Source of the DNA: Chlorobiota bacterium
GTDB taxonomy: Bacteria; Bacteroidota; Ignavibacteria; Ignavibacteriales; Melioribacteraceae
Reading direction: 5' to 3'
Assembly: GCA_013151245.1 (NCBI GenBank)
Contig: JAADIR010000077.1
Location: forward strand, 1-45,715
Length of the DNA stretch: 45,715 nt
This document shows, piece by piece, positions 1-45,715 of this stretch. The first letter of the stretch is position 1. Every line of letters starts with the position of its first letter. The notes beneath the pieces were generated by a model. It was not told the origin of the DNA. It worked only from the letters and a program-made list of their open reading frames with translations, and did no database searches. The translations under genes were made by a program, and so were the position numbers.

Positions 1-298
1 GTATTACAAGTTAAATCCTTCCCGATAAATGGAACATTCCGTTTTCGGAAAAACACCCCGACAAAAAGCATCGGGATAAATCGGGACAAGTTGTTTTTTA
101 TTGCCTGCCGCGTGTAATTGCTTTTTTATTACACAGCGGTAAAGAAATTTTGAAGATTAATTTAAGAATGAATGGATGATTGGATGAATGAAAAATTTAA
201 ATCGGTTGAATTGAAATAACTATTGTTATGCTCAAAATTCCAATTTTCCATTATCAATTTTCCATTATCAATTATCAATTGCGGTTTACCGCGATATG
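1..298 (+). repeat. Dispersed intergenic repeat R1, copy A
   Basis: This non-coding stretch matches the reverse complement of 25432-25698 almost throughout and part of 6461-6655. Shared landmarks, in order, are a GTATTACAAG-like start, a CCCGACAAAAAGCATCGGG hairpin segment, a 'GGTAAAGAAATTTTGAAGATT' region, ATGAATGGATGA-like stretches, AT-rich near-tandem TTTCCATTATCAA units, and a terminal GCGG-TTTA-CCGC hairpin at 281-292. An ATG lies 3 bases after that hairpin (296-298) and opens only a six-codon frame. The hairpin end faces the kinase gene starting at 330. Function is unknown; it could be a miniature element or a transcript-level structure. Confidence 0.8.
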
Positions 299-329
299 AG
301 TATTGTTTATTTATAAATTTAAATAATAT

Positions 330-2291
330 ATGAAATTATTTTTTCTTTATATTTTGTTTTCAATTTCACTCTTCGGACAGAATTCGGAAGACAATCTGCT
401 TACTTTAATATCCAAAGCCAATTCGGATATTGAAAAAATTGATTATTTCAATTCATTAACTTGGAATCTTAGGAGCAATCAACCGCAGAAGGCAATAAAA
501 TACGGCAACGAAGCAATTGCGCTTATCAAAAAAATTGACAAACCCGAACTGCTGGCAAAAACGTATAATTTTATTGGAGTTGTTTACAGAAATAAAGGCG
601 ATTTTTCCAATGCAATCAAATTCTACAATAAGGCGTTGGAAAATTCTCTGAAATATAAGGATTCAACCCAGATTGCATATTCTTACAACAACCTCGGCGG
701 AATATTCAAAATTCAAGGTAATTCTCCTCTCGCTCTTGATTATATGTTGAAGGCGTTAAAATATTTTGAGGCGACAAATAATAAAAGCGGCATCGGATTT
801 TGCACGATCAATATCGCAACGCTATACCGGCGCGAAGGAGATTTCGACGCCGCTCTTAAATATTTAGACAAATGTTTAAAAGTTAGAAGAGAAATAAATT
901 ACAAACATGGAATTTCGTTAGCCCTTTATCAGAAAGCTTTGCTCTTAAAACAAGAGGGAAATTATAAGGAAGCGCTTAAAGCATACGACGACGTATTAAA
1001 TCTCTTTAAAGAATTAAAGGACATAAAAGGCATTGCGGTTACGTATGAAGATAGAGGGGAAATTCTTATCGCTCTAAAAGATTATAAAAATGCAAAAGCG
1101 GATCTCTTAACTGCGGGAAAACTTGCCGAGCAGGTTGACGATAAGCAAACAAAAGCAAGAACTTCATACAAACTGGCGTATCTTGCCATTTTGGACAAAA
1201 ATGTAAAGGAAGCTTTTAATTACATAAAAAAAGGAAAGATTTTAGTAAATGAATTAAACGTTCCCTCCGCAAGGTTGGAAGAATTAAAATATGAAACACA
1301 GTTCTACGAATTATTGAAAGATTACAAGAAGTCGTTAGAGCTTTACAAAAAATATACTGCGCTAAAAGATTCAATTTACTCTATTGCAAACAAAGAAAAA
1401 GTCGCCAGTATTCAGGCTGCTTATAACAAAGAAAGAACGCAAGCGCTTAGAGAACAAGAAAATGCAAATCTCCGCAAAGAGCTTCAGATTAAGCAAACCC
1501 AAAGGTTTTACGGAATAATTGTTTTCATTTTAGTCATTCTGCTCATAATAATCATTCTTTGGAAATATAGAACGACAAGCAAACTTGCAGCCCAGCTTGA
1601 AGAAGCCATTGTAATTAAAGATAAATTCATGAAAATTCTTGCTCACGATTTAAGAAATCCAATTAATACTACGATGGGATTTTTAGAACTTTTAAGAACC
1701 GAGCATCGCAAGATGAATACCGAAGAAAGAGAAGAAATTATTGATCTTGCAAATAACTCTATCAAAAAAAATAATCTTCTGCTGGAAAACCTGCTGGAAT
1801 GGAATAAACATCAAAACAAAGACTATCAGCCTCAGATAAAACATTGGAAAATCAGCGACGTTTTCAACGAGACTGTTACCATCATGCAGCCGCTGGCGTC
1901 TGCAAAAAAAATAGCGCTATCATATAATTATAATTCCGAGTTTGTTTGCCGGTGCGACAAAAACATGGCGAGAACAATTCTTCGTAATCTTATTAACAAC
2001 GCTATTAAGTTCACCAACCAGGGCGGTAATATTTCCATTAGTTGTGAAGAGGAAGGAAGTTTTATTAAAGTTTCGGTCGCGGATAACGGTGTTGGAGTTT
2101 CCGAAGAATTTCAAGCAAATATTCTCAAAGGCACATTAAAATTCTCGACTAAAGGAACGCTTAACGAAACCGGTTCCGGCTTAGGACTCCTCCTCTGTAA
2201 AGAATATACCGAAATAAACGGCGGCTCAATTGGATTTTTCTCAGAAGTGAACGTCGGTTCAACATTCTGGTTCACACTGCCGAAAGTATAA
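330..2291 (+). CDS. TPR-containing sensor histidine kinase
   Basis: A 653-residue histidine kinase of a type common in Bacteroidota. Residues 1-16 form a signal peptide, about 35-385 are tandem tetratricopeptide repeats (for example the 'AKTYNFIGVVYRNKGDFSNAIKFYNKAL' region), a coiled segment and one membrane helix (about 395-415) follow, then a HisKA domain with phospho-acceptor His439 in ILAHDLRNPIN and a HATPase domain with N box (RNLINNAIKF), G1 (DNGVGV) and G2 (GSGLGL). The TPR region probably senses a periplasmic or membrane partner. No response regulator is adjacent, so it is an orphan kinase here. The ATG has no clear Shine-Dalgarno sequence and lies 38 bases after repeat R1. The ligand and target are unknown. 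Confidence 0.92.
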   Translation: MKLFFLYILFSISLFGQNSEDNLLTLISKANSDIEKIDYFNSLTWNLRSNQPQKAIKYGNEAIALIKKIDKPELLAKTYNFIGVVYRNKGDFSNAIKFYNKALENSLKYKDSTQIAYSYNNLGGIFKIQGNSPLALDYMLKALKYFEATNNKSGIGFCTINIATLYRREGDFDAALKYLDKCLKVRREINYKHGISLALYQKALLLKQEGNYKEALKAYDDVLNLFKELKDIKGIAVTYEDRGEILIALKDYKNAKADLLTAGKLAEQVDDKQTKARTSYKLAYLAILDKNVKEAFNYIKKGKILVNELNVPSARLEELKYETQFYELLKDYKKSLELYKKYTALKDSIYSIANKEKVASIQAAYNKERTQALREQENANLRKELQIKQTQRFYGIIVFILVILLIIIILWKYRTTSKLAAQLEEAIVIKDKFMKILAHDLRNPINTTMGFLELLRTEHRKMNTEEREEIIDLANNSIKKNNLLLENLLEWNKHQNKDYQPQIKHWKISDVFNETVTIMQPLASAKKIALSYNYNSEFVCRCDKNMARTILRNLINNAIKFTNQGGNISISCEEEGSFIKVSVADNGVGVSEEFQANILKGTLKFSTKGTLNETGSGLGLLLCKEYTEINGGSIGFFSEVNVGSTFWFTLPKV

Positions 2292-2310
2292 AAACCGGTT
2301 AATTTTTTAT

Positions 2311-2465
2311 TAGAGTTTCTGCAAAATAAGAAATTGTCATTTCGACCGGAGAGAGAAATCTTTTAATTTACGCAATAATCAAATGATTTCTCATCCAGAG
2401 GCTGCCGGATTCGAACTTGTCAGCCTCCGGCTGAATGACAGAACGTTTATTTTGCAGAAACTCTA
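2311..2465. repeat. MITE-like element R2 with 19-bp terminal inverted repeats
   Basis: Perfect 19-bp inverted ends, TAGAGTTTCTGCAAAATAA at 2311-2329 and its complement at 2447-2465, enclose about 155 bases with no coding capacity. Inside is a GAGAAATC/GATTTCTC pair, so the whole element can fold into a long hairpin. The right-hand 60 bases recur, reverse-complemented and with a few mismatches, at 19743-19808. The GTCATTTCGACCGGAGAG-type interior is reminiscent of dispersed repeats seen in Bacteroidota genomes. It occupies most of the 319-base gap between the kinase and groES. Confidence 0.75.
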
Positions 2466-2513
2466 TTAACAATTCCCCCCGCCTCCTAAAAAAAATTTGG
2501 AACATAAAATTAC

Positions 2514-2542
2514 TTGAATATGTAAAATCATTCGCTTATATT
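2514..2542 (+). promoter_or_regulatory. groESL promoter
   Basis: A -35-like TTGAAT (2514-2519) is separated by exactly 17 bases from a -10-like TATATT (2537-2542). The -10 overlaps the left end of the CIRCE operator, which suits repression by HrcA. Recognised by eye; the start site is not known. Confidence 0.7.
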
Positions 2543-2567
2543 AGCGCTCGTTATTTTAGAGCGCTAA
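2541..2567 (+). promoter_or_regulatory. CIRCE operator (HrcA-binding inverted repeat)
   Basis: TTAGCGCTC (2541-2549), nine spacer bases, GAGCGCTAA (2559-2567). This is a perfect 9-9-9 inverted repeat differing from the classic CIRCE sequence only by a symmetric A-to-G change in each arm. CIRCE is the known target of the HrcA repressor, which controls groESL and dnaK in many bacteria. It lies 43 bases before groES and overlaps the promoter -10 box. hrcA itself is not in this window. Confidence 0.93.
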
Positions 2568-2610
2568 CACAATTTAAATTTAATCTAAAAACCAAATATA
2601 TGGAGGAAAT

Positions 2611-2892
2611 ATGTCACAATTAAACATTCAACCTCTTGATGACAGAGTGCTGGTAGAGTTCATCGAAGAAGAAGCAAAAACTACAAGCGGAATTATTATT
2701 CCCGACACTGCAAAAGAAAAACCGAGAATGGGCAAAGTAGTTGCAGTTGGAACCGACGAAGATTTACAAGAACATATCAAAGAAGGCGACAAAATTCTTT
2801 TTGCAAAATACGGCGGCGAAGAGCTGACGTTTGACGGCGTTGAATATAAAATTATCCAGCGCAGCGATATTCTTGCCGTAATAAAAGACTAA
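2611..2892 (+). CDS. groES: Co-chaperonin GroES
   Basis: A 93-residue co-chaperonin, the normal family length. It forms the heptameric lid of the GroEL folding cage in the cytoplasm. Diagnostic features are the N-terminal PLDDRVLVE strand, the mobile loop around residues 20-32 ([13 protein letters not shown]) and the [19 protein letters not shown]-terminus. The ATG follows a strong TGGAGGA ribosome-binding site and a CIRCE operator. groEL follows after 42 bases with its own GGAGGA site, so the two form one heat-shock operon. Confidence 0.98.
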
Positions 2893-2931
2893 TAATTGAA
2901 ATTTAAGCTTAAAATAATTTGGAGGATATAA

Positions 2932-4581
<1,650 letters not shown>

Positions 4582-4608
4582 TAGATTCCCCTCTTCTTCA
4601 ATAAAATT

Positions 4609-4635
4609 AAGGCGGCGCTTTGCCGCCTTTTTTAT
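4609..4635. terminator. Intrinsic terminator after groEL
   Basis: The stem AAGGCGGC (4609-4616) pairs with GCCGCCTT (4622-4629) around a five-base loop and is followed by a T-run. An A-rich stretch precedes it, so it may also stop transcripts from the convergent histidine kinase gene ending at 4773. Confidence 0.88.
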
Positions 4636-4772
4636 TTCCGGATGTTGATAATTTCCTTTATCATAACAATGCGCTATCAGCGTCATTAAGTAAACGACAT
4701 TAACCTGAAAGTCGGGGCTGGAAAGAATTTCCGCGTAACGCAATCTTTGGCTCATATTTATAAATCGGGGGA

Positions 4773-6260
4773 TCAATTATTAAACTTAACTCTGAAAAGC
4801 GAGCCTTGATTTTTTTTGCTTTCAACTTCAATTTCGGCGTTGTTCAGTTCGCAGTATTTTTGAACGAGCGCCAAGCCGATTCCGTTTCCTTCGTATTTGC
4901 GGGTATAGCCCATTTCTTCTTGCGTAAACGGCTGAAAAAGTTCGGAGAGATATTCTTCCGAAATGCCTATTCCCGTATCAATCACATCCACAACCAGCCT
5001 TCCTTTTTCGCAGCGGTAAAGTTTAATCGTAACTTTTCCTTTGTCGGTATATTTAATTGCATTCTCAACAAGTTGAGTGAAAATCTGCTCCACCGTATAT
5101 GAATCGGCGACGATCTCCGTATTTTCGGTTTCGATACTTATTTCAAGTTTCAATCCTCTGCTTTTTGCTTCTTTCTTGAAATATACCGCAATTTTTCCGA
5201 GAATATCCGCGTATAAATCTAATCGAACGGGAATTACTTCGTAAGTTCCAGCCTGTATTTCGGATAAGTTCAATAAAAGATCGACAGTTCGAATGATTCT
5301 ATACCCCGCTCTATTCACCAAACCGAACGATAATTTCGTTTCTTCGTCAACTTGGTCTTTCAAATCGTCTTCTATCAAAGACGTTAAGCTGAGTATTGCA
5401 TTGATCGGCGTGCGTATTTCGTGGGACATCTGAGCAAGAAAAATTGACTTGAGCTTGTCTGACTTCTCCGCTTTCTCCTTGGCGTCATAAAGTTCTACGG
5501 TTCTTTTTTTCACCCGCCGTTCCAGTTCTATGTTTGATAACTCAATACGTTCCCGTTCCAATTCAAGAAGGCGGTTGGTAAAAAATTCGCTTCTTCTGTA
5601 ATACTCAATAGCGTATCCCGCAATCATGCTGAACATAAGCGTTGAAATTAAAAAGAAATTATTTCCGATAAGCATAACAAGAGGAACATGACTATAAAAA
5701 ACAGCAACCGCTTCGTAAATTAAAACGGTTGTCATTGTGGAAAACGTTGCCCAAACAAAACGTAAGCCGACAAAAGTAAACGCAAAAATAAAAACCAGAA
5801 TAATGCCCGGATAGTACAACGAGTTGACATGAGGTCCGCCTATTGCCGTCATTGCAATTATCCCGGAGCCGACTATAATCATTATGAGCGCCAAATGCAG
5901 CTGCAGAAACCGCCGGGTTACGTCCGTAATAACTAAAACTGTACTAATTACAATCAAAGGAACAATTATTACCAACCGAATAAAAATGAAAGCGCCCGCA
6001 AAATCCGGCGTCAGAACCAAATCCAGAAATGAAAAGCCCGCATAAAACAACAACCCCAAAAAATGCGAAAAGATGGTTTGACTGCGAAGACTTCGTTTGA
6101 AAAAGACTTGAAACTCTTCTTCCAAAAAAGAATCTTTACCAATAAACTTCAAAGTGAACGGATGCAGCGCGGGCGCCGAACTGCCGTCCGGAGAACGCGC
6201 AAATAAAATCAGTTCGGCGACTTTCTTAATGTTTTTTTTATTGATAATTTGAGATATCAT
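4773..6260 (-). CDS. Multi-pass membrane sensor histidine kinase
   Basis: A 495-residue protein. After about 55 cytoplasmic residues there is an integral membrane sensor of six or so helices (about 60-225), a coiled-coil linker (about 228-268), a HisKA domain with phospho-acceptor His280 in AQMSHEIRTPINAI, and a HATPase domain with N box (QLVENAIKYT), DTGIGIS and NGIGLAL motifs. The membrane part is MASE-like in layout but I cannot name its family. No response regulator or receiver domain is adjacent. It converges on groEL. The ATG at 6260 has a GGAAG ribosome-binding site. The upstream 444 bases hold repeat copy B. Confidence 0.9.
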   Translation of the reverse strand: MISQIINKKNIKKVAELILFARSPDGSSAPALHPFTLKFIGKDSFLEEEFQVFFKRSLRSQTIFSHFLGLLFYAGFSFLDLVLTPDFAGAFIFIRLVIIVPLIVISTVLVITDVTRRFLQLHLALIMIIVGSGIIAMTAIGGPHVNSLYYPGIILVFIFAFTFVGLRFVWATFSTMTTVLIYEAVAVFYSHVPLVMLIGNNFFLISTLMFSMIAGYAIEYYRRSEFFTNRLLELERERIELSNIELERRVKKRTVELYDAKEKAEKSDKLKSIFLAQMSHEIRTPINAILSLTSLIEDDLKDQVDEETKLSFGLVNRAGYRIIRTVDLLLNLSEIQAGTYEVIPVRLDLYADILGKIAVYFKKEAKSRGLKLEISIETENTEIVADSYTVEQIFTQLVENAIKYTDKGKVTIKLYRCEKGRLVVDVIDTGIGISEEYLSELFQPFTQEEMGYTRKYEGNGIGLALVQKYCELNNAEIEVESKKNQGSLFRVKFNN

Positions 6261-6460
6261 CCATCTTCCGACCGATTATTTCTTTAAAGTAAAAATCCAC
6301 TTTCTAAGAAGGCGGCTTTGGATTGTCCTTAAAGGGCGCTTCATAGCTTCCCGTTATAAGCTAAAAGTAAAATGGTTTCAACTTTACATTTAATTCTTTC
6401 AAGTCATTCCCGATAAAAAACATCGGGACAAATAGTTTTTTGTAAGAAAATCTATTTGTC

Positions 6461-6655
6461 TTTATTCATAGCGCGGTAAACCGCAATTGATAATTGACAA
6501 TGGAAAATGGAAAATTGGAATTTTGAGCGTAACAATTAATGTTTCGGTTTGACTGATTGAATTTCTCATTCATTCCATCATCTATTCATTCATTCTTAAA
6601 TTAATCTTCGAAATTTCTTTACGAAAAAAACAAAGATTTTAATTGTAATACTATA
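6461..6655 (-). repeat. Dispersed intergenic repeat R1, copy B (internally deleted)
   Basis: It shares 27 identical bases with copy C at its hairpin end (6461-6487; GCGG-TAAA-CCGC at 6473-6484) and then the same AT-rich and CATTCATTC-rich core. It lacks most of the GC-richer half present in copies A and C, rejoining near TTGTAATACTATA (6643-6655). A separate fragment similar to that half, with CCCGATAAAAAACATCGGG, lies just outside at 6409-6427. Its hairpin end faces the kinase gene at 6260, though about 200 bases away. The reverse strand reads ATGAATAAAGACAAATAG just after the hairpin, a five-codon frame. No gene is seen in 6261-6704. Confidence 0.8.
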
Positions 6656-6692
6656 ATTCATAATTCACAATTCATAATTCACAATTCATAAT
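6656..6692. repeat. 14-bp tandem repeat, about 2.6 units
   Basis: The unit ATTCATAATTCACA occurs at 6656-6669 and 6670-6683, with a partial third copy to about 6692. It abuts repeat R1 copy B and lies between the convergent-side end of the symporter gene and the repeat. Simple AT-rich tandem repeat, no evident function. Confidence 0.8.
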
Positions 6693-6704
6693 CGCAGTTA
6701 AACA

Positions 6705-8495
6705 TCAAAGCATTTCAATTTTTCCCCAATTTTTATATAGGACAATTCCGCCCAATAACGCAACTGCGCCCGTTATAACGGCCGAAAGGATTTGCCCGTA
6801 TAAAAAATATCCCGATGAAAAAACTATTCCGTAAACCAAAAATGTTCCGGCAACCATACTTACTAATCCTCTTGCTAAATCTCCCTGCTTTGCGAGTTTA
6901 GTAATCGGGTCGTCTGTTTTCTTCGAAATTTCAACCACTTTATCCCATCCTCTTCCGCCCGGGCGAATGAGCTTATAAAAACCGATTAACGTTTTATTAT
7001 CGGTAGGTTTCGTAAAAAATGTAACCGCGAGCCAAATAATTGTCGTAATCGCCACGCCTACAATCAAACGAACATGGGATTCCATCGGCAAAAACCCGAG
7101 ATTTTCGTGAATCATTTCGAAGTAAACGGCAAGGACAAAAGAAACGACCATCCCCGCAATTTCCGTCATAGCGTTTATCCGCCACCAAAACCAGCGGAGG
7201 ATAAAAATCAATCCCGTTCCCGCGCCTATCTGTAGTAGTATGTGAAACGCCTGCAGCGCGTTCTGCAGAAACAATGCAATTGTTCCGGCGGCTAGCATCA
7301 ATACGACAGTTGAAATTCTGCCAACGGTAACGAGTTCTTTTTCGGTTGCCTCCGGTTTAATAAATCTCCGGTAAACGTCGTTAACAAGATACGACGAACC
7401 CCAATTTAACTGCGAAGCCATTGTTGACATGTAAGCCGCAATCAGAGAAGCCACTACAATTCCCATCACGCCCACCGGAAGGAAAGTAAGCATCGCGGGA
7501 TAAGCCAAATCGTCTTTCAAAATTGAAGGATCGATTTGCGGAAATTTGGACTGCAGCGTCGCCAAATCGGGATAAATAATTAATGAAGCCAACGCGACAA
7601 GAATCCAAGGCCACGGACGAATAGCGTAATGAGCGACATTGAAAAAAAGCGTTGCGCCCATCGCATGTTTCTCATTTTTCGCCGAAAGCATTCTCTGCAC
7701 AAGATAACCGCCGCCGCCCGGTTCCGCGCCCGGATACCAAACGCTCCACCACTGAACGGCAATGGGAATAATAAAAACAATAATCAGCGTCTGCGGATCG
7801 TCAAAATCGGGAAGCAGAGAAAGTTTGTCCGCAACGTTGGGATGCGAAAAGAGTCCGGTAAGTCCGCCCACTTCGGGAAGGTTAACCGCAACAACCGCCG
7901 CGGCAACCGCGCCGAACATAGCAAACGAAAATAAAAACAAATCCGTAAAAAGAACCGAACGAAGACCGCCCAAACCCGCGTATATTACCGTAATCAGCAG
8001 CGCAACCGAAATAGTTTCCAGCGGCGTTGTGTTCAAAAGAACGCTCCCGATTTTAATTGCCGCAAGCGAAACCGTCGCCATAATCATCACATTGAAGAAG
8101 AATCCGAGATAAATCGCTCTGAAAGCGCGCAGAAAAGCCGCGCTCTTTCCGCTGTAACGTATCTCATAAAATTCGATGTCGGTCATAACGCTTGAACGAC
8201 GCCACAATTTCGTATAAACAAAAACCGTCAGCATTCCGGTAAGCAGAAACGCCCACCAAAGCCAGTTGCCCGAAACGCCGTAATTACGCACAAGATCGGT
8301 AACAAGGTTCGGCGTGTCCGTTGAAAATGTTGTGGCAACCATTGAAATACCCAACAGCCAGAACGGCATACTTCGCCCTGAAAGGAAAAAATCCGCGGAC
8401 GTATCGCCTACCTTTCTCGAGGCGATAATCCCTATTGCTAAAATAATTACAAAAAAGACGCCGATAATAACCCAATCGATTCCAGCTAACAGCAT
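6705..8495 (-). CDS. Sodium:solute symporter (SSS family), probable sugar uptake
   Basis: A 596-residue inner-membrane transporter with about 14 hydrophobic helices. The N-terminus (IDWVIIGVFFVIILAIGI...SADFFLSGRSMPFWLLGISMVATTFSTDTP) is characteristic of the SSS family, which couples Na+ entry to uptake of sugars, sialic acid or other solutes. It is the last gene of a tight minus-strand operon: it begins 2 bases after the stop codon of the kinase gene, with a GGAGAA site inside that gene's end. The kinase and nucleotidyltransferase upstream suggest that the substrate is a hexose or N-acetylhexosamine. The exact substrate cannot be read from the sequence. Confidence 0.9.
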   Translation of the reverse strand: MLLAGIDWVIIGVFFVIILAIGIIASRKVGDTSADFFLSGRSMPFWLLGISMVATTFSTDTPNLVTDLVRNYGVSGNWLWWAFLLTGMLTVFVYTKLWRRSSVMTDIEFYEIRYSGKSAAFLRAFRAIYLGFFFNVMIMATVSLAAIKIGSVLLNTTPLETISVALLITVIYAGLGGLRSVLFTDLFLFSFAMFGAVAAAVVAVNLPEVGGLTGLFSHPNVADKLSLLPDFDDPQTLIIVFIIPIAVQWWSVWYPGAEPGGGGYLVQRMLSAKNEKHAMGATLFFNVAHYAIRPWPWILVALASLIIYPDLATLQSKFPQIDPSILKDDLAYPAMLTFLPVGVMGIVVASLIAAYMSTMASQLNWGSSYLVNDVYRRFIKPEATEKELVTVGRISTVVLMLAAGTIALFLQNALQAFHILLQIGAGTGLIFILRWFWWRINAMTEIAGMVVSFVLAVYFEMIHENLGFLPMESHVRLIVGVAITTIIWLAVTFFTKPTDNKTLIGFYKLIRPGGRGWDKVVEISKKTDDPITKLAKQGDLARGLVSMVAGTFLVYGIVFSSGYFLYGQILSAVITGAVALLGGIVLYKNWGKIEML

Positions 8496-8497
8496 AG

Positions 8498-9613
8498 TTA
8501 TTCTCCGTTGTTTGAAATTTTATTAACTATTCGTTCCATTTCGGTTTTTTGTTTTTGCACGCTTTTGAGCAAAGCAAATTGATTTTTCGTTCTGTCAAGA
8601 TTATGTTCTTGATAATCTGTTTTGTAATAAACGTCGCCTTCCAAATAATCGGTTAGAAATCTTATTGCCTGCTCGTAAATAATAAGCTCCGCGCCGTAAA
8701 CGAGATTTTCAATTTCATCGTTTGTTAAAACTCCGTTCAATTCTTCCAGATATCCTTTAACGAGCGCTTCAAAGATTTTAATATTCATAAAAACTATCGA
8801 AAGGTCTGTTTCATCTTCGGCTGCCGCGCACGTTGACGTTCGCACCATATCGCCGAAATCGAAGAGCGCGGTTCCCGACATAACGGTATCCAAATCAATC
8901 ACGCAAACGGCTTGATTCGTGTCTTCGTCAAATAATACGTTATTTATTTTCGTGTCGTTATGCGTAAGCCGCAGAGGAATTGTTTTATCCTCTAAAAGTT
9001 TTTTTATTTTGGAAGGAAGATGTTCATTTCTCAGCGCAAAAGCAATTTCTTTTTTAGCCGAAGAATTTCTGTTTGCCGGATTCTTTTCAATTATATCAAC
9101 TAATCTTTCAAATCGTTTCATTGTGTTGTGAAAATCGGGGATTGAGGGTTTGAACTTTTCATAATCCGCGTCAATAACAAGTTTCTGAAATCCGCCGAAT
9201 GCTTTTGCCGCTTGGTAAGCGTGCTCTTCGGTTTCCACAAAATCAATCGTGTATATTTTTTTGCAAAACGGCATCGCGCACCAAAAGCCGCCGCTTTCAT
9301 CGCGAATGTAAAATTTGCCGTCGCCGCTCTCAACAAGCGACGCCGTTCTCTCAATCAGCTCCTCTCGCCCGTTTTCTCTCAAACGTTCTTTTATGTAATC
9401 CAGAACCATGCGCGTATTTTCTATTACGATCTCCGGTCGCTTAAATACGTATCCGTTTATTCTTCTCAGAATATATCTGTTTTCGGATTCTTCCGTTCTG
9501 CAAATCGCTAAAAACGTATCGTTGATATGCCCCGAACCGTAACGCGAAATGCTTTCCAACTTTCCTTTTAACTTAAATCTTGCGGCTACTTTAAATATTT
9601 CTTCATTATTCAT
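8498..9613 (-). CDS. Sugar-1-kinase of the aminoglycoside phosphotransferase fold (NahK-like)
   Basis: A 371-residue cytoplasmic kinase. The N-terminal lobe has a Gly-rich segment (YGSGHINDTF, about 25-34) and the RYILRRINGYVF strand typical of N-acetylhexosamine 1-kinases. The catalytic loop is H218-ND-TKINN and the metal-binding motif is IDLDT (about 239-243). The family phosphorylates a sugar at C1 with ATP. I chose the ATG at 9613 because it forms a classic ATGA overlap with the upstream nucleotidyltransferase stop; an in-frame TTG two codons earlier (9619) is possible. It sits between the nucleotidyltransferase and the symporter, which fits uptake, 1-phosphorylation and nucleotide activation. 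Substrate not proven. Confidence 0.8.
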   Translation of the reverse strand: MNNEEIFKVAARFKLKGKLESISRYGSGHINDTFLAICRTEESENRYILRRINGYVFKRPEIVIENTRMVLDYIKERLRENGREELIERTASLVESGDGKFYIRDESGGFWCAMPFCKKIYTIDFVETEEHAYQAAKAFGGFQKLVIDADYEKFKPSIPDFHNTMKRFERLVDIIEKNPANRNSSAKKEIAFALRNEHLPSKIKKLLEDKTIPLRLTHNDTKINNVLFDEDTNQAVCVIDLDTVMSGTALFDFGDMVRTSTCAAAEDETDLSIVFMNIKIFEALVKGYLEELNGVLTNDEIENLVYGAELIIYEQAIRFLTDYLEGDVYYKTDYQEHNLDRTKNQFALLKSVQKQKTEMERIVNKISNNGE

Positions 9614-10521
9614 CGCCAAAGTTTATCCGGATATTTTTTTTCTTTAATTAGTTTACTGATTTTCTCCTTTGCGCTCGCCTTATCCTCTTTGTATGTAAGT
9701 CCGAACCATTTTTCCGCCGAAGGGAGAACTTTAACTTGCGTTTTGTTTTCCGCAATAAGATTGTTAACTACAAAAGGAAGATAGAATTCCGCTTTCAGAT
9801 TGTCGGCGTTTTCTTTTAAGAATTTTTTAAAATATTCTTCCAAGCGTTCGAAAATATCCGGAGTGAAAAAGAACATATTCATCGAAACAATTTCATTCCC
9901 GCTCAGGATACGCTTTTCGCCGTCTTCATCCTCAAAGAAAATTTTTCCTTTTTCCCGTTTAATACGAGTTCTCTCGGCGATTGTTTTTAAAAAACCGTTT
10001 TCGTCAACGCCGCAGATTCCGCGAGATACAAAACCGAAATCGGACAATGTTTGATTAAGTTTATACCCAACCAAAGCAAAACGCGATTCTTTTTCTTTGG
10101 TCTTCGTAAAAAAATCGACGGCGGTTTGGTATGATTTTCTTCCGTAAAAATCATCCGCGTTAATAACTATGAAAGGTTCGTTGATTGCGGAAGACGCAGT
10201 CAAAACGGCGTGCCCCGTTCCCCACGGCTTTTGCCGCTTATGCGAATAATTTAATCCGCCGGGAACGTTTCCGATTTCTTGAAAAACATATTCCGTTTTA
10301 ATTTCGGATGGGAGTTTATCGAGGATCTCTTTGTTAAATTCTTCTTCAATATTTTTTCTGATAACAAAAACTACTTTTCTAATTCCCGCGGCGTAAGCGT
10401 CATAAATAGAATAATCAATAATTGTTTCGCCGAATTTCCCGAGAGCGTCCATTTGCTTTACGCCGCCGTACCGCGCCCCGAGTCCGGCTGCTAAGATTAA
10501 TAACGTGGGAGAATTTGCCAA
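9610..10521 (-). CDS. Sugar nucleotidyltransferase (NTP_transferase family)
   Basis: A 303-residue enzyme that should join a sugar 1-phosphate and a nucleoside triphosphate to give an NDP-sugar. The N-terminal signature is LAAGLGARYGGVKQMDALG (about residues 8-26), with the metal-binding VINADDFYGR near residue 120. It starts with TTG (RC of 10519-10521); no nearby in-frame ATG fits and only a weak GGGT site precedes it. Its stop overlaps the kinase ATG by four bases, so the two are translationally coupled. With a C1 kinase next to it, a UDP-HexNAc or UDP-hexose route is plausible; the sugar and base are inferred. Confidence 0.83.
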   Translation of the reverse strand: MANSPTLLILAAGLGARYGGVKQMDALGKFGETIIDYSIYDAYAAGIRKVVFVIRKNIEEEFNKEILDKLPSEIKTEYVFQEIGNVPGGLNYSHKRQKPWGTGHAVLTASSAINEPFIVINADDFYGRKSYQTAVDFFTKTKEKESRFALVGYKLNQTLSDFGFVSRGICGVDENGFLKTIAERTRIKREKGKIFFEDEDGEKRILSGNEIVSMNMFFFTPDIFERLEEYFKKFLKENADNLKAEFYLPFVVNNLIAENKTQVKVLPSAEKWFGLTYKEDKASAKEKISKLIKEKKYPDKLWR

Positions 10522-10664
10522 TATTTACCCGTACTATGAAATAAATAATATTAAGAATTGTTCGGCTGCAAAATAATAAAATAAATTTTTAATTATTAGA
10601 AAACCGGCGAGTAATAAAACCTACAACAATTATCTCGCGGAAATTCATTTAAACATAAAATTAT

Positions 10665-11396
10665 TTATTGATTAAGCAGCAATCCCATCCGTAGAATATC
10701 TTTATACTCGCCGTCAATGAGGCATTCGTTTTTGAAAACGCCTTCAACATAAAAACCCAATTCTCTATTGATGCGGATATTTCTAACATTAGCCTCCAAA
10801 GTGTTCAAATAAATTTTTTTGAAATGGAGAACATTCGCCCCGTAGTTTATCCAGAGTTTAGTCGCTTCCTTTCCTAATCCTTTTCCTTTAAATGATTTTT
10901 CTCCTATCATTTTCCGCAGTTCCGCTTTTCGCTGAACTTTGTCAATATCCAGAAAAGCCATCATGCCTATCGGGATATCGTCGTGAGTAGTAATTATTCC
11001 TACAAGATCTTTGTTCTCTGCAATTAAATTATCAATTGTGTAATTACGAGCGGTGGTTCTTGTCAGCAGAAAAAGTCTCCCTTCCGAATCGTTCAGCCAT
11101 TTTTCAAGAAACGGAATATCCGTCGAAGCGGCAATGCGGCGTATTTTAATTCTTTCTCCGACAAGCGGATATTCATTTATTTTAGGGTCTAAATAATCTA
11201 AGTCTTTATTTCGGTCGTCGGATTTAATTTCCGCGTGCGCGCCGTTTAACGCTTCATCCATCAATATATTTACCAGCTTGATATAATGCTCCCTTTTAAA
11301 ACCCATTCCGGCGGCTTCCTTCAGCAATGACTTTGCAATCACTTCAAGCGAAATATCGGTAACTATATTCTCGTTTCCCGTATTTTCTTTATTCAT
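10665..11396 (-). CDS. GNAT-family N-acetyltransferase (RimJ/RimL-like)
   Basis: A 243-residue protein. Residues about 1-70 form an unassigned N-terminal extension. The acetyltransferase domain (about 75-240) has the LVGERIKIRRI start, the acetyl-CoA loop KSFKGKGLGKEATKLW (Q/RxxGxG/A-type) and the NxRNIRINRELGF segment seen in spermidine/ribosomal-protein acetyltransferases. I chose the ATG at 11396 because TAGGAGA stands about eight bases upstream; the longer frame from 11423 would read through this site. It is transcribed alone, divergent from the haem-type kinase gene. The acceptor substrate is unknown. Confidence 0.85.
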   Translation of the reverse strand: MNKENTGNENIVTDISLEVIAKSLLKEAAGMGFKREHYIKLVNILMDEALNGAHAEIKSDDRNKDLDYLDPKINEYPLVGERIKIRRIAASTDIPFLEKWLNDSEGRLFLLTRTTARNYTIDNLIAENKDLVGIITTHDDIPIGMMAFLDIDKVQRKAELRKMIGEKSFKGKGLGKEATKLWINYGANVLHFKKIYLNTLEANVRNIRINRELGFYVEGVFKNECLIDGEYKDILRMGLLLNQ

Positions 11397-11555
11397 TTTT
11401 TTTCTCCTAATTAGGAAATTCATAAAATTAATTTAGTGAATTTTATACTGCGGATTATTAATTGATAAATATAAAAGATAAGCAGAATAAATAAATTCTT
11501 CTTAATTTTAACAGTCGAACTGAAAAGTAACTTAACTTTCGGATTAGAACGGGCA

Positions 11556-13316
11556 ATGAACGCAACAAAAATTAAAAACATATTATTCAAAAACAATTTA
11601 AATATTATAATCGGAGGCGTAACTCTCCTCATTATCTTTCTTCTTTTTTTTGCCGCCGTCTATATTTTCAACGTCGCTAAAGAGGATGCAAAACGGATCC
11701 ATCAAGCGCAGCAATTAGAGCTGGCAAAATCCGCGGCTCACGGAATCGACACATATTTTAACCGATTGGAACAAGACCTCGTTTATACTACTCTTTATTC
11801 TGAATCGCAAAAGGAATTGAAAAATTATTTAGCGCATCAAATAAATAAAGAAGTTGTAAAATCCGTTTTTTTAGTTGACGGAAACGGAAGGATAATCTTG
11901 GAAGAAGGAAAACTTCTTAATGATGCGTCAAAAAGAATTGTCGGGAAATTATTTTCGGAGAATAAGCAAAGCGGTAAATTTCATTTTCTATATTCGGAAG
12001 TTCTCCCCTATTTTGAAAATTCAGGTTCCGATTCCCTTTATTTTTTTATTCTGCATCTGTTTGCAAACGATAGTAATAGCATAGATCGAAACGCAAAGGG
12101 TTCGGGATTTCTAATTAGTTTCGATTGGCTGATGGAACAGTTCATTGTTCCGCTGAAATTAAGCGAAAGCGATTTTGCTTGGGTTCTGGATAATAGCGGG
12201 AAACTAATTTACCATCCCACTCATTCCGATATGCTTCTCCGCAATATCTCCGACACCGATGAAAGCTGCGCCGAATGTCATTCAACGTTCAGCGTTCAAA
12301 AACAAATGCTTGCCGGAAAAGCTTCAACGGCGGAATACTCAATAGGCGACGAACCGAATAAAATCGTCGGGTATTATCCGATTATTTTAGGACAGAAAAA
12401 ATGGATACTTGCAATATCAACATACTTGCCTGCAATAACCGCCGATATTAATAAAAATTTCAAAGCCTTTTTCATAGCGTCGGGAACCGCCATTTTGCTG
12501 ATTCTCATTCTTGCAGCCGTTTTTTTTATCACAAATCTTAATAAAATAAAAGCGACTCAAGCGGCGAAGCATTTGCTGGAAACCAGCCGAATTCAAGAAA
12601 AACTTAATCACGCTTCAAAACTTGCCTCGTTAGGAGAACTAGTAGATTCGGTGGCGCATGAAATCAATACGCCTACGGGAATAATTTCCGCCGAAGCGGA
12701 TTCGATGCTTTTTGACGATAAAATAAACCAAAGCGTAAAAAATGAATTGAGAATAATTAAAAAGCAGACCAGACGAATTGCGGACTATACAAAAAGCCTT
12801 CTTACTTATTCAAGAAGAATGCCTTTCAATCCTAAAGTTAACGACTTAATTAAACTTATCGACGAATGTCTTTTTTTACTGAACCCGAAGCTGCGATCAA
12901 AACAAATTCAAATTGAAAAAGATTTTGAAAGGGAAAAAATAGAGTTCCTTTTTGATTGGGGAAAGGTTGAGCAGGTAATCATAAACATAATAAGCAACGC
13001 CGTAGATTTTATAGGCGAAAATCCTAAAATCACGATTAAAGTTACTTTTGAAAATGAAACGGAAGAAAAAAATATCAAAAAATATACGGTAATTAGAATT
13101 TCCGATAACGGGAGCGGCGTCGCCGAACAAAACCGCGAATTGATTTTCGATCCTTTTTTCAGCACAAAAGAACCCGGCAAAGGAACGGGATTAGGGTTAT
13201 CAATTTCCAAAGCGATTGTAAAGAGACACGGCGGCAAAATATCAGTAGAGTCAAATAATGAAAGCGGCGCGACATTTGTGATAAAATTACCTTATATTCA
13301 AACTAGTCAGTATTAG
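11556..13316 (+). CDS. Membrane histidine kinase with a c-type haem motif in its sensor domain
   Basis: A 586-residue kinase. TM1 (about 18-40) and TM2 (about 305-328) bracket a Cache-like extracytoplasmic sensor. Near its end the sequence HPTHSDML...DESCAECHS holds a CxxCH haem c motif (Cys238, Cys241, His242). After a short coiled linker comes a HisKA domain with His368 in SVAHEINTPTGI, then a HATPase domain with NIISNAVDF, DNGSGV and GKGTGLGL motifs. The NtrC-type regulator follows after 10 bases, so the two form a pair. Periplasmic sensor domains with one CxxCH are known in some Geobacter signalling proteins; here redox or small-ligand sensing is inferred. The ATG at 11556 has only a weak ribosome-binding site. 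Confidence 0.9.
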   Translation: MNATKIKNILFKNNLNIIIGGVTLLIIFLLFFAAVYIFNVAKEDAKRIHQAQQLELAKSAAHGIDTYFNRLEQDLVYTTLYSESQKELKNYLAHQINKEVVKSVFLVDGNGRIILEEGKLLNDASKRIVGKLFSENKQSGKFHFLYSEVLPYFENSGSDSLYFFILHLFANDSNSIDRNAKGSGFLISFDWLMEQFIVPLKLSESDFAWVLDNSGKLIYHPTHSDMLLRNISDTDESCAECHSTFSVQKQMLAGKASTAEYSIGDEPNKIVGYYPIILGQKKWILAISTYLPAITADINKNFKAFFIASGTAILLILILAAVFFITNLNKIKATQAAKHLLETSRIQEKLNHASKLASLGELVDSVAHEINTPTGIISAEADSMLFDDKINQSVKNELRIIKKQTRRIADYTKSLLTYSRRMPFNPKVNDLIKLIDECLFLLNPKLRSKQIQIEKDFEREKIEFLFDWGKVEQVIINIISNAVDFIGENPKITIKVTFENETEEKNIKKYTVIRISDNGSGVAEQNRELIFDPFFSTKEPGKGTGLGLSISKAIVKRHGGKISVESNNESGATFVIKLPYIQTSQY

Positions 13317-13326
13317 GAATAATAAA

Positions 13327-14709
13327 TTGAATAACGCAAAAATATTGATTGTTGACGACGAACGTGAGATGCTTGAAAGCACGGAAAAAATCCTTCGCGG
13401 CGCGGGATATAAAACCAAAATATTGAGCGAACCGGAGAAAATTAAATCCGTGTTAAATTCCGAGCGTTTCGATCTGATACTTTGCGATTTGCTGATGCCC
13501 GTTTGCGACGGAAACCAGATACTTGAATTAACGCTTAACGAATTCCCCGAAATTCCCGTGATAATTTTTTCGGCATACGGCACGGTTGACAGAGCCGTAG
13601 CCTGCATGAAACACGGAGCGTTCGATTTTTTGGAAAAACCGTTTGACGGCGAACATTTGATTGTAGTAGTGGAAAAAGCGCTTAATTTTTCTACCGTCTC
13701 AAGCGAACGGAAAATACTTCTCCGTCAGTTGATAGATAAATACAGCGCTCACAACCTTGTGGGACGAAGCGAAAGCATTGTTAAAATATTTGAAACAATT
13801 GAAGACGTCGCCCGCTCGGACGCAAATGTTTTAATAACCGGAGAAAGCGGAACGGGAAAAGAACTGATTGCCAGAAGCATTCACGCCCGCGGAAAAAGAA
13901 GATTAAAAGAGTTCGTGCCCGTAAACTGCAGTTCGTTTCCGGATAGTCTTTTTGAAGCCGAATTGTTCGGCTACGAAAAAGGAGCGTTCACCGGAGCGGA
14001 TTCGAAAAAAATAGGGCTGCTCGAATTTGCCGACGGCGGAACGTTTTTTATGGATGAAATCTGCGAGCTGCCGATGAATCTTCAAGCCAAATTACTGCGC
14101 ATTTTGCAGGAAAGAAAATTAAGACGGCTCGGAGGAAACGAAGAAATTGAATTTGACATTCGATTGATTTCGGCGACGAATAAAAATATTGAAGTACAAC
14201 TCAAGAAAAATTTTTTCAGAGAAGATTTTTATTACAGAATTAACGTAATTAATATTCACGTTCCGCCGCTGCGGGAACGGACGGAAGATATTCCGATTCT
14301 CGCGGAACACTTTCTTCAAACATATATGACTAAAACGCAAAAACGTATTGAAGGCTTCGCTCCGGAAGTTCTCTCGGTTTTTGAAAACTACCCGTGGCCC
14401 GGAAACGTAAGGGAATTGAAAAACGTAATAGAACGGGCGCTTGTTTTTGCAAAAGGAAAGTTGATAACTATTTCCGATATTCCCGCGAAGATTGCGCCCT
14501 CCGGAAAAACGGAATACGACTTCGCAAAAAACTCTATCAAAAAGCTAAAAGCCGAAGCCGTCGCCGAAATTGAACGCGCATTCATCGTTCACGTCCTTAA
14601 AAAACATAAAGGCAACGTCACAAAAGCCGCCGAGGAAATGTCAATGACGCGAAGAAATATTTACAGGCTAATAAAGCGGCACAACGTCGAAGTTTCGCAA
14701 TACAGATAA
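13327..14709 (+). CDS. NtrC-family sigma-54-dependent response regulator
   Basis: A 460-residue transcription activator. A receiver domain (1-120) has acidic residues DD near 10-11, phospho-acceptor Asp54 in LCDLLMP and the Lys of LEKPF. The AAA+ domain (about 140-380) has Walker A GESGTGKE (172-179), the sigma-54-contacting GAFTGA (219-224), Walker B GTFFMDEI and the VPPLRER segment. A Fis-type helix-turn-helix (about 425-455, VTKAAEEMSMTRRNIYRLIKRH) closes it. It begins with TTG 10 bases after the kinase stop, preceded by TAGGAA. The obvious target is the cytochrome operon downstream, which has a candidate sigma-54 promoter. Confidence 0.95.
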   Translation: MNNAKILIVDDEREMLESTEKILRGAGYKTKILSEPEKIKSVLNSERFDLILCDLLMPVCDGNQILELTLNEFPEIPVIIFSAYGTVDRAVACMKHGAFDFLEKPFDGEHLIVVVEKALNFSTVSSERKILLRQLIDKYSAHNLVGRSESIVKIFETIEDVARSDANVLITGESGTGKELIARSIHARGKRRLKEFVPVNCSSFPDSLFEAELFGYEKGAFTGADSKKIGLLEFADGGTFFMDEICELPMNLQAKLLRILQERKLRRLGGNEEIEFDIRLISATNKNIEVQLKKNFFREDFYYRINVINIHVPPLRERTEDIPILAEHFLQTYMTKTQKRIEGFAPEVLSVFENYPWPGNVRELKNVIERALVFAKGKLITISDIPAKIAPSGKTEYDFAKNSIKKLKAEAVAEIERAFIVHVLKKHKGNVTKAAEEMSMTRRNIYRLIKRHNVEVSQYR

Positions 14710-14734
14710 TCTTCTTTTTGACATAAAATATCAC

Positions 14735-14753
14735 TGTGAAATTTTTTTTCACA
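14735..14753. promoter_or_regulatory. Candidate activator site 1 (19-bp palindrome)
   Basis: TGTGAAA, five T bases, TTTCACA form a palindrome with 7-bp arms, 25 bases after the activator gene's stop. The same TGTGA-N9-TCACA pattern, with identical first eight bases, occurs at 14939-14957. NtrC-family proteins bind paired palindromes of this size upstream of sigma-54 promoters. The assignment is by position and pattern only. Confidence 0.5.
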
Positions 14754-14784
14754 TCTTCAAAATACGCCCATTCTTTTATGTTTA

Positions 14785-14913
14785 GGAGGCTTTGAATAAC
14801 CTTTCACTAACCGTCATTCCGTGATGTTTTTACGCGGAATCTATCCTTATTTGGGAGATTCCGGTTAAAAGATTGCCGGAATAACATAAGATTTTATGTT
14901 ATTCAAAGCCTCC
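14785..14913. repeat. MITE-like element R3 with 16-bp terminal inverted repeats
   Basis: GGAGGCTTTGAATAAC (14785-14800) is exactly complementary to GTTATTCAAAGCCTCC (14898-14913). The 97 bases between have no coding capacity and include CGTCATTCCG and further partly complementary stretches, so a long hairpin is possible. It lies between the two candidate activator sites. No second copy was seen in the window. Confidence 0.72.
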
Positions 14914-14938
14914 ATTTATAAGCTATTTTCGCCGGCGT

Positions 14939-14957
14939 TGTGAAATGCGACGTCACA
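14939..14957. promoter_or_regulatory. Candidate activator site 2 (19-bp palindrome)
   Basis: TGTGAAATGCGACGTCACA has the same TGTGA-N9-TCACA layout and the same first eight bases as the site at 14735-14753. It lies about 220 bases upstream of the candidate sigma-54 promoter at 15178-15191. The nine-base centre differs from the six-base centre of Crp/Fnr sites. Confidence 0.48.
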
Positions 14958-15176
14958 TTTAATTTAATCGCCGCAGGAAAAACAATTTGAAATTAGGTTT
15001 TAACGCGCCGGTGAAATCCATTTTTCCTCAGCGTAAAAACGAACTGAAACTTCTCCGGAAACGCATTTTTTCCAAAGTTTTTCAAGGAAACGGGCGACCG
15101 CGAAAGGCTCCGTTAAGATTTATTTTCAACCTAAAAAGAAAATTAGCTCTCTTGCATGATTAAAAGACAAAAGGTC

Positions 15177-15192
15177 AGGTACAACTATTGCA
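15177..15192 (+). promoter_or_regulatory. Candidate sigma-54 promoter (-24/-12)
   Basis: AGGTACAACTATTGCA has GG at 15178-15179 and GC at 15190-15191 with the obligatory ten-base spacing, and keeps the GG-AC and TTGCA core of the TGGCAC-N5-TTGCA consensus. Transcription would start near 15203, about 33 bases before the first gene of the cytochrome operon. The adjacent NtrC-type activator carries GAFTGA, which only makes sense with such a promoter. The remaining upstream sequence 14958-15170 shows nothing else recognisable. Confidence 0.65.
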
Positions 15193-15235
15193 ATAAAAGT
15201 GCATAATCTTTTTTACAACAGAGATAGGTAAAGTT

Positions 15236-16885
15236 ATGGCAAATTCAGACGGCGGTTTTGAAAATCTTGAAGTCATTGAATATTTGAAGAATTTGGAAAG
15301 TCGAGTTTCCCGGATAGAAGCCCGTTTTCGTATTTCTCCCAATCCCAGCGATGAACTTTCAACCCGGAACTCGTCTGAAGAAAAAGATCAAAATCTCTCC
15401 GAACAGAGAATCGGGGAATTTTGGTTTGCTAATTTGGGCATTCTTGTGCTCGTATTCTTTTTCACCTTTTTAATTATTGAACCTTTTAACGGATATAATC
15501 AATTCATTCCGCCGGCAATCGGTTTGGCCGCGGTTTTCATTTTAATAGGAGCGTCGTTCCTCGCGAAGAATCATTTTCTGGTTATCTCCAACGAACTTTT
15601 CGGTTCGGGGCTTTTTATTCTTTTCGTAGCAATTCTCCGTCTGTTCAATTTTTCGCCCGAGCCGGCGCTGCAGAACATTATTCTTGAAGCGTTTTTACTG
15701 TCGGCAACTTCGCTGGGTATTCTTTTAATTTCATATAGAAGAAAGGCTCTGCTGTTAAACGTAATCGGACTTTTACTTCTAGCCGCTACCGGATTGATAC
15801 TTAACATCGGTTTGGCGCTTTTCATAATTTTATTGATGTTAGCCGGCGTCGTCAGTTACTTATATAGCGCGGGCGTATTCAAAAACACCGGCTATTTAAT
15901 GACCGGTATTTTCATTACATATATCAGTTTTGCCGCTTGGGTCGTGAATAATCCATTCCTCGGCAACGAACTGAAAATAAACGACGGCAGCATAATAGGA
16001 ATCGCTTTCCTTCACATTTACATGCTGATTTTCGCATACCCGATTCTCATGAGCGATTCGAAAAATGAAAAAGGATTTAACGATATTGCCTCGTTCATTA
16101 ATACTGCAATGTGTTTCATCATTTATACCGGATTCGTTCTGACGGCTATGAGAGAAAACGCAGCTCTGTTGGAAACTTTCTATTTTATCACCTCTCTCGG
16201 ATTGGCTTCTCTATTCTGGATAAAAAAACAGAATAAGTATTCAACCTACTTTTATTCCATGGCGTCTTTCGTAGCTTTGAGCGTTGTAATTTTATTAACG
16301 GAGGCAATGCCGAACTCGCTTTTATATTTGATTTGGCAAAGCGTAATAATAATCGGTTTAGCGGTTTGGTTCAAATCAAAGAGCATCATCATTACAAATT
16401 TTATTATTTATCTGACAATAACGGTTGCATATTTTATGATTTCGGAACATTTTGAACTTGGCGGTTTGAGCATCGGTTTTGCGGCGTTGTTCAGCGCAAG
16501 GCTTTTGAACTGGCAGAAAAACAAACTTACAATCAAAACCGAATTTCTCAGGAATACGTATCTCGCGGTAGCGTTTGTTTCTATTCCAATTACGTTATTC
16601 TCAGCGCTTGAAAGCGGCTATATCGGGCTTTCCGTCATCGGGCTTGCCATGCTTTATTATCTGATGTCTTCCATACTAAACAATCTCAAATATCGCTGGA
16701 TGGCTCATTTAACGCTGCTTATTTCCATAGTTTATATCATAGGTTATTGGTTTACAAACGAAAGCAGTCCTTTGCAGTTGTTTACGCTTGCGGCTCTGGC
16801 GGTAACTCTCATATTCGTTTCCGTTTTCTTTACAAGAAAGAGAACGAGAGAAAAAACGACTCTCGAAAATTCAACTCAATCATAA
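15236..16885 (+). CDS. Polytopic membrane protein, DUF2339-like layout
   Basis: A 549-residue protein of uncertain function. Residues about 1-60 are hydrophilic with a heptad-like stretch (LEVIEYLKNLESRVSRIEARF), and from about 65 onward there are some 15 hydrophobic helices to near residue 535. A cytoplasmic coiled segment followed by many short helices resembles DUF2339 membrane proteins, though this one is shorter than usual. It is the first gene after the sigma-54-like promoter and precedes the Rieske gene by 43 bases, so it is probably co-expressed with the respiratory complex. Whether it is a subunit, an assembly factor or unrelated is unknown. Confidence 0.7.
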   Translation: MANSDGGFENLEVIEYLKNLESRVSRIEARFRISPNPSDELSTRNSSEEKDQNLSEQRIGEFWFANLGILVLVFFFTFLIIEPFNGYNQFIPPAIGLAAVFILIGASFLAKNHFLVISNELFGSGLFILFVAILRLFNFSPEPALQNIILEAFLLSATSLGILLISYRRKALLLNVIGLLLLAATGLILNIGLALFIILLMLAGVVSYLYSAGVFKNTGYLMTGIFITYISFAAWVVNNPFLGNELKINDGSIIGIAFLHIYMLIFAYPILMSDSKNEKGFNDIASFINTAMCFIIYTGFVLTAMRENAALLETFYFITSLGLASLFWIKKQNKYSTYFYSMASFVALSVVILLTEAMPNSLLYLIWQSVIIIGLAVWFKSKSIIITNFIIYLTITVAYFMISEHFELGGLSIGFAALFSARLLNWQKNKLTIKTEFLRNTYLAVAFVSIPITLFSALESGYIGLSVIGLAMLYYLMSSILNNLKYRWMAHLTLLISIVYIIGYWFTNESSPLQLFTLAALAVTLIFVSVFFTRKRTREKTTLENSTQS

Positions 16886-16928
16886 TGAAATATTCTAAAT
16901 TGTTAAACAAAAAATAGAGAATAGAAAA

Positions 16929-17369
16929 ATGGGAAATAACGGAAGAAGGAAATTCATTACCGCGCTTTTGAGCATAGGAGGTTTAGGAACATTCATTTCG
17001 GCTTTCTATCCGGTCGTTAAATATATGACTCCCGTTAAATCGGGCAAACCGAGCGTTTCTTCGCTGAAATTAGGAAAGCTCTCCGATTTTGCAAAAAATG
17101 CCTGGGAAATTGTAAGGTTCGGCAGGAAACCGCTTATCATAATTAATGACGAAAACGGAAAACTTCACGCTCTTTCTGCGGAATGCACTCATCTCGATTG
17201 CATTGTGCAATATTCAAAAGAAGAAAAAATGATTATCTGCGCGTGCCATAACGGGCATTACGATCTAAACGGAAAAAATATTTCCGGTCCGCCTCCCAGA
17301 CCGCTTAAACAATATAAAGTAAATATTCAAAACGGCGAAATTATCATTACAAAGAAAGAAGACGGGTAA
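16929..17369 (+). CDS. Rieske iron-sulfur protein of a cytochrome bc/b6f-type complex
   Basis: A 146-residue protein. The N-terminus has twin arginines (GRRKFI, residues 5-10) followed by a hydrophobic helix (about 9-33), fitting Tat-dependent export and retention as a membrane anchor. The [2Fe-2S] cluster motifs are C86-T-H88-L-D-C91 and C104-A-C106-H107, followed by the SGPPPRPL proline loop. Ligands should be Cys86, His88, Cys104 and His107, with a Cys91-Cys106 disulfide. Cytochrome b starts 6 bases later. It moves electrons from quinol at the Qo site to a periplasmic cytochrome. Confidence 0.95.
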   Translation: MGNNGRRKFITALLSIGGLGTFISAFYPVVKYMTPVKSGKPSVSSLKLGKLSDFAKNAWEIVRFGRKPLIIINDENGKLHALSAECTHLDCIVQYSKEEKMIICACHNGHYDLNGKNISGPPPRPLKQYKVNIQNGEIIITKKEDG

Positions 17370-17375
17370 ATCAAT

Positions 17376-18458
17376 ATGAAAACTTTAGAAGACTCGAAGA
17401 TATTTTCGTGGCTCCACTCGAGATACGATCTTTCAGGAATTTTACATTTGCTCTATCATAAAAAAGTCCCTGTTCACAAGCATACCATTTGGTATTACAT
17501 GGGAGGAGTAACTCTCTTTCTGTTCTTAATCCAGCTTTTAACCGGCATTTTATTGTTGATGTATTATCAGCCCGGAGAAAATTCGTCTTATGAAAGCGTA
17601 AGGTTTATCGTTAACAAAGTCAATTTCGGCTGGCTGATTCGCAACTTACATTCGTGGTCGGCAAATCTGATGATCTTTTTCGCTTTTGTTCACATGTTCA
17701 GCGTTTTTTTCACGCGCGCCTATGAAAAGCCGAGGGAACTAACTTGGGTAACCGGCGTGTTGCTCCTTGTGCTGGCAATGGTATTCGGCTTCAGCGGCTA
17801 CTTGCTCCCTTGGAACGAACTTTCTTTCTTTGCTACGAAAGTTGGAACCGATATCGCCGGAGCGGTGCCGGTAATTGGGGAAGGAATCAGAACCGTGCTC
17901 CGAGGCGGCGAAGACGTAACGGGAGCGACGCTATCGAGATTCTTCGGTTTCCACGTGGCAATTTTGCCGGCGCTTTTTACAATCGTCTTAGTCGTTCATT
18001 TATTTCTCGTTCAAAAGGTTGGAATGAGCGAACCGGATTTTTTTAAGAAACTGCCGGATGAAAAAAAGAAATTCATCAGCTTCTTCCCCGATTTTGCAAT
18101 ACGCGACGCTTTACTCTGGCTGATTGTGCTTTATCTGCTTATCTTCCTCGCGCTCTTTTTCCAATGGGATTTGGGAATTAAAGCCGACGCGCTTTCTCCT
18201 GCGCCGACGGGAATAAAACCGGAATGGTATTTTATGTTTATGTTTCAATCTTTGAAAATGCTCCCGCCTCATCTCGGCTTTATTGAAGGCGAAGTTTTCG
18301 GCGTGCTTTTTTTCGGAGCGGCGGCTCTTGCATGGATGCTGATTCCTTTTGTTAAATTCAATTCAAAAAAATACACAAAAGAAAGAATCATGCTTGTTTT
18401 AGGAACTTTGGTCGTTTTGTTTATTGTTAGTATGACAATTATCGGGTACTTATTATGA
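17376..18458 (+). CDS. Cytochrome b (fused b6 plus subunit IV type)
   Basis: A 360-residue integral membrane protein with about eight helices. Haem ligand pairs are His92/His106 and His193/His208; the second pair is 15 residues apart, as in b6-type rather than mitochondrial cytochromes. The quinol-oxidation motif PEWY is at 282-285, inside the region equal to subunit IV, so both halves are in one chain. It takes electrons from (mena)quinol and passes them to the Rieske protein. The stop codon overlaps the next gene's start in an ATGA, indicating translational coupling with the nine-haem cytochrome. Confidence 0.95.
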   Translation: MKTLEDSKIFSWLHSRYDLSGILHLLYHKKVPVHKHTIWYYMGGVTLFLFLIQLLTGILLLMYYQPGENSSYESVRFIVNKVNFGWLIRNLHSWSANLMIFFAFVHMFSVFFTRAYEKPRELTWVTGVLLLVLAMVFGFSGYLLPWNELSFFATKVGTDIAGAVPVIGEGIRTVLRGGEDVTGATLSRFFGFHVAILPALFTIVLVVHLFLVQKVGMSEPDFFKKLPDEKKKFISFFPDFAIRDALLWLIVLYLLIFLALFFQWDLGIKADALSPAPTGIKPEWYFMFMFQSLKMLPPHLGFIEGEVFGVLFFGAAALAWMLIPFVKFNSKKYTKERIMLVLGTLVVLFIVSMTIIGYLL

Positions 18459-19726
18459 AACTAAAATTAAATTTATTTTTAGCGCTTCCGGCTCTGTTTC
18501 TCCTTTTCAATCTTCAAGCAAACGCTTTCAGTACGGCAAGCCAGGATTCAACCGTTGACAACTGCATCGCTTGTCATCAAGATAACGATAATATGCCGGA
18601 CAATTATAATCCGGAGGACATTCACTACAAAGTAGGTCTTTCGTGCTTCAACTGCCACGGCGGCAACCCGAAAACGGAGGATGAAGACGCCGCGATGGAT
18701 CCGGATAAAGGATTTCTCGGCGCTCCTTCGAAAGAAGAAATACCCGCATTTTGCGGAAGATGCCATTCGGATTTTGCTTTCATGCAGCAATACCGTTCTG
18801 AAGTGGAAACAGACCAGGAAAGTCAATATTATACCAGTCAGCATGGAACTCTTCTAAAGAAAGGAGACACGAAAGTCGCCGTCTGTTCAAACTGTCATAC
18901 GGCTCATTCGATTTTTTCGCCTAACGATCCGCGATCGTCCGTTTATCCGGCAAATCTTCCCGAAACGTGCAACGCTTGCCACGGCGACGCCGAATATATG
19001 AAAGATTATTCAATCCCAACCAATCAGTACAAACTATACAAAACAAGCGTTCACGGAATAGACCTTTATGAAAAACACGATATGTCCGCGCCGGTTTGCA
19101 ACGACTGTCACGGAAACCACGGCGCAAGACCGCCGGAATTAAATTCCATTCCGCGTATCTGCGGCTCTTGTCACGTTAAAAACTTAAATTATTTTTCATC
19201 TTCCCCAATGGGAAAAGAAATGGAAGAGGAAGAAATTCACACTTGCGAAACATGCCACGGTTATCACGATATTCAAAAGGCAAGCGACGATTTTATCGGA
19301 ACCGGAGAAAAATCGTTTTGCATAGAATGTCACGACGAAGGCGACGAAGGTTACATTACTGCGGCTTTCATTAAATCTCGTATCGATACATTGAAACTTA
19401 AATATTCAACCGCCTCCGACGATATGAACAACGTGATAATAAAAGGAATGGACGATATTGATATTTCTTTCAAATTGAAAGAAGCGAGACAAAAGCTGAT
19501 TGAAACGCGCACGGCTATTCATTCTTTCGATACTTCTCAAGTAAATACTATTGCTTCGCAGGGAATAAAACTTTCGAACGAAGCAATCGGAATGGCGCAA
19601 AAAGAAATGGACGAGTATTATAACCGCCGCACGGGGTTCATTTATTCTTCAATCGCTTTGCTGATACTCGGCTTGGCGCTTTATCTTAAAATAAGAACTA
19701 AAAACGGAAAGGACAAAAAAGCGTAA
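18455..19726 (+). CDS. Nine-haem membrane-anchored cytochrome c
   Basis: A 423-residue protein with a signal peptide (1-24), nine CxxCH motifs starting at Cys37, 64, 100, 144, 172, 215, 236, 264 and 289, an acidic and helical C-terminal part, and one membrane helix (about 393-413) near a basic tail. It should stand in the periplasm, anchored by its C-terminus. Its overlap with the cytochrome b gene suggests it replaces cytochrome c1/f as the electron acceptor of the Rieske protein. Similar multihaem partners occur in alternative bc complexes of anaerobes. The terminal acceptor (nitrite, metals or other) is not evident. Confidence 0.93.
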   Translation: MKLKLNLFLALPALFLLFNLQANAFSTASQDSTVDNCIACHQDNDNMPDNYNPEDIHYKVGLSCFNCHGGNPKTEDEDAAMDPDKGFLGAPSKEEIPAFCGRCHSDFAFMQQYRSEVETDQESQYYTSQHGTLLKKGDTKVAVCSNCHTAHSIFSPNDPRSSVYPANLPETCNACHGDAEYMKDYSIPTNQYKLYKTSVHGIDLYEKHDMSAPVCNDCHGNHGARPPELNSIPRICGSCHVKNLNYFSSSPMGKEMEEEEIHTCETCHGYHDIQKASDDFIGTGEKSFCIECHDEGDEGYITAAFIKSRIDTLKLKYSTASDDMNNVIIKGMDDIDISFKLKEARQKLIETRTAIHSFDTSQVNTIASQGIKLSNEAIGMAQKEMDEYYNRRTGFIYSSIALLILGLALYLKIRTKNGKDKKA

Positions 19727-19742
19727 GTAAGAAAAACCATTG

Positions 19743-19808
19743 GATTTTCTGCAGAATAAACGTTCTGTCATTCAGCCGGAGGCTGACAAGTTCGAATCCG
19801 GCAGCCGC
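19743..19808 (-). repeat. Partial copy of repeat R2
   Basis: It matches the reverse complement of about 2403-2462 with a few differences, including the TTCTGCAGAATAAACGTTCTG end and the CCGGAGGCTGACAAGTTCG segment. Only one end is present; the other terminal repeat is missing. It lies between the convergent nine-haem cytochrome and chaperone genes. A small CGCGT/ACGCG hairpin follows at about 19843-19855 and no good terminator was seen. Confidence 0.75.
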
Positions 19809-19883
19809 CGGACTCCTCCTCGCAACGACGGTTGATTACAATTCGCGTAACGCGAGTTATTCAAATAAATAGTTGCGGCGCTT

Positions 19884-21344
19884 TTATTTTGTTTTGTAAT
19901 CGTCAATATTTTGTTTTTTTGTCAGTTTCGGAAACGGCGGAACAACCGCGGGAAACGGCGCGCCTTTTTCCACGGCAAATAAATCGACGTCCGTTAATCT
20001 GATTTTTTCAAACTCGTTGTAATCCGGTTTTATTCGGTTTTTATATTTTTTATTCAACTCGACAATATAAGCCGAAAGGGCGGATGATATTTGGGAGGAA
20101 TTCGAACCGCTCGAAAATTTTCCGCTTTCGTAAAGCGATATAACGGCGTCTTTCCACATTTCCGTTTCTCTTTTTACTTCGCTTCTTTGATCAAGTTTTC
20201 TTTCGTATGCAATATCCGTTAGGAACTTATCACGAACCATATCGGCGACGGATAATCTGAATAGCGCCGGAAATTCTTTCTCGGCGAACCCGCTTTTTCT
20301 GAAAACCAAAGGATGTTTTTCAATTTCGTTCAGAAAATCTTCAACCGTAATCTTTTCCCCGTCAATCGTATAGAACGTTTCTCCTTTAATGTTTTCCGGT
20401 TCCGGCAAGCCGGAAGGGTTCGCCGTTTCCGCCTCGTCCGAAAAGTTTTTCCAACCGCCCCCTTTATCTCCGCCAACATAAAATGGAGCTAAAATTTCCG
20501 CAAGTTTGAAAAATATTTTATCGTTAAACTCTATCTTTTTTCCCTTCATAGTTTTTTTAATGAACGCGGCGTAAATTTTATCAGCTTCGGCTTTTCTCAA
20601 ATCGCCGGAGGTTTTATTAAAACGCCGGGCATATTCCGAGGCGGAAAGCGTATTCTCCTTTTTCCAGTTAATTATCTTCACGAATAAAAATCTGTCATTA
20701 ACTTTTATGGGTCCAAGTATCTCGTATTTTCTTATCTTCCGTTCCCCGTAAAGAATTTTTTCAAGTTCGTCTATTCCGATATTGTTTCGCGTTATTTCTT
20801 TTTCGGGAATATTTTTATCGCCGGTATATTCGTAATATATTTTCTCGAAGGACGCGCCGCGCAAACCGATTTTTTGTTTTATCTCTTTCGCGGTTTCTTC
20901 CGTCGGAACGGTAAAATATTCAATCGTATATGAAACGGAATTTTTTTCCAACTCTTTTATAACTTCGGAGCTGTCAACCGACGCTTTATCATAAGCCGTT
21001 TCGCGATAGAGGATTTCCCGCATTTTTTGTTCCTTGCGTCCCTTAATGAAATTTAAATATTTACGGTCGTTATTCAACTCCGTATTGTTTTCCTTATCGA
21101 GAGCTATTAATTTTTCGGCTATTAATGAATTGAGAACTATATTTTTAACGGCGTTTGAATTCCCTTTTGCGTAAGACGGGCGCGGCGTCAATTCCGCTCG
21201 GTTAATAAACTCTTCAACCGTTATTGTTTTTTCTCCTATTCCAACCAATATTTTTTCTGCGGCTGTTTGGGCGAAAACGGCAAAAGAAAGCGATAGAATC
21301 GCCGCGACAATTAAGGCAAATATTTTTATTTTTTGAAAATTCAT
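19884..21344 (-). CDS. SurA/PrsA-like periplasmic peptidyl-prolyl isomerase or chaperone
   Basis: A 486-residue exported protein. Residues 1-25 form a signal peptide ending AVFAQ. The first mature segment, VGIGEKTITVEEFINRAELTPRP, resembles the N-terminal substrate-binding domain of SurA/PrsA-like chaperones, and a similar short segment recurs near residue 325 (YTIDGEKITVEDFLNEIE). Charged helical regions dominate the rest; a parvulin catalytic core is not clear, with weak candidates at about 135-225. It starts 6 bases after the ABC ATPase stop with CCGGAA before the ATG, so it belongs to the sugar importer operon. Function as a folding factor for exported proteins is inferred. Confidence 0.6.
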   Translation of the reverse strand: MNFQKIKIFALIVAAILSLSFAVFAQTAAEKILVGIGEKTITVEEFINRAELTPRPSYAKGNSNAVKNIVLNSLIAEKLIALDKENNTELNNDRKYLNFIKGRKEQKMREILYRETAYDKASVDSSEVIKELEKNSVSYTIEYFTVPTEETAKEIKQKIGLRGASFEKIYYEYTGDKNIPEKEITRNNIGIDELEKILYGERKIRKYEILGPIKVNDRFLFVKIINWKKENTLSASEYARRFNKTSGDLRKAEADKIYAAFIKKTMKGKKIEFNDKIFFKLAEILAPFYVGGDKGGGWKNFSDEAETANPSGLPEPENIKGETFYTIDGEKITVEDFLNEIEKHPLVFRKSGFAEKEFPALFRLSVADMVRDKFLTDIAYERKLDQRSEVKRETEMWKDAVISLYESGKFSSGSNSSQISSALSAYIVELNKKYKNRIKPDYNEFEKIRLTDVDLFAVEKGAPFPAVVPPFPKLTKKQNIDDYKTK

Positions 21345-21350
21345 TTCCGG

Positions 21351-22442
21351 TTATTTTAACGAGACCGCTTTTTCATTCACAAAAAGATGAACTTTTTCTT
21401 TTGGGAAAGTTATTCCGACGGTTTCATATTTCAAATCGTCGTTCAACGGCTGCGCTTTGGCAATCAATTTATCCCCGAACAAATTCAGATAGTAAAGGGA
21501 TTCGGCTCCGAGCGGTTCTATCAATTCTATTTCCGCTTTATATGATTGTTCTGAAGAACCGTTAAGCGCAATGTTTTCGGGACGAATTCCCAACGCGGCG
21601 TTCTCATTTATGTATTTGCTCAATTTCTCCTTTAATCTTTCATCGAATCGGTATAAAAATCCTCCCGAAGCTCGCAAGGCGGGAAGTCCGTTTTCAAAAA
21701 CCATTTTTCCTTTAATAAAGTTCATCGCCGGACTTCCGATAAATCCCGCCACAAATTGATCTTTCGGGAAACGGTATAGCCGAAGCGGCTTATCTATTTG
21801 ACGGATTATTCCGTCTTTCATAACTACAATTCTGTCGCCCATTGTCATCGCTTCGCGTTGGTCGTGCGTAACGTAAATCATAGTAGCGCCGAGTTTGCGA
21901 TGGAGTTTCGAAATTTCGGCTCGCATTTGCACGCGCAGCTTGGCGTCGAGGTTGCTAAGCGGTTCGTCGAACAAAAAAACTTTTGGTTTCCTCACAATAG
22001 CGCGTCCCAGCGCGACCCTTTGACGCTGCCCGCCGGATAAGACTTTCGGCTTTCTGTTCAGTAGTTTTTCCAGTTCCAATATTTCAGCCGTCTCTTCTAC
22101 CATTTTTTTTATTTCATTTTTCGGGAACTTTCTGATTTTCAATCCAAACGCCATATTTTCATAGACGGTCATATGCGGATAAAGCGCATAGTTTTGAAAG
22201 ACCATTGCGATATTTCTGTCTTTTGGCGGAACGTTTTTTACCGGTTTTCCGTCGATAAAAATTTCCCCGTCCGATAATTCCTCCAACCCGGCAATCATTC
22301 TGAGCGTAGTGGTTTTTCCGCAGCCCGAAGGTCCCACCAACACGACAAATTCTTTATCGTCTATATTAAAACTTACGTTATCAACGGCTTTATGTCCGCC
22401 CATATAAATTTTCGATACGTTCTTTAGTTCAACCTTCGCCAT
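21351..22442 (-). CDS. ABC sugar importer ATPase (MalK/UgpC/MsmK type)
   Basis: A 363-residue ATPase of the carbohydrate-uptake type 1 family. Walker A is GPSGCGKT (37-44), the Q loop is at Gln83, the signature is LSGGQ (135-139), Walker B is FLFDE (156-160) and the switch histidine is His193. A C-terminal TOBE-like regulatory region (about 235-360) includes AALGIRPENI. It powers the two permeases encoded upstream. The gap to the upstream permease is 34 bases. MalK-type ATPases are often shared between importers, but here the full set of parts is present. Confidence 0.94.
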   Translation of the reverse strand: MAKVELKNVSKIYMGGHKAVDNVSFNIDDKEFVVLVGPSGCGKTTTLRMIAGLEELSDGEIFIDGKPVKNVPPKDRNIAMVFQNYALYPHMTVYENMAFGLKIRKFPKNEIKKMVEETAEILELEKLLNRKPKVLSGGQRQRVALGRAIVRKPKVFLFDEPLSNLDAKLRVQMRAEISKLHRKLGATMIYVTHDQREAMTMGDRIVVMKDGIIRQIDKPLRLYRFPKDQFVAGFIGSPAMNFIKGKMVFENGLPALRASGGFLYRFDERLKEKLSKYINENAALGIRPENIALNGSSEQSYKAEIELIEPLGAESLYYLNLFGDKLIAKAQPLNDDLKYETVGITFPKEKVHLFVNEKAVSLK

Positions 22443-22476
22443 AAATTTTAATCGTCCGATATGTTTTAAATTTTAA

Positions 22477-23298
22477 TTATTCTTTTACGCTTCCCAGCAT
22501 AATTCCTTTTATATACTGTTTCTGCAAAACCAGAAAAACAATAATTATCGGCAATATCGTTAACGTAGAGCCCGCCATCATTAACTCAGGGTCCTGCGAA
22601 TGTTCGCCCATTAAATTAGCCAACGCAACGGGCAAAGTAAACATCGATTGATCCGAAAGGGCGATAAGAGGCCAAATAAAATCGTTCCACGTTCCCATAA
22701 AAGTAAATAGAGCCAAAGTAACCAGAATAGGTTTTATTACCGGCAGAAATATTTTATAATAAATTTGGAAATCGCTCGCGCCGTCTATTTTAGCGGCTTC
22801 AATCAAACTGTCGGGAATCGATTCTGCATACTGCTTTATCAAAAAAATTCCGAATATATTTGCCATTCCGGGAATAATAATCGCAAGATAAGTATTGATA
22901 AAGCCCATTTCTTTGAGCATAAGGAATAACGGAAGCATCGTTACTTGCGCCGGAATAATCATAGAACTTAGAAGCAGTTTAAATAATTTATCTTTACCGG
23001 CAAATTTATATTTTGCAAAAACAAATCCCGCCATCGAATTAAAGAAAAGAGAAATAAAAGTTACGGAAACAGATAGGATAAAACTATTTAAGAAAAATCT
23101 TCCGATATTGATCCGCGTAAAAAGTTTTTCGTATTGCGTCAATGAAAAAGTATCGGGTAAAAATTTAGGCGGGAAAACAAAAGCTTCTCCGTTAGGCATA
23201 AAAGAAGCGGAAACCATCCAAACGAAAGGGGCGAGCGTAACTATCGCTATCGCAAGCAATAACAAATTCAAACCGAGAGTTTTGATTTTGTTATTCAT
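22477..23298 (-). CDS. ABC sugar importer permease (MalG/AraQ type)
   Basis: A 273-residue inner-membrane permease with about six helices. The ATPase-contacting EAA loop is visible at about 165-185 (IEAAKIDGASDFQIYYKIFLPVIKP). The N-terminal helix followed by APFVWMVSASF and FPP..LPDTFSLTQYEKLF is typical of the second permease of type 1 sugar importers. It overlaps the first permease gene by eight bases, indicating coupling and a heterodimeric channel. Confidence 0.93.
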   Translation of the reverse strand: MNNKIKTLGLNLLLLAIAIVTLAPFVWMVSASFMPNGEAFVFPPKFLPDTFSLTQYEKLFTRINIGRFFLNSFILSVSVTFISLFFNSMAGFVFAKYKFAGKDKLFKLLLSSMIIPAQVTMLPLFLMLKEMGFINTYLAIIIPGMANIFGIFLIKQYAESIPDSLIEAAKIDGASDFQIYYKIFLPVIKPILVTLALFTFMGTWNDFIWPLIALSDQSMFTLPVALANLMGEHSQDPELMMAGSTLTILPIIIVFLVLQKQYIKGIMLGSVKE

Positions 23299-24184
23299 CT
23301 TTCCCTTTTAATTTTAATTGAATAAGCGTTCCCAAAAAGATAACGGCAAAAAGCACAAAAGCAAGCGCCGCCGAATATCCCATATTCCACCAACGAAACC
23401 CTTCGCGATACATATATTGCACAATGCTTAAAGTGGAATTAAGCGGTCCGCCTTGGGTCATTATATAAGGCTCGGCAAACAATTGAAAAAAACCGATAAG
23501 AGTTATTACGCCGATAAATAGAGTCGTGGGCGTTAATAACGGCAAAGTGATTTGATAAAACTTTCGCCAAGCGTTTGCGCCTTCAATTTCGGCGGCTTCG
23601 TAAAGCTGCGAGGGAATATTTTGCAAGCCTGCGGTAAAGATAATCATATTATAGCCGAAGTTTTTCCAAACCGCCATTAAAATAATCGCGGGCATCGCCC
23701 AATCGGGATCGCCAAGCCAATCAATCGGGGAGATTCCGAAAAAGCCGAGCAGATAATTTAAAAGCCCGAAATGGGGATGGTAAACAAATCGGAAAACAAT
23801 GGCAACCGCAACCAGAGTCGTTACGACGGGAAGGAAAAAAGCAAGACGGAAAAAAGATTTAAATTTGGCGAATTTCGAATTAAGCGAAATTGCCGCAAAC
23901 AGAGAGACCGCCACCGAAAGAGGTCCGGCGACGAGCACAAAATAAAAAGTATTTTTCAGAGCTTGCCAAAAAAGCGGATCGTTAAAAAGTTTTACGTAAT
24001 TATCAAATCCTACAAACCGCGTATATCTCCAGTCGGCTAGAGAATAAAGCCCGAAATCCGTAAAACTCATTGCCAACGCGGCAAAAACCGGCAAGAAAAA
24101 AAAGATGAAGATTGCCGACAGCGCCGGAGAAAGGAAAAGCGCAACGGCTTTGGTAATTCCGTATTTATTCGAGGCGTCAATCAT
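23291..24184 (-). CDS. ABC sugar importer permease (MalF/UgpA type)
   Basis: A 297-residue permease with six predicted helices, the first member of the channel pair. The EAA motif lies at about 190-212 (YEAAEIEGANAWRKFYQITLPLLTP), and the early FFFLPVFAALAMSFTDF and FVGFDNYVKLFNDPLFWQALKNT stretches are classic for this family. Its ATG overlaps the stop of the binding-protein gene (ATGA) and its end overlaps the next permease, so the importer is tightly coupled. Likely substrate: an oligosaccharide from the upstream glycosidases. Confidence 0.93.
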   Translation of the reverse strand: MIDASNKYGITKAVALFLSPALSAIFIFFFLPVFAALAMSFTDFGLYSLADWRYTRFVGFDNYVKLFNDPLFWQALKNTFYFVLVAGPLSVAVSLFAAISLNSKFAKFKSFFRLAFFLPVVTTLVAVAIVFRFVYHPHFGLLNYLLGFFGISPIDWLGDPDWAMPAIILMAVWKNFGYNMIIFTAGLQNIPSQLYEAAEIEGANAWRKFYQITLPLLTPTTLFIGVITLIGFFQLFAEPYIMTQGGPLNSTLSIVQYMYREGFRWWNMGYSAALAFVLFAVIFLGTLIQLKLKGKDE

Positions 24185-25440
24185 TTTTCGTCCAAAATCT
24201 GCCTGCGTTTGGCTAAGATATCATCCACCGCTTTATCCAATGCTTTCATCGCGTCGTCCGCCGTCATTCGTTCCATCACGACATATTCAACGTATTGCCT
24301 CAATTCCGAATAAACTATTCTCTCCCACTCGGGAATTTTAGGCGTCGCAATTACGTTCTTGAATTGTTCGTAAAACGCTTGCGTATATTTATCGTTAATC
24401 AAAGCGGGGTCGTTCCAAACTTCTTTAACCGCGGGCAAGTCGTTCAGCAACTTGAAGAATTTTAATTGACTCTTTTTTCTTGAGAGAAACTCGATCAATT
24501 TCCACGCGGCTTTTTTGTTTTCGGAATTTTTATTGATAACCAGACTCGAACCGCCCGCCAATGAAACCCCGGGATAGTTTCCCTTTCGCGAAGGAAGAGG
24601 CGCGACATTCCAAACGCCGCTTAAAGAATCCCCCATACGTTTTTTGAATTCGGCGACGTCCCACGGTCCCGAAATATACATCGAAATATATTTGTCTTTA
24701 AATGCTTGATAAACGTTCGCAACTTGCGAAACGCCAACGGGCGATAGTTTTTCTTTATGATATTCCGTTAAATACAAAAGCGCTTCCTTAAACTTTTGCG
24801 AAGAAAAATTTCCGTAACAATTATTTTCTTTCAATAATTCGGCGCCGTTTTGCAGGGCAAATATCACGTAAGGAGTCCAATCCGTAGTAGGAAGATAGAT
24901 CGGATATTTCTTTTCGTCGTTTAATATGCTTTTTATTTTTTTTGCCGCCGCAAACAATTCATCCCATGTTTTCGGAGGAGAATTGTAGCCTGCTTTACTT
25001 AAAACATCCGACCGGTAAAACAAAACGCGGGTATCGACATACCACGGGACGCCGAAGACGGACGAATCGATTACGTTTGTATTCCATATACCTTCAAAAT
25101 AGTTTTCCTTATTCACAACCCGTGAAGAATCGATATACGCGTCCAACTTTTGAACCGCATTCAAAAATGCAAACTGCGGAATCCACGTGTTCCCAATTTG
25201 AAATAAATCCGGCAGCATATCGCTTGCAAAAGCCGTAACCAATTTCTCTTGCGCGGCGCTCCACGGCACTTGCTGAACCGTTACGCTAACGTTGGGATTT
25301 TCCTTTTCAAAATCCGCGATTAAATCGTTAACGCGCTCGCCTTCTGCGCCCATTGCCCAGAAAGAAATTTCAGTTTTTTTATTTTCGTTTGAAGAACAAC
25401 CGAAAATTATTAGCGATATTAGGAATAAGTATTTATTCAT
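24181..25440 (-). CDS. Sugar-binding lipoprotein of the ABC importer
   Basis: A 419-residue family 1 solute-binding protein. The short N-terminus MNKYLFLISLIIFGC15SSN is a lipoprotein signal, so the mature protein is tethered in the periplasm. The ISFWAMGAEGERVNDLIADFEKENPNVSVTVQQVPW strand-helix start is typical of carbohydrate binders. Its start codon lies 3 bases after the hairpin of repeat R1 copy C, and the first three codons are identical to sequence at the same point of copy B. No Shine-Dalgarno sequence is visible. The ligand is probably a di- or oligosaccharide. Confidence 0.92.
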   Translation of the reverse strand: MNKYLFLISLIIFGCSSNENKKTEISFWAMGAEGERVNDLIADFEKENPNVSVTVQQVPWSAAQEKLVTAFASDMLPDLFQIGNTWIPQFAFLNAVQKLDAYIDSSRVVNKENYFEGIWNTNVIDSSVFGVPWYVDTRVLFYRSDVLSKAGYNSPPKTWDELFAAAKKIKSILNDEKKYPIYLPTTDWTPYVIFALQNGAELLKENNCYGNFSSQKFKEALLYLTEYHKEKLSPVGVSQVANVYQAFKDKYISMYISGPWDVAEFKKRMGDSLSGVWNVAPLPSRKGNYPGVSLAGGSSLVINKNSENKKAAWKLIEFLSRKKSQLKFFKLLNDLPAVKEVWNDPALINDKYTQAFYEQFKNVIATPKIPEWERIVYSELRQYVEYVVMERMTADDAMKALDKAVDDILAKRRQILDEK

Positions 25441-25698
25441 AGCGCGGTAAACCGCAATGGATAATGGAAAATTGGAATTTTGAGCATAACAATAGTTATC
25501 TCAGTTCAACCGATTTGAATTTTTCATTCATCCCATCATCCATTCGTTCATTCTTAAATTAATCTTCAAAATTTCTTTACCGCTGTGCAATAAAAAACAA
25601 TTACACACGGCATGCATAAAAAACAACTTGTCCCGATTTATCCCGATGCTTTTTGTCGGGGGTGTTTCTAATCGGGAAGGATTTAACTTGTAATACTA
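25432..25698 (-). repeat. Dispersed intergenic repeat R1, copy C
   Basis: It is the reverse complement of copy A over nearly its full length, with the hairpin GCGG-TAAA-CCGC at 25444-25455. The first 27 bases (25432-25458) are identical to 6461-6487 of copy B and include the start codon of the binding-protein gene. It fills most of the 308-base gap between the GH144-like gene and the binding-protein gene. Any promoter for the importer operon must lie inside it or the importer is read from upstream. Confidence 0.82.
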
Positions 25699-25748
25699 TA
25701 AAACAAACAGTCTAATTAATTAAAATAACAAAACGCCGTTATTTCCGC

Positions 25749-28130
25749 TCATTTGACATACAACATTTTTTTAGTTTGCAAATAATTCTCCGCCGTCAAT
25801 TTGTAGAAATATACTCCGCTCGAACGACCGGAAGCATTCCAAACCGCTTTGTGCTTTCCCGCGGGAATTTCCCCATCGACCAAAGCCGCAACTTTTCTAC
25901 CGAGCGCATCGTAAATCAAAAGCCGCGCATACATTTTTCTCGGGAGGGAATATTCAATTATGGTATCGGGGTTAAACGGGTTCGGGTAATTGTCGTATAA
26001 CTTAAAATTCAATTCGGGCGTATCTTCGGGAACGCCGGTTACGTCTTCAAAGCCAATGGCGGCGAGCGCCGGAGCGATTTCGGGGTTCGACATAAACAAG
26101 TTCCAAATAAGCCGCGTGCGATAATTTTCGATCATAATAATAATCGGACCTTGGTCAATTGCAAGATAATCGCCCGCCGTCCAATTTAAGCCCGGATTGA
26201 AAGCGTCTCGAAATCCGAAACTTCCCCAGAGCGTTTCGCCGTAATTATTGTAGAAGCTCTTGAACGCCTTCATAGCTTCCTCGGGAACGAAAGGAAAAGA
26301 AGAGAGCGCCGCGGTTGGAGTTATCGTTCCGTTGTCGTTGTAAACCGGAGCGTGCGCCGTATAACCGACCAGCGGATCGTCGCTAGCCGTTAAGCCCCAA
26401 TTGCTTTCGTCGTATCCGGCGAAACCTTGCGGGTTTTCAATAGCGTATTTCTGATGAACGAGAGCGACGTTCTTTGCGTGCGTAAAATAATTTGCGTAAG
26501 CGTCTTTTTTATCCCGCGGATCGAAACCGAGAAATGAATAGTGAACGAAGAAAAGCGGTCCGCCGTAATCGGGACCGACGTCTAGCTTAATGCCGTAAAA
26601 CGTTTTTCCGTTTTCATAACCGCCTCCCGCCCAGCCGCTGTGATACAGATCGGCTGGAACGGAATGCGTAGGGGAAGCCACGGCAAGCAAATAAACAATC
26701 ATCGCCTCGTTGAAGCCGCGTATTTGATGGTTCATTTGCCAGCCGTAGTTAGGAGACCAGTGCCAGTAAAGGACTTGCCCGTTTTCGCTTTTTCTGTACC
26801 AGTCCCATTCCACTTCTTCCCAAAGTTGCGTTGCAAGCTCGCGAATTTCGTTCTCGGAAACATTGTCTTTGTTAAAGTATTCCCTTGCCGTAAGCAAACC
26901 GGAAACGAGATACGCCGTTTCCACAAGGTCCCCGCCGTCGTCGAACTGACTAAAGGGAATTGCCTTTCCCGTTTCGCCGTCGAGCCAATGAGACCACGCG
27001 CCGTGAAATCTGTCGGCGTTTTTCAAAAAATTAATAATTTTCAAAGTTCGAGCCGCGCCGGTTTCGCGCGATACGAAACCTCTTTCAATTCCTACAATTA
27101 TCGCCATCAGCCCCATTCCCGTTCCGCCCGACGTTACAATATTTCCCGAGCCGGTTCTTTCTCTGCTCATTCCCGAAACCGGATGAGCGTAATCCCAAAA
27201 ATATCTGAAAGTAGCTTCCTGCAGCATATCTAGCTCTTCGTCGTCGTTTAATTCTCTTGTCGTTGCCGAAACCGTCGCGCTCAAAGCGGATTCGTTGCCC
27301 GATTGATCGAATGCGGAAACGGCATATTCCGCGGTGATTCCGAATTGCCCGAGAAAATGGGAATAATAAATTTCATCTTTATCGGCGGTTCCGACCAATT
27401 CCTCCGAACCGTCGTTTATTTTGTAAATATAATAACCGGCAAGGTCTTCTTCGTCGTTTCCATTCCATTTTACGTCGATATGTTTGGAATAACCTTTAGC
27501 GTAAAGAATTTCGGGAACGTCCGGCGGATCGACGTCGTTCTCGTTTGCGTCGGTCATTCTTATTTCGTCGAGATAGAGCGTATGATTGACGTTGTCCGCC
27601 GCGCCTTGTCCGTAGAAGATTGTTTTTATTTTCGTCAAATCCGCCTCGCCCGGATATGCGATAAATATCTCAAGCGGAATCGATATTTTAATCCATTCGT
27701 TCGCCGGAATGTTTTGAGAATAATCGGATAGATTCTGTTTGTCCGTTTTTTTGTTGTTTATATCTTCGAGATAAATTATCGGCAAATCAGCCGATTCCGT
27801 TTCCGATTCGGAAAAGACCCAAAAGGAAAGAGAGTCTTTTGTCGTAACGTCGTGCCCGGGCCAGCCGGGTTCCGCCACGGCGATTCCCCAGTCGCCGCCT
27901 TCCGCCGAAAGCCAACTGAGTTTCAGCGAATTTGTTCCTTGATATTTTATATTTTCCGCGACGGGAAATTTATCGCCGACGCGCTCCAAAACGCTCGGCT
28001 GATTAGCGAACCCCCAACTCGGGTCGTATGAAACTGCCGTCTGACTGTCGCTGAAAAACACAAAATCCTGAGCGGCGACGCCCGAGGCGGATACGAATAT
28101 ATATATTAGAAGAAACAGAGTTTTTTTCAT
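25749..28130 (-). CDS. Secreted GH144-like endoglucanase (glycoamylase fold) with T9SS sorting domain
   Basis: A 793-residue exported enzyme. Order: signal peptide (1-20, ASGVAA); a carbohydrate-binding-like beta-sandwich (about 21-195); a fibronectin III-like domain (about 205-292); a catalytic domain (about 296-700) of the 'glycoamylase' Pfam family with RYFWDYAHP, YFNK, GYDESNWGLTASD and NPGLNWTAGDYLAIDQGP; and a C-terminal sorting domain from YPNPFNP (about 712) to KKMLYVK. The family includes GH144 endo-beta-1,2-glucanases. It would act at the cell surface. It starts 1 base after the GH2 stop. The exact bond cleaved is inferred from family only. Confidence 0.83.
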   Translation of the reverse strand: MKKTLFLLIYIFVSASGVAAQDFVFFSDSQTAVSYDPSWGFANQPSVLERVGDKFPVAENIKYQGTNSLKLSWLSAEGGDWGIAVAEPGWPGHDVTTKDSLSFWVFSESETESADLPIIYLEDINNKKTDKQNLSDYSQNIPANEWIKISIPLEIFIAYPGEADLTKIKTIFYGQGAADNVNHTLYLDEIRMTDANENDVDPPDVPEILYAKGYSKHIDVKWNGNDEEDLAGYYIYKINDGSEELVGTADKDEIYYSHFLGQFGITAEYAVSAFDQSGNESALSATVSATTRELNDDEELDMLQEATFRYFWDYAHPVSGMSRERTGSGNIVTSGGTGMGLMAIIVGIERGFVSRETGAARTLKIINFLKNADRFHGAWSHWLDGETGKAIPFSQFDDGGDLVETAYLVSGLLTAREYFNKDNVSENEIRELATQLWEEVEWDWYRKSENGQVLYWHWSPNYGWQMNHQIRGFNEAMIVYLLAVASPTHSVPADLYHSGWAGGGYENGKTFYGIKLDVGPDYGGPLFFVHYSFLGFDPRDKKDAYANYFTHAKNVALVHQKYAIENPQGFAGYDESNWGLTASDDPLVGYTAHAPVYNDNGTITPTAALSSFPFVPEEAMKAFKSFYNNYGETLWGSFGFRDAFNPGLNWTAGDYLAIDQGPIIIMIENYRTRLIWNLFMSNPEIAPALAAIGFEDVTGVPEDTPELNFKLYDNYPNPFNPDTIIEYSLPRKMYARLLIYDALGRKVAALVDGEIPAGKHKAVWNASGRSSGVYFYKLTAENYLQTKKMLYVK

Positions 28131-28131
28131 A

Positions 28132-30198
28132 TTACATCCATTTTATTTTATGTTCGATTATTTCCAATTCTTTTTCGTTTTCCGATAATACTTTTCCCAC
28201 GCTATCGATTAGTTTTAATTTCAGTTCGGTTTTCCCGCCGAAACCGTCGAGCTTAATTTTGAATTTGTCAAAGGGTAAAAAGACCGTCGAATCTTCCTGT
28301 ATATTTATCTCCTTTATCGCGGCGACCTTTTTCTCGTTTAAGCAAATCTCCAATTCGGCGGATATTATTTTACGGGGTAAATCGTTTATTATTCGCGTCT
28401 CAAAAAATAATTCCTCGCCGATTTGATATTTTTCCTTTTTCAAATCGATGGAAAGAAAGAGAGGCTCGAACGCTTTTTTAAGCGCGTAAAATCCGGCTTT
28501 CTTTTTGCCGAAATAATCGACGACAGACCAGGTAACGGCTTCCCAGCAATCGACGAACATAAATTGGAAGATTCCCGTTATTCCGTTCCACTTTTTTCTT
28601 CTGTAATAATCTACCGCTTTGGAGATTAACTCCGCTTGATATTTTTGAGAATTGTTTACGAATTCCTCTATATTCTTGCCGATTTCGACTTCCGCAACAT
28701 TGAAAGTTTGTTCGTATTGAAAATTATGATATTCCCACTCTTCCCAATTCAATCCTGATATATCTTTTTCGGAAAGAATTTTTCGCAATGATTCCACATT
28801 CGGCAGAGCCTGCGCGCCGAACTCAGTAACCAGCGGGCCCATAGGCGCGGCTGAGAAATGTTCCGCCTTTCCCCAATACCAGCCGTCGTAAGGATGTTCT
28901 TCGTAATTCGACGCTTTTCTGATTATTCTCGTTCCGTCCTCTTCGCGGACGGCGTCAAACAAATAATTATCAAGCGTATTAATTTGACCGCCCGGTTCGT
29001 TGTGGCAGCACCAAAAAACAACGGAGGGATGATTGAACAATCCGCGAACCATATCTTTTATCTGCCGGACTGCGTTTTCCTTGAATTCATTCGATTCGTC
29101 GTAAGTCCACTGCAAGGCGAAATCCTGCCAGACAAGAATTCCCGCTTCGTCGAACGCGTCGTACAATTCCTTTCTGTTTACGTGCGCGTGCACTCGAACA
29201 ATATTAACGTTTGCCTCAAGCAAGTTTTCCGTCAGTTTTTTTATTCTTTTCTTTGAAAGCGACGAGAGAAACTGTTCGGGAATAATATTCGTTCCGCGGA
29301 GAAAGAATCTTTTTCCGTTTATTATAAATTCGTTCTTTTCCGAAAGACTTACTTCGCGAATGCCGAATTTATTTTTTACGGTATAAAATATTTTTGAGGA
29401 TATTTTAAGTTCATACAGCGACGGCTTGCCTAATTCGTACGGAAACCATAATTCCGGTTCTTCGATTTTTATCACGACAATCGCGGTTCCCCCGCCGGGC
29501 TCGAAAACAATATTTCTTTTTGCCGCGATAATTTTACCGGACGGGGATTTTACTGCGATATTTACGCGATTTTTCTTCGCGAGAGAGTAAAAGGAAACGT
29601 ATTCAAAGTATATTTTTATTTCCGCAAAGTCGTCGAAAATTTTCGATTCCACTTTCACGTTTTCTATCGAAATGTCTTTTGTCTTGATAACTTTTACCGA
29701 ATTCCATATCCCGCCGGTGTTTTTATCTTGTCCGCGTTTCAAATCCCAACCGCCCGGTCTGCAATCGTGATGATTGAAAATTCCCTTTATTAATTTTTTT
29801 CTGTCGGGCCAAACATTTCCCGCTTCTTCAACAGGCGAAGCGACCTTTACAATTAAGCGGTTTCCTTTACGTTTAAATATATCATTTGTTAAATCGAACG
29901 AAAATCTACTGAAATAGCCTTCGTGCGAACCGATAAATTTACCGTTCAGCCATACGTCGGTAAAATAATCGACGCCATCGAAGACGAGTTTTCTTTTCCG
30001 ATTATTTTCGGGTAAATCAAATTCTTTTACATACCAAAGCGCGCCGGAATAATTTTCGAATTCCGATTCGTTCCAATTTGAAGGAACGTTGATTTCGCCG
30101 TCGTATTTTTCAGCGGCAATTTTTTTCTCCGCCGCGCCGAACGACAATCCCGGGTTCGGGTCGATCAGATATTTCCATTTGCCGTTTAAGTTAATCAT
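28132..30198 (-). CDS. GH2-family glycosidase, cytoplasmic
   Basis: A 688-residue enzyme with no signal peptide. The N-terminal jelly-roll (about 1-175; YSGALWYVKEFDLPE, LVFDGVDYFTDVWLNGKFIGSHEGYFSRFSFD) and immunoglobulin-like domain (about 180-290) lead to a TIM barrel (about 290-590). The acid/base is Glu401 in CCHNEP and the nucleophile is Glu459 in VTEFGAQ. Overall it resembles beta-mannosidase or exo-glucosaminidase branches more than LacZ. It overlaps the GH94 gene by eight bases. It should hydrolyse imported oligosaccharides; the sugar specificity is not clear. Confidence 0.87.
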   Translation of the reverse strand: MINLNGKWKYLIDPNPGLSFGAAEKKIAAEKYDGEINVPSNWNESEFENYSGALWYVKEFDLPENNRKRKLVFDGVDYFTDVWLNGKFIGSHEGYFSRFSFDLTNDIFKRKGNRLIVKVASPVEEAGNVWPDRKKLIKGIFNHHDCRPGGWDLKRGQDKNTGGIWNSVKVIKTKDISIENVKVESKIFDDFAEIKIYFEYVSFYSLAKKNRVNIAVKSPSGKIIAAKRNIVFEPGGGTAIVVIKIEEPELWFPYELGKPSLYELKISSKIFYTVKNKFGIREVSLSEKNEFIINGKRFFLRGTNIIPEQFLSSLSKKRIKKLTENLLEANVNIVRVHAHVNRKELYDAFDEAGILVWQDFALQWTYDESNEFKENAVRQIKDMVRGLFNHPSVVFWCCHNEPGGQINTLDNYLFDAVREEDGTRIIRKASNYEEHPYDGWYWGKAEHFSAAPMGPLVTEFGAQALPNVESLRKILSEKDISGLNWEEWEYHNFQYEQTFNVAEVEIGKNIEEFVNNSQKYQAELISKAVDYYRRKKWNGITGIFQFMFVDCWEAVTWSVVDYFGKKKAGFYALKKAFEPLFLSIDLKKEKYQIGEELFFETRIINDLPRKIISAELEICLNEKKVAAIKEINIQEDSTVFLPFDKFKIKLDGFGGKTELKLKLIDSVGKVLSENEKELEIIEHKIKWM

Positions 30199-32581
30199 TT
30201 TTTTTCTTCAACGTGGCGGTTACTTTCACCGGTTTGTCCGAAGCGATATTCAACGTATCTTCGTTATACTTTTCTCCGTCGATTTCAATTTCAACTTTGC
30301 CGGACGAAAGCCCGAAAGGATTGATTACGGTAATAAGGTATTCGGTTCCTCGATAATATCTTTTTACGCTGTAAAACATCCAACTTTCCGGTATGTGCGG
30401 ATCGATTATCAAACCGTCTTTTCCGGCGCGAACGCCGAGTATCCAATCCACTATAACCTTTTGATACCAAGCGGCTGAGCCGGTGTACCATGTCCATCCC
30501 CCCATTCCGTAGTTAGGCGAATCGGGTCCGTCGATATTGCCAGGCATAACGAACGGTTCGGCGACGTAAACATCGGGTTCTTCGCCGGAATAAATCGGGT
30601 TCATTCTTTTGTAAACTTCAAACGCTTTTTTATTTTCGTTTAGTTTTGCAAACGCCCATATCGCCCATGTTGACGCGTGAGAATAAACGCCGCCGTTTTC
30701 GCGTCTTCCGGCGGCATAGCGGGTCAGATATCCGATAAAACTGTCGGGCTTTCCGTACGCCTGGCGTAAAAGCAAACATCCGTTTTTCTTCAAAAGTTTT
30801 TCCGCCGCCGAATTCATTGCAATTCGTTCTCTTTCCTCGCCCGCAATTTCGCTTATTGCCGCCCACGTTTGCGGATTGAGATAAATTTGACCTTCGCCGT
30901 TTTCCGCGGCGCCTATTTTTTCGCCGGAATCTTTAGTCGCTCTCAAAAACCATTCGCCGTCCCAGGCGTTGTCGCAAAAGGCTTTTCGCAGTCCGGCGGC
31001 TTTGTCTTCGTATTTTTCCGAGCGTTCTGCATTTCCAATCGATGAATATATGTTTGAAAAGTCTCTCAATATTTTGTATAAAAATTCCGCAAGCCAAAAA
31101 GATTCTCCCTTCATTTCGAGTCCAACGGCGCTCATTCCGTCGTTCCAATCGCCGGCGCCTATTAACGGCAGTCCGCGTTCGCTCAGTCTGTTCAGAGCTT
31201 TATTAATCGCTGCGTCGCAATGTTCGAGTATTGTCGCTTCCTTTCTCTGCTCGTCGAAATAAGGCTCTACGTTGTTCAGAATTTCATAATCGCCGGTTTC
31301 CATAATATATTGATGAACGACGAAAGGAAGCCAAAGCATATCGTCGGTCATTTCGGTCGCAAGTCCGGTTTCGGAAATCGGATGCCACCAGTGCAGAACT
31401 TCGCCGCCTGAGAATTGATGCCGCGAATGAAGTTTAATTTGTTTTTTCGTTAATTCAGGATGGGAAGACAACCAAACAAGACTGTCCTGAAGCTGGTCTC
31501 GAAATCCGAACGCGCCGCTCTGCTGATAATACGCCGTTCGTCCCCACAGTCTGCCGGAAATCGCTTGATAACGCGTCCAAGTGTTTACCATATAATTCAT
31601 CGCCGTATCCGGCGTATTGATTTCAAAATTCCCGAGTATCTCATTCCATTTTCTTTTTACGGCATAAAATGCTTCATCCACTGCGTCGAAGGAAGAATAT
31701 TTCGAGAGCGATTCCGATATTTCATTTTTGTCCTTTTTCAGTCCTAGGAAAAAATTTATTCTTTCTTCGCCGAGCGTTTCAAGTTCCGAGTTTACTTTAA
31801 GGGAAGCGATTGAATCGTTGAAAGCGCCCGTGGTCTCGGATAGTTTTCCGTTTGCAACCGCAGCCGGTTTTTCAAGGCTTCCGTATTGTCCGATAAATTT
31901 TTCTTTATCGCCGTCGTATGAAACCGGATTTTTCCCGCACGAAAAGAAGCCGACGTAATCGTATTCAACGTTCCAATGTCCGCGGTCGCCGAGGGGAATA
32001 TCCCACAATCTTTTTTTCGCCGTTATTGCATTTAAACTCTCGTCGTAGTCGGTTTCCAAAAATTGTTTGTGAAACTCTCTGTGAAAATCCACCGAAGAAC
32101 CGAGCGCCCATTCAAAGTAAGTAAAGATCGACAAATCCGCTTTTCTGTCGGAACGGTTTTTTATTTTTACGTCCCATATTTCAAGGGTTTCGTCAAACGG
32201 AACAAATATCAAAAGTTCTATTTCTATTCCTTTATATTCGGAAACAAATTTTGCGTAGCCGGTTCCGTATCTGCATTCGTAGTTATCGAGTTCCGTTTTT
32301 ACCGGAGACCAAGTCGGGCTCCAAACATCGCCGGTTTCATTATTTTTTATATAAATATATTTTCCCCAATTATCCCGTATTAAATCTTGATGCCAGCGCG
32401 TGATTCTGTTAAACTCCGAATGGTCGAGCCAACTGAACCCGCCGCCGGTTTGCGAAATAACAAGTCCGTATCGCCCGTTGGAGATAACGTTTACCCAGGG
32501 TTTGGGAGTTCGCGGAGTTTTAATTACATATTCTTTTCCGTCTTTGTCGAAATATCCGTATTTTGTTTCAAAGTTTTTCAT
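30191..32581 (-). CDS. GH94-family glycoside phosphorylase
   Basis: A 796-residue cytoplasmic enzyme without a signal peptide. The start (YGYFDKDGKEYVIKTPRTPKPWVN) and WSPTWSPV...YECRYGTGY are like cellobiose and chitobiose phosphorylases. The catalytic motif GAGDWNDGM has its general acid at Asp478, closer to the GDWNDG form of beta-1,2-glucan enzymes. ENGGVYSHASTWAIWAF fits the phosphate site. The family splits beta-glucosides with phosphate to give glucose 1-phosphate. Acceptor specificity (cellobiose, sophorose type or other) cannot be decided by eye. It starts 26 bases after the PorV-like gene. Confidence 0.88.
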   Translation of the reverse strand: MKNFETKYGYFDKDGKEYVIKTPRTPKPWVNVISNGRYGLVISQTGGGFSWLDHSEFNRITRWHQDLIRDNWGKYIYIKNNETGDVWSPTWSPVKTELDNYECRYGTGYAKFVSEYKGIEIELLIFVPFDETLEIWDVKIKNRSDRKADLSIFTYFEWALGSSVDFHREFHKQFLETDYDESLNAITAKKRLWDIPLGDRGHWNVEYDYVGFFSCGKNPVSYDGDKEKFIGQYGSLEKPAAVANGKLSETTGAFNDSIASLKVNSELETLGEERINFFLGLKKDKNEISESLSKYSSFDAVDEAFYAVKRKWNEILGNFEINTPDTAMNYMVNTWTRYQAISGRLWGRTAYYQQSGAFGFRDQLQDSLVWLSSHPELTKKQIKLHSRHQFSGGEVLHWWHPISETGLATEMTDDMLWLPFVVHQYIMETGDYEILNNVEPYFDEQRKEATILEHCDAAINKALNRLSERGLPLIGAGDWNDGMSAVGLEMKGESFWLAEFLYKILRDFSNIYSSIGNAERSEKYEDKAAGLRKAFCDNAWDGEWFLRATKDSGEKIGAAENGEGQIYLNPQTWAAISEIAGEERERIAMNSAAEKLLKKNGCLLLRQAYGKPDSFIGYLTRYAAGRRENGGVYSHASTWAIWAFAKLNENKKAFEVYKRMNPIYSGEEPDVYVAEPFVMPGNIDGPDSPNYGMGGWTWYTGSAAWYQKVIVDWILGVRAGKDGLIIDPHIPESWMFYSVKRYYRGTEYLITVINPFGLSSGKVEIEIDGEKYNEDTLNIASDKPVKVTATLKKKND

Positions 32582-32607
32582 GTAACTGTTTTCCGAATTG
32601 ATAAAAA

Positions 32608-33618
32608 TTAAAAACCTATTTCAAGCGATATTCTGTGAACGTCTTTCAAACGCGAGTAGTCCGAATAAGAATAATCCACTCTCATAGGAATGAAATCGGT
32701 AATATAATAAAGCAAGCCGACGCCGCATGCGAACCCTTCTTCAGCTTCGATTTTGAAAAGAGATTTGTATCCCGCGCGCAAAAAAAGAACTTCTTTGAAA
32801 GAATATTCTGCGCCGAGACTGACCGATTCGCTGTAATCGTTCGGATGAACGGCGTCGCAGCTAACCGACAGCGCGTTGTATTCGGTTTTAAGTAATTGAT
32901 ACGCCAACCCAACCTTAAACGCAAGAGGCAAATCCCAATAATCGGTTTTTATTTCGGCGAATATTTTATCGTCGTTGCCGTGCAGCGAAGGATCGAAGGA
33001 ATAATAAACAAAATTGTCCCCTCCTTCATATTTCAATTTCGGACCGACGTTAGTAATCGACATTCCAAGCGAAAGCCCTTTTATCGGAGTGTGGTACAAA
33101 AGTCCCACGTCGAACGCGAATGAAGAAGCGTTCATATGCCAAATATTTTCCGAAATATATTTTCCGGTAAAACCCAGACTAAATTCGTTTGTTATCATAA
33201 AAGAATACGTGATTCCCAGGGCAAGGTCGTTGGCGGAAAAATATTCGCCAGTTCCGTCTTGGTAGAATTCGTTTGTCACTTCCATATCCGGCATACCGAG
33301 CGATACGTAGCTCAGCGCCAGCGCTTGAGAAGAAGAAAGTTTAATAATCACGCTCGCGAAATCGTGATAGGTTCCCGCAATCCAATAAGTATGGCTGAAA
33401 ACGGCGGAGTTGTTTTTCATTGAGGCAATTCCGGCCGGGTTCCAGAAAACGGCGGAGGCGTCGTCGGCAACGGCGGTAAATGCGCTTCCCATTCCCACCG
33501 CTCGCGCGCCCGCGTCAATTTTAAGGAACTGTCCGCCGCTGCTCCCGGCATAGGTTTGAGCTTTGGCGTTTGAATTGAGAATAAGTCCTATTAAAATTAT
33601 TGCAACAAAAACTTTCAT
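32608..33618 (-). CDS. PorV/PorQ-like outer-membrane beta-barrel protein
   Basis: A 336-residue protein with a signal peptide (MKVFVAIILIGLILNSNAKAQ) and the hallmark SGGQFLKIDAGARAVGMGSAFTAVADDASAVFWNPAGIA of PorV/UPF0164 proteins, which have FadL-like barrels. The remainder is strand-rich and ends with DVHRISLEIGF. In type IX secretion PorV shuttles substrates to the attachment complex. I chose the ATG at 33618 with GGAA before it; the longer frame uses a TTG (33645) inside the upstream gene. It lies 10 bases after the large surface protein gene and may be dedicated to it. Confidence 0.85.
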   Translation of the reverse strand: MKVFVAIILIGLILNSNAKAQTYAGSSGGQFLKIDAGARAVGMGSAFTAVADDASAVFWNPAGIASMKNNSAVFSHTYWIAGTYHDFASVIIKLSSSQALALSYVSLGMPDMEVTNEFYQDGTGEYFSANDLALGITYSFMITNEFSLGFTGKYISENIWHMNASSFAFDVGLLYHTPIKGLSLGMSITNVGPKLKYEGGDNFVYYSFDPSLHGNDDKIFAEIKTDYWDLPLAFKVGLAYQLLKTEYNALSVSCDAVHPNDYSESVSLGAEYSFKEVLFLRAGYKSLFKIEAEEGFACGVGLLYYITDFIPMRVDYSYSDYSRLKDVHRISLEIGF

Positions 33619-33628
33619 CTGCGTTCCG

Positions 33629-36600
33629 TTATTTAATAATTGCAAATCTTCCTATTTTCTCTCCCACGCCCGGCGCTTCGAGGTGGTAAACGTAAACTCC
33701 GGGCGCAACGTCTAACCCGGAATTCGATTTTAAATTCCACGAGGCTTTCCCGTCGAGCAGATTCGATTCGTGGTTTATCGTGGCTACCCAATCGCCGCTA
33801 ATCGTGTAAATTCGTATTGTCGCTTTGTTAGGCAAGCGAGTAAAATATATTCGCCGTTCCGTTCTTCCCGAAGCGGTCAATCGCTGCGGTTCCCAGCGCG
33901 CCGCGCCAACGTAAGGATTAGGCACGACGGTAACTTTATCCAATTCTTCTTTGGCTTTTCCCAAATCGATTTTTTGTTTTACGGCGTAAAAAGTATATTT
34001 ATCTTTTTTACTAAACGGAGTTTTGATCGTCAATTTTGCCAGGTCCCCGGAAGAAGGATTGATCGTTCCGGCGTTAGTAGGAGCAATTAAACTGAAGCGC
34101 CATATTCTTTTCTGCACGCCGTTAATTTCCTTCCATACGTCGAAATAATCGCCGGCGTTTAACTTCCGGTCGGCGGCGTCGGCGGGTTCCCAATGATAGT
34201 ATTTCACTTTTTTCTTATTGTAAACGTCCCACACTTGAAAATCGGTTTCGTTTCTGTACCCGTATAGCCAGGACGAATCCGGCTGTCCGACGCGAACCTC
34301 ATAACTTACCGGATAATCTTCGATTCCGGCGGGAACGTCGTAAGTTTTTTCGCCGAGAATAATTACGTTTGAGTTTCCGTTGGTCCAACCGGAATTATCG
34401 TAATCGAATTCCACGCTGTCGTCGAAAACGAGAACTCTTATTCCGTCGATCAATTCGTTGAAATCCTCGCCGTCGGTATAAGGGGAATTTTGAATTAACG
34501 GAATCGTATCGGCGGAGGCTATTTCATAAACCGAATAAAGCGTAGTATCGGCGGAAGAACCTGCGAAAGATATCAGGTATTCTTTGTCGCCAACCAAATC
34601 CGGATTAACGACTTCCGTGAGTATTGTTCCGGTTCCGTTTCCGGCGGCGTGATAAACGGTATCGAGCCCGGCGGGAGAGACGTAGCCCGCGGAAGCCGTT
34701 CCCGGCGTTACTTGCGCCGTGTTAACGTCGAGCGTAACGTTTCCGGCTAAATCCCTTACTATCACTTTCGTACACTCTGAAGGATACAAACCTATTCCCG
34801 CGTTCCCTCGATCGTAAGAAACAACGGCGTAGTAATAAGTCTGCCCGTTCATAACTTCAGAGTCCGTCCAAGAATGTTTCAAACCCTTGTTATCGCCGAG
34901 ATAATATTTTACGCCTTGATAATCCAAATCGAAGAATCCGCCGACGTCGTTTATTATATCGAATTGCGCGACCGGTTTATAGAGCGTATTGTCGCCGTAT
35001 CCGCTTGTTATTGTGTATGCGTCTTGAAATCCCGGATCCGTGCTGCGGTAAATCTTGTATCCTTCGAAGTCGTATTCTTTCAAAAAAGAATCGTAAGACT
35101 GTTCGGCGTCGGAATCCCAATAAAGAGTAACCTTTCCGTCGGTCGCCGCCGCGCTTACTTTCGGTTTCAATGGAGGTTGAGCGAAGCGGTAATTGTTGTC
35201 GTAAATATTCTGCACGGTTTCTTTGTTTCTTACTATATCGTTCAAATCGTTCCCGAATAGAAGCCCGAGCGAAAATCTTTCGGTCGCTCCGGAAGGCAAA
35301 ATGAAAGGTCCCGAGCCGAAAAGAAAAGCGATGTTTCCGTTTTGAAGGTCGGTATCGAAATGACTGTAAGAAATCCGCTCCCAAATTCTGTCGTCTTCTC
35401 TGAAGGTAACCCCGGAACCGATATAGAAAACGTCGAAGGCGGTAAGCCCGATTTGATCTGATTCGTTAATATCGGTTTTATCAATATTCGGTTCTCCCGG
35501 TTGTCCCGTGTCGGCAAGTCCGTATTTGTTTACGGGTCCGTCGGGCATTCCGGAAAAAGAACCCGGAAGCAGCCATCCCGAAGTCGGCTTTCCGTCTCCC
35601 TCGCCGTAATCGCCCGTTCCGGCCAAGCCGTCCAGCCCAACGTCGTCAATCGAAGCGTCCCAATTGCCGTTGTTGTCAATTCCGTCCGAACGCGCTTCGT
35701 CAATCATCTCGTCGATTACGCCGTTGTTGTCGTTATCAATCCCGTCGGCGTATTTCATGCCGATATTAAAAGTCGATTCGTCAATAATTCCGTTTCCGTT
35801 ATCGTCTATTCCGTTGCCGGCTATTTCGCCTTCGAGCATATATTGTTCGATAACCGGATTCATATTTTCGCCGTCGCCGTCGTCGTCGATAAAATTATTC
35901 GGATTACCCGGGCTCTCTAAGAAAGCGTATCCGGCATAACCGGTTGGGCTCCAGCCGCCTTCTCCAATTCCGTCGTGATCCCAGCTGTACGTAATATCGT
36001 CGTCTTTATTAAACGAAGCATAATCGTCGTTCGAATCGAATTGCCCGCCCACGCCGCAATCTACGTACATCCCGAAAATTGCCTGATTGTAGTTGTGCGT
36101 TCCTTCGTTCGTAATTTCGTAATGCCAGAAAATAAGGTCTTCGGCGAGAATGTTCGACCACTGAAAACCGCGCACCTTAACGCTCAAGCCCAATCCCCGC
36201 CGCGTATGGTCGGTGGAATCGGGATAAAAATTATGCCCGTCGTCGCTGTTATCGTCCATAACAAAATAACTCTCTTGATCGGCGTTGGTGATTTTGCCGA
36301 AATAGCCGTCCCAAAAGCCGTTCCACGAATCGTCTTTTCCGGGCCAGCTTAGCGGCCAAGTTATCGGCTTATCGCTCATAGCGATAGAAGACTGATTGGG
36401 ATTGGCGTATCCGGGACGAGGCTGAAAACCGCGCTCCACTCCCGAAGGAGAAACGTCCATATTTTCTCTGTAACCGGCTTCGACCATTCTAATTGTATCT
36501 CCGGAAGCGTCAACTACTTGCGCGGCTACAATCGGAGTGATGCCGTCCATATACGAATGGCGCGAACCGCGCGGCCAAACGCCGGAAGGCTCGCGTCCCC

Positions 36601-36775
36601 ACCAGGCTACTTCTCCGAAATTATAGAAAAGCGTTTCCACCAAATTTCCGTTGTGAATCCCTTCTTTACGATATTTTCTGTCGCCTCGTTTTTCCGGCGG
36701 AACGCTGATTTGCGCAAAAGTTGCGCTCGTAAATAAAATCAGCAGCGGCAATATTAATATTTTCGAATTTTTCAT
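33629..36775 (-). CDS. Large exported Asp-rich surface protein with C-terminal sorting-like domain
   Basis: A 1,048-residue protein with a signal peptide (1-21). Residues about 310-400 hold Asp/Asn/Gly-rich calcium-type loops (DDDGDGEN, GIDDNGNGIIDE, GIDNDNNGVIDE, GIDNNGN). A fibronectin III-like part follows at about 555-700 (PPLKPKVSAAATDGKVTLYWD). The end has VTVVPNPYVGAARW...RIYFTRLPNKATIRIYTISGDWVATI...VYVYHLEAPG, similar to T9SS C-terminal domains. The N-terminal family is unknown to me. It is encoded 9 bases after the TonB receptor and 10 bases before the PorV-like gene, where SusD would be expected in a classical locus. Glycan binding is a guess. Confidence 0.75.
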   Translation of the reverse strand: MKNSKILILPLLILFTSATFAQISVPPEKRGDRKYRKEGIHNGNLVETLFYNFGEVAWWGREPSGVWPRGSRHSYMDGITPIVAAQVVDASGDTIRMVEAGYRENMDVSPSGVERGFQPRPGYANPNQSSIAMSDKPITWPLSWPGKDDSWNGFWDGYFGKITNADQESYFVMDDNSDDGHNFYPDSTDHTRRGLGLSVKVRGFQWSNILAEDLIFWHYEITNEGTHNYNQAIFGMYVDCGVGGQFDSNDDYASFNKDDDITYSWDHDGIGEGGWSPTGYAGYAFLESPGNPNNFIDDDGDGENMNPVIEQYMLEGEIAGNGIDDNGNGIIDESTFNIGMKYADGIDNDNNGVIDEMIDEARSDGIDNNGNWDASIDDVGLDGLAGTGDYGEGDGKPTSGWLLPGSFSGMPDGPVNKYGLADTGQPGEPNIDKTDINESDQIGLTAFDVFYIGSGVTFREDDRIWERISYSHFDTDLQNGNIAFLFGSGPFILPSGATERFSLGLLFGNDLNDIVRNKETVQNIYDNNYRFAQPPLKPKVSAAATDGKVTLYWDSDAEQSYDSFLKEYDFEGYKIYRSTDPGFQDAYTITSGYGDNTLYKPVAQFDIINDVGGFFDLDYQGVKYYLGDNKGLKHSWTDSEVMNGQTYYYAVVSYDRGNAGIGLYPSECTKVIVRDLAGNVTLDVNTAQVTPGTASAGYVSPAGLDTVYHAAGNGTGTILTEVVNPDLVGDKEYLISFAGSSADTTLYSVYEIASADTIPLIQNSPYTDGEDFNELIDGIRVLVFDDSVEFDYDNSGWTNGNSNVIILGEKTYDVPAGIEDYPVSYEVRVGQPDSSWLYGYRNETDFQVWDVYNKKKVKYYHWEPADAADRKLNAGDYFDVWKEINGVQKRIWRFSLIAPTNAGTINPSSGDLAKLTIKTPFSKKDKYTFYAVKQKIDLGKAKEELDKVTVVPNPYVGAARWEPQRLTASGRTERRIYFTRLPNKATIRIYTISGDWVATINHESNLLDGKASWNLKSNSGLDVAPGVYVYHLEAPGVGEKIGRFAIIK

Positions 36776-36784
36776 TCGTTTCCG

Positions 36785-39445
36785 TCAATTGAAATTTATA
36801 TTGTAATTCATCCCGACAATTATTCTCCGCGGCTGCGAGTAATATGTCGGGTTAGTTAAAAATTCCGTTAGCGTATTAGCGCCTTGATTTTCCGGCGTGT
36901 ATTGACTAACCAGCGAATAGCCGGCTCTGCCGGTGTCCCTATAAACTTGGATTTCGTTTCGCGTATCGAACAGATTGTAAACTTTAATAAAAAGCGATAG
37001 GATTTGTCCGAATAATTTAAATTTTTTATCAAACAGTAAATCGACGTTTACTTTATCGGGCATTCTCGCGCTGTTTTCAAAACTGGTTTGAATCGACTGA
37101 TTTTCCGGCGTATAAGGAAATCCGGTTTCATATTTAGCGATTATTCCCAAATTGTAATTATCCCGTTTGGTGAAAAACATGGAAAAATTTAGCGTATGGC
37201 GCTGATCCCAATCCACCGGAACGACTTGAATATTCGGTTGTTTTGGCGGATCGCCTTGAGCGCGATTAAAAGCGTCGTCCGGATTGGAGGCGTTCGATTC
37301 CGATATTTGATAAGTGTAATCCAACGAAACCGATAGCGGGCTCGCCGCGGTCGCTTGCTTGAAAAGGGAAATCGTTATTCCGCGCGCTTTGCCGTAATCT
37401 CGGTTTGTGTAGCGCGCGTATCTGTCGCCGCCCACGGCGGCGTTTACGATTTCCGTTCCGAGAAGATTGGAAATATCTTTGTAGAATCCAATTACTTCCA
37501 AGCCCAGCATATTGAAAAATTTATAATGTAGTCCCAACTCGTAGGCAACGGTAGATTCCGCTTTTAAGTTGGCGTTTCCCATCAGCGAATTCAAACCGCC
37601 GGGTCCCACTCTGAAATTCGGATTGTAATAGAGATAGCGGTAATCGGGAATTCTGAAAAAATGTCCGTAACTGAAATGTATTGTTCCGTCGGCGGAAACG
37701 GGAAAAGCGACGCCGATTCTCGGACTTATCTGCGTCTGTTTATCGGCGGGAATTTTTTTCGAAGTTTCGGGATTTTTTTCGTCAACCGGAACCGCGCCTT
37801 TCGAATCGAAATAGTCGAACCTCAAACCGGCGTTTATTATTATGCTTTGGTACTCGATTTTATCTTGAGCGTAAAGAGCAAAACTAAGCGGCTTGTAATG
37901 AAAATCCCCTTCATTAATGTATCTATTGAAACTGAAAACCGGAGTTTCTCCATTGTATTTTGCCGTTTGATTAATAACGTTGATATTGTCGTTCCTAAAT
38001 TCGATTCCGGTTTTGAATTCGTTGTATCTGTCGAACTGTGAAAGGAAGTCGAGTTTAACGATGTTGGTTTTCGTCTCTCTTTCGTCGTGCGTCATATCCG
38101 TTCCGCCGGTAAGGAAACTGTAGCTAGTCAATTGACGCAGCAATTCCGGGTTCGCGTATCGCGGGTCGTTTAGATCTTCATAAACATGAGTTTTAGTATC
38201 CGAATAAGCGAACGAATACTTCAACGTAAGAAATGAAGAGGAGGAAAAGAGATAAGTAAATTTGGCGATGTTGTTAATCGCGTTATTGTAATTTGTCGGA
38301 AGTCCGTCCGGATTGTATTTAAATAAATGATTGTAGAATTGCTCGGTTGAATTATCCCAAAGAGTGAAATTTGAAAACTGCAAGTTTTTGCTTATCGGGA
38401 ATATTATTTTTGCTTGTAAATTATAAAAGAGCTTGTCGTTAAGCGAAACGATTTCGTTGTCGCCCGTTTCATCAATGTGGAAAATCGAGCCTTGAATATA
38501 CGAGCTGTCGGAAGTATTAAATCTCCTTTTTCCAAAAAGCCAACCGTCGCTTTGATAGCGTCTGAAAGCGAAACTGTAGTTAACCCCTTCTCCGAGAAAT
38601 TTGATAGGTCCCGAAACGTTGCCTTTCAAATCGGTTATTGCTGCGGGATTAACATTTTGTATATTCATAAAAATATCGCCGTCGGAACTAACATAATCGC
38701 CGACCGAAGCGCTGATATTTCCTTCGAAACGGGAGGCGCCCTGCTTGGTTATCACGTCTATAACGCCCGACGTCGCTTGTCCGTATTCCGCGTTGAATAC
38801 GCCGCTTATTATTTTCACTTCGTCCATAAATTGAACGTCCACGTCCGCAGCCCTTTTGCCGGAATAATTGTCTTTAACGGAAATTCCGTCGATCATATAC
38901 CCGACTTCGCTTGCTCGGCTTCCTCGAATGTGAATGTTGCCGTAAGCGTCGAGCACAACGCCCGCCTTTTGTTTAATTACGTCGTTGAGGTTTTCAACCG
39001 GCAGTTTTGATATTTCTTCCGCCGAAACGGTAAGTTCGCTCGAAGTCAGATCGGTTTTAATAAGAGGCTTTTCCGCTGTGATTACAATCTCGTCTTGCAG
39101 TTCCGCAACTTTCGTTTCCATCTCAAAATTCAGCGAAGTGGTTTTACCCGAAGAAACGTTAACGTTTTTAAAAACCATCTTTCGGTACCCTACCATCGAA
39201 GCCGCGATTGTATAATTGCCGGGATGTAAATTTAAAATAACAAAATAGCCGTCGAGGTCGGTAGCGGCTCCGGTATTTTTTTCGGGGATAAAAATATTTA
39301 CTCCAACAAGGGCTTCCCCTGTTTCTTTATCTTTTACTACGCCCGAAATTTTTCCCGTTTGCTGCGCGCGAAGAACCGCCGACGGAAATATAAAAACGAA
39401 GAGTAAAATCCAAAATAAAACTCTTTCAATCGAGGACCGGGTCAT
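36785..39445 (-). CDS. TonB-dependent outer-membrane receptor
   Basis: An 886-residue receptor. Signal peptide (about 1-27), carboxypeptidase-regulatory-like domain (about 30-115; GKISGVVKDKETGEALVGVNIFI, NLHPGNYTIAASMVGYR), plug domain (about 118-240; EIVITAEKP, IHIRGSRASEVGYMIDGISV), then a 22-strand-type barrel to the end (RRIIVGMNYNINFN). It imports ligands across the outer membrane using TonB energy. The presence of the regulatory-like domain is SusC-like, but no SusD gene is present. The neighbouring glycosidases suggest an oligosaccharide substrate. The 90-base upstream gap contains a GTTCCCG/CGGGAAC hairpin (39479-39506) without a T-run. Confidence 0.93.
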   Translation of the reverse strand: MTRSSIERVLFWILLFVFIFPSAVLRAQQTGKISGVVKDKETGEALVGVNIFIPEKNTGAATDLDGYFVILNLHPGNYTIAASMVGYRKMVFKNVNVSSGKTTSLNFEMETKVAELQDEIVITAEKPLIKTDLTSSELTVSAEEISKLPVENLNDVIKQKAGVVLDAYGNIHIRGSRASEVGYMIDGISVKDNYSGKRAADVDVQFMDEVKIISGVFNAEYGQATSGVIDVITKQGASRFEGNISASVGDYVSSDGDIFMNIQNVNPAAITDLKGNVSGPIKFLGEGVNYSFAFRRYQSDGWLFGKRRFNTSDSSYIQGSIFHIDETGDNEIVSLNDKLFYNLQAKIIFPISKNLQFSNFTLWDNSTEQFYNHLFKYNPDGLPTNYNNAINNIAKFTYLFSSSSFLTLKYSFAYSDTKTHVYEDLNDPRYANPELLRQLTSYSFLTGGTDMTHDERETKTNIVKLDFLSQFDRYNEFKTGIEFRNDNINVINQTAKYNGETPVFSFNRYINEGDFHYKPLSFALYAQDKIEYQSIIINAGLRFDYFDSKGAVPVDEKNPETSKKIPADKQTQISPRIGVAFPVSADGTIHFSYGHFFRIPDYRYLYYNPNFRVGPGGLNSLMGNANLKAESTVAYELGLHYKFFNMLGLEVIGFYKDISNLLGTEIVNAAVGGDRYARYTNRDYGKARGITISLFKQATAASPLSVSLDYTYQISESNASNPDDAFNRAQGDPPKQPNIQVVPVDWDQRHTLNFSMFFTKRDNYNLGIIAKYETGFPYTPENQSIQTSFENSARMPDKVNVDLLFDKKFKLFGQILSLFIKVYNLFDTRNEIQVYRDTGRAGYSLVSQYTPENQGANTLTEFLTNPTYYSQPRRIIVGMNYNINFN

Positions 39446-39535
39446 AAATTCAGCCTAATTGTAGAAATTGAATCGCCCGTTCCCGCCAAAGATTTACGAC
39501 GGGAACAAGCTTTGAATTTATTGTTAAATCGCTTT

Positions 39536-41293
39536 TTATTTTAAAAGCATCATTTTTTTCGTCTGAACGTAATTACCGGCTTTTAAAGTATAAAAATAAA
39601 CGCCGGATGACAAGCGCGACGCGTCGAAAGTCGCTTCGTAAACGCCTCTGTTTTGTTCTTGGTTAACGAGCGTGGAAATCTCTCTCCCAATTGCGTCGTA
39701 AATTTTCAACGTCACGTATTCCTTCGAAGGAATTGAATAAGAAATTTTCGTCGTAGAATTTCCGCCGGATCCTTTGGAAAACGGATTCGGGTAATTTTGT
39801 TTCAACTTATAACCGCTAACGGTTGTCCCTATTTCTTCAACGTCGGAAGCAAATGAAAGAAGGACTTTCCTATACATATGATATTTTTCAAAAGTGGGAT
39901 CGACCCATTGACTTCCCCACCAGTTTGGAGCGTAATCGGACGTGCTGTCTGTCCACGCGTCCGCCGAAGCGTAGTCCAAATCCCAAATAACAACGCTCAA
40001 ACTTACTTCGTCGCCCACCTCGTAACCGAACATATCGGTATGAACGACGACTTCCAACGAATATCCGGCGTCCGGACCGTTTGTTTCCGTATGCGTAACG
40101 GTTCCTTCGGGAAGATAGCATGCGCCTTCGGCTCCACCGCTCGGCACGTTGCCGTTCATTTCAAAAACCGCTTTCGCGCCTTCGGTAGCGTCGAAGAACA
40201 TATTTTTAATTTCCATTCTCGAACCGGCGTCGGGAATTTCGCCTTTGTTAGTCATCCACAAGAAAAGACCGTCCGCTTCCCAGCCGGGCGACCATTTACA
40301 AACCGAAGCGTCGTCCGATTCAACTCCGATATATAAATCCGTTCCGTTATGAGCAAATTTTACCGTCGCCATACTTTGGTCGTCGTACACGTTTGTCGGC
40401 GAATTCCATTGCATATAATATCCTCCGGTGCCGCTATGGCTGCCTTTTCCAACCTCTATAGATTCGGCTTCGCTCCAGAAAGGTTCCGTTAGTTCTCCGT
40501 CGAGGTCTAAAACGTCATCGGTTTTGTTGGCGACAACCATCGGCTTATCCGAAAGGCGTAAAATTCTGAACTCGCTGCCCCATTCGCTGCCCCACCAGCT
40601 TTTAAAATAAGAACCTGCGTCGCCCCAAGGATCCATATCGTCCGTATATCCGTCGGGATCAAAAATAACCATCGCCGCTTCAACGTCGGCGTACGGATCG
40701 GTATAACCTAGCATATCCAGATGAATTACCATTTCGGCTGTATAACCGTCGTCAACTTGCGAAATATCATTTACTATCGTTCCGGGGTTCTTGAACGCGG
40801 CGCCTTCTCCGGAACCTTCGGGCCCGTTAGTTTCGAAAGCTATATCAGGATCAACGCCGGCTTGATTGAAAAAGAGCTTGTATTCGTAAGGGATTCCGCT
40901 AGCCGATTTGATTTTCATAAATAGTCCGTCGCCTTCCCAACTGTTGCCGAACTTTCCAACGGATTGATCGTTTGATTGCAACGAGATGTAAAGGTCCAAT
41001 CCGTAATGAATGATTTTAACAAAAGTGAGCGTCGAATCTGTCGTTTCCCCTTTCACGTGAGCAGAATCGGTAACCGTATATGTTACGTCGCCGGCGAGCG
41101 CATATTGACCGAACACCAAATAATCGTATCTTTTCAGCCAATCGCTTTCGTCTAAAACTCCGTCGATTGTCACCGGGTTTTCCGCGCTTACAATTTGCAG
41201 ATAGGCGGGATCGCCGTGATTCTGAGCGTTTATGTTCAACGCAAGCGCAATAACCAGCCCGAACATAAACATAAAACCGTAATGATTTTTCAT
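39536..41293 (-). CDS. Secreted protein with two CBM9-like domains and T9SS sorting signal
   Basis: A 585-residue exported protein. A signal peptide (1-23, ALNINAQ) is followed by two related beta-sandwich domains. The first (about 35-255) opens VTIDGVLDESDWLKR and the second (about 258-490) DDVLDLDGELTEPFWSEA; both contain the DLYISLQSND / DLYIGVESDD strand and a W-EGDGLF-like loop, typical of CBM9/DOMON sugar- or haem-binding folds. The C-terminus from YPNPFSKG (about 504) to TKKMMLLK is a T9SS domain. Its ATG has a strong GGAGGAACT site, 25 bases after the LacI stop. A surface glycan-binding role is inferred. Confidence 0.82.
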   Translation of the reverse strand: MKNHYGFMFMFGLVIALALNINAQNHGDPAYLQIVSAENPVTIDGVLDESDWLKRYDYLVFGQYALAGDVTYTVTDSAHVKGETTDSTLTFVKIIHYGLDLYISLQSNDQSVGKFGNSWEGDGLFMKIKSASGIPYEYKLFFNQAGVDPDIAFETNGPEGSGEGAAFKNPGTIVNDISQVDDGYTAEMVIHLDMLGYTDPYADVEAAMVIFDPDGYTDDMDPWGDAGSYFKSWWGSEWGSEFRILRLSDKPMVVANKTDDVLDLDGELTEPFWSEAESIEVGKGSHSGTGGYYMQWNSPTNVYDDQSMATVKFAHNGTDLYIGVESDDASVCKWSPGWEADGLFLWMTNKGEIPDAGSRMEIKNMFFDATEGAKAVFEMNGNVPSGGAEGACYLPEGTVTHTETNGPDAGYSLEVVVHTDMFGYEVGDEVSLSVVIWDLDYASADAWTDSTSDYAPNWWGSQWVDPTFEKYHMYRKVLLSFASDVEEIGTTVSGYKLKQNYPNPFSKGSGGNSTTKISYSIPSKEYVTLKIYDAIGREISTLVNQEQNRGVYEATFDASRLSSGVYFYTLKAGNYVQTKKMMLLK

Positions 41294-41318
41294 AGTTCCT
41301 CCAAAGTTGATTGTTTAT

Positions 41319-42341
41319 TTATTTAGCCTTTAAAACGGAATCGCCGATAATAATTCCGGTGGAAATTTTAATATTCTTCGGCGAAGCTTTTTTATTACTG
41401 CCGGAGTCTTTAAGTCTATCCAACAATAGATTGGTTGCCACTCTTCCAATTTCGGGAACTTGCACGTGTACGGTCGTTAGTTTCGGCTTCAAAAACGCTC
41501 CGAACGCAATATGATCAAATCCCACAATTCCGATATCTTCCGGCGCTTTATATCCAAGCGCTTCGGCGGTTTTATAACATCCCGCAGCCATATTGTCGTT
41601 TGCCGCAAAAATTACGTCCGGTTTTTCGCTTAAACTTAACAACCGGCTGCTTGCAATCTCTCCCCCTTCGATCGTAAAATCACTTTCGATTATCCATTCT
41701 TTCCTAATGGGAATTTTATATTTTTTCAGCGCAGCGACGTATCCTTTCTTGCGCATAGTCGCGTCTTGGTTATCGCGAGGTCCGCAAATTGCGGCAATCT
41801 TTTTGTGCTTTAACGATTTGATCAGATATTCCGTCATCGAATAAGCGCCTTGATAATTATCTATGCTAACCTTATCGTATTCGCCGAGTCCTTCGATATC
41901 GCTGATTATAACGATCGGAGTTAAAAATTTCGAAAGTATTTCTTCAATTTGTCTATTCATTGAAGGAATCATCAGTATAACGCCGTCAACCATGCTTTCG
42001 CGCATAAATCCCAAAATCGATTCAACTATGTTTCTTCTGCTGTGCGAACTCGAAACAATAAGGTTATAGTTGCCCGAATAGGCTATTTCATCGACGCCTC
42101 GAATTATCTCCGTATAAAAATCCCCCTGAATTTCCGGCAAAACCAAACCTATTGCGCCGGTAGATTTTTTTGCGAGATTTTTTGCGATTCTGTTAGGCTG
42201 GTAATTTAAATCTTTGCAGACTTTTAATATTTTCTCTCTCGTTTTGGGTTTTACTCTTTCGCGTTCTTCTCCAAGCGCGCGCGAGACCGTAGCGGTGGAA
42301 ACTCCCGCCTTCTTTGCGATATCGTATATTGTGGCTTTCAA
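41319..42341 (-). CDS. LacI-family transcriptional regulator
   Basis: A 340-residue repressor or activator. The helix-turn-helix is at residues 3-24 (TIYDIAKKAGVSTATVSRALGE), the hinge with KTREKILKVCKDLNYQPNRIAKNL follows, then a periplasmic-binding-protein-like sensor domain (about 60-335) including GLVLPEIQGDFYTEIIRGVDEIA and VIFAANDNMAAGCYK. It starts with TTG (42341); no in-frame ATG is upstream and the HTH begins where expected. An operator lies 20 bases upstream, so it should regulate itself and, by read-through, the genes downstream. The inducer is probably a sugar from the same locus. Confidence 0.93.
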   Translation of the reverse strand: MKATIYDIAKKAGVSTATVSRALGEERERVKPKTREKILKVCKDLNYQPNRIAKNLAKKSTGAIGLVLPEIQGDFYTEIIRGVDEIAYSGNYNLIVSSSHSRRNIVESILGFMRESMVDGVILMIPSMNRQIEEILSKFLTPIVIISDIEGLGEYDKVSIDNYQGAYSMTEYLIKSLKHKKIAAICGPRDNQDATMRKKGYVAALKKYKIPIRKEWIIESDFTIEGGEIASSRLLSLSEKPDVIFAANDNMAAGCYKTAEALGYKAPEDIGIVGFDHIAFGAFLKPKLTTVHVQVPEIGRVATNLLLDRLKDSGSNKKASPKNIKISTGIIIGDSVLKAK

Positions 42342-42360
42342 TTTTAATATTTCCCCTATA

Positions 42361-42376
42361 ATGTAACCGCTTACAT
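42361..42376. promoter_or_regulatory. LacI-type operator
   Basis: ATGTAACCGCTTACAT is a palindrome with one central mismatch pair and the central CG typical of LacI-family operators. It begins just after the -10 box of the regulator's own promoter and covers the expected start of transcription. No second good copy was seen before the other genes of the locus. Confidence 0.8.
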
Positions 42377-42380
42377 TTCA

Positions 42381-42409
42381 AATATAAGACTATAATGCTT
42401 ATTTGTCAA
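42381..42409 (-). promoter_or_regulatory. Promoter of the LacI gene and probably the glycan locus
   Basis: On the minus strand TTGACA (42404-42409) and TATATT (42381-42386) are 17 bases apart, a full sigma-70-like match. The -10 region reads TATATTTG, which also fits the TAnnTTTG element of Bacteroidota promoters. The operator follows immediately. Confidence 0.82.
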
Positions 42410-42660
42410 GATATTTCTTGGTTTTAGCCGTTCTCTTTTTAATTATTCTTTACGAACGATCATTCTAATGTAAATTACATTTTTATTTTGATAAATCGAC
42501 AGACCGGAAAAGTTAAATGATTTGATTTTTTATTATTCGATTAAGCAACGACATTCAAACAAATAGCGCGCAGCGATAAACCAATTTATAAATGGAACAG
42601 GGTCGAGTATTCGAACGATTTTGTTACGCATTTCCGGCGGCGTCTGACTAAGGATTCTAA

Positions 42661-42730
42661 GCAAAAGAAAATAAGAAATGGACTTCAGCCCATTGCAAGC
42701 CCTACGTTTGAGCTAAAGTCAATCTTTTGC
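42661..42730. repeat. Imperfect inverted repeat in the 590-base intergenic region
   Basis: Outer arms GCAAAAGA (42661-42668) and TCTTTTGC (42723-42730) are exact complements. Inside, GACTTCAGCCCA (42681-42692) pairs with TTGAGCTAAAGTC (42708-42720) if two G-T pairs are allowed. It lies between the LacI promoter and the end of the propeller sensor gene. It may be a miniature element; apart from this and the promoter I see nothing in 42382-42972. Confidence 0.55.
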
Positions 42731-42972
42731 GCGTGATTATTTTTCCTCGACAAAACCGTAGGGATAGTTTTGTTTTTTCTCGCAATTCCAACGCAGCCGC
42801 CGGAAAACTTCTCTCGACGACGGCAGGGAGAACTGCTTTTCCCGTAATGAATGGCTTGCAACTTTCCAATTCGGGAAATAGTTAAATCGCTTTGCCTTGC
42901 GCGGGATTTTTCAGCGCCGACAAGCTTTGCTCCTTGTCAACTCGATAAAATCTATTCGTTTCTTCTTATCTT

Positions 42973-45715
42973 TCACTTTATCTTTAGCGCAACAAAAGTA
43001 ACGTCGTCATTCGGCGGTTTTCCGCCCGCCCAGTCTAACGCCGAATGTTTGAATCGATTGACTATTTCTTCGGAACTTTTTTCCGCCATTTCGCCGTAAA
43101 GCTTTTTTACTTTTTCGTAACCGTACATCTGATTAGCTTCATTTAGCAGTTCCGGCAAGCCGTCGCTGAACAACATTATAGTATCGCCTGCGTTAAGTTC
43201 GGATTCTTCGAGACTATACGGGAAATTTTTCATTGCTCCTAACGGCATACTTTTAGCGGTCAATTCTCTAACAACTTGTTTTCGACTATCATATAGAAGA
43301 ACGGGAGGCATTCCGGCGTTTATGGTTTTAATCATCTTTCCGTCAAATTGCACTGCCGTTAAAGCCATCATAAGTCTGCCGAGCCGCATATCTTTTATTG
43401 CCGAATTTGTGTTAGTATAAAATGGAAGCAATTCTTTGTTAGCTCTGTCCGACATAAAAAGTGACTTAATAATCGAGACCATCATTCCTGCTTGCATTCC
43501 ATGTCCGGTTGCGTCTCCAAGAACAATTGTAAATGTCTTGTCGGAATGAATATGATAATCATAATAATCCCCGCCTACTTCCGTGGCTGTCTCCATATAA
43601 ACCGCAATATCGAGGTTAGGAATATCCGGTAGTCCTTTTGGAAGCATCGAAAGTTGAAGCTGGCGGGCTTCTTCCAACTCTTTTGTTTTGCGGTCATTTT
43701 CGGCTTGCATTACTTTTGCCTGAGCTTCTGCAGTCACCGCGCGAAGTTCCGCTTCCTGAATTTTCATTTTCTCTTTTGCTTTAGCCAGTAGTCTTCTGCG
43801 CTGAAACTTATCAATCCCAAATATTCCGGATATAATTAGCAATCCGTATAAAATATATGCAAAAGTAGTCTTCCAATATGGCGGAGCTATTTCAATTTTA
43901 ATAGCCTTTTCATCTTCGCTCCAAAAACCATCTCCATTTGCCGCCTTCAACTTAAAAACATATTCGCCGGGGTCAAGATTTGTAAAAGATGCAAATTTTA
44001 ATTTACTGTAAACCCAGTCTTTATTAAAACCTTCCAGTTTGTAGGCAATCAAATTTCTTTCCGGTCTGGAATAATGTATTGGTGAAAATTTAAAAGCGAT
44101 ATCGTTTTGAGTGTAGTTTAATTTTAATTCTTCAGTTTCGTTTAATTCTTTTTTTAGAAGTGAATTTGAACTGTCATCAAACACGGAAACATCAGATAAT
44201 CTGAAATCTGTAATTACAATTTTTGGCTTTGTTTGATTTGTTCTTCCAGGTCTGAAATAGTTGACGCCGTTAACTCCCCCAAAATATAATTCGCCGTTTT
44301 CTGATTTCCAAGTAGCGCGCGAATAGGAATAACCCTGTAAGCCGTCTTTAATATCAATATTAATAAATGTTTCTTTCTCTCCTTCGTTATTTCTAACAAG
44401 AGTAGTTAAACCGGCGGCGCTGCTGATCCATAAATTTCCATAATTATCTTCTTGGATTGTTCCGATCATATTTGTAGGCAAACCATCCTTTTCGGTAAAG
44501 TATTTAATCTTCTCAGTTTTAGGATTAAGTTTGCCCAAACCATTTGGCGAAGAAAACCAAACAAAGCCTTTACTATCTTCCAAAACAAAGTAAACATCGT
44601 TGCTTATAACAAAATCTGCAGCGGCGGATTCAGTAATTTTGTTATACCGCTTAAATTTACCGTTACTTAGATTATATTTGAGAAGACCCTGACTCAGCGT
44701 ACCAATCCAAAGTATATTTTCATACAATTTACTTACAAATATTGATTGGGCGTCGTCCATCAGCATTTTTGAACTATTTTCAATTTCATCATCAATTTTT
44801 TTAGATAATTCAGAATAAAGCTTGTCATTTAATTTTATTACTTGAATTCCCCAAAGGGAAGAATCCGTAGGAGAAACTACATTAAAACTTCCATAAGAAT
44901 GCCCAACGTCAGATTGGAATTTAAGTTTGTATTTACCTTTTCTTAATTTAAGCGTTTTGGCTATTATTCTATTTTTGAATCCGCCTTGAAAATAAAAGGA
45001 ATCAAAAAATTTATGCATGGTCCAAACTACGTTGCCGGCTTCATCCTCAAGCCAGCCGTAATCAAACATAATATCCAAATTTGGCTGACCTTCTCCAACG
45101 CCGATAGCTAAAACTTCAGTATCATTAATCAGTTCAAATTCTTTTACTAATGTTTTTTGTTCGCCGACTTTTAGAATTGATGAAATGGGCTTGAGAGAAT
45201 AAGCAAGATCAATTATCTCCGATTGCAATTCATCTGAATATTTTCGATTATATACAGTGGGAATTTTCTTGATGTAATTTTGATTTGGATATAATATATC
45301 AACGCCTCCGGTGTAAGCAACAAAAAGTCTTCCGGCTTTATCAAATTGTAAATCATTAATGCTAAAAGCACGATATTTTGCCGGAATATCAGTATAATAT
45401 TTATTCAATTTTTCATTTTTAGGATTCAATTTATCTAATCCTAAACTGCTTCCAATCCAAAGATTGTTATCCTTGTCAACAGCCAAGGCAGTAATCGTAT
45501 TGCTTGAAATTGATTTTTTATTCTTTAATGATTTGAAGTTTTTTACCGCGCCGGTTTTCAAATTTTCCCAAATAACTCCCACGCCGTTTGTGCCCATTGC
45601 CAAATTGTTTTTATCCCCTTTAGCTACCGCTGTTATTCCATCGGCAATTGTATTGCTTCTTAAATTTTCCGGAACGTTTATAATATTCATCGGTTGTTTA
45701 TTTGGGTCAACTTTA
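42973..45715 (-). CDS. Propeller sensor with SpoIIE-type serine phosphatase (5' end outside window)
   Basis: At least 905 residues; the frame stays open to the window edge, so the N-terminus is missing. Residues below are counted from the Met at 45690. Two-component-regulator propeller repeats occur at about 15-140 and 318-480 (NLWIGSSLGLDKLNP, ILWIGTLSQGLLKY, NLWISSAAGLTTLV). A separate beta-rich stretch interrupts them at about 170-290. A Y_Y_Y domain (about 520-600), one membrane helix (about 603-622), a coiled coil (about 630-680) and a PP2C/SpoIIE phosphatase follow, with metal-binding GGDYYDY, GDATGHGMQAG, FSDGLPE and PNDDVTF. It probably controls an anti-sigma antagonist in response to an extracellular signal. 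Confidence 0.92.
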   Translation of the reverse strand, partial: KVDPNKQPMNIINVPENLRSNTIADGITAVAKGDKNNLAMGTNGVGVIWENLKTGAVKNFKSLKNKKSISSNTITALAVDKDNNLWIGSSLGLDKLNPKNEKLNKYYTDIPAKYRAFSINDLQFDKAGRLFVAYTGGVDILYPNQNYIKKIPTVYNRKYSDELQSEIIDLAYSLKPISSILKVGEQKTLVKEFELINDTEVLAIGVGEGQPNLDIMFDYGWLEDEAGNVVWTMHKFFDSFYFQGGFKNRIIAKTLKLRKGKYKLKFQSDVGHSYGSFNVVSPTDSSLWGIQVIKLNDKLYSELSKKIDDEIENSSKMLMDDAQSIFVSKLYENILWIGTLSQGLLKYNLSNGKFKRYNKITESAAADFVISNDVYFVLEDSKGFVWFSSPNGLGKLNPKTEKIKYFTEKDGLPTNMIGTIQEDNYGNLWISSAAGLTTLVRNNEGEKETFINIDIKDGLQGYSYSRATWKSENGELYFGGVNGVNYFRPGRTNQTKPKIVITDFRLSDVSVFDDSSNSLLKKELNETEELKLNYTQNDIAFKFSPIHYSRPERNLIAYKLEGFNKDWVYSKLKFASFTNLDPGEYVFKLKAANGDGFWSEDEKAIKIEIAPPYWKTTFAYILYGLLIISGIFGIDKFQRRRLLAKAKEKMKIQEAELRAVTAEAQAKVMQAENDRKTKELEEARQLQLSMLPKGLPDIPNLDIAVYMETATEVGGDYYDYHIHSDKTFTIVLGDATGHGMQAGMMVSIIKSLFMSDRANKELLPFYTNTNSAIKDMRLGRLMMALTAVQFDGKMIKTINAGMPPVLLYDSRKQVVRELTAKSMPLGAMKNFPYSLEESELNAGDTIMLFSDGLPELLNEANQMYGYEKVKKLYGEMAEKSSEEIVNRFKHSALDWAGGKPPNDDVTFVALKIK

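Follow-up and report, generated by a model that had tools for sequence, protein, structure and literature searches.

What switches on the respiratory operon that lies behind a kinase–regulator gene pair in the stretch of DNA analysed here (45,715 nt; hereafter the window)? An earlier note on this DNA had drawn a single circuit from a haem sensor, an activator, sigma-54 and the operon, pointing to a GG-N10-GC element and two 19-bp palindromes ahead of the operon. The letters and coordinates given for all three elements were correct. The locus is laid out as follows.

11556–13316, + strand: sensor histidine kinase with a dCache-like periplasmic domain (Pfam dCache_1/HisKA/HATPase_c)
12267–12281, + strand: CAECH within the kinase, predicted haem c site (CxxCH in 14/14 orthologues)
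13327–14709, + strand: NtrC-type response regulator with receiver (D54), sigma-54 AAA+ domain and Fis-type HTH (HTH_8) (Pfam, residues)
13981–13998, + strand: GAFTGA of the regulator, residue 219
14735–14753: palindrome 1, TGTGAAATTTTTTTTCACA, exact, predicted activator binding site (UAS); one of two genome-wide, type conserved in relatives
14785–14913: MITE/REP-like dispersed repeat between the palindromes, inverted ends GGAGGCTTTGAATAAC / GTTATTCAAAGCCTCC
14939–14957: palindrome 2, TGTGAAATGCGACGTCACA, exact, predicted activator binding site (UAS); the other of two genome-wide
15177–15192, + strand: candidate sigma-54 (-24/-12) promoter, AGGTACAACTATTGCA; position conserved in 13/13 loci
15236–16885, + strand: 549-aa membrane protein, first operon gene
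16929–17369, + strand: Rieske [2Fe-2S] protein (Pfam PF00355)
17376–18458, + strand: cytochrome b, fused b6/petB-petD type (Pfam PF00033/PF00032)
18455–19726, + strand: multihaem cytochrome c with nine CxxCH (Pfam; CxxCH count)

The regulator has the domains of the NtrC family (receiver, sigma-54 AAA+ domain with GAFTGA, HTH_8), and rpoN is present in the genome as a single copy (one PF04552 match, E 3.4e-60, in a 490-aa open frame). The earlier name 'cytochrome operon' suits the Rieske, cytochrome b and cytochrome c genes but not the first gene, whose product is a membrane protein without a match in Pfam or NCBIfam. In most of the loci compared below, this 549-aa protein accompanies the bc operon as its first or last gene.

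Sites between the regulator gene and the operon

The two palindromes are identical in their first eight bases, as had been noted, and palindrome 1 begins 25 bases past the activator's stop codon. Across the 3.58 Mb of the genome, exact TGTGA-N9-TCACA has two occurrences, each of them within 14735–14957, and the same pattern written backwards does not occur at all; chance origin of the palindromes is ruled out by this count. Looser definitions gave 42 places in the genome for the extended palindrome with up to three mismatches (14 for the backwards control) and four for TGTGA-N7-10-TCACA.

The repeat between the palindromes (129 bp) has 19 matches in the genome, counting the window copy and a partial self-match, and no clean target duplication was seen at 14785–14913. 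The palindromes lie 204 bp apart, start to start, a distance that would shrink to ~75 bp if the repeat were removed, and where a relative's locus has two sites, they are nearer to each other than in the window. By its insertion the repeat has altered the palindrome spacing.

The sigma-54-like site sits 43 bp ahead of the ATG at 15236. We scored such sites against the published consensus mrNrYTGGCACG-N4-TTGCWNNw (-24 GG / -12 GC, as given in PMC2725144), requiring GG at -24 and G at -12; nine of the 12 scored positions match in AGGTACAACTATTGCA. Sites with at most two mismatches were found seven times in the window, where 10.9 were expected, GG-N10-GC occurs 219 times on its two strands, and when the intergenic region was shuffled, 5% of the shuffles scored as high as AGGTACAACTATTGCA. 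Taken alone, the site is thus near chance and becomes convincing only via conservation; the GG-N10-GC spacing that had been put forward is by itself barely above chance. Because the window's site alone does not exceed chance, the case rests on comparison. Transcripts from sigma-54 promoters are expected to begin about 12 bases past the -12 element and to depend on RpoN; here, transcription would start near 15202–15203. Sigma-70 elements, which had been named as evidence against this promoter, were not found in 14690–15260 (0 pairs vs 2.0 expected, for an E. coli-type consensus; the promoter type of another phylum is possible).

Conservation with the regulator and its operon

A search of 164 genomes of the order with the regulator as query (E ≤ 1e-128) gave matches in 16, at 17 places including the window. 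Evenly drawn samples contained the orthologue in 10/391 genomes of the class and in 2/395 of the phylum, the own genome being one of these two. GAFTGA is present in 12 of the 17 regulators and GSFTGA in four; no match was found for L036. At 13 places a respiratory operon follows the regulator directly and on the same strand (the window, L034, L035, L036, L037, L038, L039, L081, L082, L084, L085, L086 and L087; hereafter the linked loci), and at the other four (L040, L079, L080, L083) no respiratory operon adjoins it. The operon is of the bc type in 12 of the 13 linked loci. Some bc operons enclose an octahaem cytochrome and ferredoxin-like and NrfD-like proteins (names assigned by eye), and some carry the 549-aa protein as last gene.

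In genome G015 the regulator occurs twice, once before a bc operon (L034) and once before an operon that looks by eye like a molybdopterin-oxidoreductase operon (L035); both copies have a sigma-54-like site. The first operon gene just after the sigma-54 site can also be that of a degenerate receiver-domain protein of ~125 aa (L035:4957–5325; L037, oriented, 4479–4850; L038:5738–6121; L081, oriented, 4087–4464), which is present in L079 and L085 too. Three copies were scanned and gave weak Response_reg matches. A feedback element or phosphate sink is a possible role.

A sigma-54-like site lies 25–82 bp before the start codon of the first gene in all 13 linked loci. The summed sigma-54 score of the 13 regions was 112, compared with 48.6 for shuffles (sd 10.5, max 80) and 53 for the reverse strand; chance origin of the set of 13 sites is ruled out by the score against shuffles. 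The -12 element is GC in eight loci (in L081 via a second site, TGGTATAGAATCTGCC) and GT, GA or GG in five (L034, L035, L037, L082, L085). The summed palindrome score was 117 (shuffles: 96.6, sd 2.05, max 103). The motif TGTGA(A/C)AT occurs 17 times in 4,005 bp, in 10 of the 13 regions, and at 0.069 per kb elsewhere in the retrieved loci, figures to be read with the motif having been chosen after the data were seen and the related loci not being independent. Six of the 13 regions have an exact TGTGAAAT half-site or the complement of one, and TGTGACAT also forms a direct repeat in L037 and L081. L085, L086 and L035 are without TGTGA(A/C)AT, L085 without any TGTGA. Conservation of the palindromes in relatives that share activator and operon, the comparison set beforehand as a check, was thereby confirmed, and across the loci the palindromic upstream sites co-occur with the NtrC-type regulator.

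We compared these regions with bc operons of genomes lacking the orthologue. Cytochrome b of the window kind (E ≤ 1e-90) was found in 60/164 genomes, and 36 bc-operon stretches were retrieved. Three of them (L105, L106, L107) came from orthologue genomes; L107 was left unscored, as the promoter of the same operon is carried by L079. Nine more were excluded from the controls: L118 and L136, linked to another kinase–regulator pair and scored separately, and L123, L124, L132, L135, L137, L138 and L139, whose operon start was judged unclear or beyond the stretch. The remaining 24 operons formed the control set, the first gene of each being picked by hand from the ORF table. TGTGA(A/C)AT was found in 0/24 controls (8,986 bp) compared with 10/13 linked regions; a sigma-54 score of at least 7 at 20–90 bp from the first gene in 2/24 compared with 13/13; and a palindrome score of at least 9 in 1/24 compared with 9/13. 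The Fisher values (3e-8 to 5e-5) are overstated, the loci being related and the half-site and the 20–90 bp limit having been refined after viewing. In one control (L108), from a genome with no orthologue above the cut-off (G023), both a TGTGA/TCACA palindrome and a sigma-54-like site are nevertheless present. Its cytochrome b is 75–76% identical to that of the window, and ~2.7 kb of contig precede the operon, so a regulator gene may lie beyond the contig end.

Regulator and operon lie apart in four genomes. Upstream of the operon, both signals are kept in G363 (TGGCACTGATATTGTT and CGTGAAATTTATTTCTCAC) and in G397 (TGGTACGAAATCTGAA and GTGTGACATTCTTTGTCC). The G392 operon has GTGTGACATTAATGTCCCAC, which contains TGTGACAT, and TGGTATAAAAATAGAT, recognized by eye only; no scripted sigma-54 match was obtained at the right place upstream of it. 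In G021, which has the orthologue, neither signal was found upstream of the bc genes. These separated loci are the best evidence that the sites go with operon and regulator rather than arising as a side effect of the regulator gene's 3' end. In G397, regulator and operon are separated by a large inserted gene (L079, oriented, 3498–6680), whose 1060-aa product looks restriction-enzyme-like by eye. Among 26 loci of more distant relatives, tblastn found no bc operon genes adjoining the regulator homologue, and 24 kinase matches were without CxxCH in the stretch read.

As the same signals recur before related clusters that have the activator and are mostly missing without it, the signals ahead of the respiratory operon are very probably a real on-switch run by the neighbouring kinase and activator. 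The palindromes could instead serve a regulator of the CRP/FNR type, with the sigma-54 match incidental or separately used. TGTGA/TCACA half-sites do resemble CRP sites, and the looser TGTGA-N7-10-TCACA exceeds its backwards control over 16 genomes, so that other proteins may use such sites. CRP sites, however, have the form TGTGA-N6-TCACA; the two sites of the window have N9 and those of relatives N8–N10, and TGTGACAT also stands as a direct repeat. Moreover, TGTGA(A/C)AT tracks the regulator (10/13 regions with it, 0/24 without) and occurs in two of the four genomes in which regulator and operon are apart. We therefore regard a CRP/FNR-type reading as improbable.

Still less probable is that the palindromes are terminators of the kinase–regulator transcript and that the operon promoter is unrelated to them. 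They do sit just past a stop codon, a simple scan called 14934–14954 terminator-like, and the predicted fold of palindrome 1 (-6.4 kcal/mol) is more stable than that of shuffles (z -3.25). Against this, no U tract lies behind palindrome 1, and palindrome 2 folds no better than shuffles (z -0.32). It is the primary sequence that is conserved, including in direct repeats unable to pair, and it is found again ahead of operons that do not directly follow the regulator (G363, G397, G392).

The kinase sensor

The earlier note had also called the kinase a haem sensor, and this holds as a fair prediction because CxxCH is conserved in 14/14 kinase orthologues. There is a single copy, at the same place in each, with C238, C241 and H242 invariant; it is flanked by the invariant H-P-x-H-x-x-M motif and the E-Y strand of what was assigned by eye as the second Cache module. 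dCache_1 matches all 14 orthologues (best E 1.7e-16). Two paralogues come nearest to the regulator (L041, L042); the kinases beside them also have CxxCH, but in another sensor architecture, with HAMP.

Sensors of the sCache_heme family (DUF3365/Tll0287, PF11845; e.g. GSU0582/GSU0935) are described in PMC12889525 as the first known Cache domains with a covalent cofactor, and those fused to signalling modules as binding NO. The window kinase resembles them in its predicted Cache-fold periplasmic sensor, its CXXCH and the fusion to a histidine kinase, and the CXXCH-in-Cache feature of the family is present in 14/14 orthologues. Unlike the family as described there, it matches dCache_1 in 14/14 orthologues and has its CxxCH after the HPxHxxM of the second Cache module. 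Membership of PF11845 was not found (one weak match among the 14 orthologues, E 0.23). A PDB profile search of the sensor gave no significant hit (best 5g4y, a Cache chemoreceptor, E 0.26), and a single-sequence structure model was too poor to use (pLDDT 37.9). The double-Cache sensor with its predicted c-haem is possibly a new variant.

An alternative without a haem sensor, in which the kinase's CxxCH holds a disulphide or a metal and its domain binds an ordinary Cache ligand, would leave the downstream circuit the same. dCache domains usually bind small organic ligands, and both the faint PF11845 match and the unusable structure model fit this possibility. Nevertheless, the full CxxCH with its invariant His occurs in 14/14 kinases, in a region predicted to be periplasmic, and the cells that carry these kinases encode c-type cytochromes. 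We consider this alternative unlikely, if less so than the two concerning the palindromes.

The predicted circuit and its counterparts

Taken together, the comparisons argue, at a probability of about 85%, for a self-contained circuit from c-haem kinase to NtrC-type regulator to sigma-54 to respiratory operon; the circuit of the earlier note is thus supported by conservation as a prediction. The sequence elements, their co-conservation with the regulator and the conserved CxxCH are seen directly. One covalent haem c in the periplasmic double-Cache domain of the kinase would read a periplasmic redox or gas signal, with redox poise, NO or O2 as candidates. The kinase would then autophosphorylate and, as the gene pairing suggests, pass the phosphate to D54 of the adjacent regulator. 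Phosphorylated regulator dimers would bind the two TGTGAAAT-type palindromes and form an AAA+ oligomer, and through DNA looping the GAFTGA loop would open sigma-54 polymerase waiting at 15177–15192. The membrane protein, Rieske protein, cytochrome b and nine-haem cytochrome c would thereby be switched on.

According to PMC11841059, a haem-binding kinase in NmpRSTU of Myxococcus xanthus acts on an NtrC-like regulator. Respiratory genes, including those for cbb3 oxidase, have sigma-54 promoters there, and the regulator binds palindromes arranged in pairs (GCGCA-N5-TGCGC) ahead of these promoters. The system predicted here shares with it the haem kinase, the NtrC-type regulator, the paired palindromes and a sigma-54 respiratory promoter. 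As described in that source, the NmpRSTU relay has multiple components, its haem sensor is a protoglobin and it acts on several targets, whereas the window has one kinase–regulator pair, a periplasmic Cache domain predicted to carry c-type haem, another palindrome and a bc-type operon. By this analogy the circuit type is already known and the sensor is what is unusual. Sigma-54 response regulators of Desulfovibrio vulgaris are likewise NtrC-type, with palindromic sites and often adjacent targets; the sites described there have arms of 4–6 bp and spacers of 3–8 bp, compared with 5-bp arms and a spacer of 9, or 8-bp arms and a spacer of 3, in the window (PMC3333781). The parts of PMC3534657 and PMC3162934 consulted held nothing bearing on the sites.

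Our literature search found no paper joining Ignavibacteria, sigma-54 and cytochrome. The Geobacter bc-type cytochromes CbcBA and CbcL are under the sigma-54 regulator BccR; the search did not find BccR with Geobacter. Compared by description, the window operon resembles CbcBA/CbcL in encoding a bc-type quinol-oxidising complex with a multihaem cytochrome, and differs in its Rieske protein and conserved membrane protein. The Geobacter complexes are inner-membrane cytochromes used according to the available acceptor, as reported in PMC12307469.

A broader reading, which we offer tentatively and with the odds somewhat against it, is that these kinases form a separate, hitherto undescribed class of c-haem double-Cache sensors, independent of sCache_heme in origin, that co-evolved with an NtrC-type regulator dedicated to them, with TGTGA(A/C)AT as operator and with a sigma-54 promoter whose -12 element is relaxed. 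Such a set would be a portable redox- or NO-controlled switch over bc/NrfD-type and molybdopterin operons, in cis and in trans.

For the order, the analysis names an operator, a promoter and a sensor, all open to test, for the predicted control of a quinol-oxidising bc operon. It also points to a possible c-haem Cache sensor outside the sCache_heme family described in 2026 (PMC12889525). If the domain binds haem, it would be a second kind of Cache domain with a covalent cofactor.

What the first reader, a model, noticed from the sequence alone, without database searches (positions are those of the whole stretch)
25749..32581. GH144-like, GH2 and GH94 trio: a probable beta-glucan (perhaps beta-1,2-glucan) pathway
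A surface-exported glycoamylase-fold/GH144-like enzyme is coupled with cytoplasmic GH2 and GH94 enzymes and an ABC importer under LacI control. GH144 endo-beta-1,2-glucanases and GH94 beta-1,2-oligoglucan phosphorylases are known, and a Listeria operon pairs a GH94 sophoro-oligosaccharide phosphorylase with an ABC importer and a LacI regulator. The GAGDWNDGM motif is closer to that GH94 branch, although length and N-terminus are cellobiose-phosphorylase-like. A GH2 enzyme in place of GH3 is unusual.
Basis: partly seen in the sequence, partly recalled or inferred. Interest (0 to 1): 0.6.

Follow-up and report, generated by a model that had tools for sequence, protein, structure and literature searches.

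The report
Beta-1,2-glucan eating gene island
A bacterium of the Ignavibacteria group carries a conserved, LacI-controlled gene island that very probably cuts the unusual sugar polymer beta-1,2-glucan outside the cell, imports the pieces and splits them with phosphate, using a GH2 enzyme where known relatives use a GH35 enzyme.

Summary
The three genes are real and intact: GH94 (30191-32581), GH2 (28132-30198) and a secreted GH144 (25749-28130). They sit in a larger minus-strand island: LacI, T9SS-tailed protein, TonB receptor, 1048-aa protein, PorV-like protein, GH94, GH2, GH144, ABC importer. The beta-1,2-glucan reading is well supported. The GH144 keeps the CpSGL catalytic residues and matches BDI_3064 over its full length. 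[quoted passage not shown] The binding protein's second-best solved relative is the sophoro-oligosaccharide binder Lin1841. Of 57 genomes of the order with this GH94, 56 also have GH144. The new element is GH2: it is in 37 of those 57 genomes, the ortholog of the I. album GH35 beta-1,2-glucosyltransferase is in 15 others, never both, and each lies next to GH144. The window's genome has no GH3. GH2 is therefore probably the sophorose-splitting enzyme, a predicted non-homologous replacement. An I. album cluster of this kind was already published, so this is a new variant of a known kind. No activity was measured.

The parts
25749..28130 (-). GH144 beta-1,2-glucanase-type enzyme: signal peptide, CBM30-like domain, FN3-like domain, (alpha/alpha)6 catalytic domain, T9SS sorting tail; secreted/surface
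   Evidence: PF10091 7.4e-75, PF18962, PF21582; BDI_3064 5z06 3.2e-176 over residues 21-689, CpSGL 5gzh 4.9e-139; CpSGL D135/D139/E142/E211/D400 all conserved = D397/D401/E404/E475/D642
28132..30198 (-). GH2 enzyme, cytoplasmic (no signal peptide seen); predicted sophorose/sophoro-oligosaccharide beta-glucosidase or transglucosylase
   Evidence: GH2 Pfam domains; invariant N400-E401 and E459; H337 where beta-mannosidases have Trp (criterion PMC12243196); next to GH144 in nearly all genomes
30191..32581 (-). [quoted passage not shown] predicted sophoro-oligosaccharide phosphorylase
   Evidence: PF17167/PF06165; CGS 8rf9 6.3e-147 above cellobiose phosphorylase 4.3e-129; tree 100/100 with CGS domain; motif table
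32608..33645 (-). PorV/PorQ-family outer-membrane protein
   Evidence: NF033709 1.5e-68; true start may be downstream of the TTG
33629..36775 (-). 1048-aa conserved exported protein of unknown family, part of the receptor trio
   Evidence: no Pfam match at E 0.1; 44-81% identical in homologous islands
36785..39445 (-). TonB-dependent receptor with CarboxypepD_reg N-terminus; predicted glucan-oligosaccharide uptake across the outer membrane
   Evidence: PF00593, PF13715, PF07715; conserved in the island
39536..41293 (-). exported protein with T9SS tail; first part looks like a CBM9-type repeat (label by eye, no Pfam domain hit)
   Evidence: PF18962 only
41319..42341 (-). LacI-family repressor, first gene of the island
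   Evidence: PF00356, PF13377; conserved at the head of the island
42362..42375 (.). LacI-type operator TGTAAGCGGTTACA (within AATGTAAGCGGTTACATT), 5 bases downstream of the -10 box
   Evidence: 53 exact, all intergenic copies in 42 of 80 homologous loci, none found in Markov-1 sequences
42381..42409 (-). sigma-70-like promoter TTGACA-17-TATATT before lacI
   Evidence: read from sequence
24181..25440 (-). ABC solute-binding lipoprotein (lipobox LIIFGC)
   Evidence: PDB: 3uor 2e-117, Lin1841 5ysb 2.9e-64
23291..24184 (-). ABC permease 1
   Evidence: sequence; conserved about 65-77% in the island
22477..23298 (-). ABC permease 2
   Evidence: sequence; conserved about 64-77% in the island
21351..22442 (-). 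MalK-type ABC ATPase
   Evidence: PF00005, PF17912, PF08402

Best explanation
This is a beta-1,2-glucan utilisation island. The secreted GH144 cuts linear beta-1,2-glucan outside the cell into sophoro-oligosaccharides. The TonB receptor, with the 1048-aa and PorV-like proteins, brings them into the periplasm. The Lin1841-like ABC importer moves them into the cytoplasm. [quoted passage not shown] The GH2 disposes of sophorose (and perhaps short oligomers), by hydrolysis or glucosyl transfer, doing the job that the GH35 enzyme does in related bacteria. The LacI protein represses its own promoter, and probably the whole run of genes, until the sugar arrives. Shown here: gene content, homology, residue conservation, co-occurrence, GH2/GH35 exclusion, conserved operator. 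Inferred: substrate, direction of flow, the exact cut made by each enzyme, the single transcript. Step by step: GH144 acting on beta-1,2-glucan about 0.88; GH94 phosphorolysing sophoro-oligosaccharides about 0.8; GH2 acting on sophorose about 0.65.
For: GH144 match to BDI_3064/CpSGL and conserved catalytic residues. GH94 nearest to CGS GP domain, tree split from CBP and paralogs 100/100, SOGP/CGS-type motifs: YYQQSG-AFGFRDQLQD without the CBP R362 insertion, REN...Y.H instead of KEN...F.H, Y699 at LpSOGP Y1004 (residue roles from PMC5309861). SBP to Lin1841 2.9e-64. Co-occurrence in 164 genomes: 56/57 GH94 genomes have GH144; GH2 in 37 and GH35 in 15 of 57 with zero overlap. The GH35 is the IaSGT ortholog (7vkw, E=0) and in L101, L098 and L104 lies in the GH2 slot. 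No GH3 in the genome. Operator conserved. Same reading for the I. album cluster in PMC8861115.
Against: No activity data were found for any protein of these GH94 and GH2 clades. Co-occurrence p-values ignore shared ancestry. In Bacteroides xylanisolvens a GH35 beside a GH144 homologue did not act on beta-1,2-glucooligosaccharides but is a beta-1,2-galactosidase (PMC11739564), so neighbourhood alone can mislead. GH2's nearest folds are beta-mannosidases. The SBP's best PDB hit is a Xanthomonas 'sugar binding protein' (3uor), not Lin1841. Foldseek ranks cellobiose phosphorylase above CGS for the GH94 model, which has low confidence in the active-site loops. Five GH94 genomes have neither GH2 nor GH35.
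Confidence: 0.87

Rival explanations
1. The island degrades a different beta-1,2-linked glycan (for example one containing galactose, mannose or a decoration), with GH144 opening the backbone and GH2 removing a non-glucose sugar.
For: A GH35 in a GH144 cluster proved to be a beta-1,2-galactosidase (PMC11739564); marine GH144 loci carry sulfatases (PMC6499787); GH2 nearest solved relatives are beta-mannosidases; beta-galactosidases dominate GH2 (PMC12243196).
Against: GH2 carries His337, not the beta-mannosidase Trp, at the loop-2 C2/C3 position; it alternates with an ortholog of the GH35 enzyme shown to act on beta-1,2-glucosides; GH94 is CGS-type, whose natural substrate is beta-1,2-glucan.
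Confidence: 0.1
2. A beta-1,4-glucan (cellobiose) pathway: GH94 is an ordinary cellobiose phosphorylase, as its length and N-terminus suggest.
For: GH94 is 796 aa with a single N-domain; C. thermocellum CBP is its second-best PDB family (4.3e-129) and the top Foldseek hit.
Against: The tree separates it from CBP with 100/100 support; genuine CBP-like paralogs exist in relatives and are different (L068, L069); the CBP R362 loop is absent; GH144 is present in 56/57 genomes; no cellulase was seen in the island.
Confidence: 0.03
3. Still beta-1,2-glucan use, but the GH94 is a true disaccharide enzyme, a sophorose phosphorylase, and GH2 is an accessory for other ends.
For: If GH144 releases sophorose as the known exo-GH144 does (PMC12369401, PMC8861115), sophorose would be the main import; GH94 is CBP-sized; four genomes at 94-100% completeness have the GH94 but neither GH2 nor GH35 (G003, G036, G038, G153).
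Against: Subsite +2 looks open as in oligosaccharide-acting LpSOGP, which does not use sophorose (PMC5309861); the exo mode of this GH144 is uncertain.
Confidence: 0.2
4. GH94 serves synthesis or length control of a beta-1,2-glucan, as in cyclic glucan synthase, rather than breakdown.
For: Closest solved relative is the CGS phosphorylase domain.
Against: No second GH94 and no CGS found in this genome by GH94 search; stand-alone gene next to importer, receptor and secreted glucanase; LacI-type control.
Confidence: 0.02

Closest known systems
Ignavibacterium album beta-1,2-glucan cluster IALB_1177-1187 (PMC8861115)
   Same: GH144 genes, a GH94 described as a homologue of the CGS C-terminal SOGP domain, TonB receptor, ABC transporter with Lin1841-like binding protein
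   Different: I. album has the GH35 beta-1,2-glucosyltransferase IaSGT and two GH144; the window has GH2 in place of GH35 and one GH144.
Listeria innocua Lin1839-1841 operon (LiSOGP, GH3, Sopn-binding protein)
   Different: Lin1839 is a long SOGP with an extra N-domain and the cluster uses GH3; LpSOGP, its homologue, matches the window GH94 only at 2.8e-10
BDI_3064 (GH144, Parabacteroides distasonis)
   Same: N-terminal domains plus GH144 catalytic domain over the full length
   Different: the domain-1 Arg that I recall as the exo determinant is replaced (Trp-Pro) in the window protein; the window protein has a T9SS tail
[quoted passage not shown] tumefaciens, 8rf9)
   Same: closest GH94 relative by score, motifs and tree
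   Different: window protein stands alone, without GT84, cyclase or the extra GP1 domain

Membership tests
GH144 | PF10091-type (alpha/alpha)6 catalytic domain | tested here: met
   7.4e-75; solved GH144 relatives down to 1e-127
GH144 | CpSGL D135, D139, E142 (base candidate) and E211 (acid) | tested here: met
   D397, D401, E404, E475; roles from PMC12102758
GH144 | hydrolysis of beta-1,2-glucan | not testable with these tools
   needs assay
BDI_3064-type exo-sophorohydrolase (GH144) | extra N-terminal domains | tested here: met
   alignment from residue 21
BDI_3064-type exo-sophorohydrolase (GH144) | domain-1 Arg blocking subsite -3 (R93, recalled from the literature; numbering offset assumed) | tested here: inconclusive
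   Pro with a neighbouring invariant Trp at the aligned place; identity of the Arg rests on memory
GH94 | supersandwich + catalytic domains, catalytic Asp in DWND | tested here: met
   (D481)
CGS/SOGP-type beta-1,2-oligoglucan phosphorylase | phylogenetic grouping with CGS GP domain | tested here: met
   100/100 branch; LpSOGP itself not in the tree
CGS/SOGP-type beta-1,2-oligoglucan phosphorylase | open subsite +2 (no Arg as in CgCBP R362), Y1004-, R916- and Y922-equivalents | tested here: met
   residue roles from PMC5309861; LpSOGP residues placed by motif spacing; R907, Y141 and Q621 could not be placed
LiSOGP/LpSOGP proper | additional ~250-residue N-terminal domain (Ndom1) | tested here: not met
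   796 aa, one N-domain
Cellobiose phosphorylase | GIGRGMGFRD loop with R362 filling subsite +2; grouping with CBP | tested here: not met
GH2 | NE acid/base motif, Glu nucleophile, strand-2 Arg | tested here: met
   N400-E401, E459, R335 invariant
GH2 beta-mannosidase (GH2_13) | Trp in loop 2 near C2/C3 (PMC12243196) | tested here: not met
   H337, invariant in 12 orthologs; placed from pairwise alignment
I. album-type beta-1,2-glucan cluster | GH144 + CGS-like GH94 + TonB receptor + ABC importer with Lin1841-like SBP | tested here: met
I. album-type beta-1,2-glucan cluster | GH35 IaSGT | tested here: not met
   no match in the window's genome; GH2 in its slot
Listeria SOGP operon | GH3 sophorose beta-glucosidase | tested here: not met
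   no GH3 in the 93%-complete genome

The most novel reading that the evidence does not exclude
The GH2 clade is a new, sophoro-oligosaccharide-specific beta-glucosidase or transglucosylase that has exchanged places repeatedly with the GH35 enzyme in a multi-phylum beta-1,2-glucan island, working beside a new stand-alone, probably dimeric, CGS-type phosphorylase that may also take sophorose (a search of the held papers found no mention of a 'sophorose phosphorylase').
Probability: 0.5. Interest if true: 0.62.

Novelty: new variant of a known kind. Interest (0 to 1): 0.5.

Why it matters
Beta-1,2-glucans are bacterial symbiosis, virulence and osmotic-stress polymers, and few consumers are characterised. 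The island occurs in Ignavibacteria, Marinimicrobia, KSB1 and Calditrichota genomes, pointing to a widespread, little-studied route by which these glucans are eaten. It names two untested enzyme groups with directly checkable activities: a GH2 acting on sophorose, where the beta-1,2-glucan-associated beta-glucosidases I found in the literature are GH3 and GH1, and a stand-alone CGS-type phosphorylase. The GH2/GH35 exchange is a clean case for studying non-homologous replacement in a carbohydrate pathway.

Tried and rejected
Cellobiose, chitobiose and laminaribiose phosphorylase readings of the GH94: rejected by tree and motifs, with ChBP, CBAP and LpSOGP ranked only by score because their sequences could not be fetched. 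GH2 as a beta-mannosidase: fold says yes, the loop-2 residue says no. Treating the ~35%-identical GH94 paralogs of relatives as the same enzyme: rejected, they lie on the CBP side of the tree. Locating the I. album cluster itself: no genome with 100% IaSGT was found (best 82%). A regulon beyond the island: two other perfect operator matches in the genome, one among acyl-CoA carboxylase/MeaB-like genes and one near an AraC-type regulator, gave no sugar link. AlphaFold models had low confidence in active-site loops, so no pocket argument was drawn from them.

Full report
What is there. Pfam gives GH94 supersandwich and catalytic domains, four GH2 domains, and a CBM30-like plus PF10091 plus T9SS-tail architecture. 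They lie in a run of minus-strand genes: LacI (41319-42341), a T9SS-tailed protein (39536-41293), TonB receptor (36785-39445), a 1048-aa protein with no Pfam match (33629-36775), a PorV-family protein (32608-33645), GH94, GH2, GH144, then SBP, two permeases and a MalK-type ATPase (21351-25440). Relatives place the genome in the Melioribacteraceae neighbourhood of the Ignavibacteriales.

GH144. The best solved relatives are all GH144 or close homologues: BDI_3064 over residues 21-689 (3.2e-176), 4gl3, CpSGL (about 5e-139), XcSGL (1.1e-57). The CpSGL residues whose mutation strongly lowers activity (PMC12102758) are all present and nearly invariant in orthologs. Whether it works exo, like BDI_3064, is open: the N-terminal domains are there, but the Arg that I recall as blocking subsite -3 is replaced by Trp-Pro; that recollection and the numbering were not checked against the paper. 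About half of the orthologs lack the first domain.

GH94. [quoted passage not shown] A maximum-likelihood tree of 43 sequences splits cleanly: this clade plus the synthase domain (A. tumefaciens and a relative's own 2903-aa protein) against CBP and all the ~35% paralogs, 100/100 on both sides. The clade and the synthase share a short loop (YYQ-SG-AFGFRDQLQD) where CBP has GIGRGMGFRD; that Arg (CgCBP R362) fills subsite +2 in CBP, and LpSOGP has small residues there (PMC5309861). They also share REN...Y.H and WTWYTGSA, giving R, Y and Y at the places of LpSOGP R916, Y922 and Y1004, where CBP has K, F and L; for the synthase these two stretches were read from the relative's protein, because the printed A. 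tumefaciens sequence was cut off before them. LpSOGP was not in the alignment; its residues were placed by motif spacing. Unlike SOGP, the protein has one N-domain, so by analogy with CBP its pocket is probably completed by a second subunit.

Neighbourhood and distribution. In 58 relatives the GH94 clade (57-71% identity, with a gap down to 38%) is in 23 genomes and all 23 have GH144. In 164 genomes of the order: GH94 57, GH144 71, both 56; GH2 39, of which 37 are with GH94; GH35 16, of which 15 are with GH94; no genome has both GH2 and GH35 (arithmetic). The two GH2 and one GH35 genomes lacking the GH94 are 82-89% complete. Hypergeometric values (1e-28 for GH94/GH144, 7e-10 for the zero overlap) ignore shared ancestry and are only a guide; but two genera (g2 and g31) each contain a GH2 genome and a GH35 genome. 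GH2 has a GH144 on the same contig in 38 of 40 cases, within about 1 kb in 37. The GH35 is the IaSGT ortholog (7vkw, E=0), next to GH144 in all 15 cases with both on one contig, and in L101, L098 and L104 it stands in the GH2 slot. Five genomes with GH94 have neither. A scan of named genomes extends the island LacI - T9SS - TonB receptor - 1048-aa - PorV - GH94 - GH144 - SBP - permeases, without this GH2, to Marinimicrobia, KSB1 and Calditrichota. More distant GH94 relatives (47-50%) in Omnitrophota, Bacillota, Spirochaetes and Chloroflexi mostly have other neighbours.

GH2. Solved relatives and Foldseek both point to beta-mannosidases at about 20% identity. A recent division of GH2 (PMC12243196) says beta-mannosidases replace a loop-2 His near C2/C3 with Trp. 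At the aligned place this clade has invariant H337, with the NE motif (N400-E401), nucleophile E459 and R335 also invariant. So it is GH2, related in fold to the mannosidases but without their C2 signature. The genome has no GH3 at all and no IaSGT, so GH2 is the obvious candidate to deal with sophorose; GH1 was not searched.

Transport and control. The SBP's second solved relative is Lin1841, the sophoro-oligosaccharide binder (2.9e-64); the first is a Xanthomonas sugar-binding protein (2e-117). Upstream of lacI there is TTGACA-17-TATATT followed 5 bases later by TGTAAGCGGTTACA inside AATGTAAGCGGTTACATT. The core TGTAANCGNTTACA has 53 exact, all intergenic, copies in 42 of 80 homologous loci, mostly before lacI, the T9SS gene, GH144 or GH94; Markov-1 sequences gave none. 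The window has only this one copy, so a single repressed transcript is a plausible inference, but the 308-base gap before the SBP could hold another promoter.

What is known. PMC8861115 described the I. [quoted passage not shown] PMC12369401 lists the beta-1,2-glucan-associated beta-glucosidases as GH3 and now GH1. In the papers I read, no GH2 is tied to beta-1,2-glucan; the GH2 survey counts only three GH2 beta-glucosidases and does not mention sophorose. A warning comes from PMC11739564: a GH35 next to a GH144 turned out to be a beta-1,2-galactosidase. Many papers are not in the library, so absence is weak evidence.

Verdict. The pathway is of a published kind; the GH2-for-GH35 exchange, the GH94 clade and the cross-phylum conservation of the island and operator are the added points.

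Noticed in passing
window 33629-36775 and homologous loci L071-L143: A 1048-aa exported protein without any Pfam match forms a conserved trio with a TonB receptor and a PorV-like protein, with no SusD. Paralogous trios (33-45%) sit beside other T9SS genes, and the window's genome has several related copies: perhaps the SusCD equivalent of this group.
   Followed up: partly
window 42362-42375: LacI-type operator ATGTAANCGNTTACAT conserved as exact intergenic copies in 42 of 80 homologous loci.
   Followed up: yes
[quoted passage not shown]
   Followed up: no
L101, L079, L116 and many order genomes: Many relatives have a second, shorter GH144 (about 450-500 aa, 31-41% identical) in or near the island; the window's genome has only one PF10091 gene.
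   Followed up: no
L119 and L125, downstream of GH94: In Marinimicrobia-type islands a 460-480-aa protein with PF10091 and DUF3131 matches takes the place next to GH94.
   Followed up: no
window 24181-25440: The SBP's best solved relative is Xanthomonas 3uor ('ABC transporter sugar binding protein', 2e-117), well above Lin1841; that protein may deserve a binding test with sophoro-oligosaccharides.
   Followed up: no
window 6705-10521: A second sugar-type cluster: Na+/solute symporter, APH-type kinase and nucleotidyltransferase genes in a row, resembling a sugar kinase/NDP-sugar salvage set.
   Followed up: no
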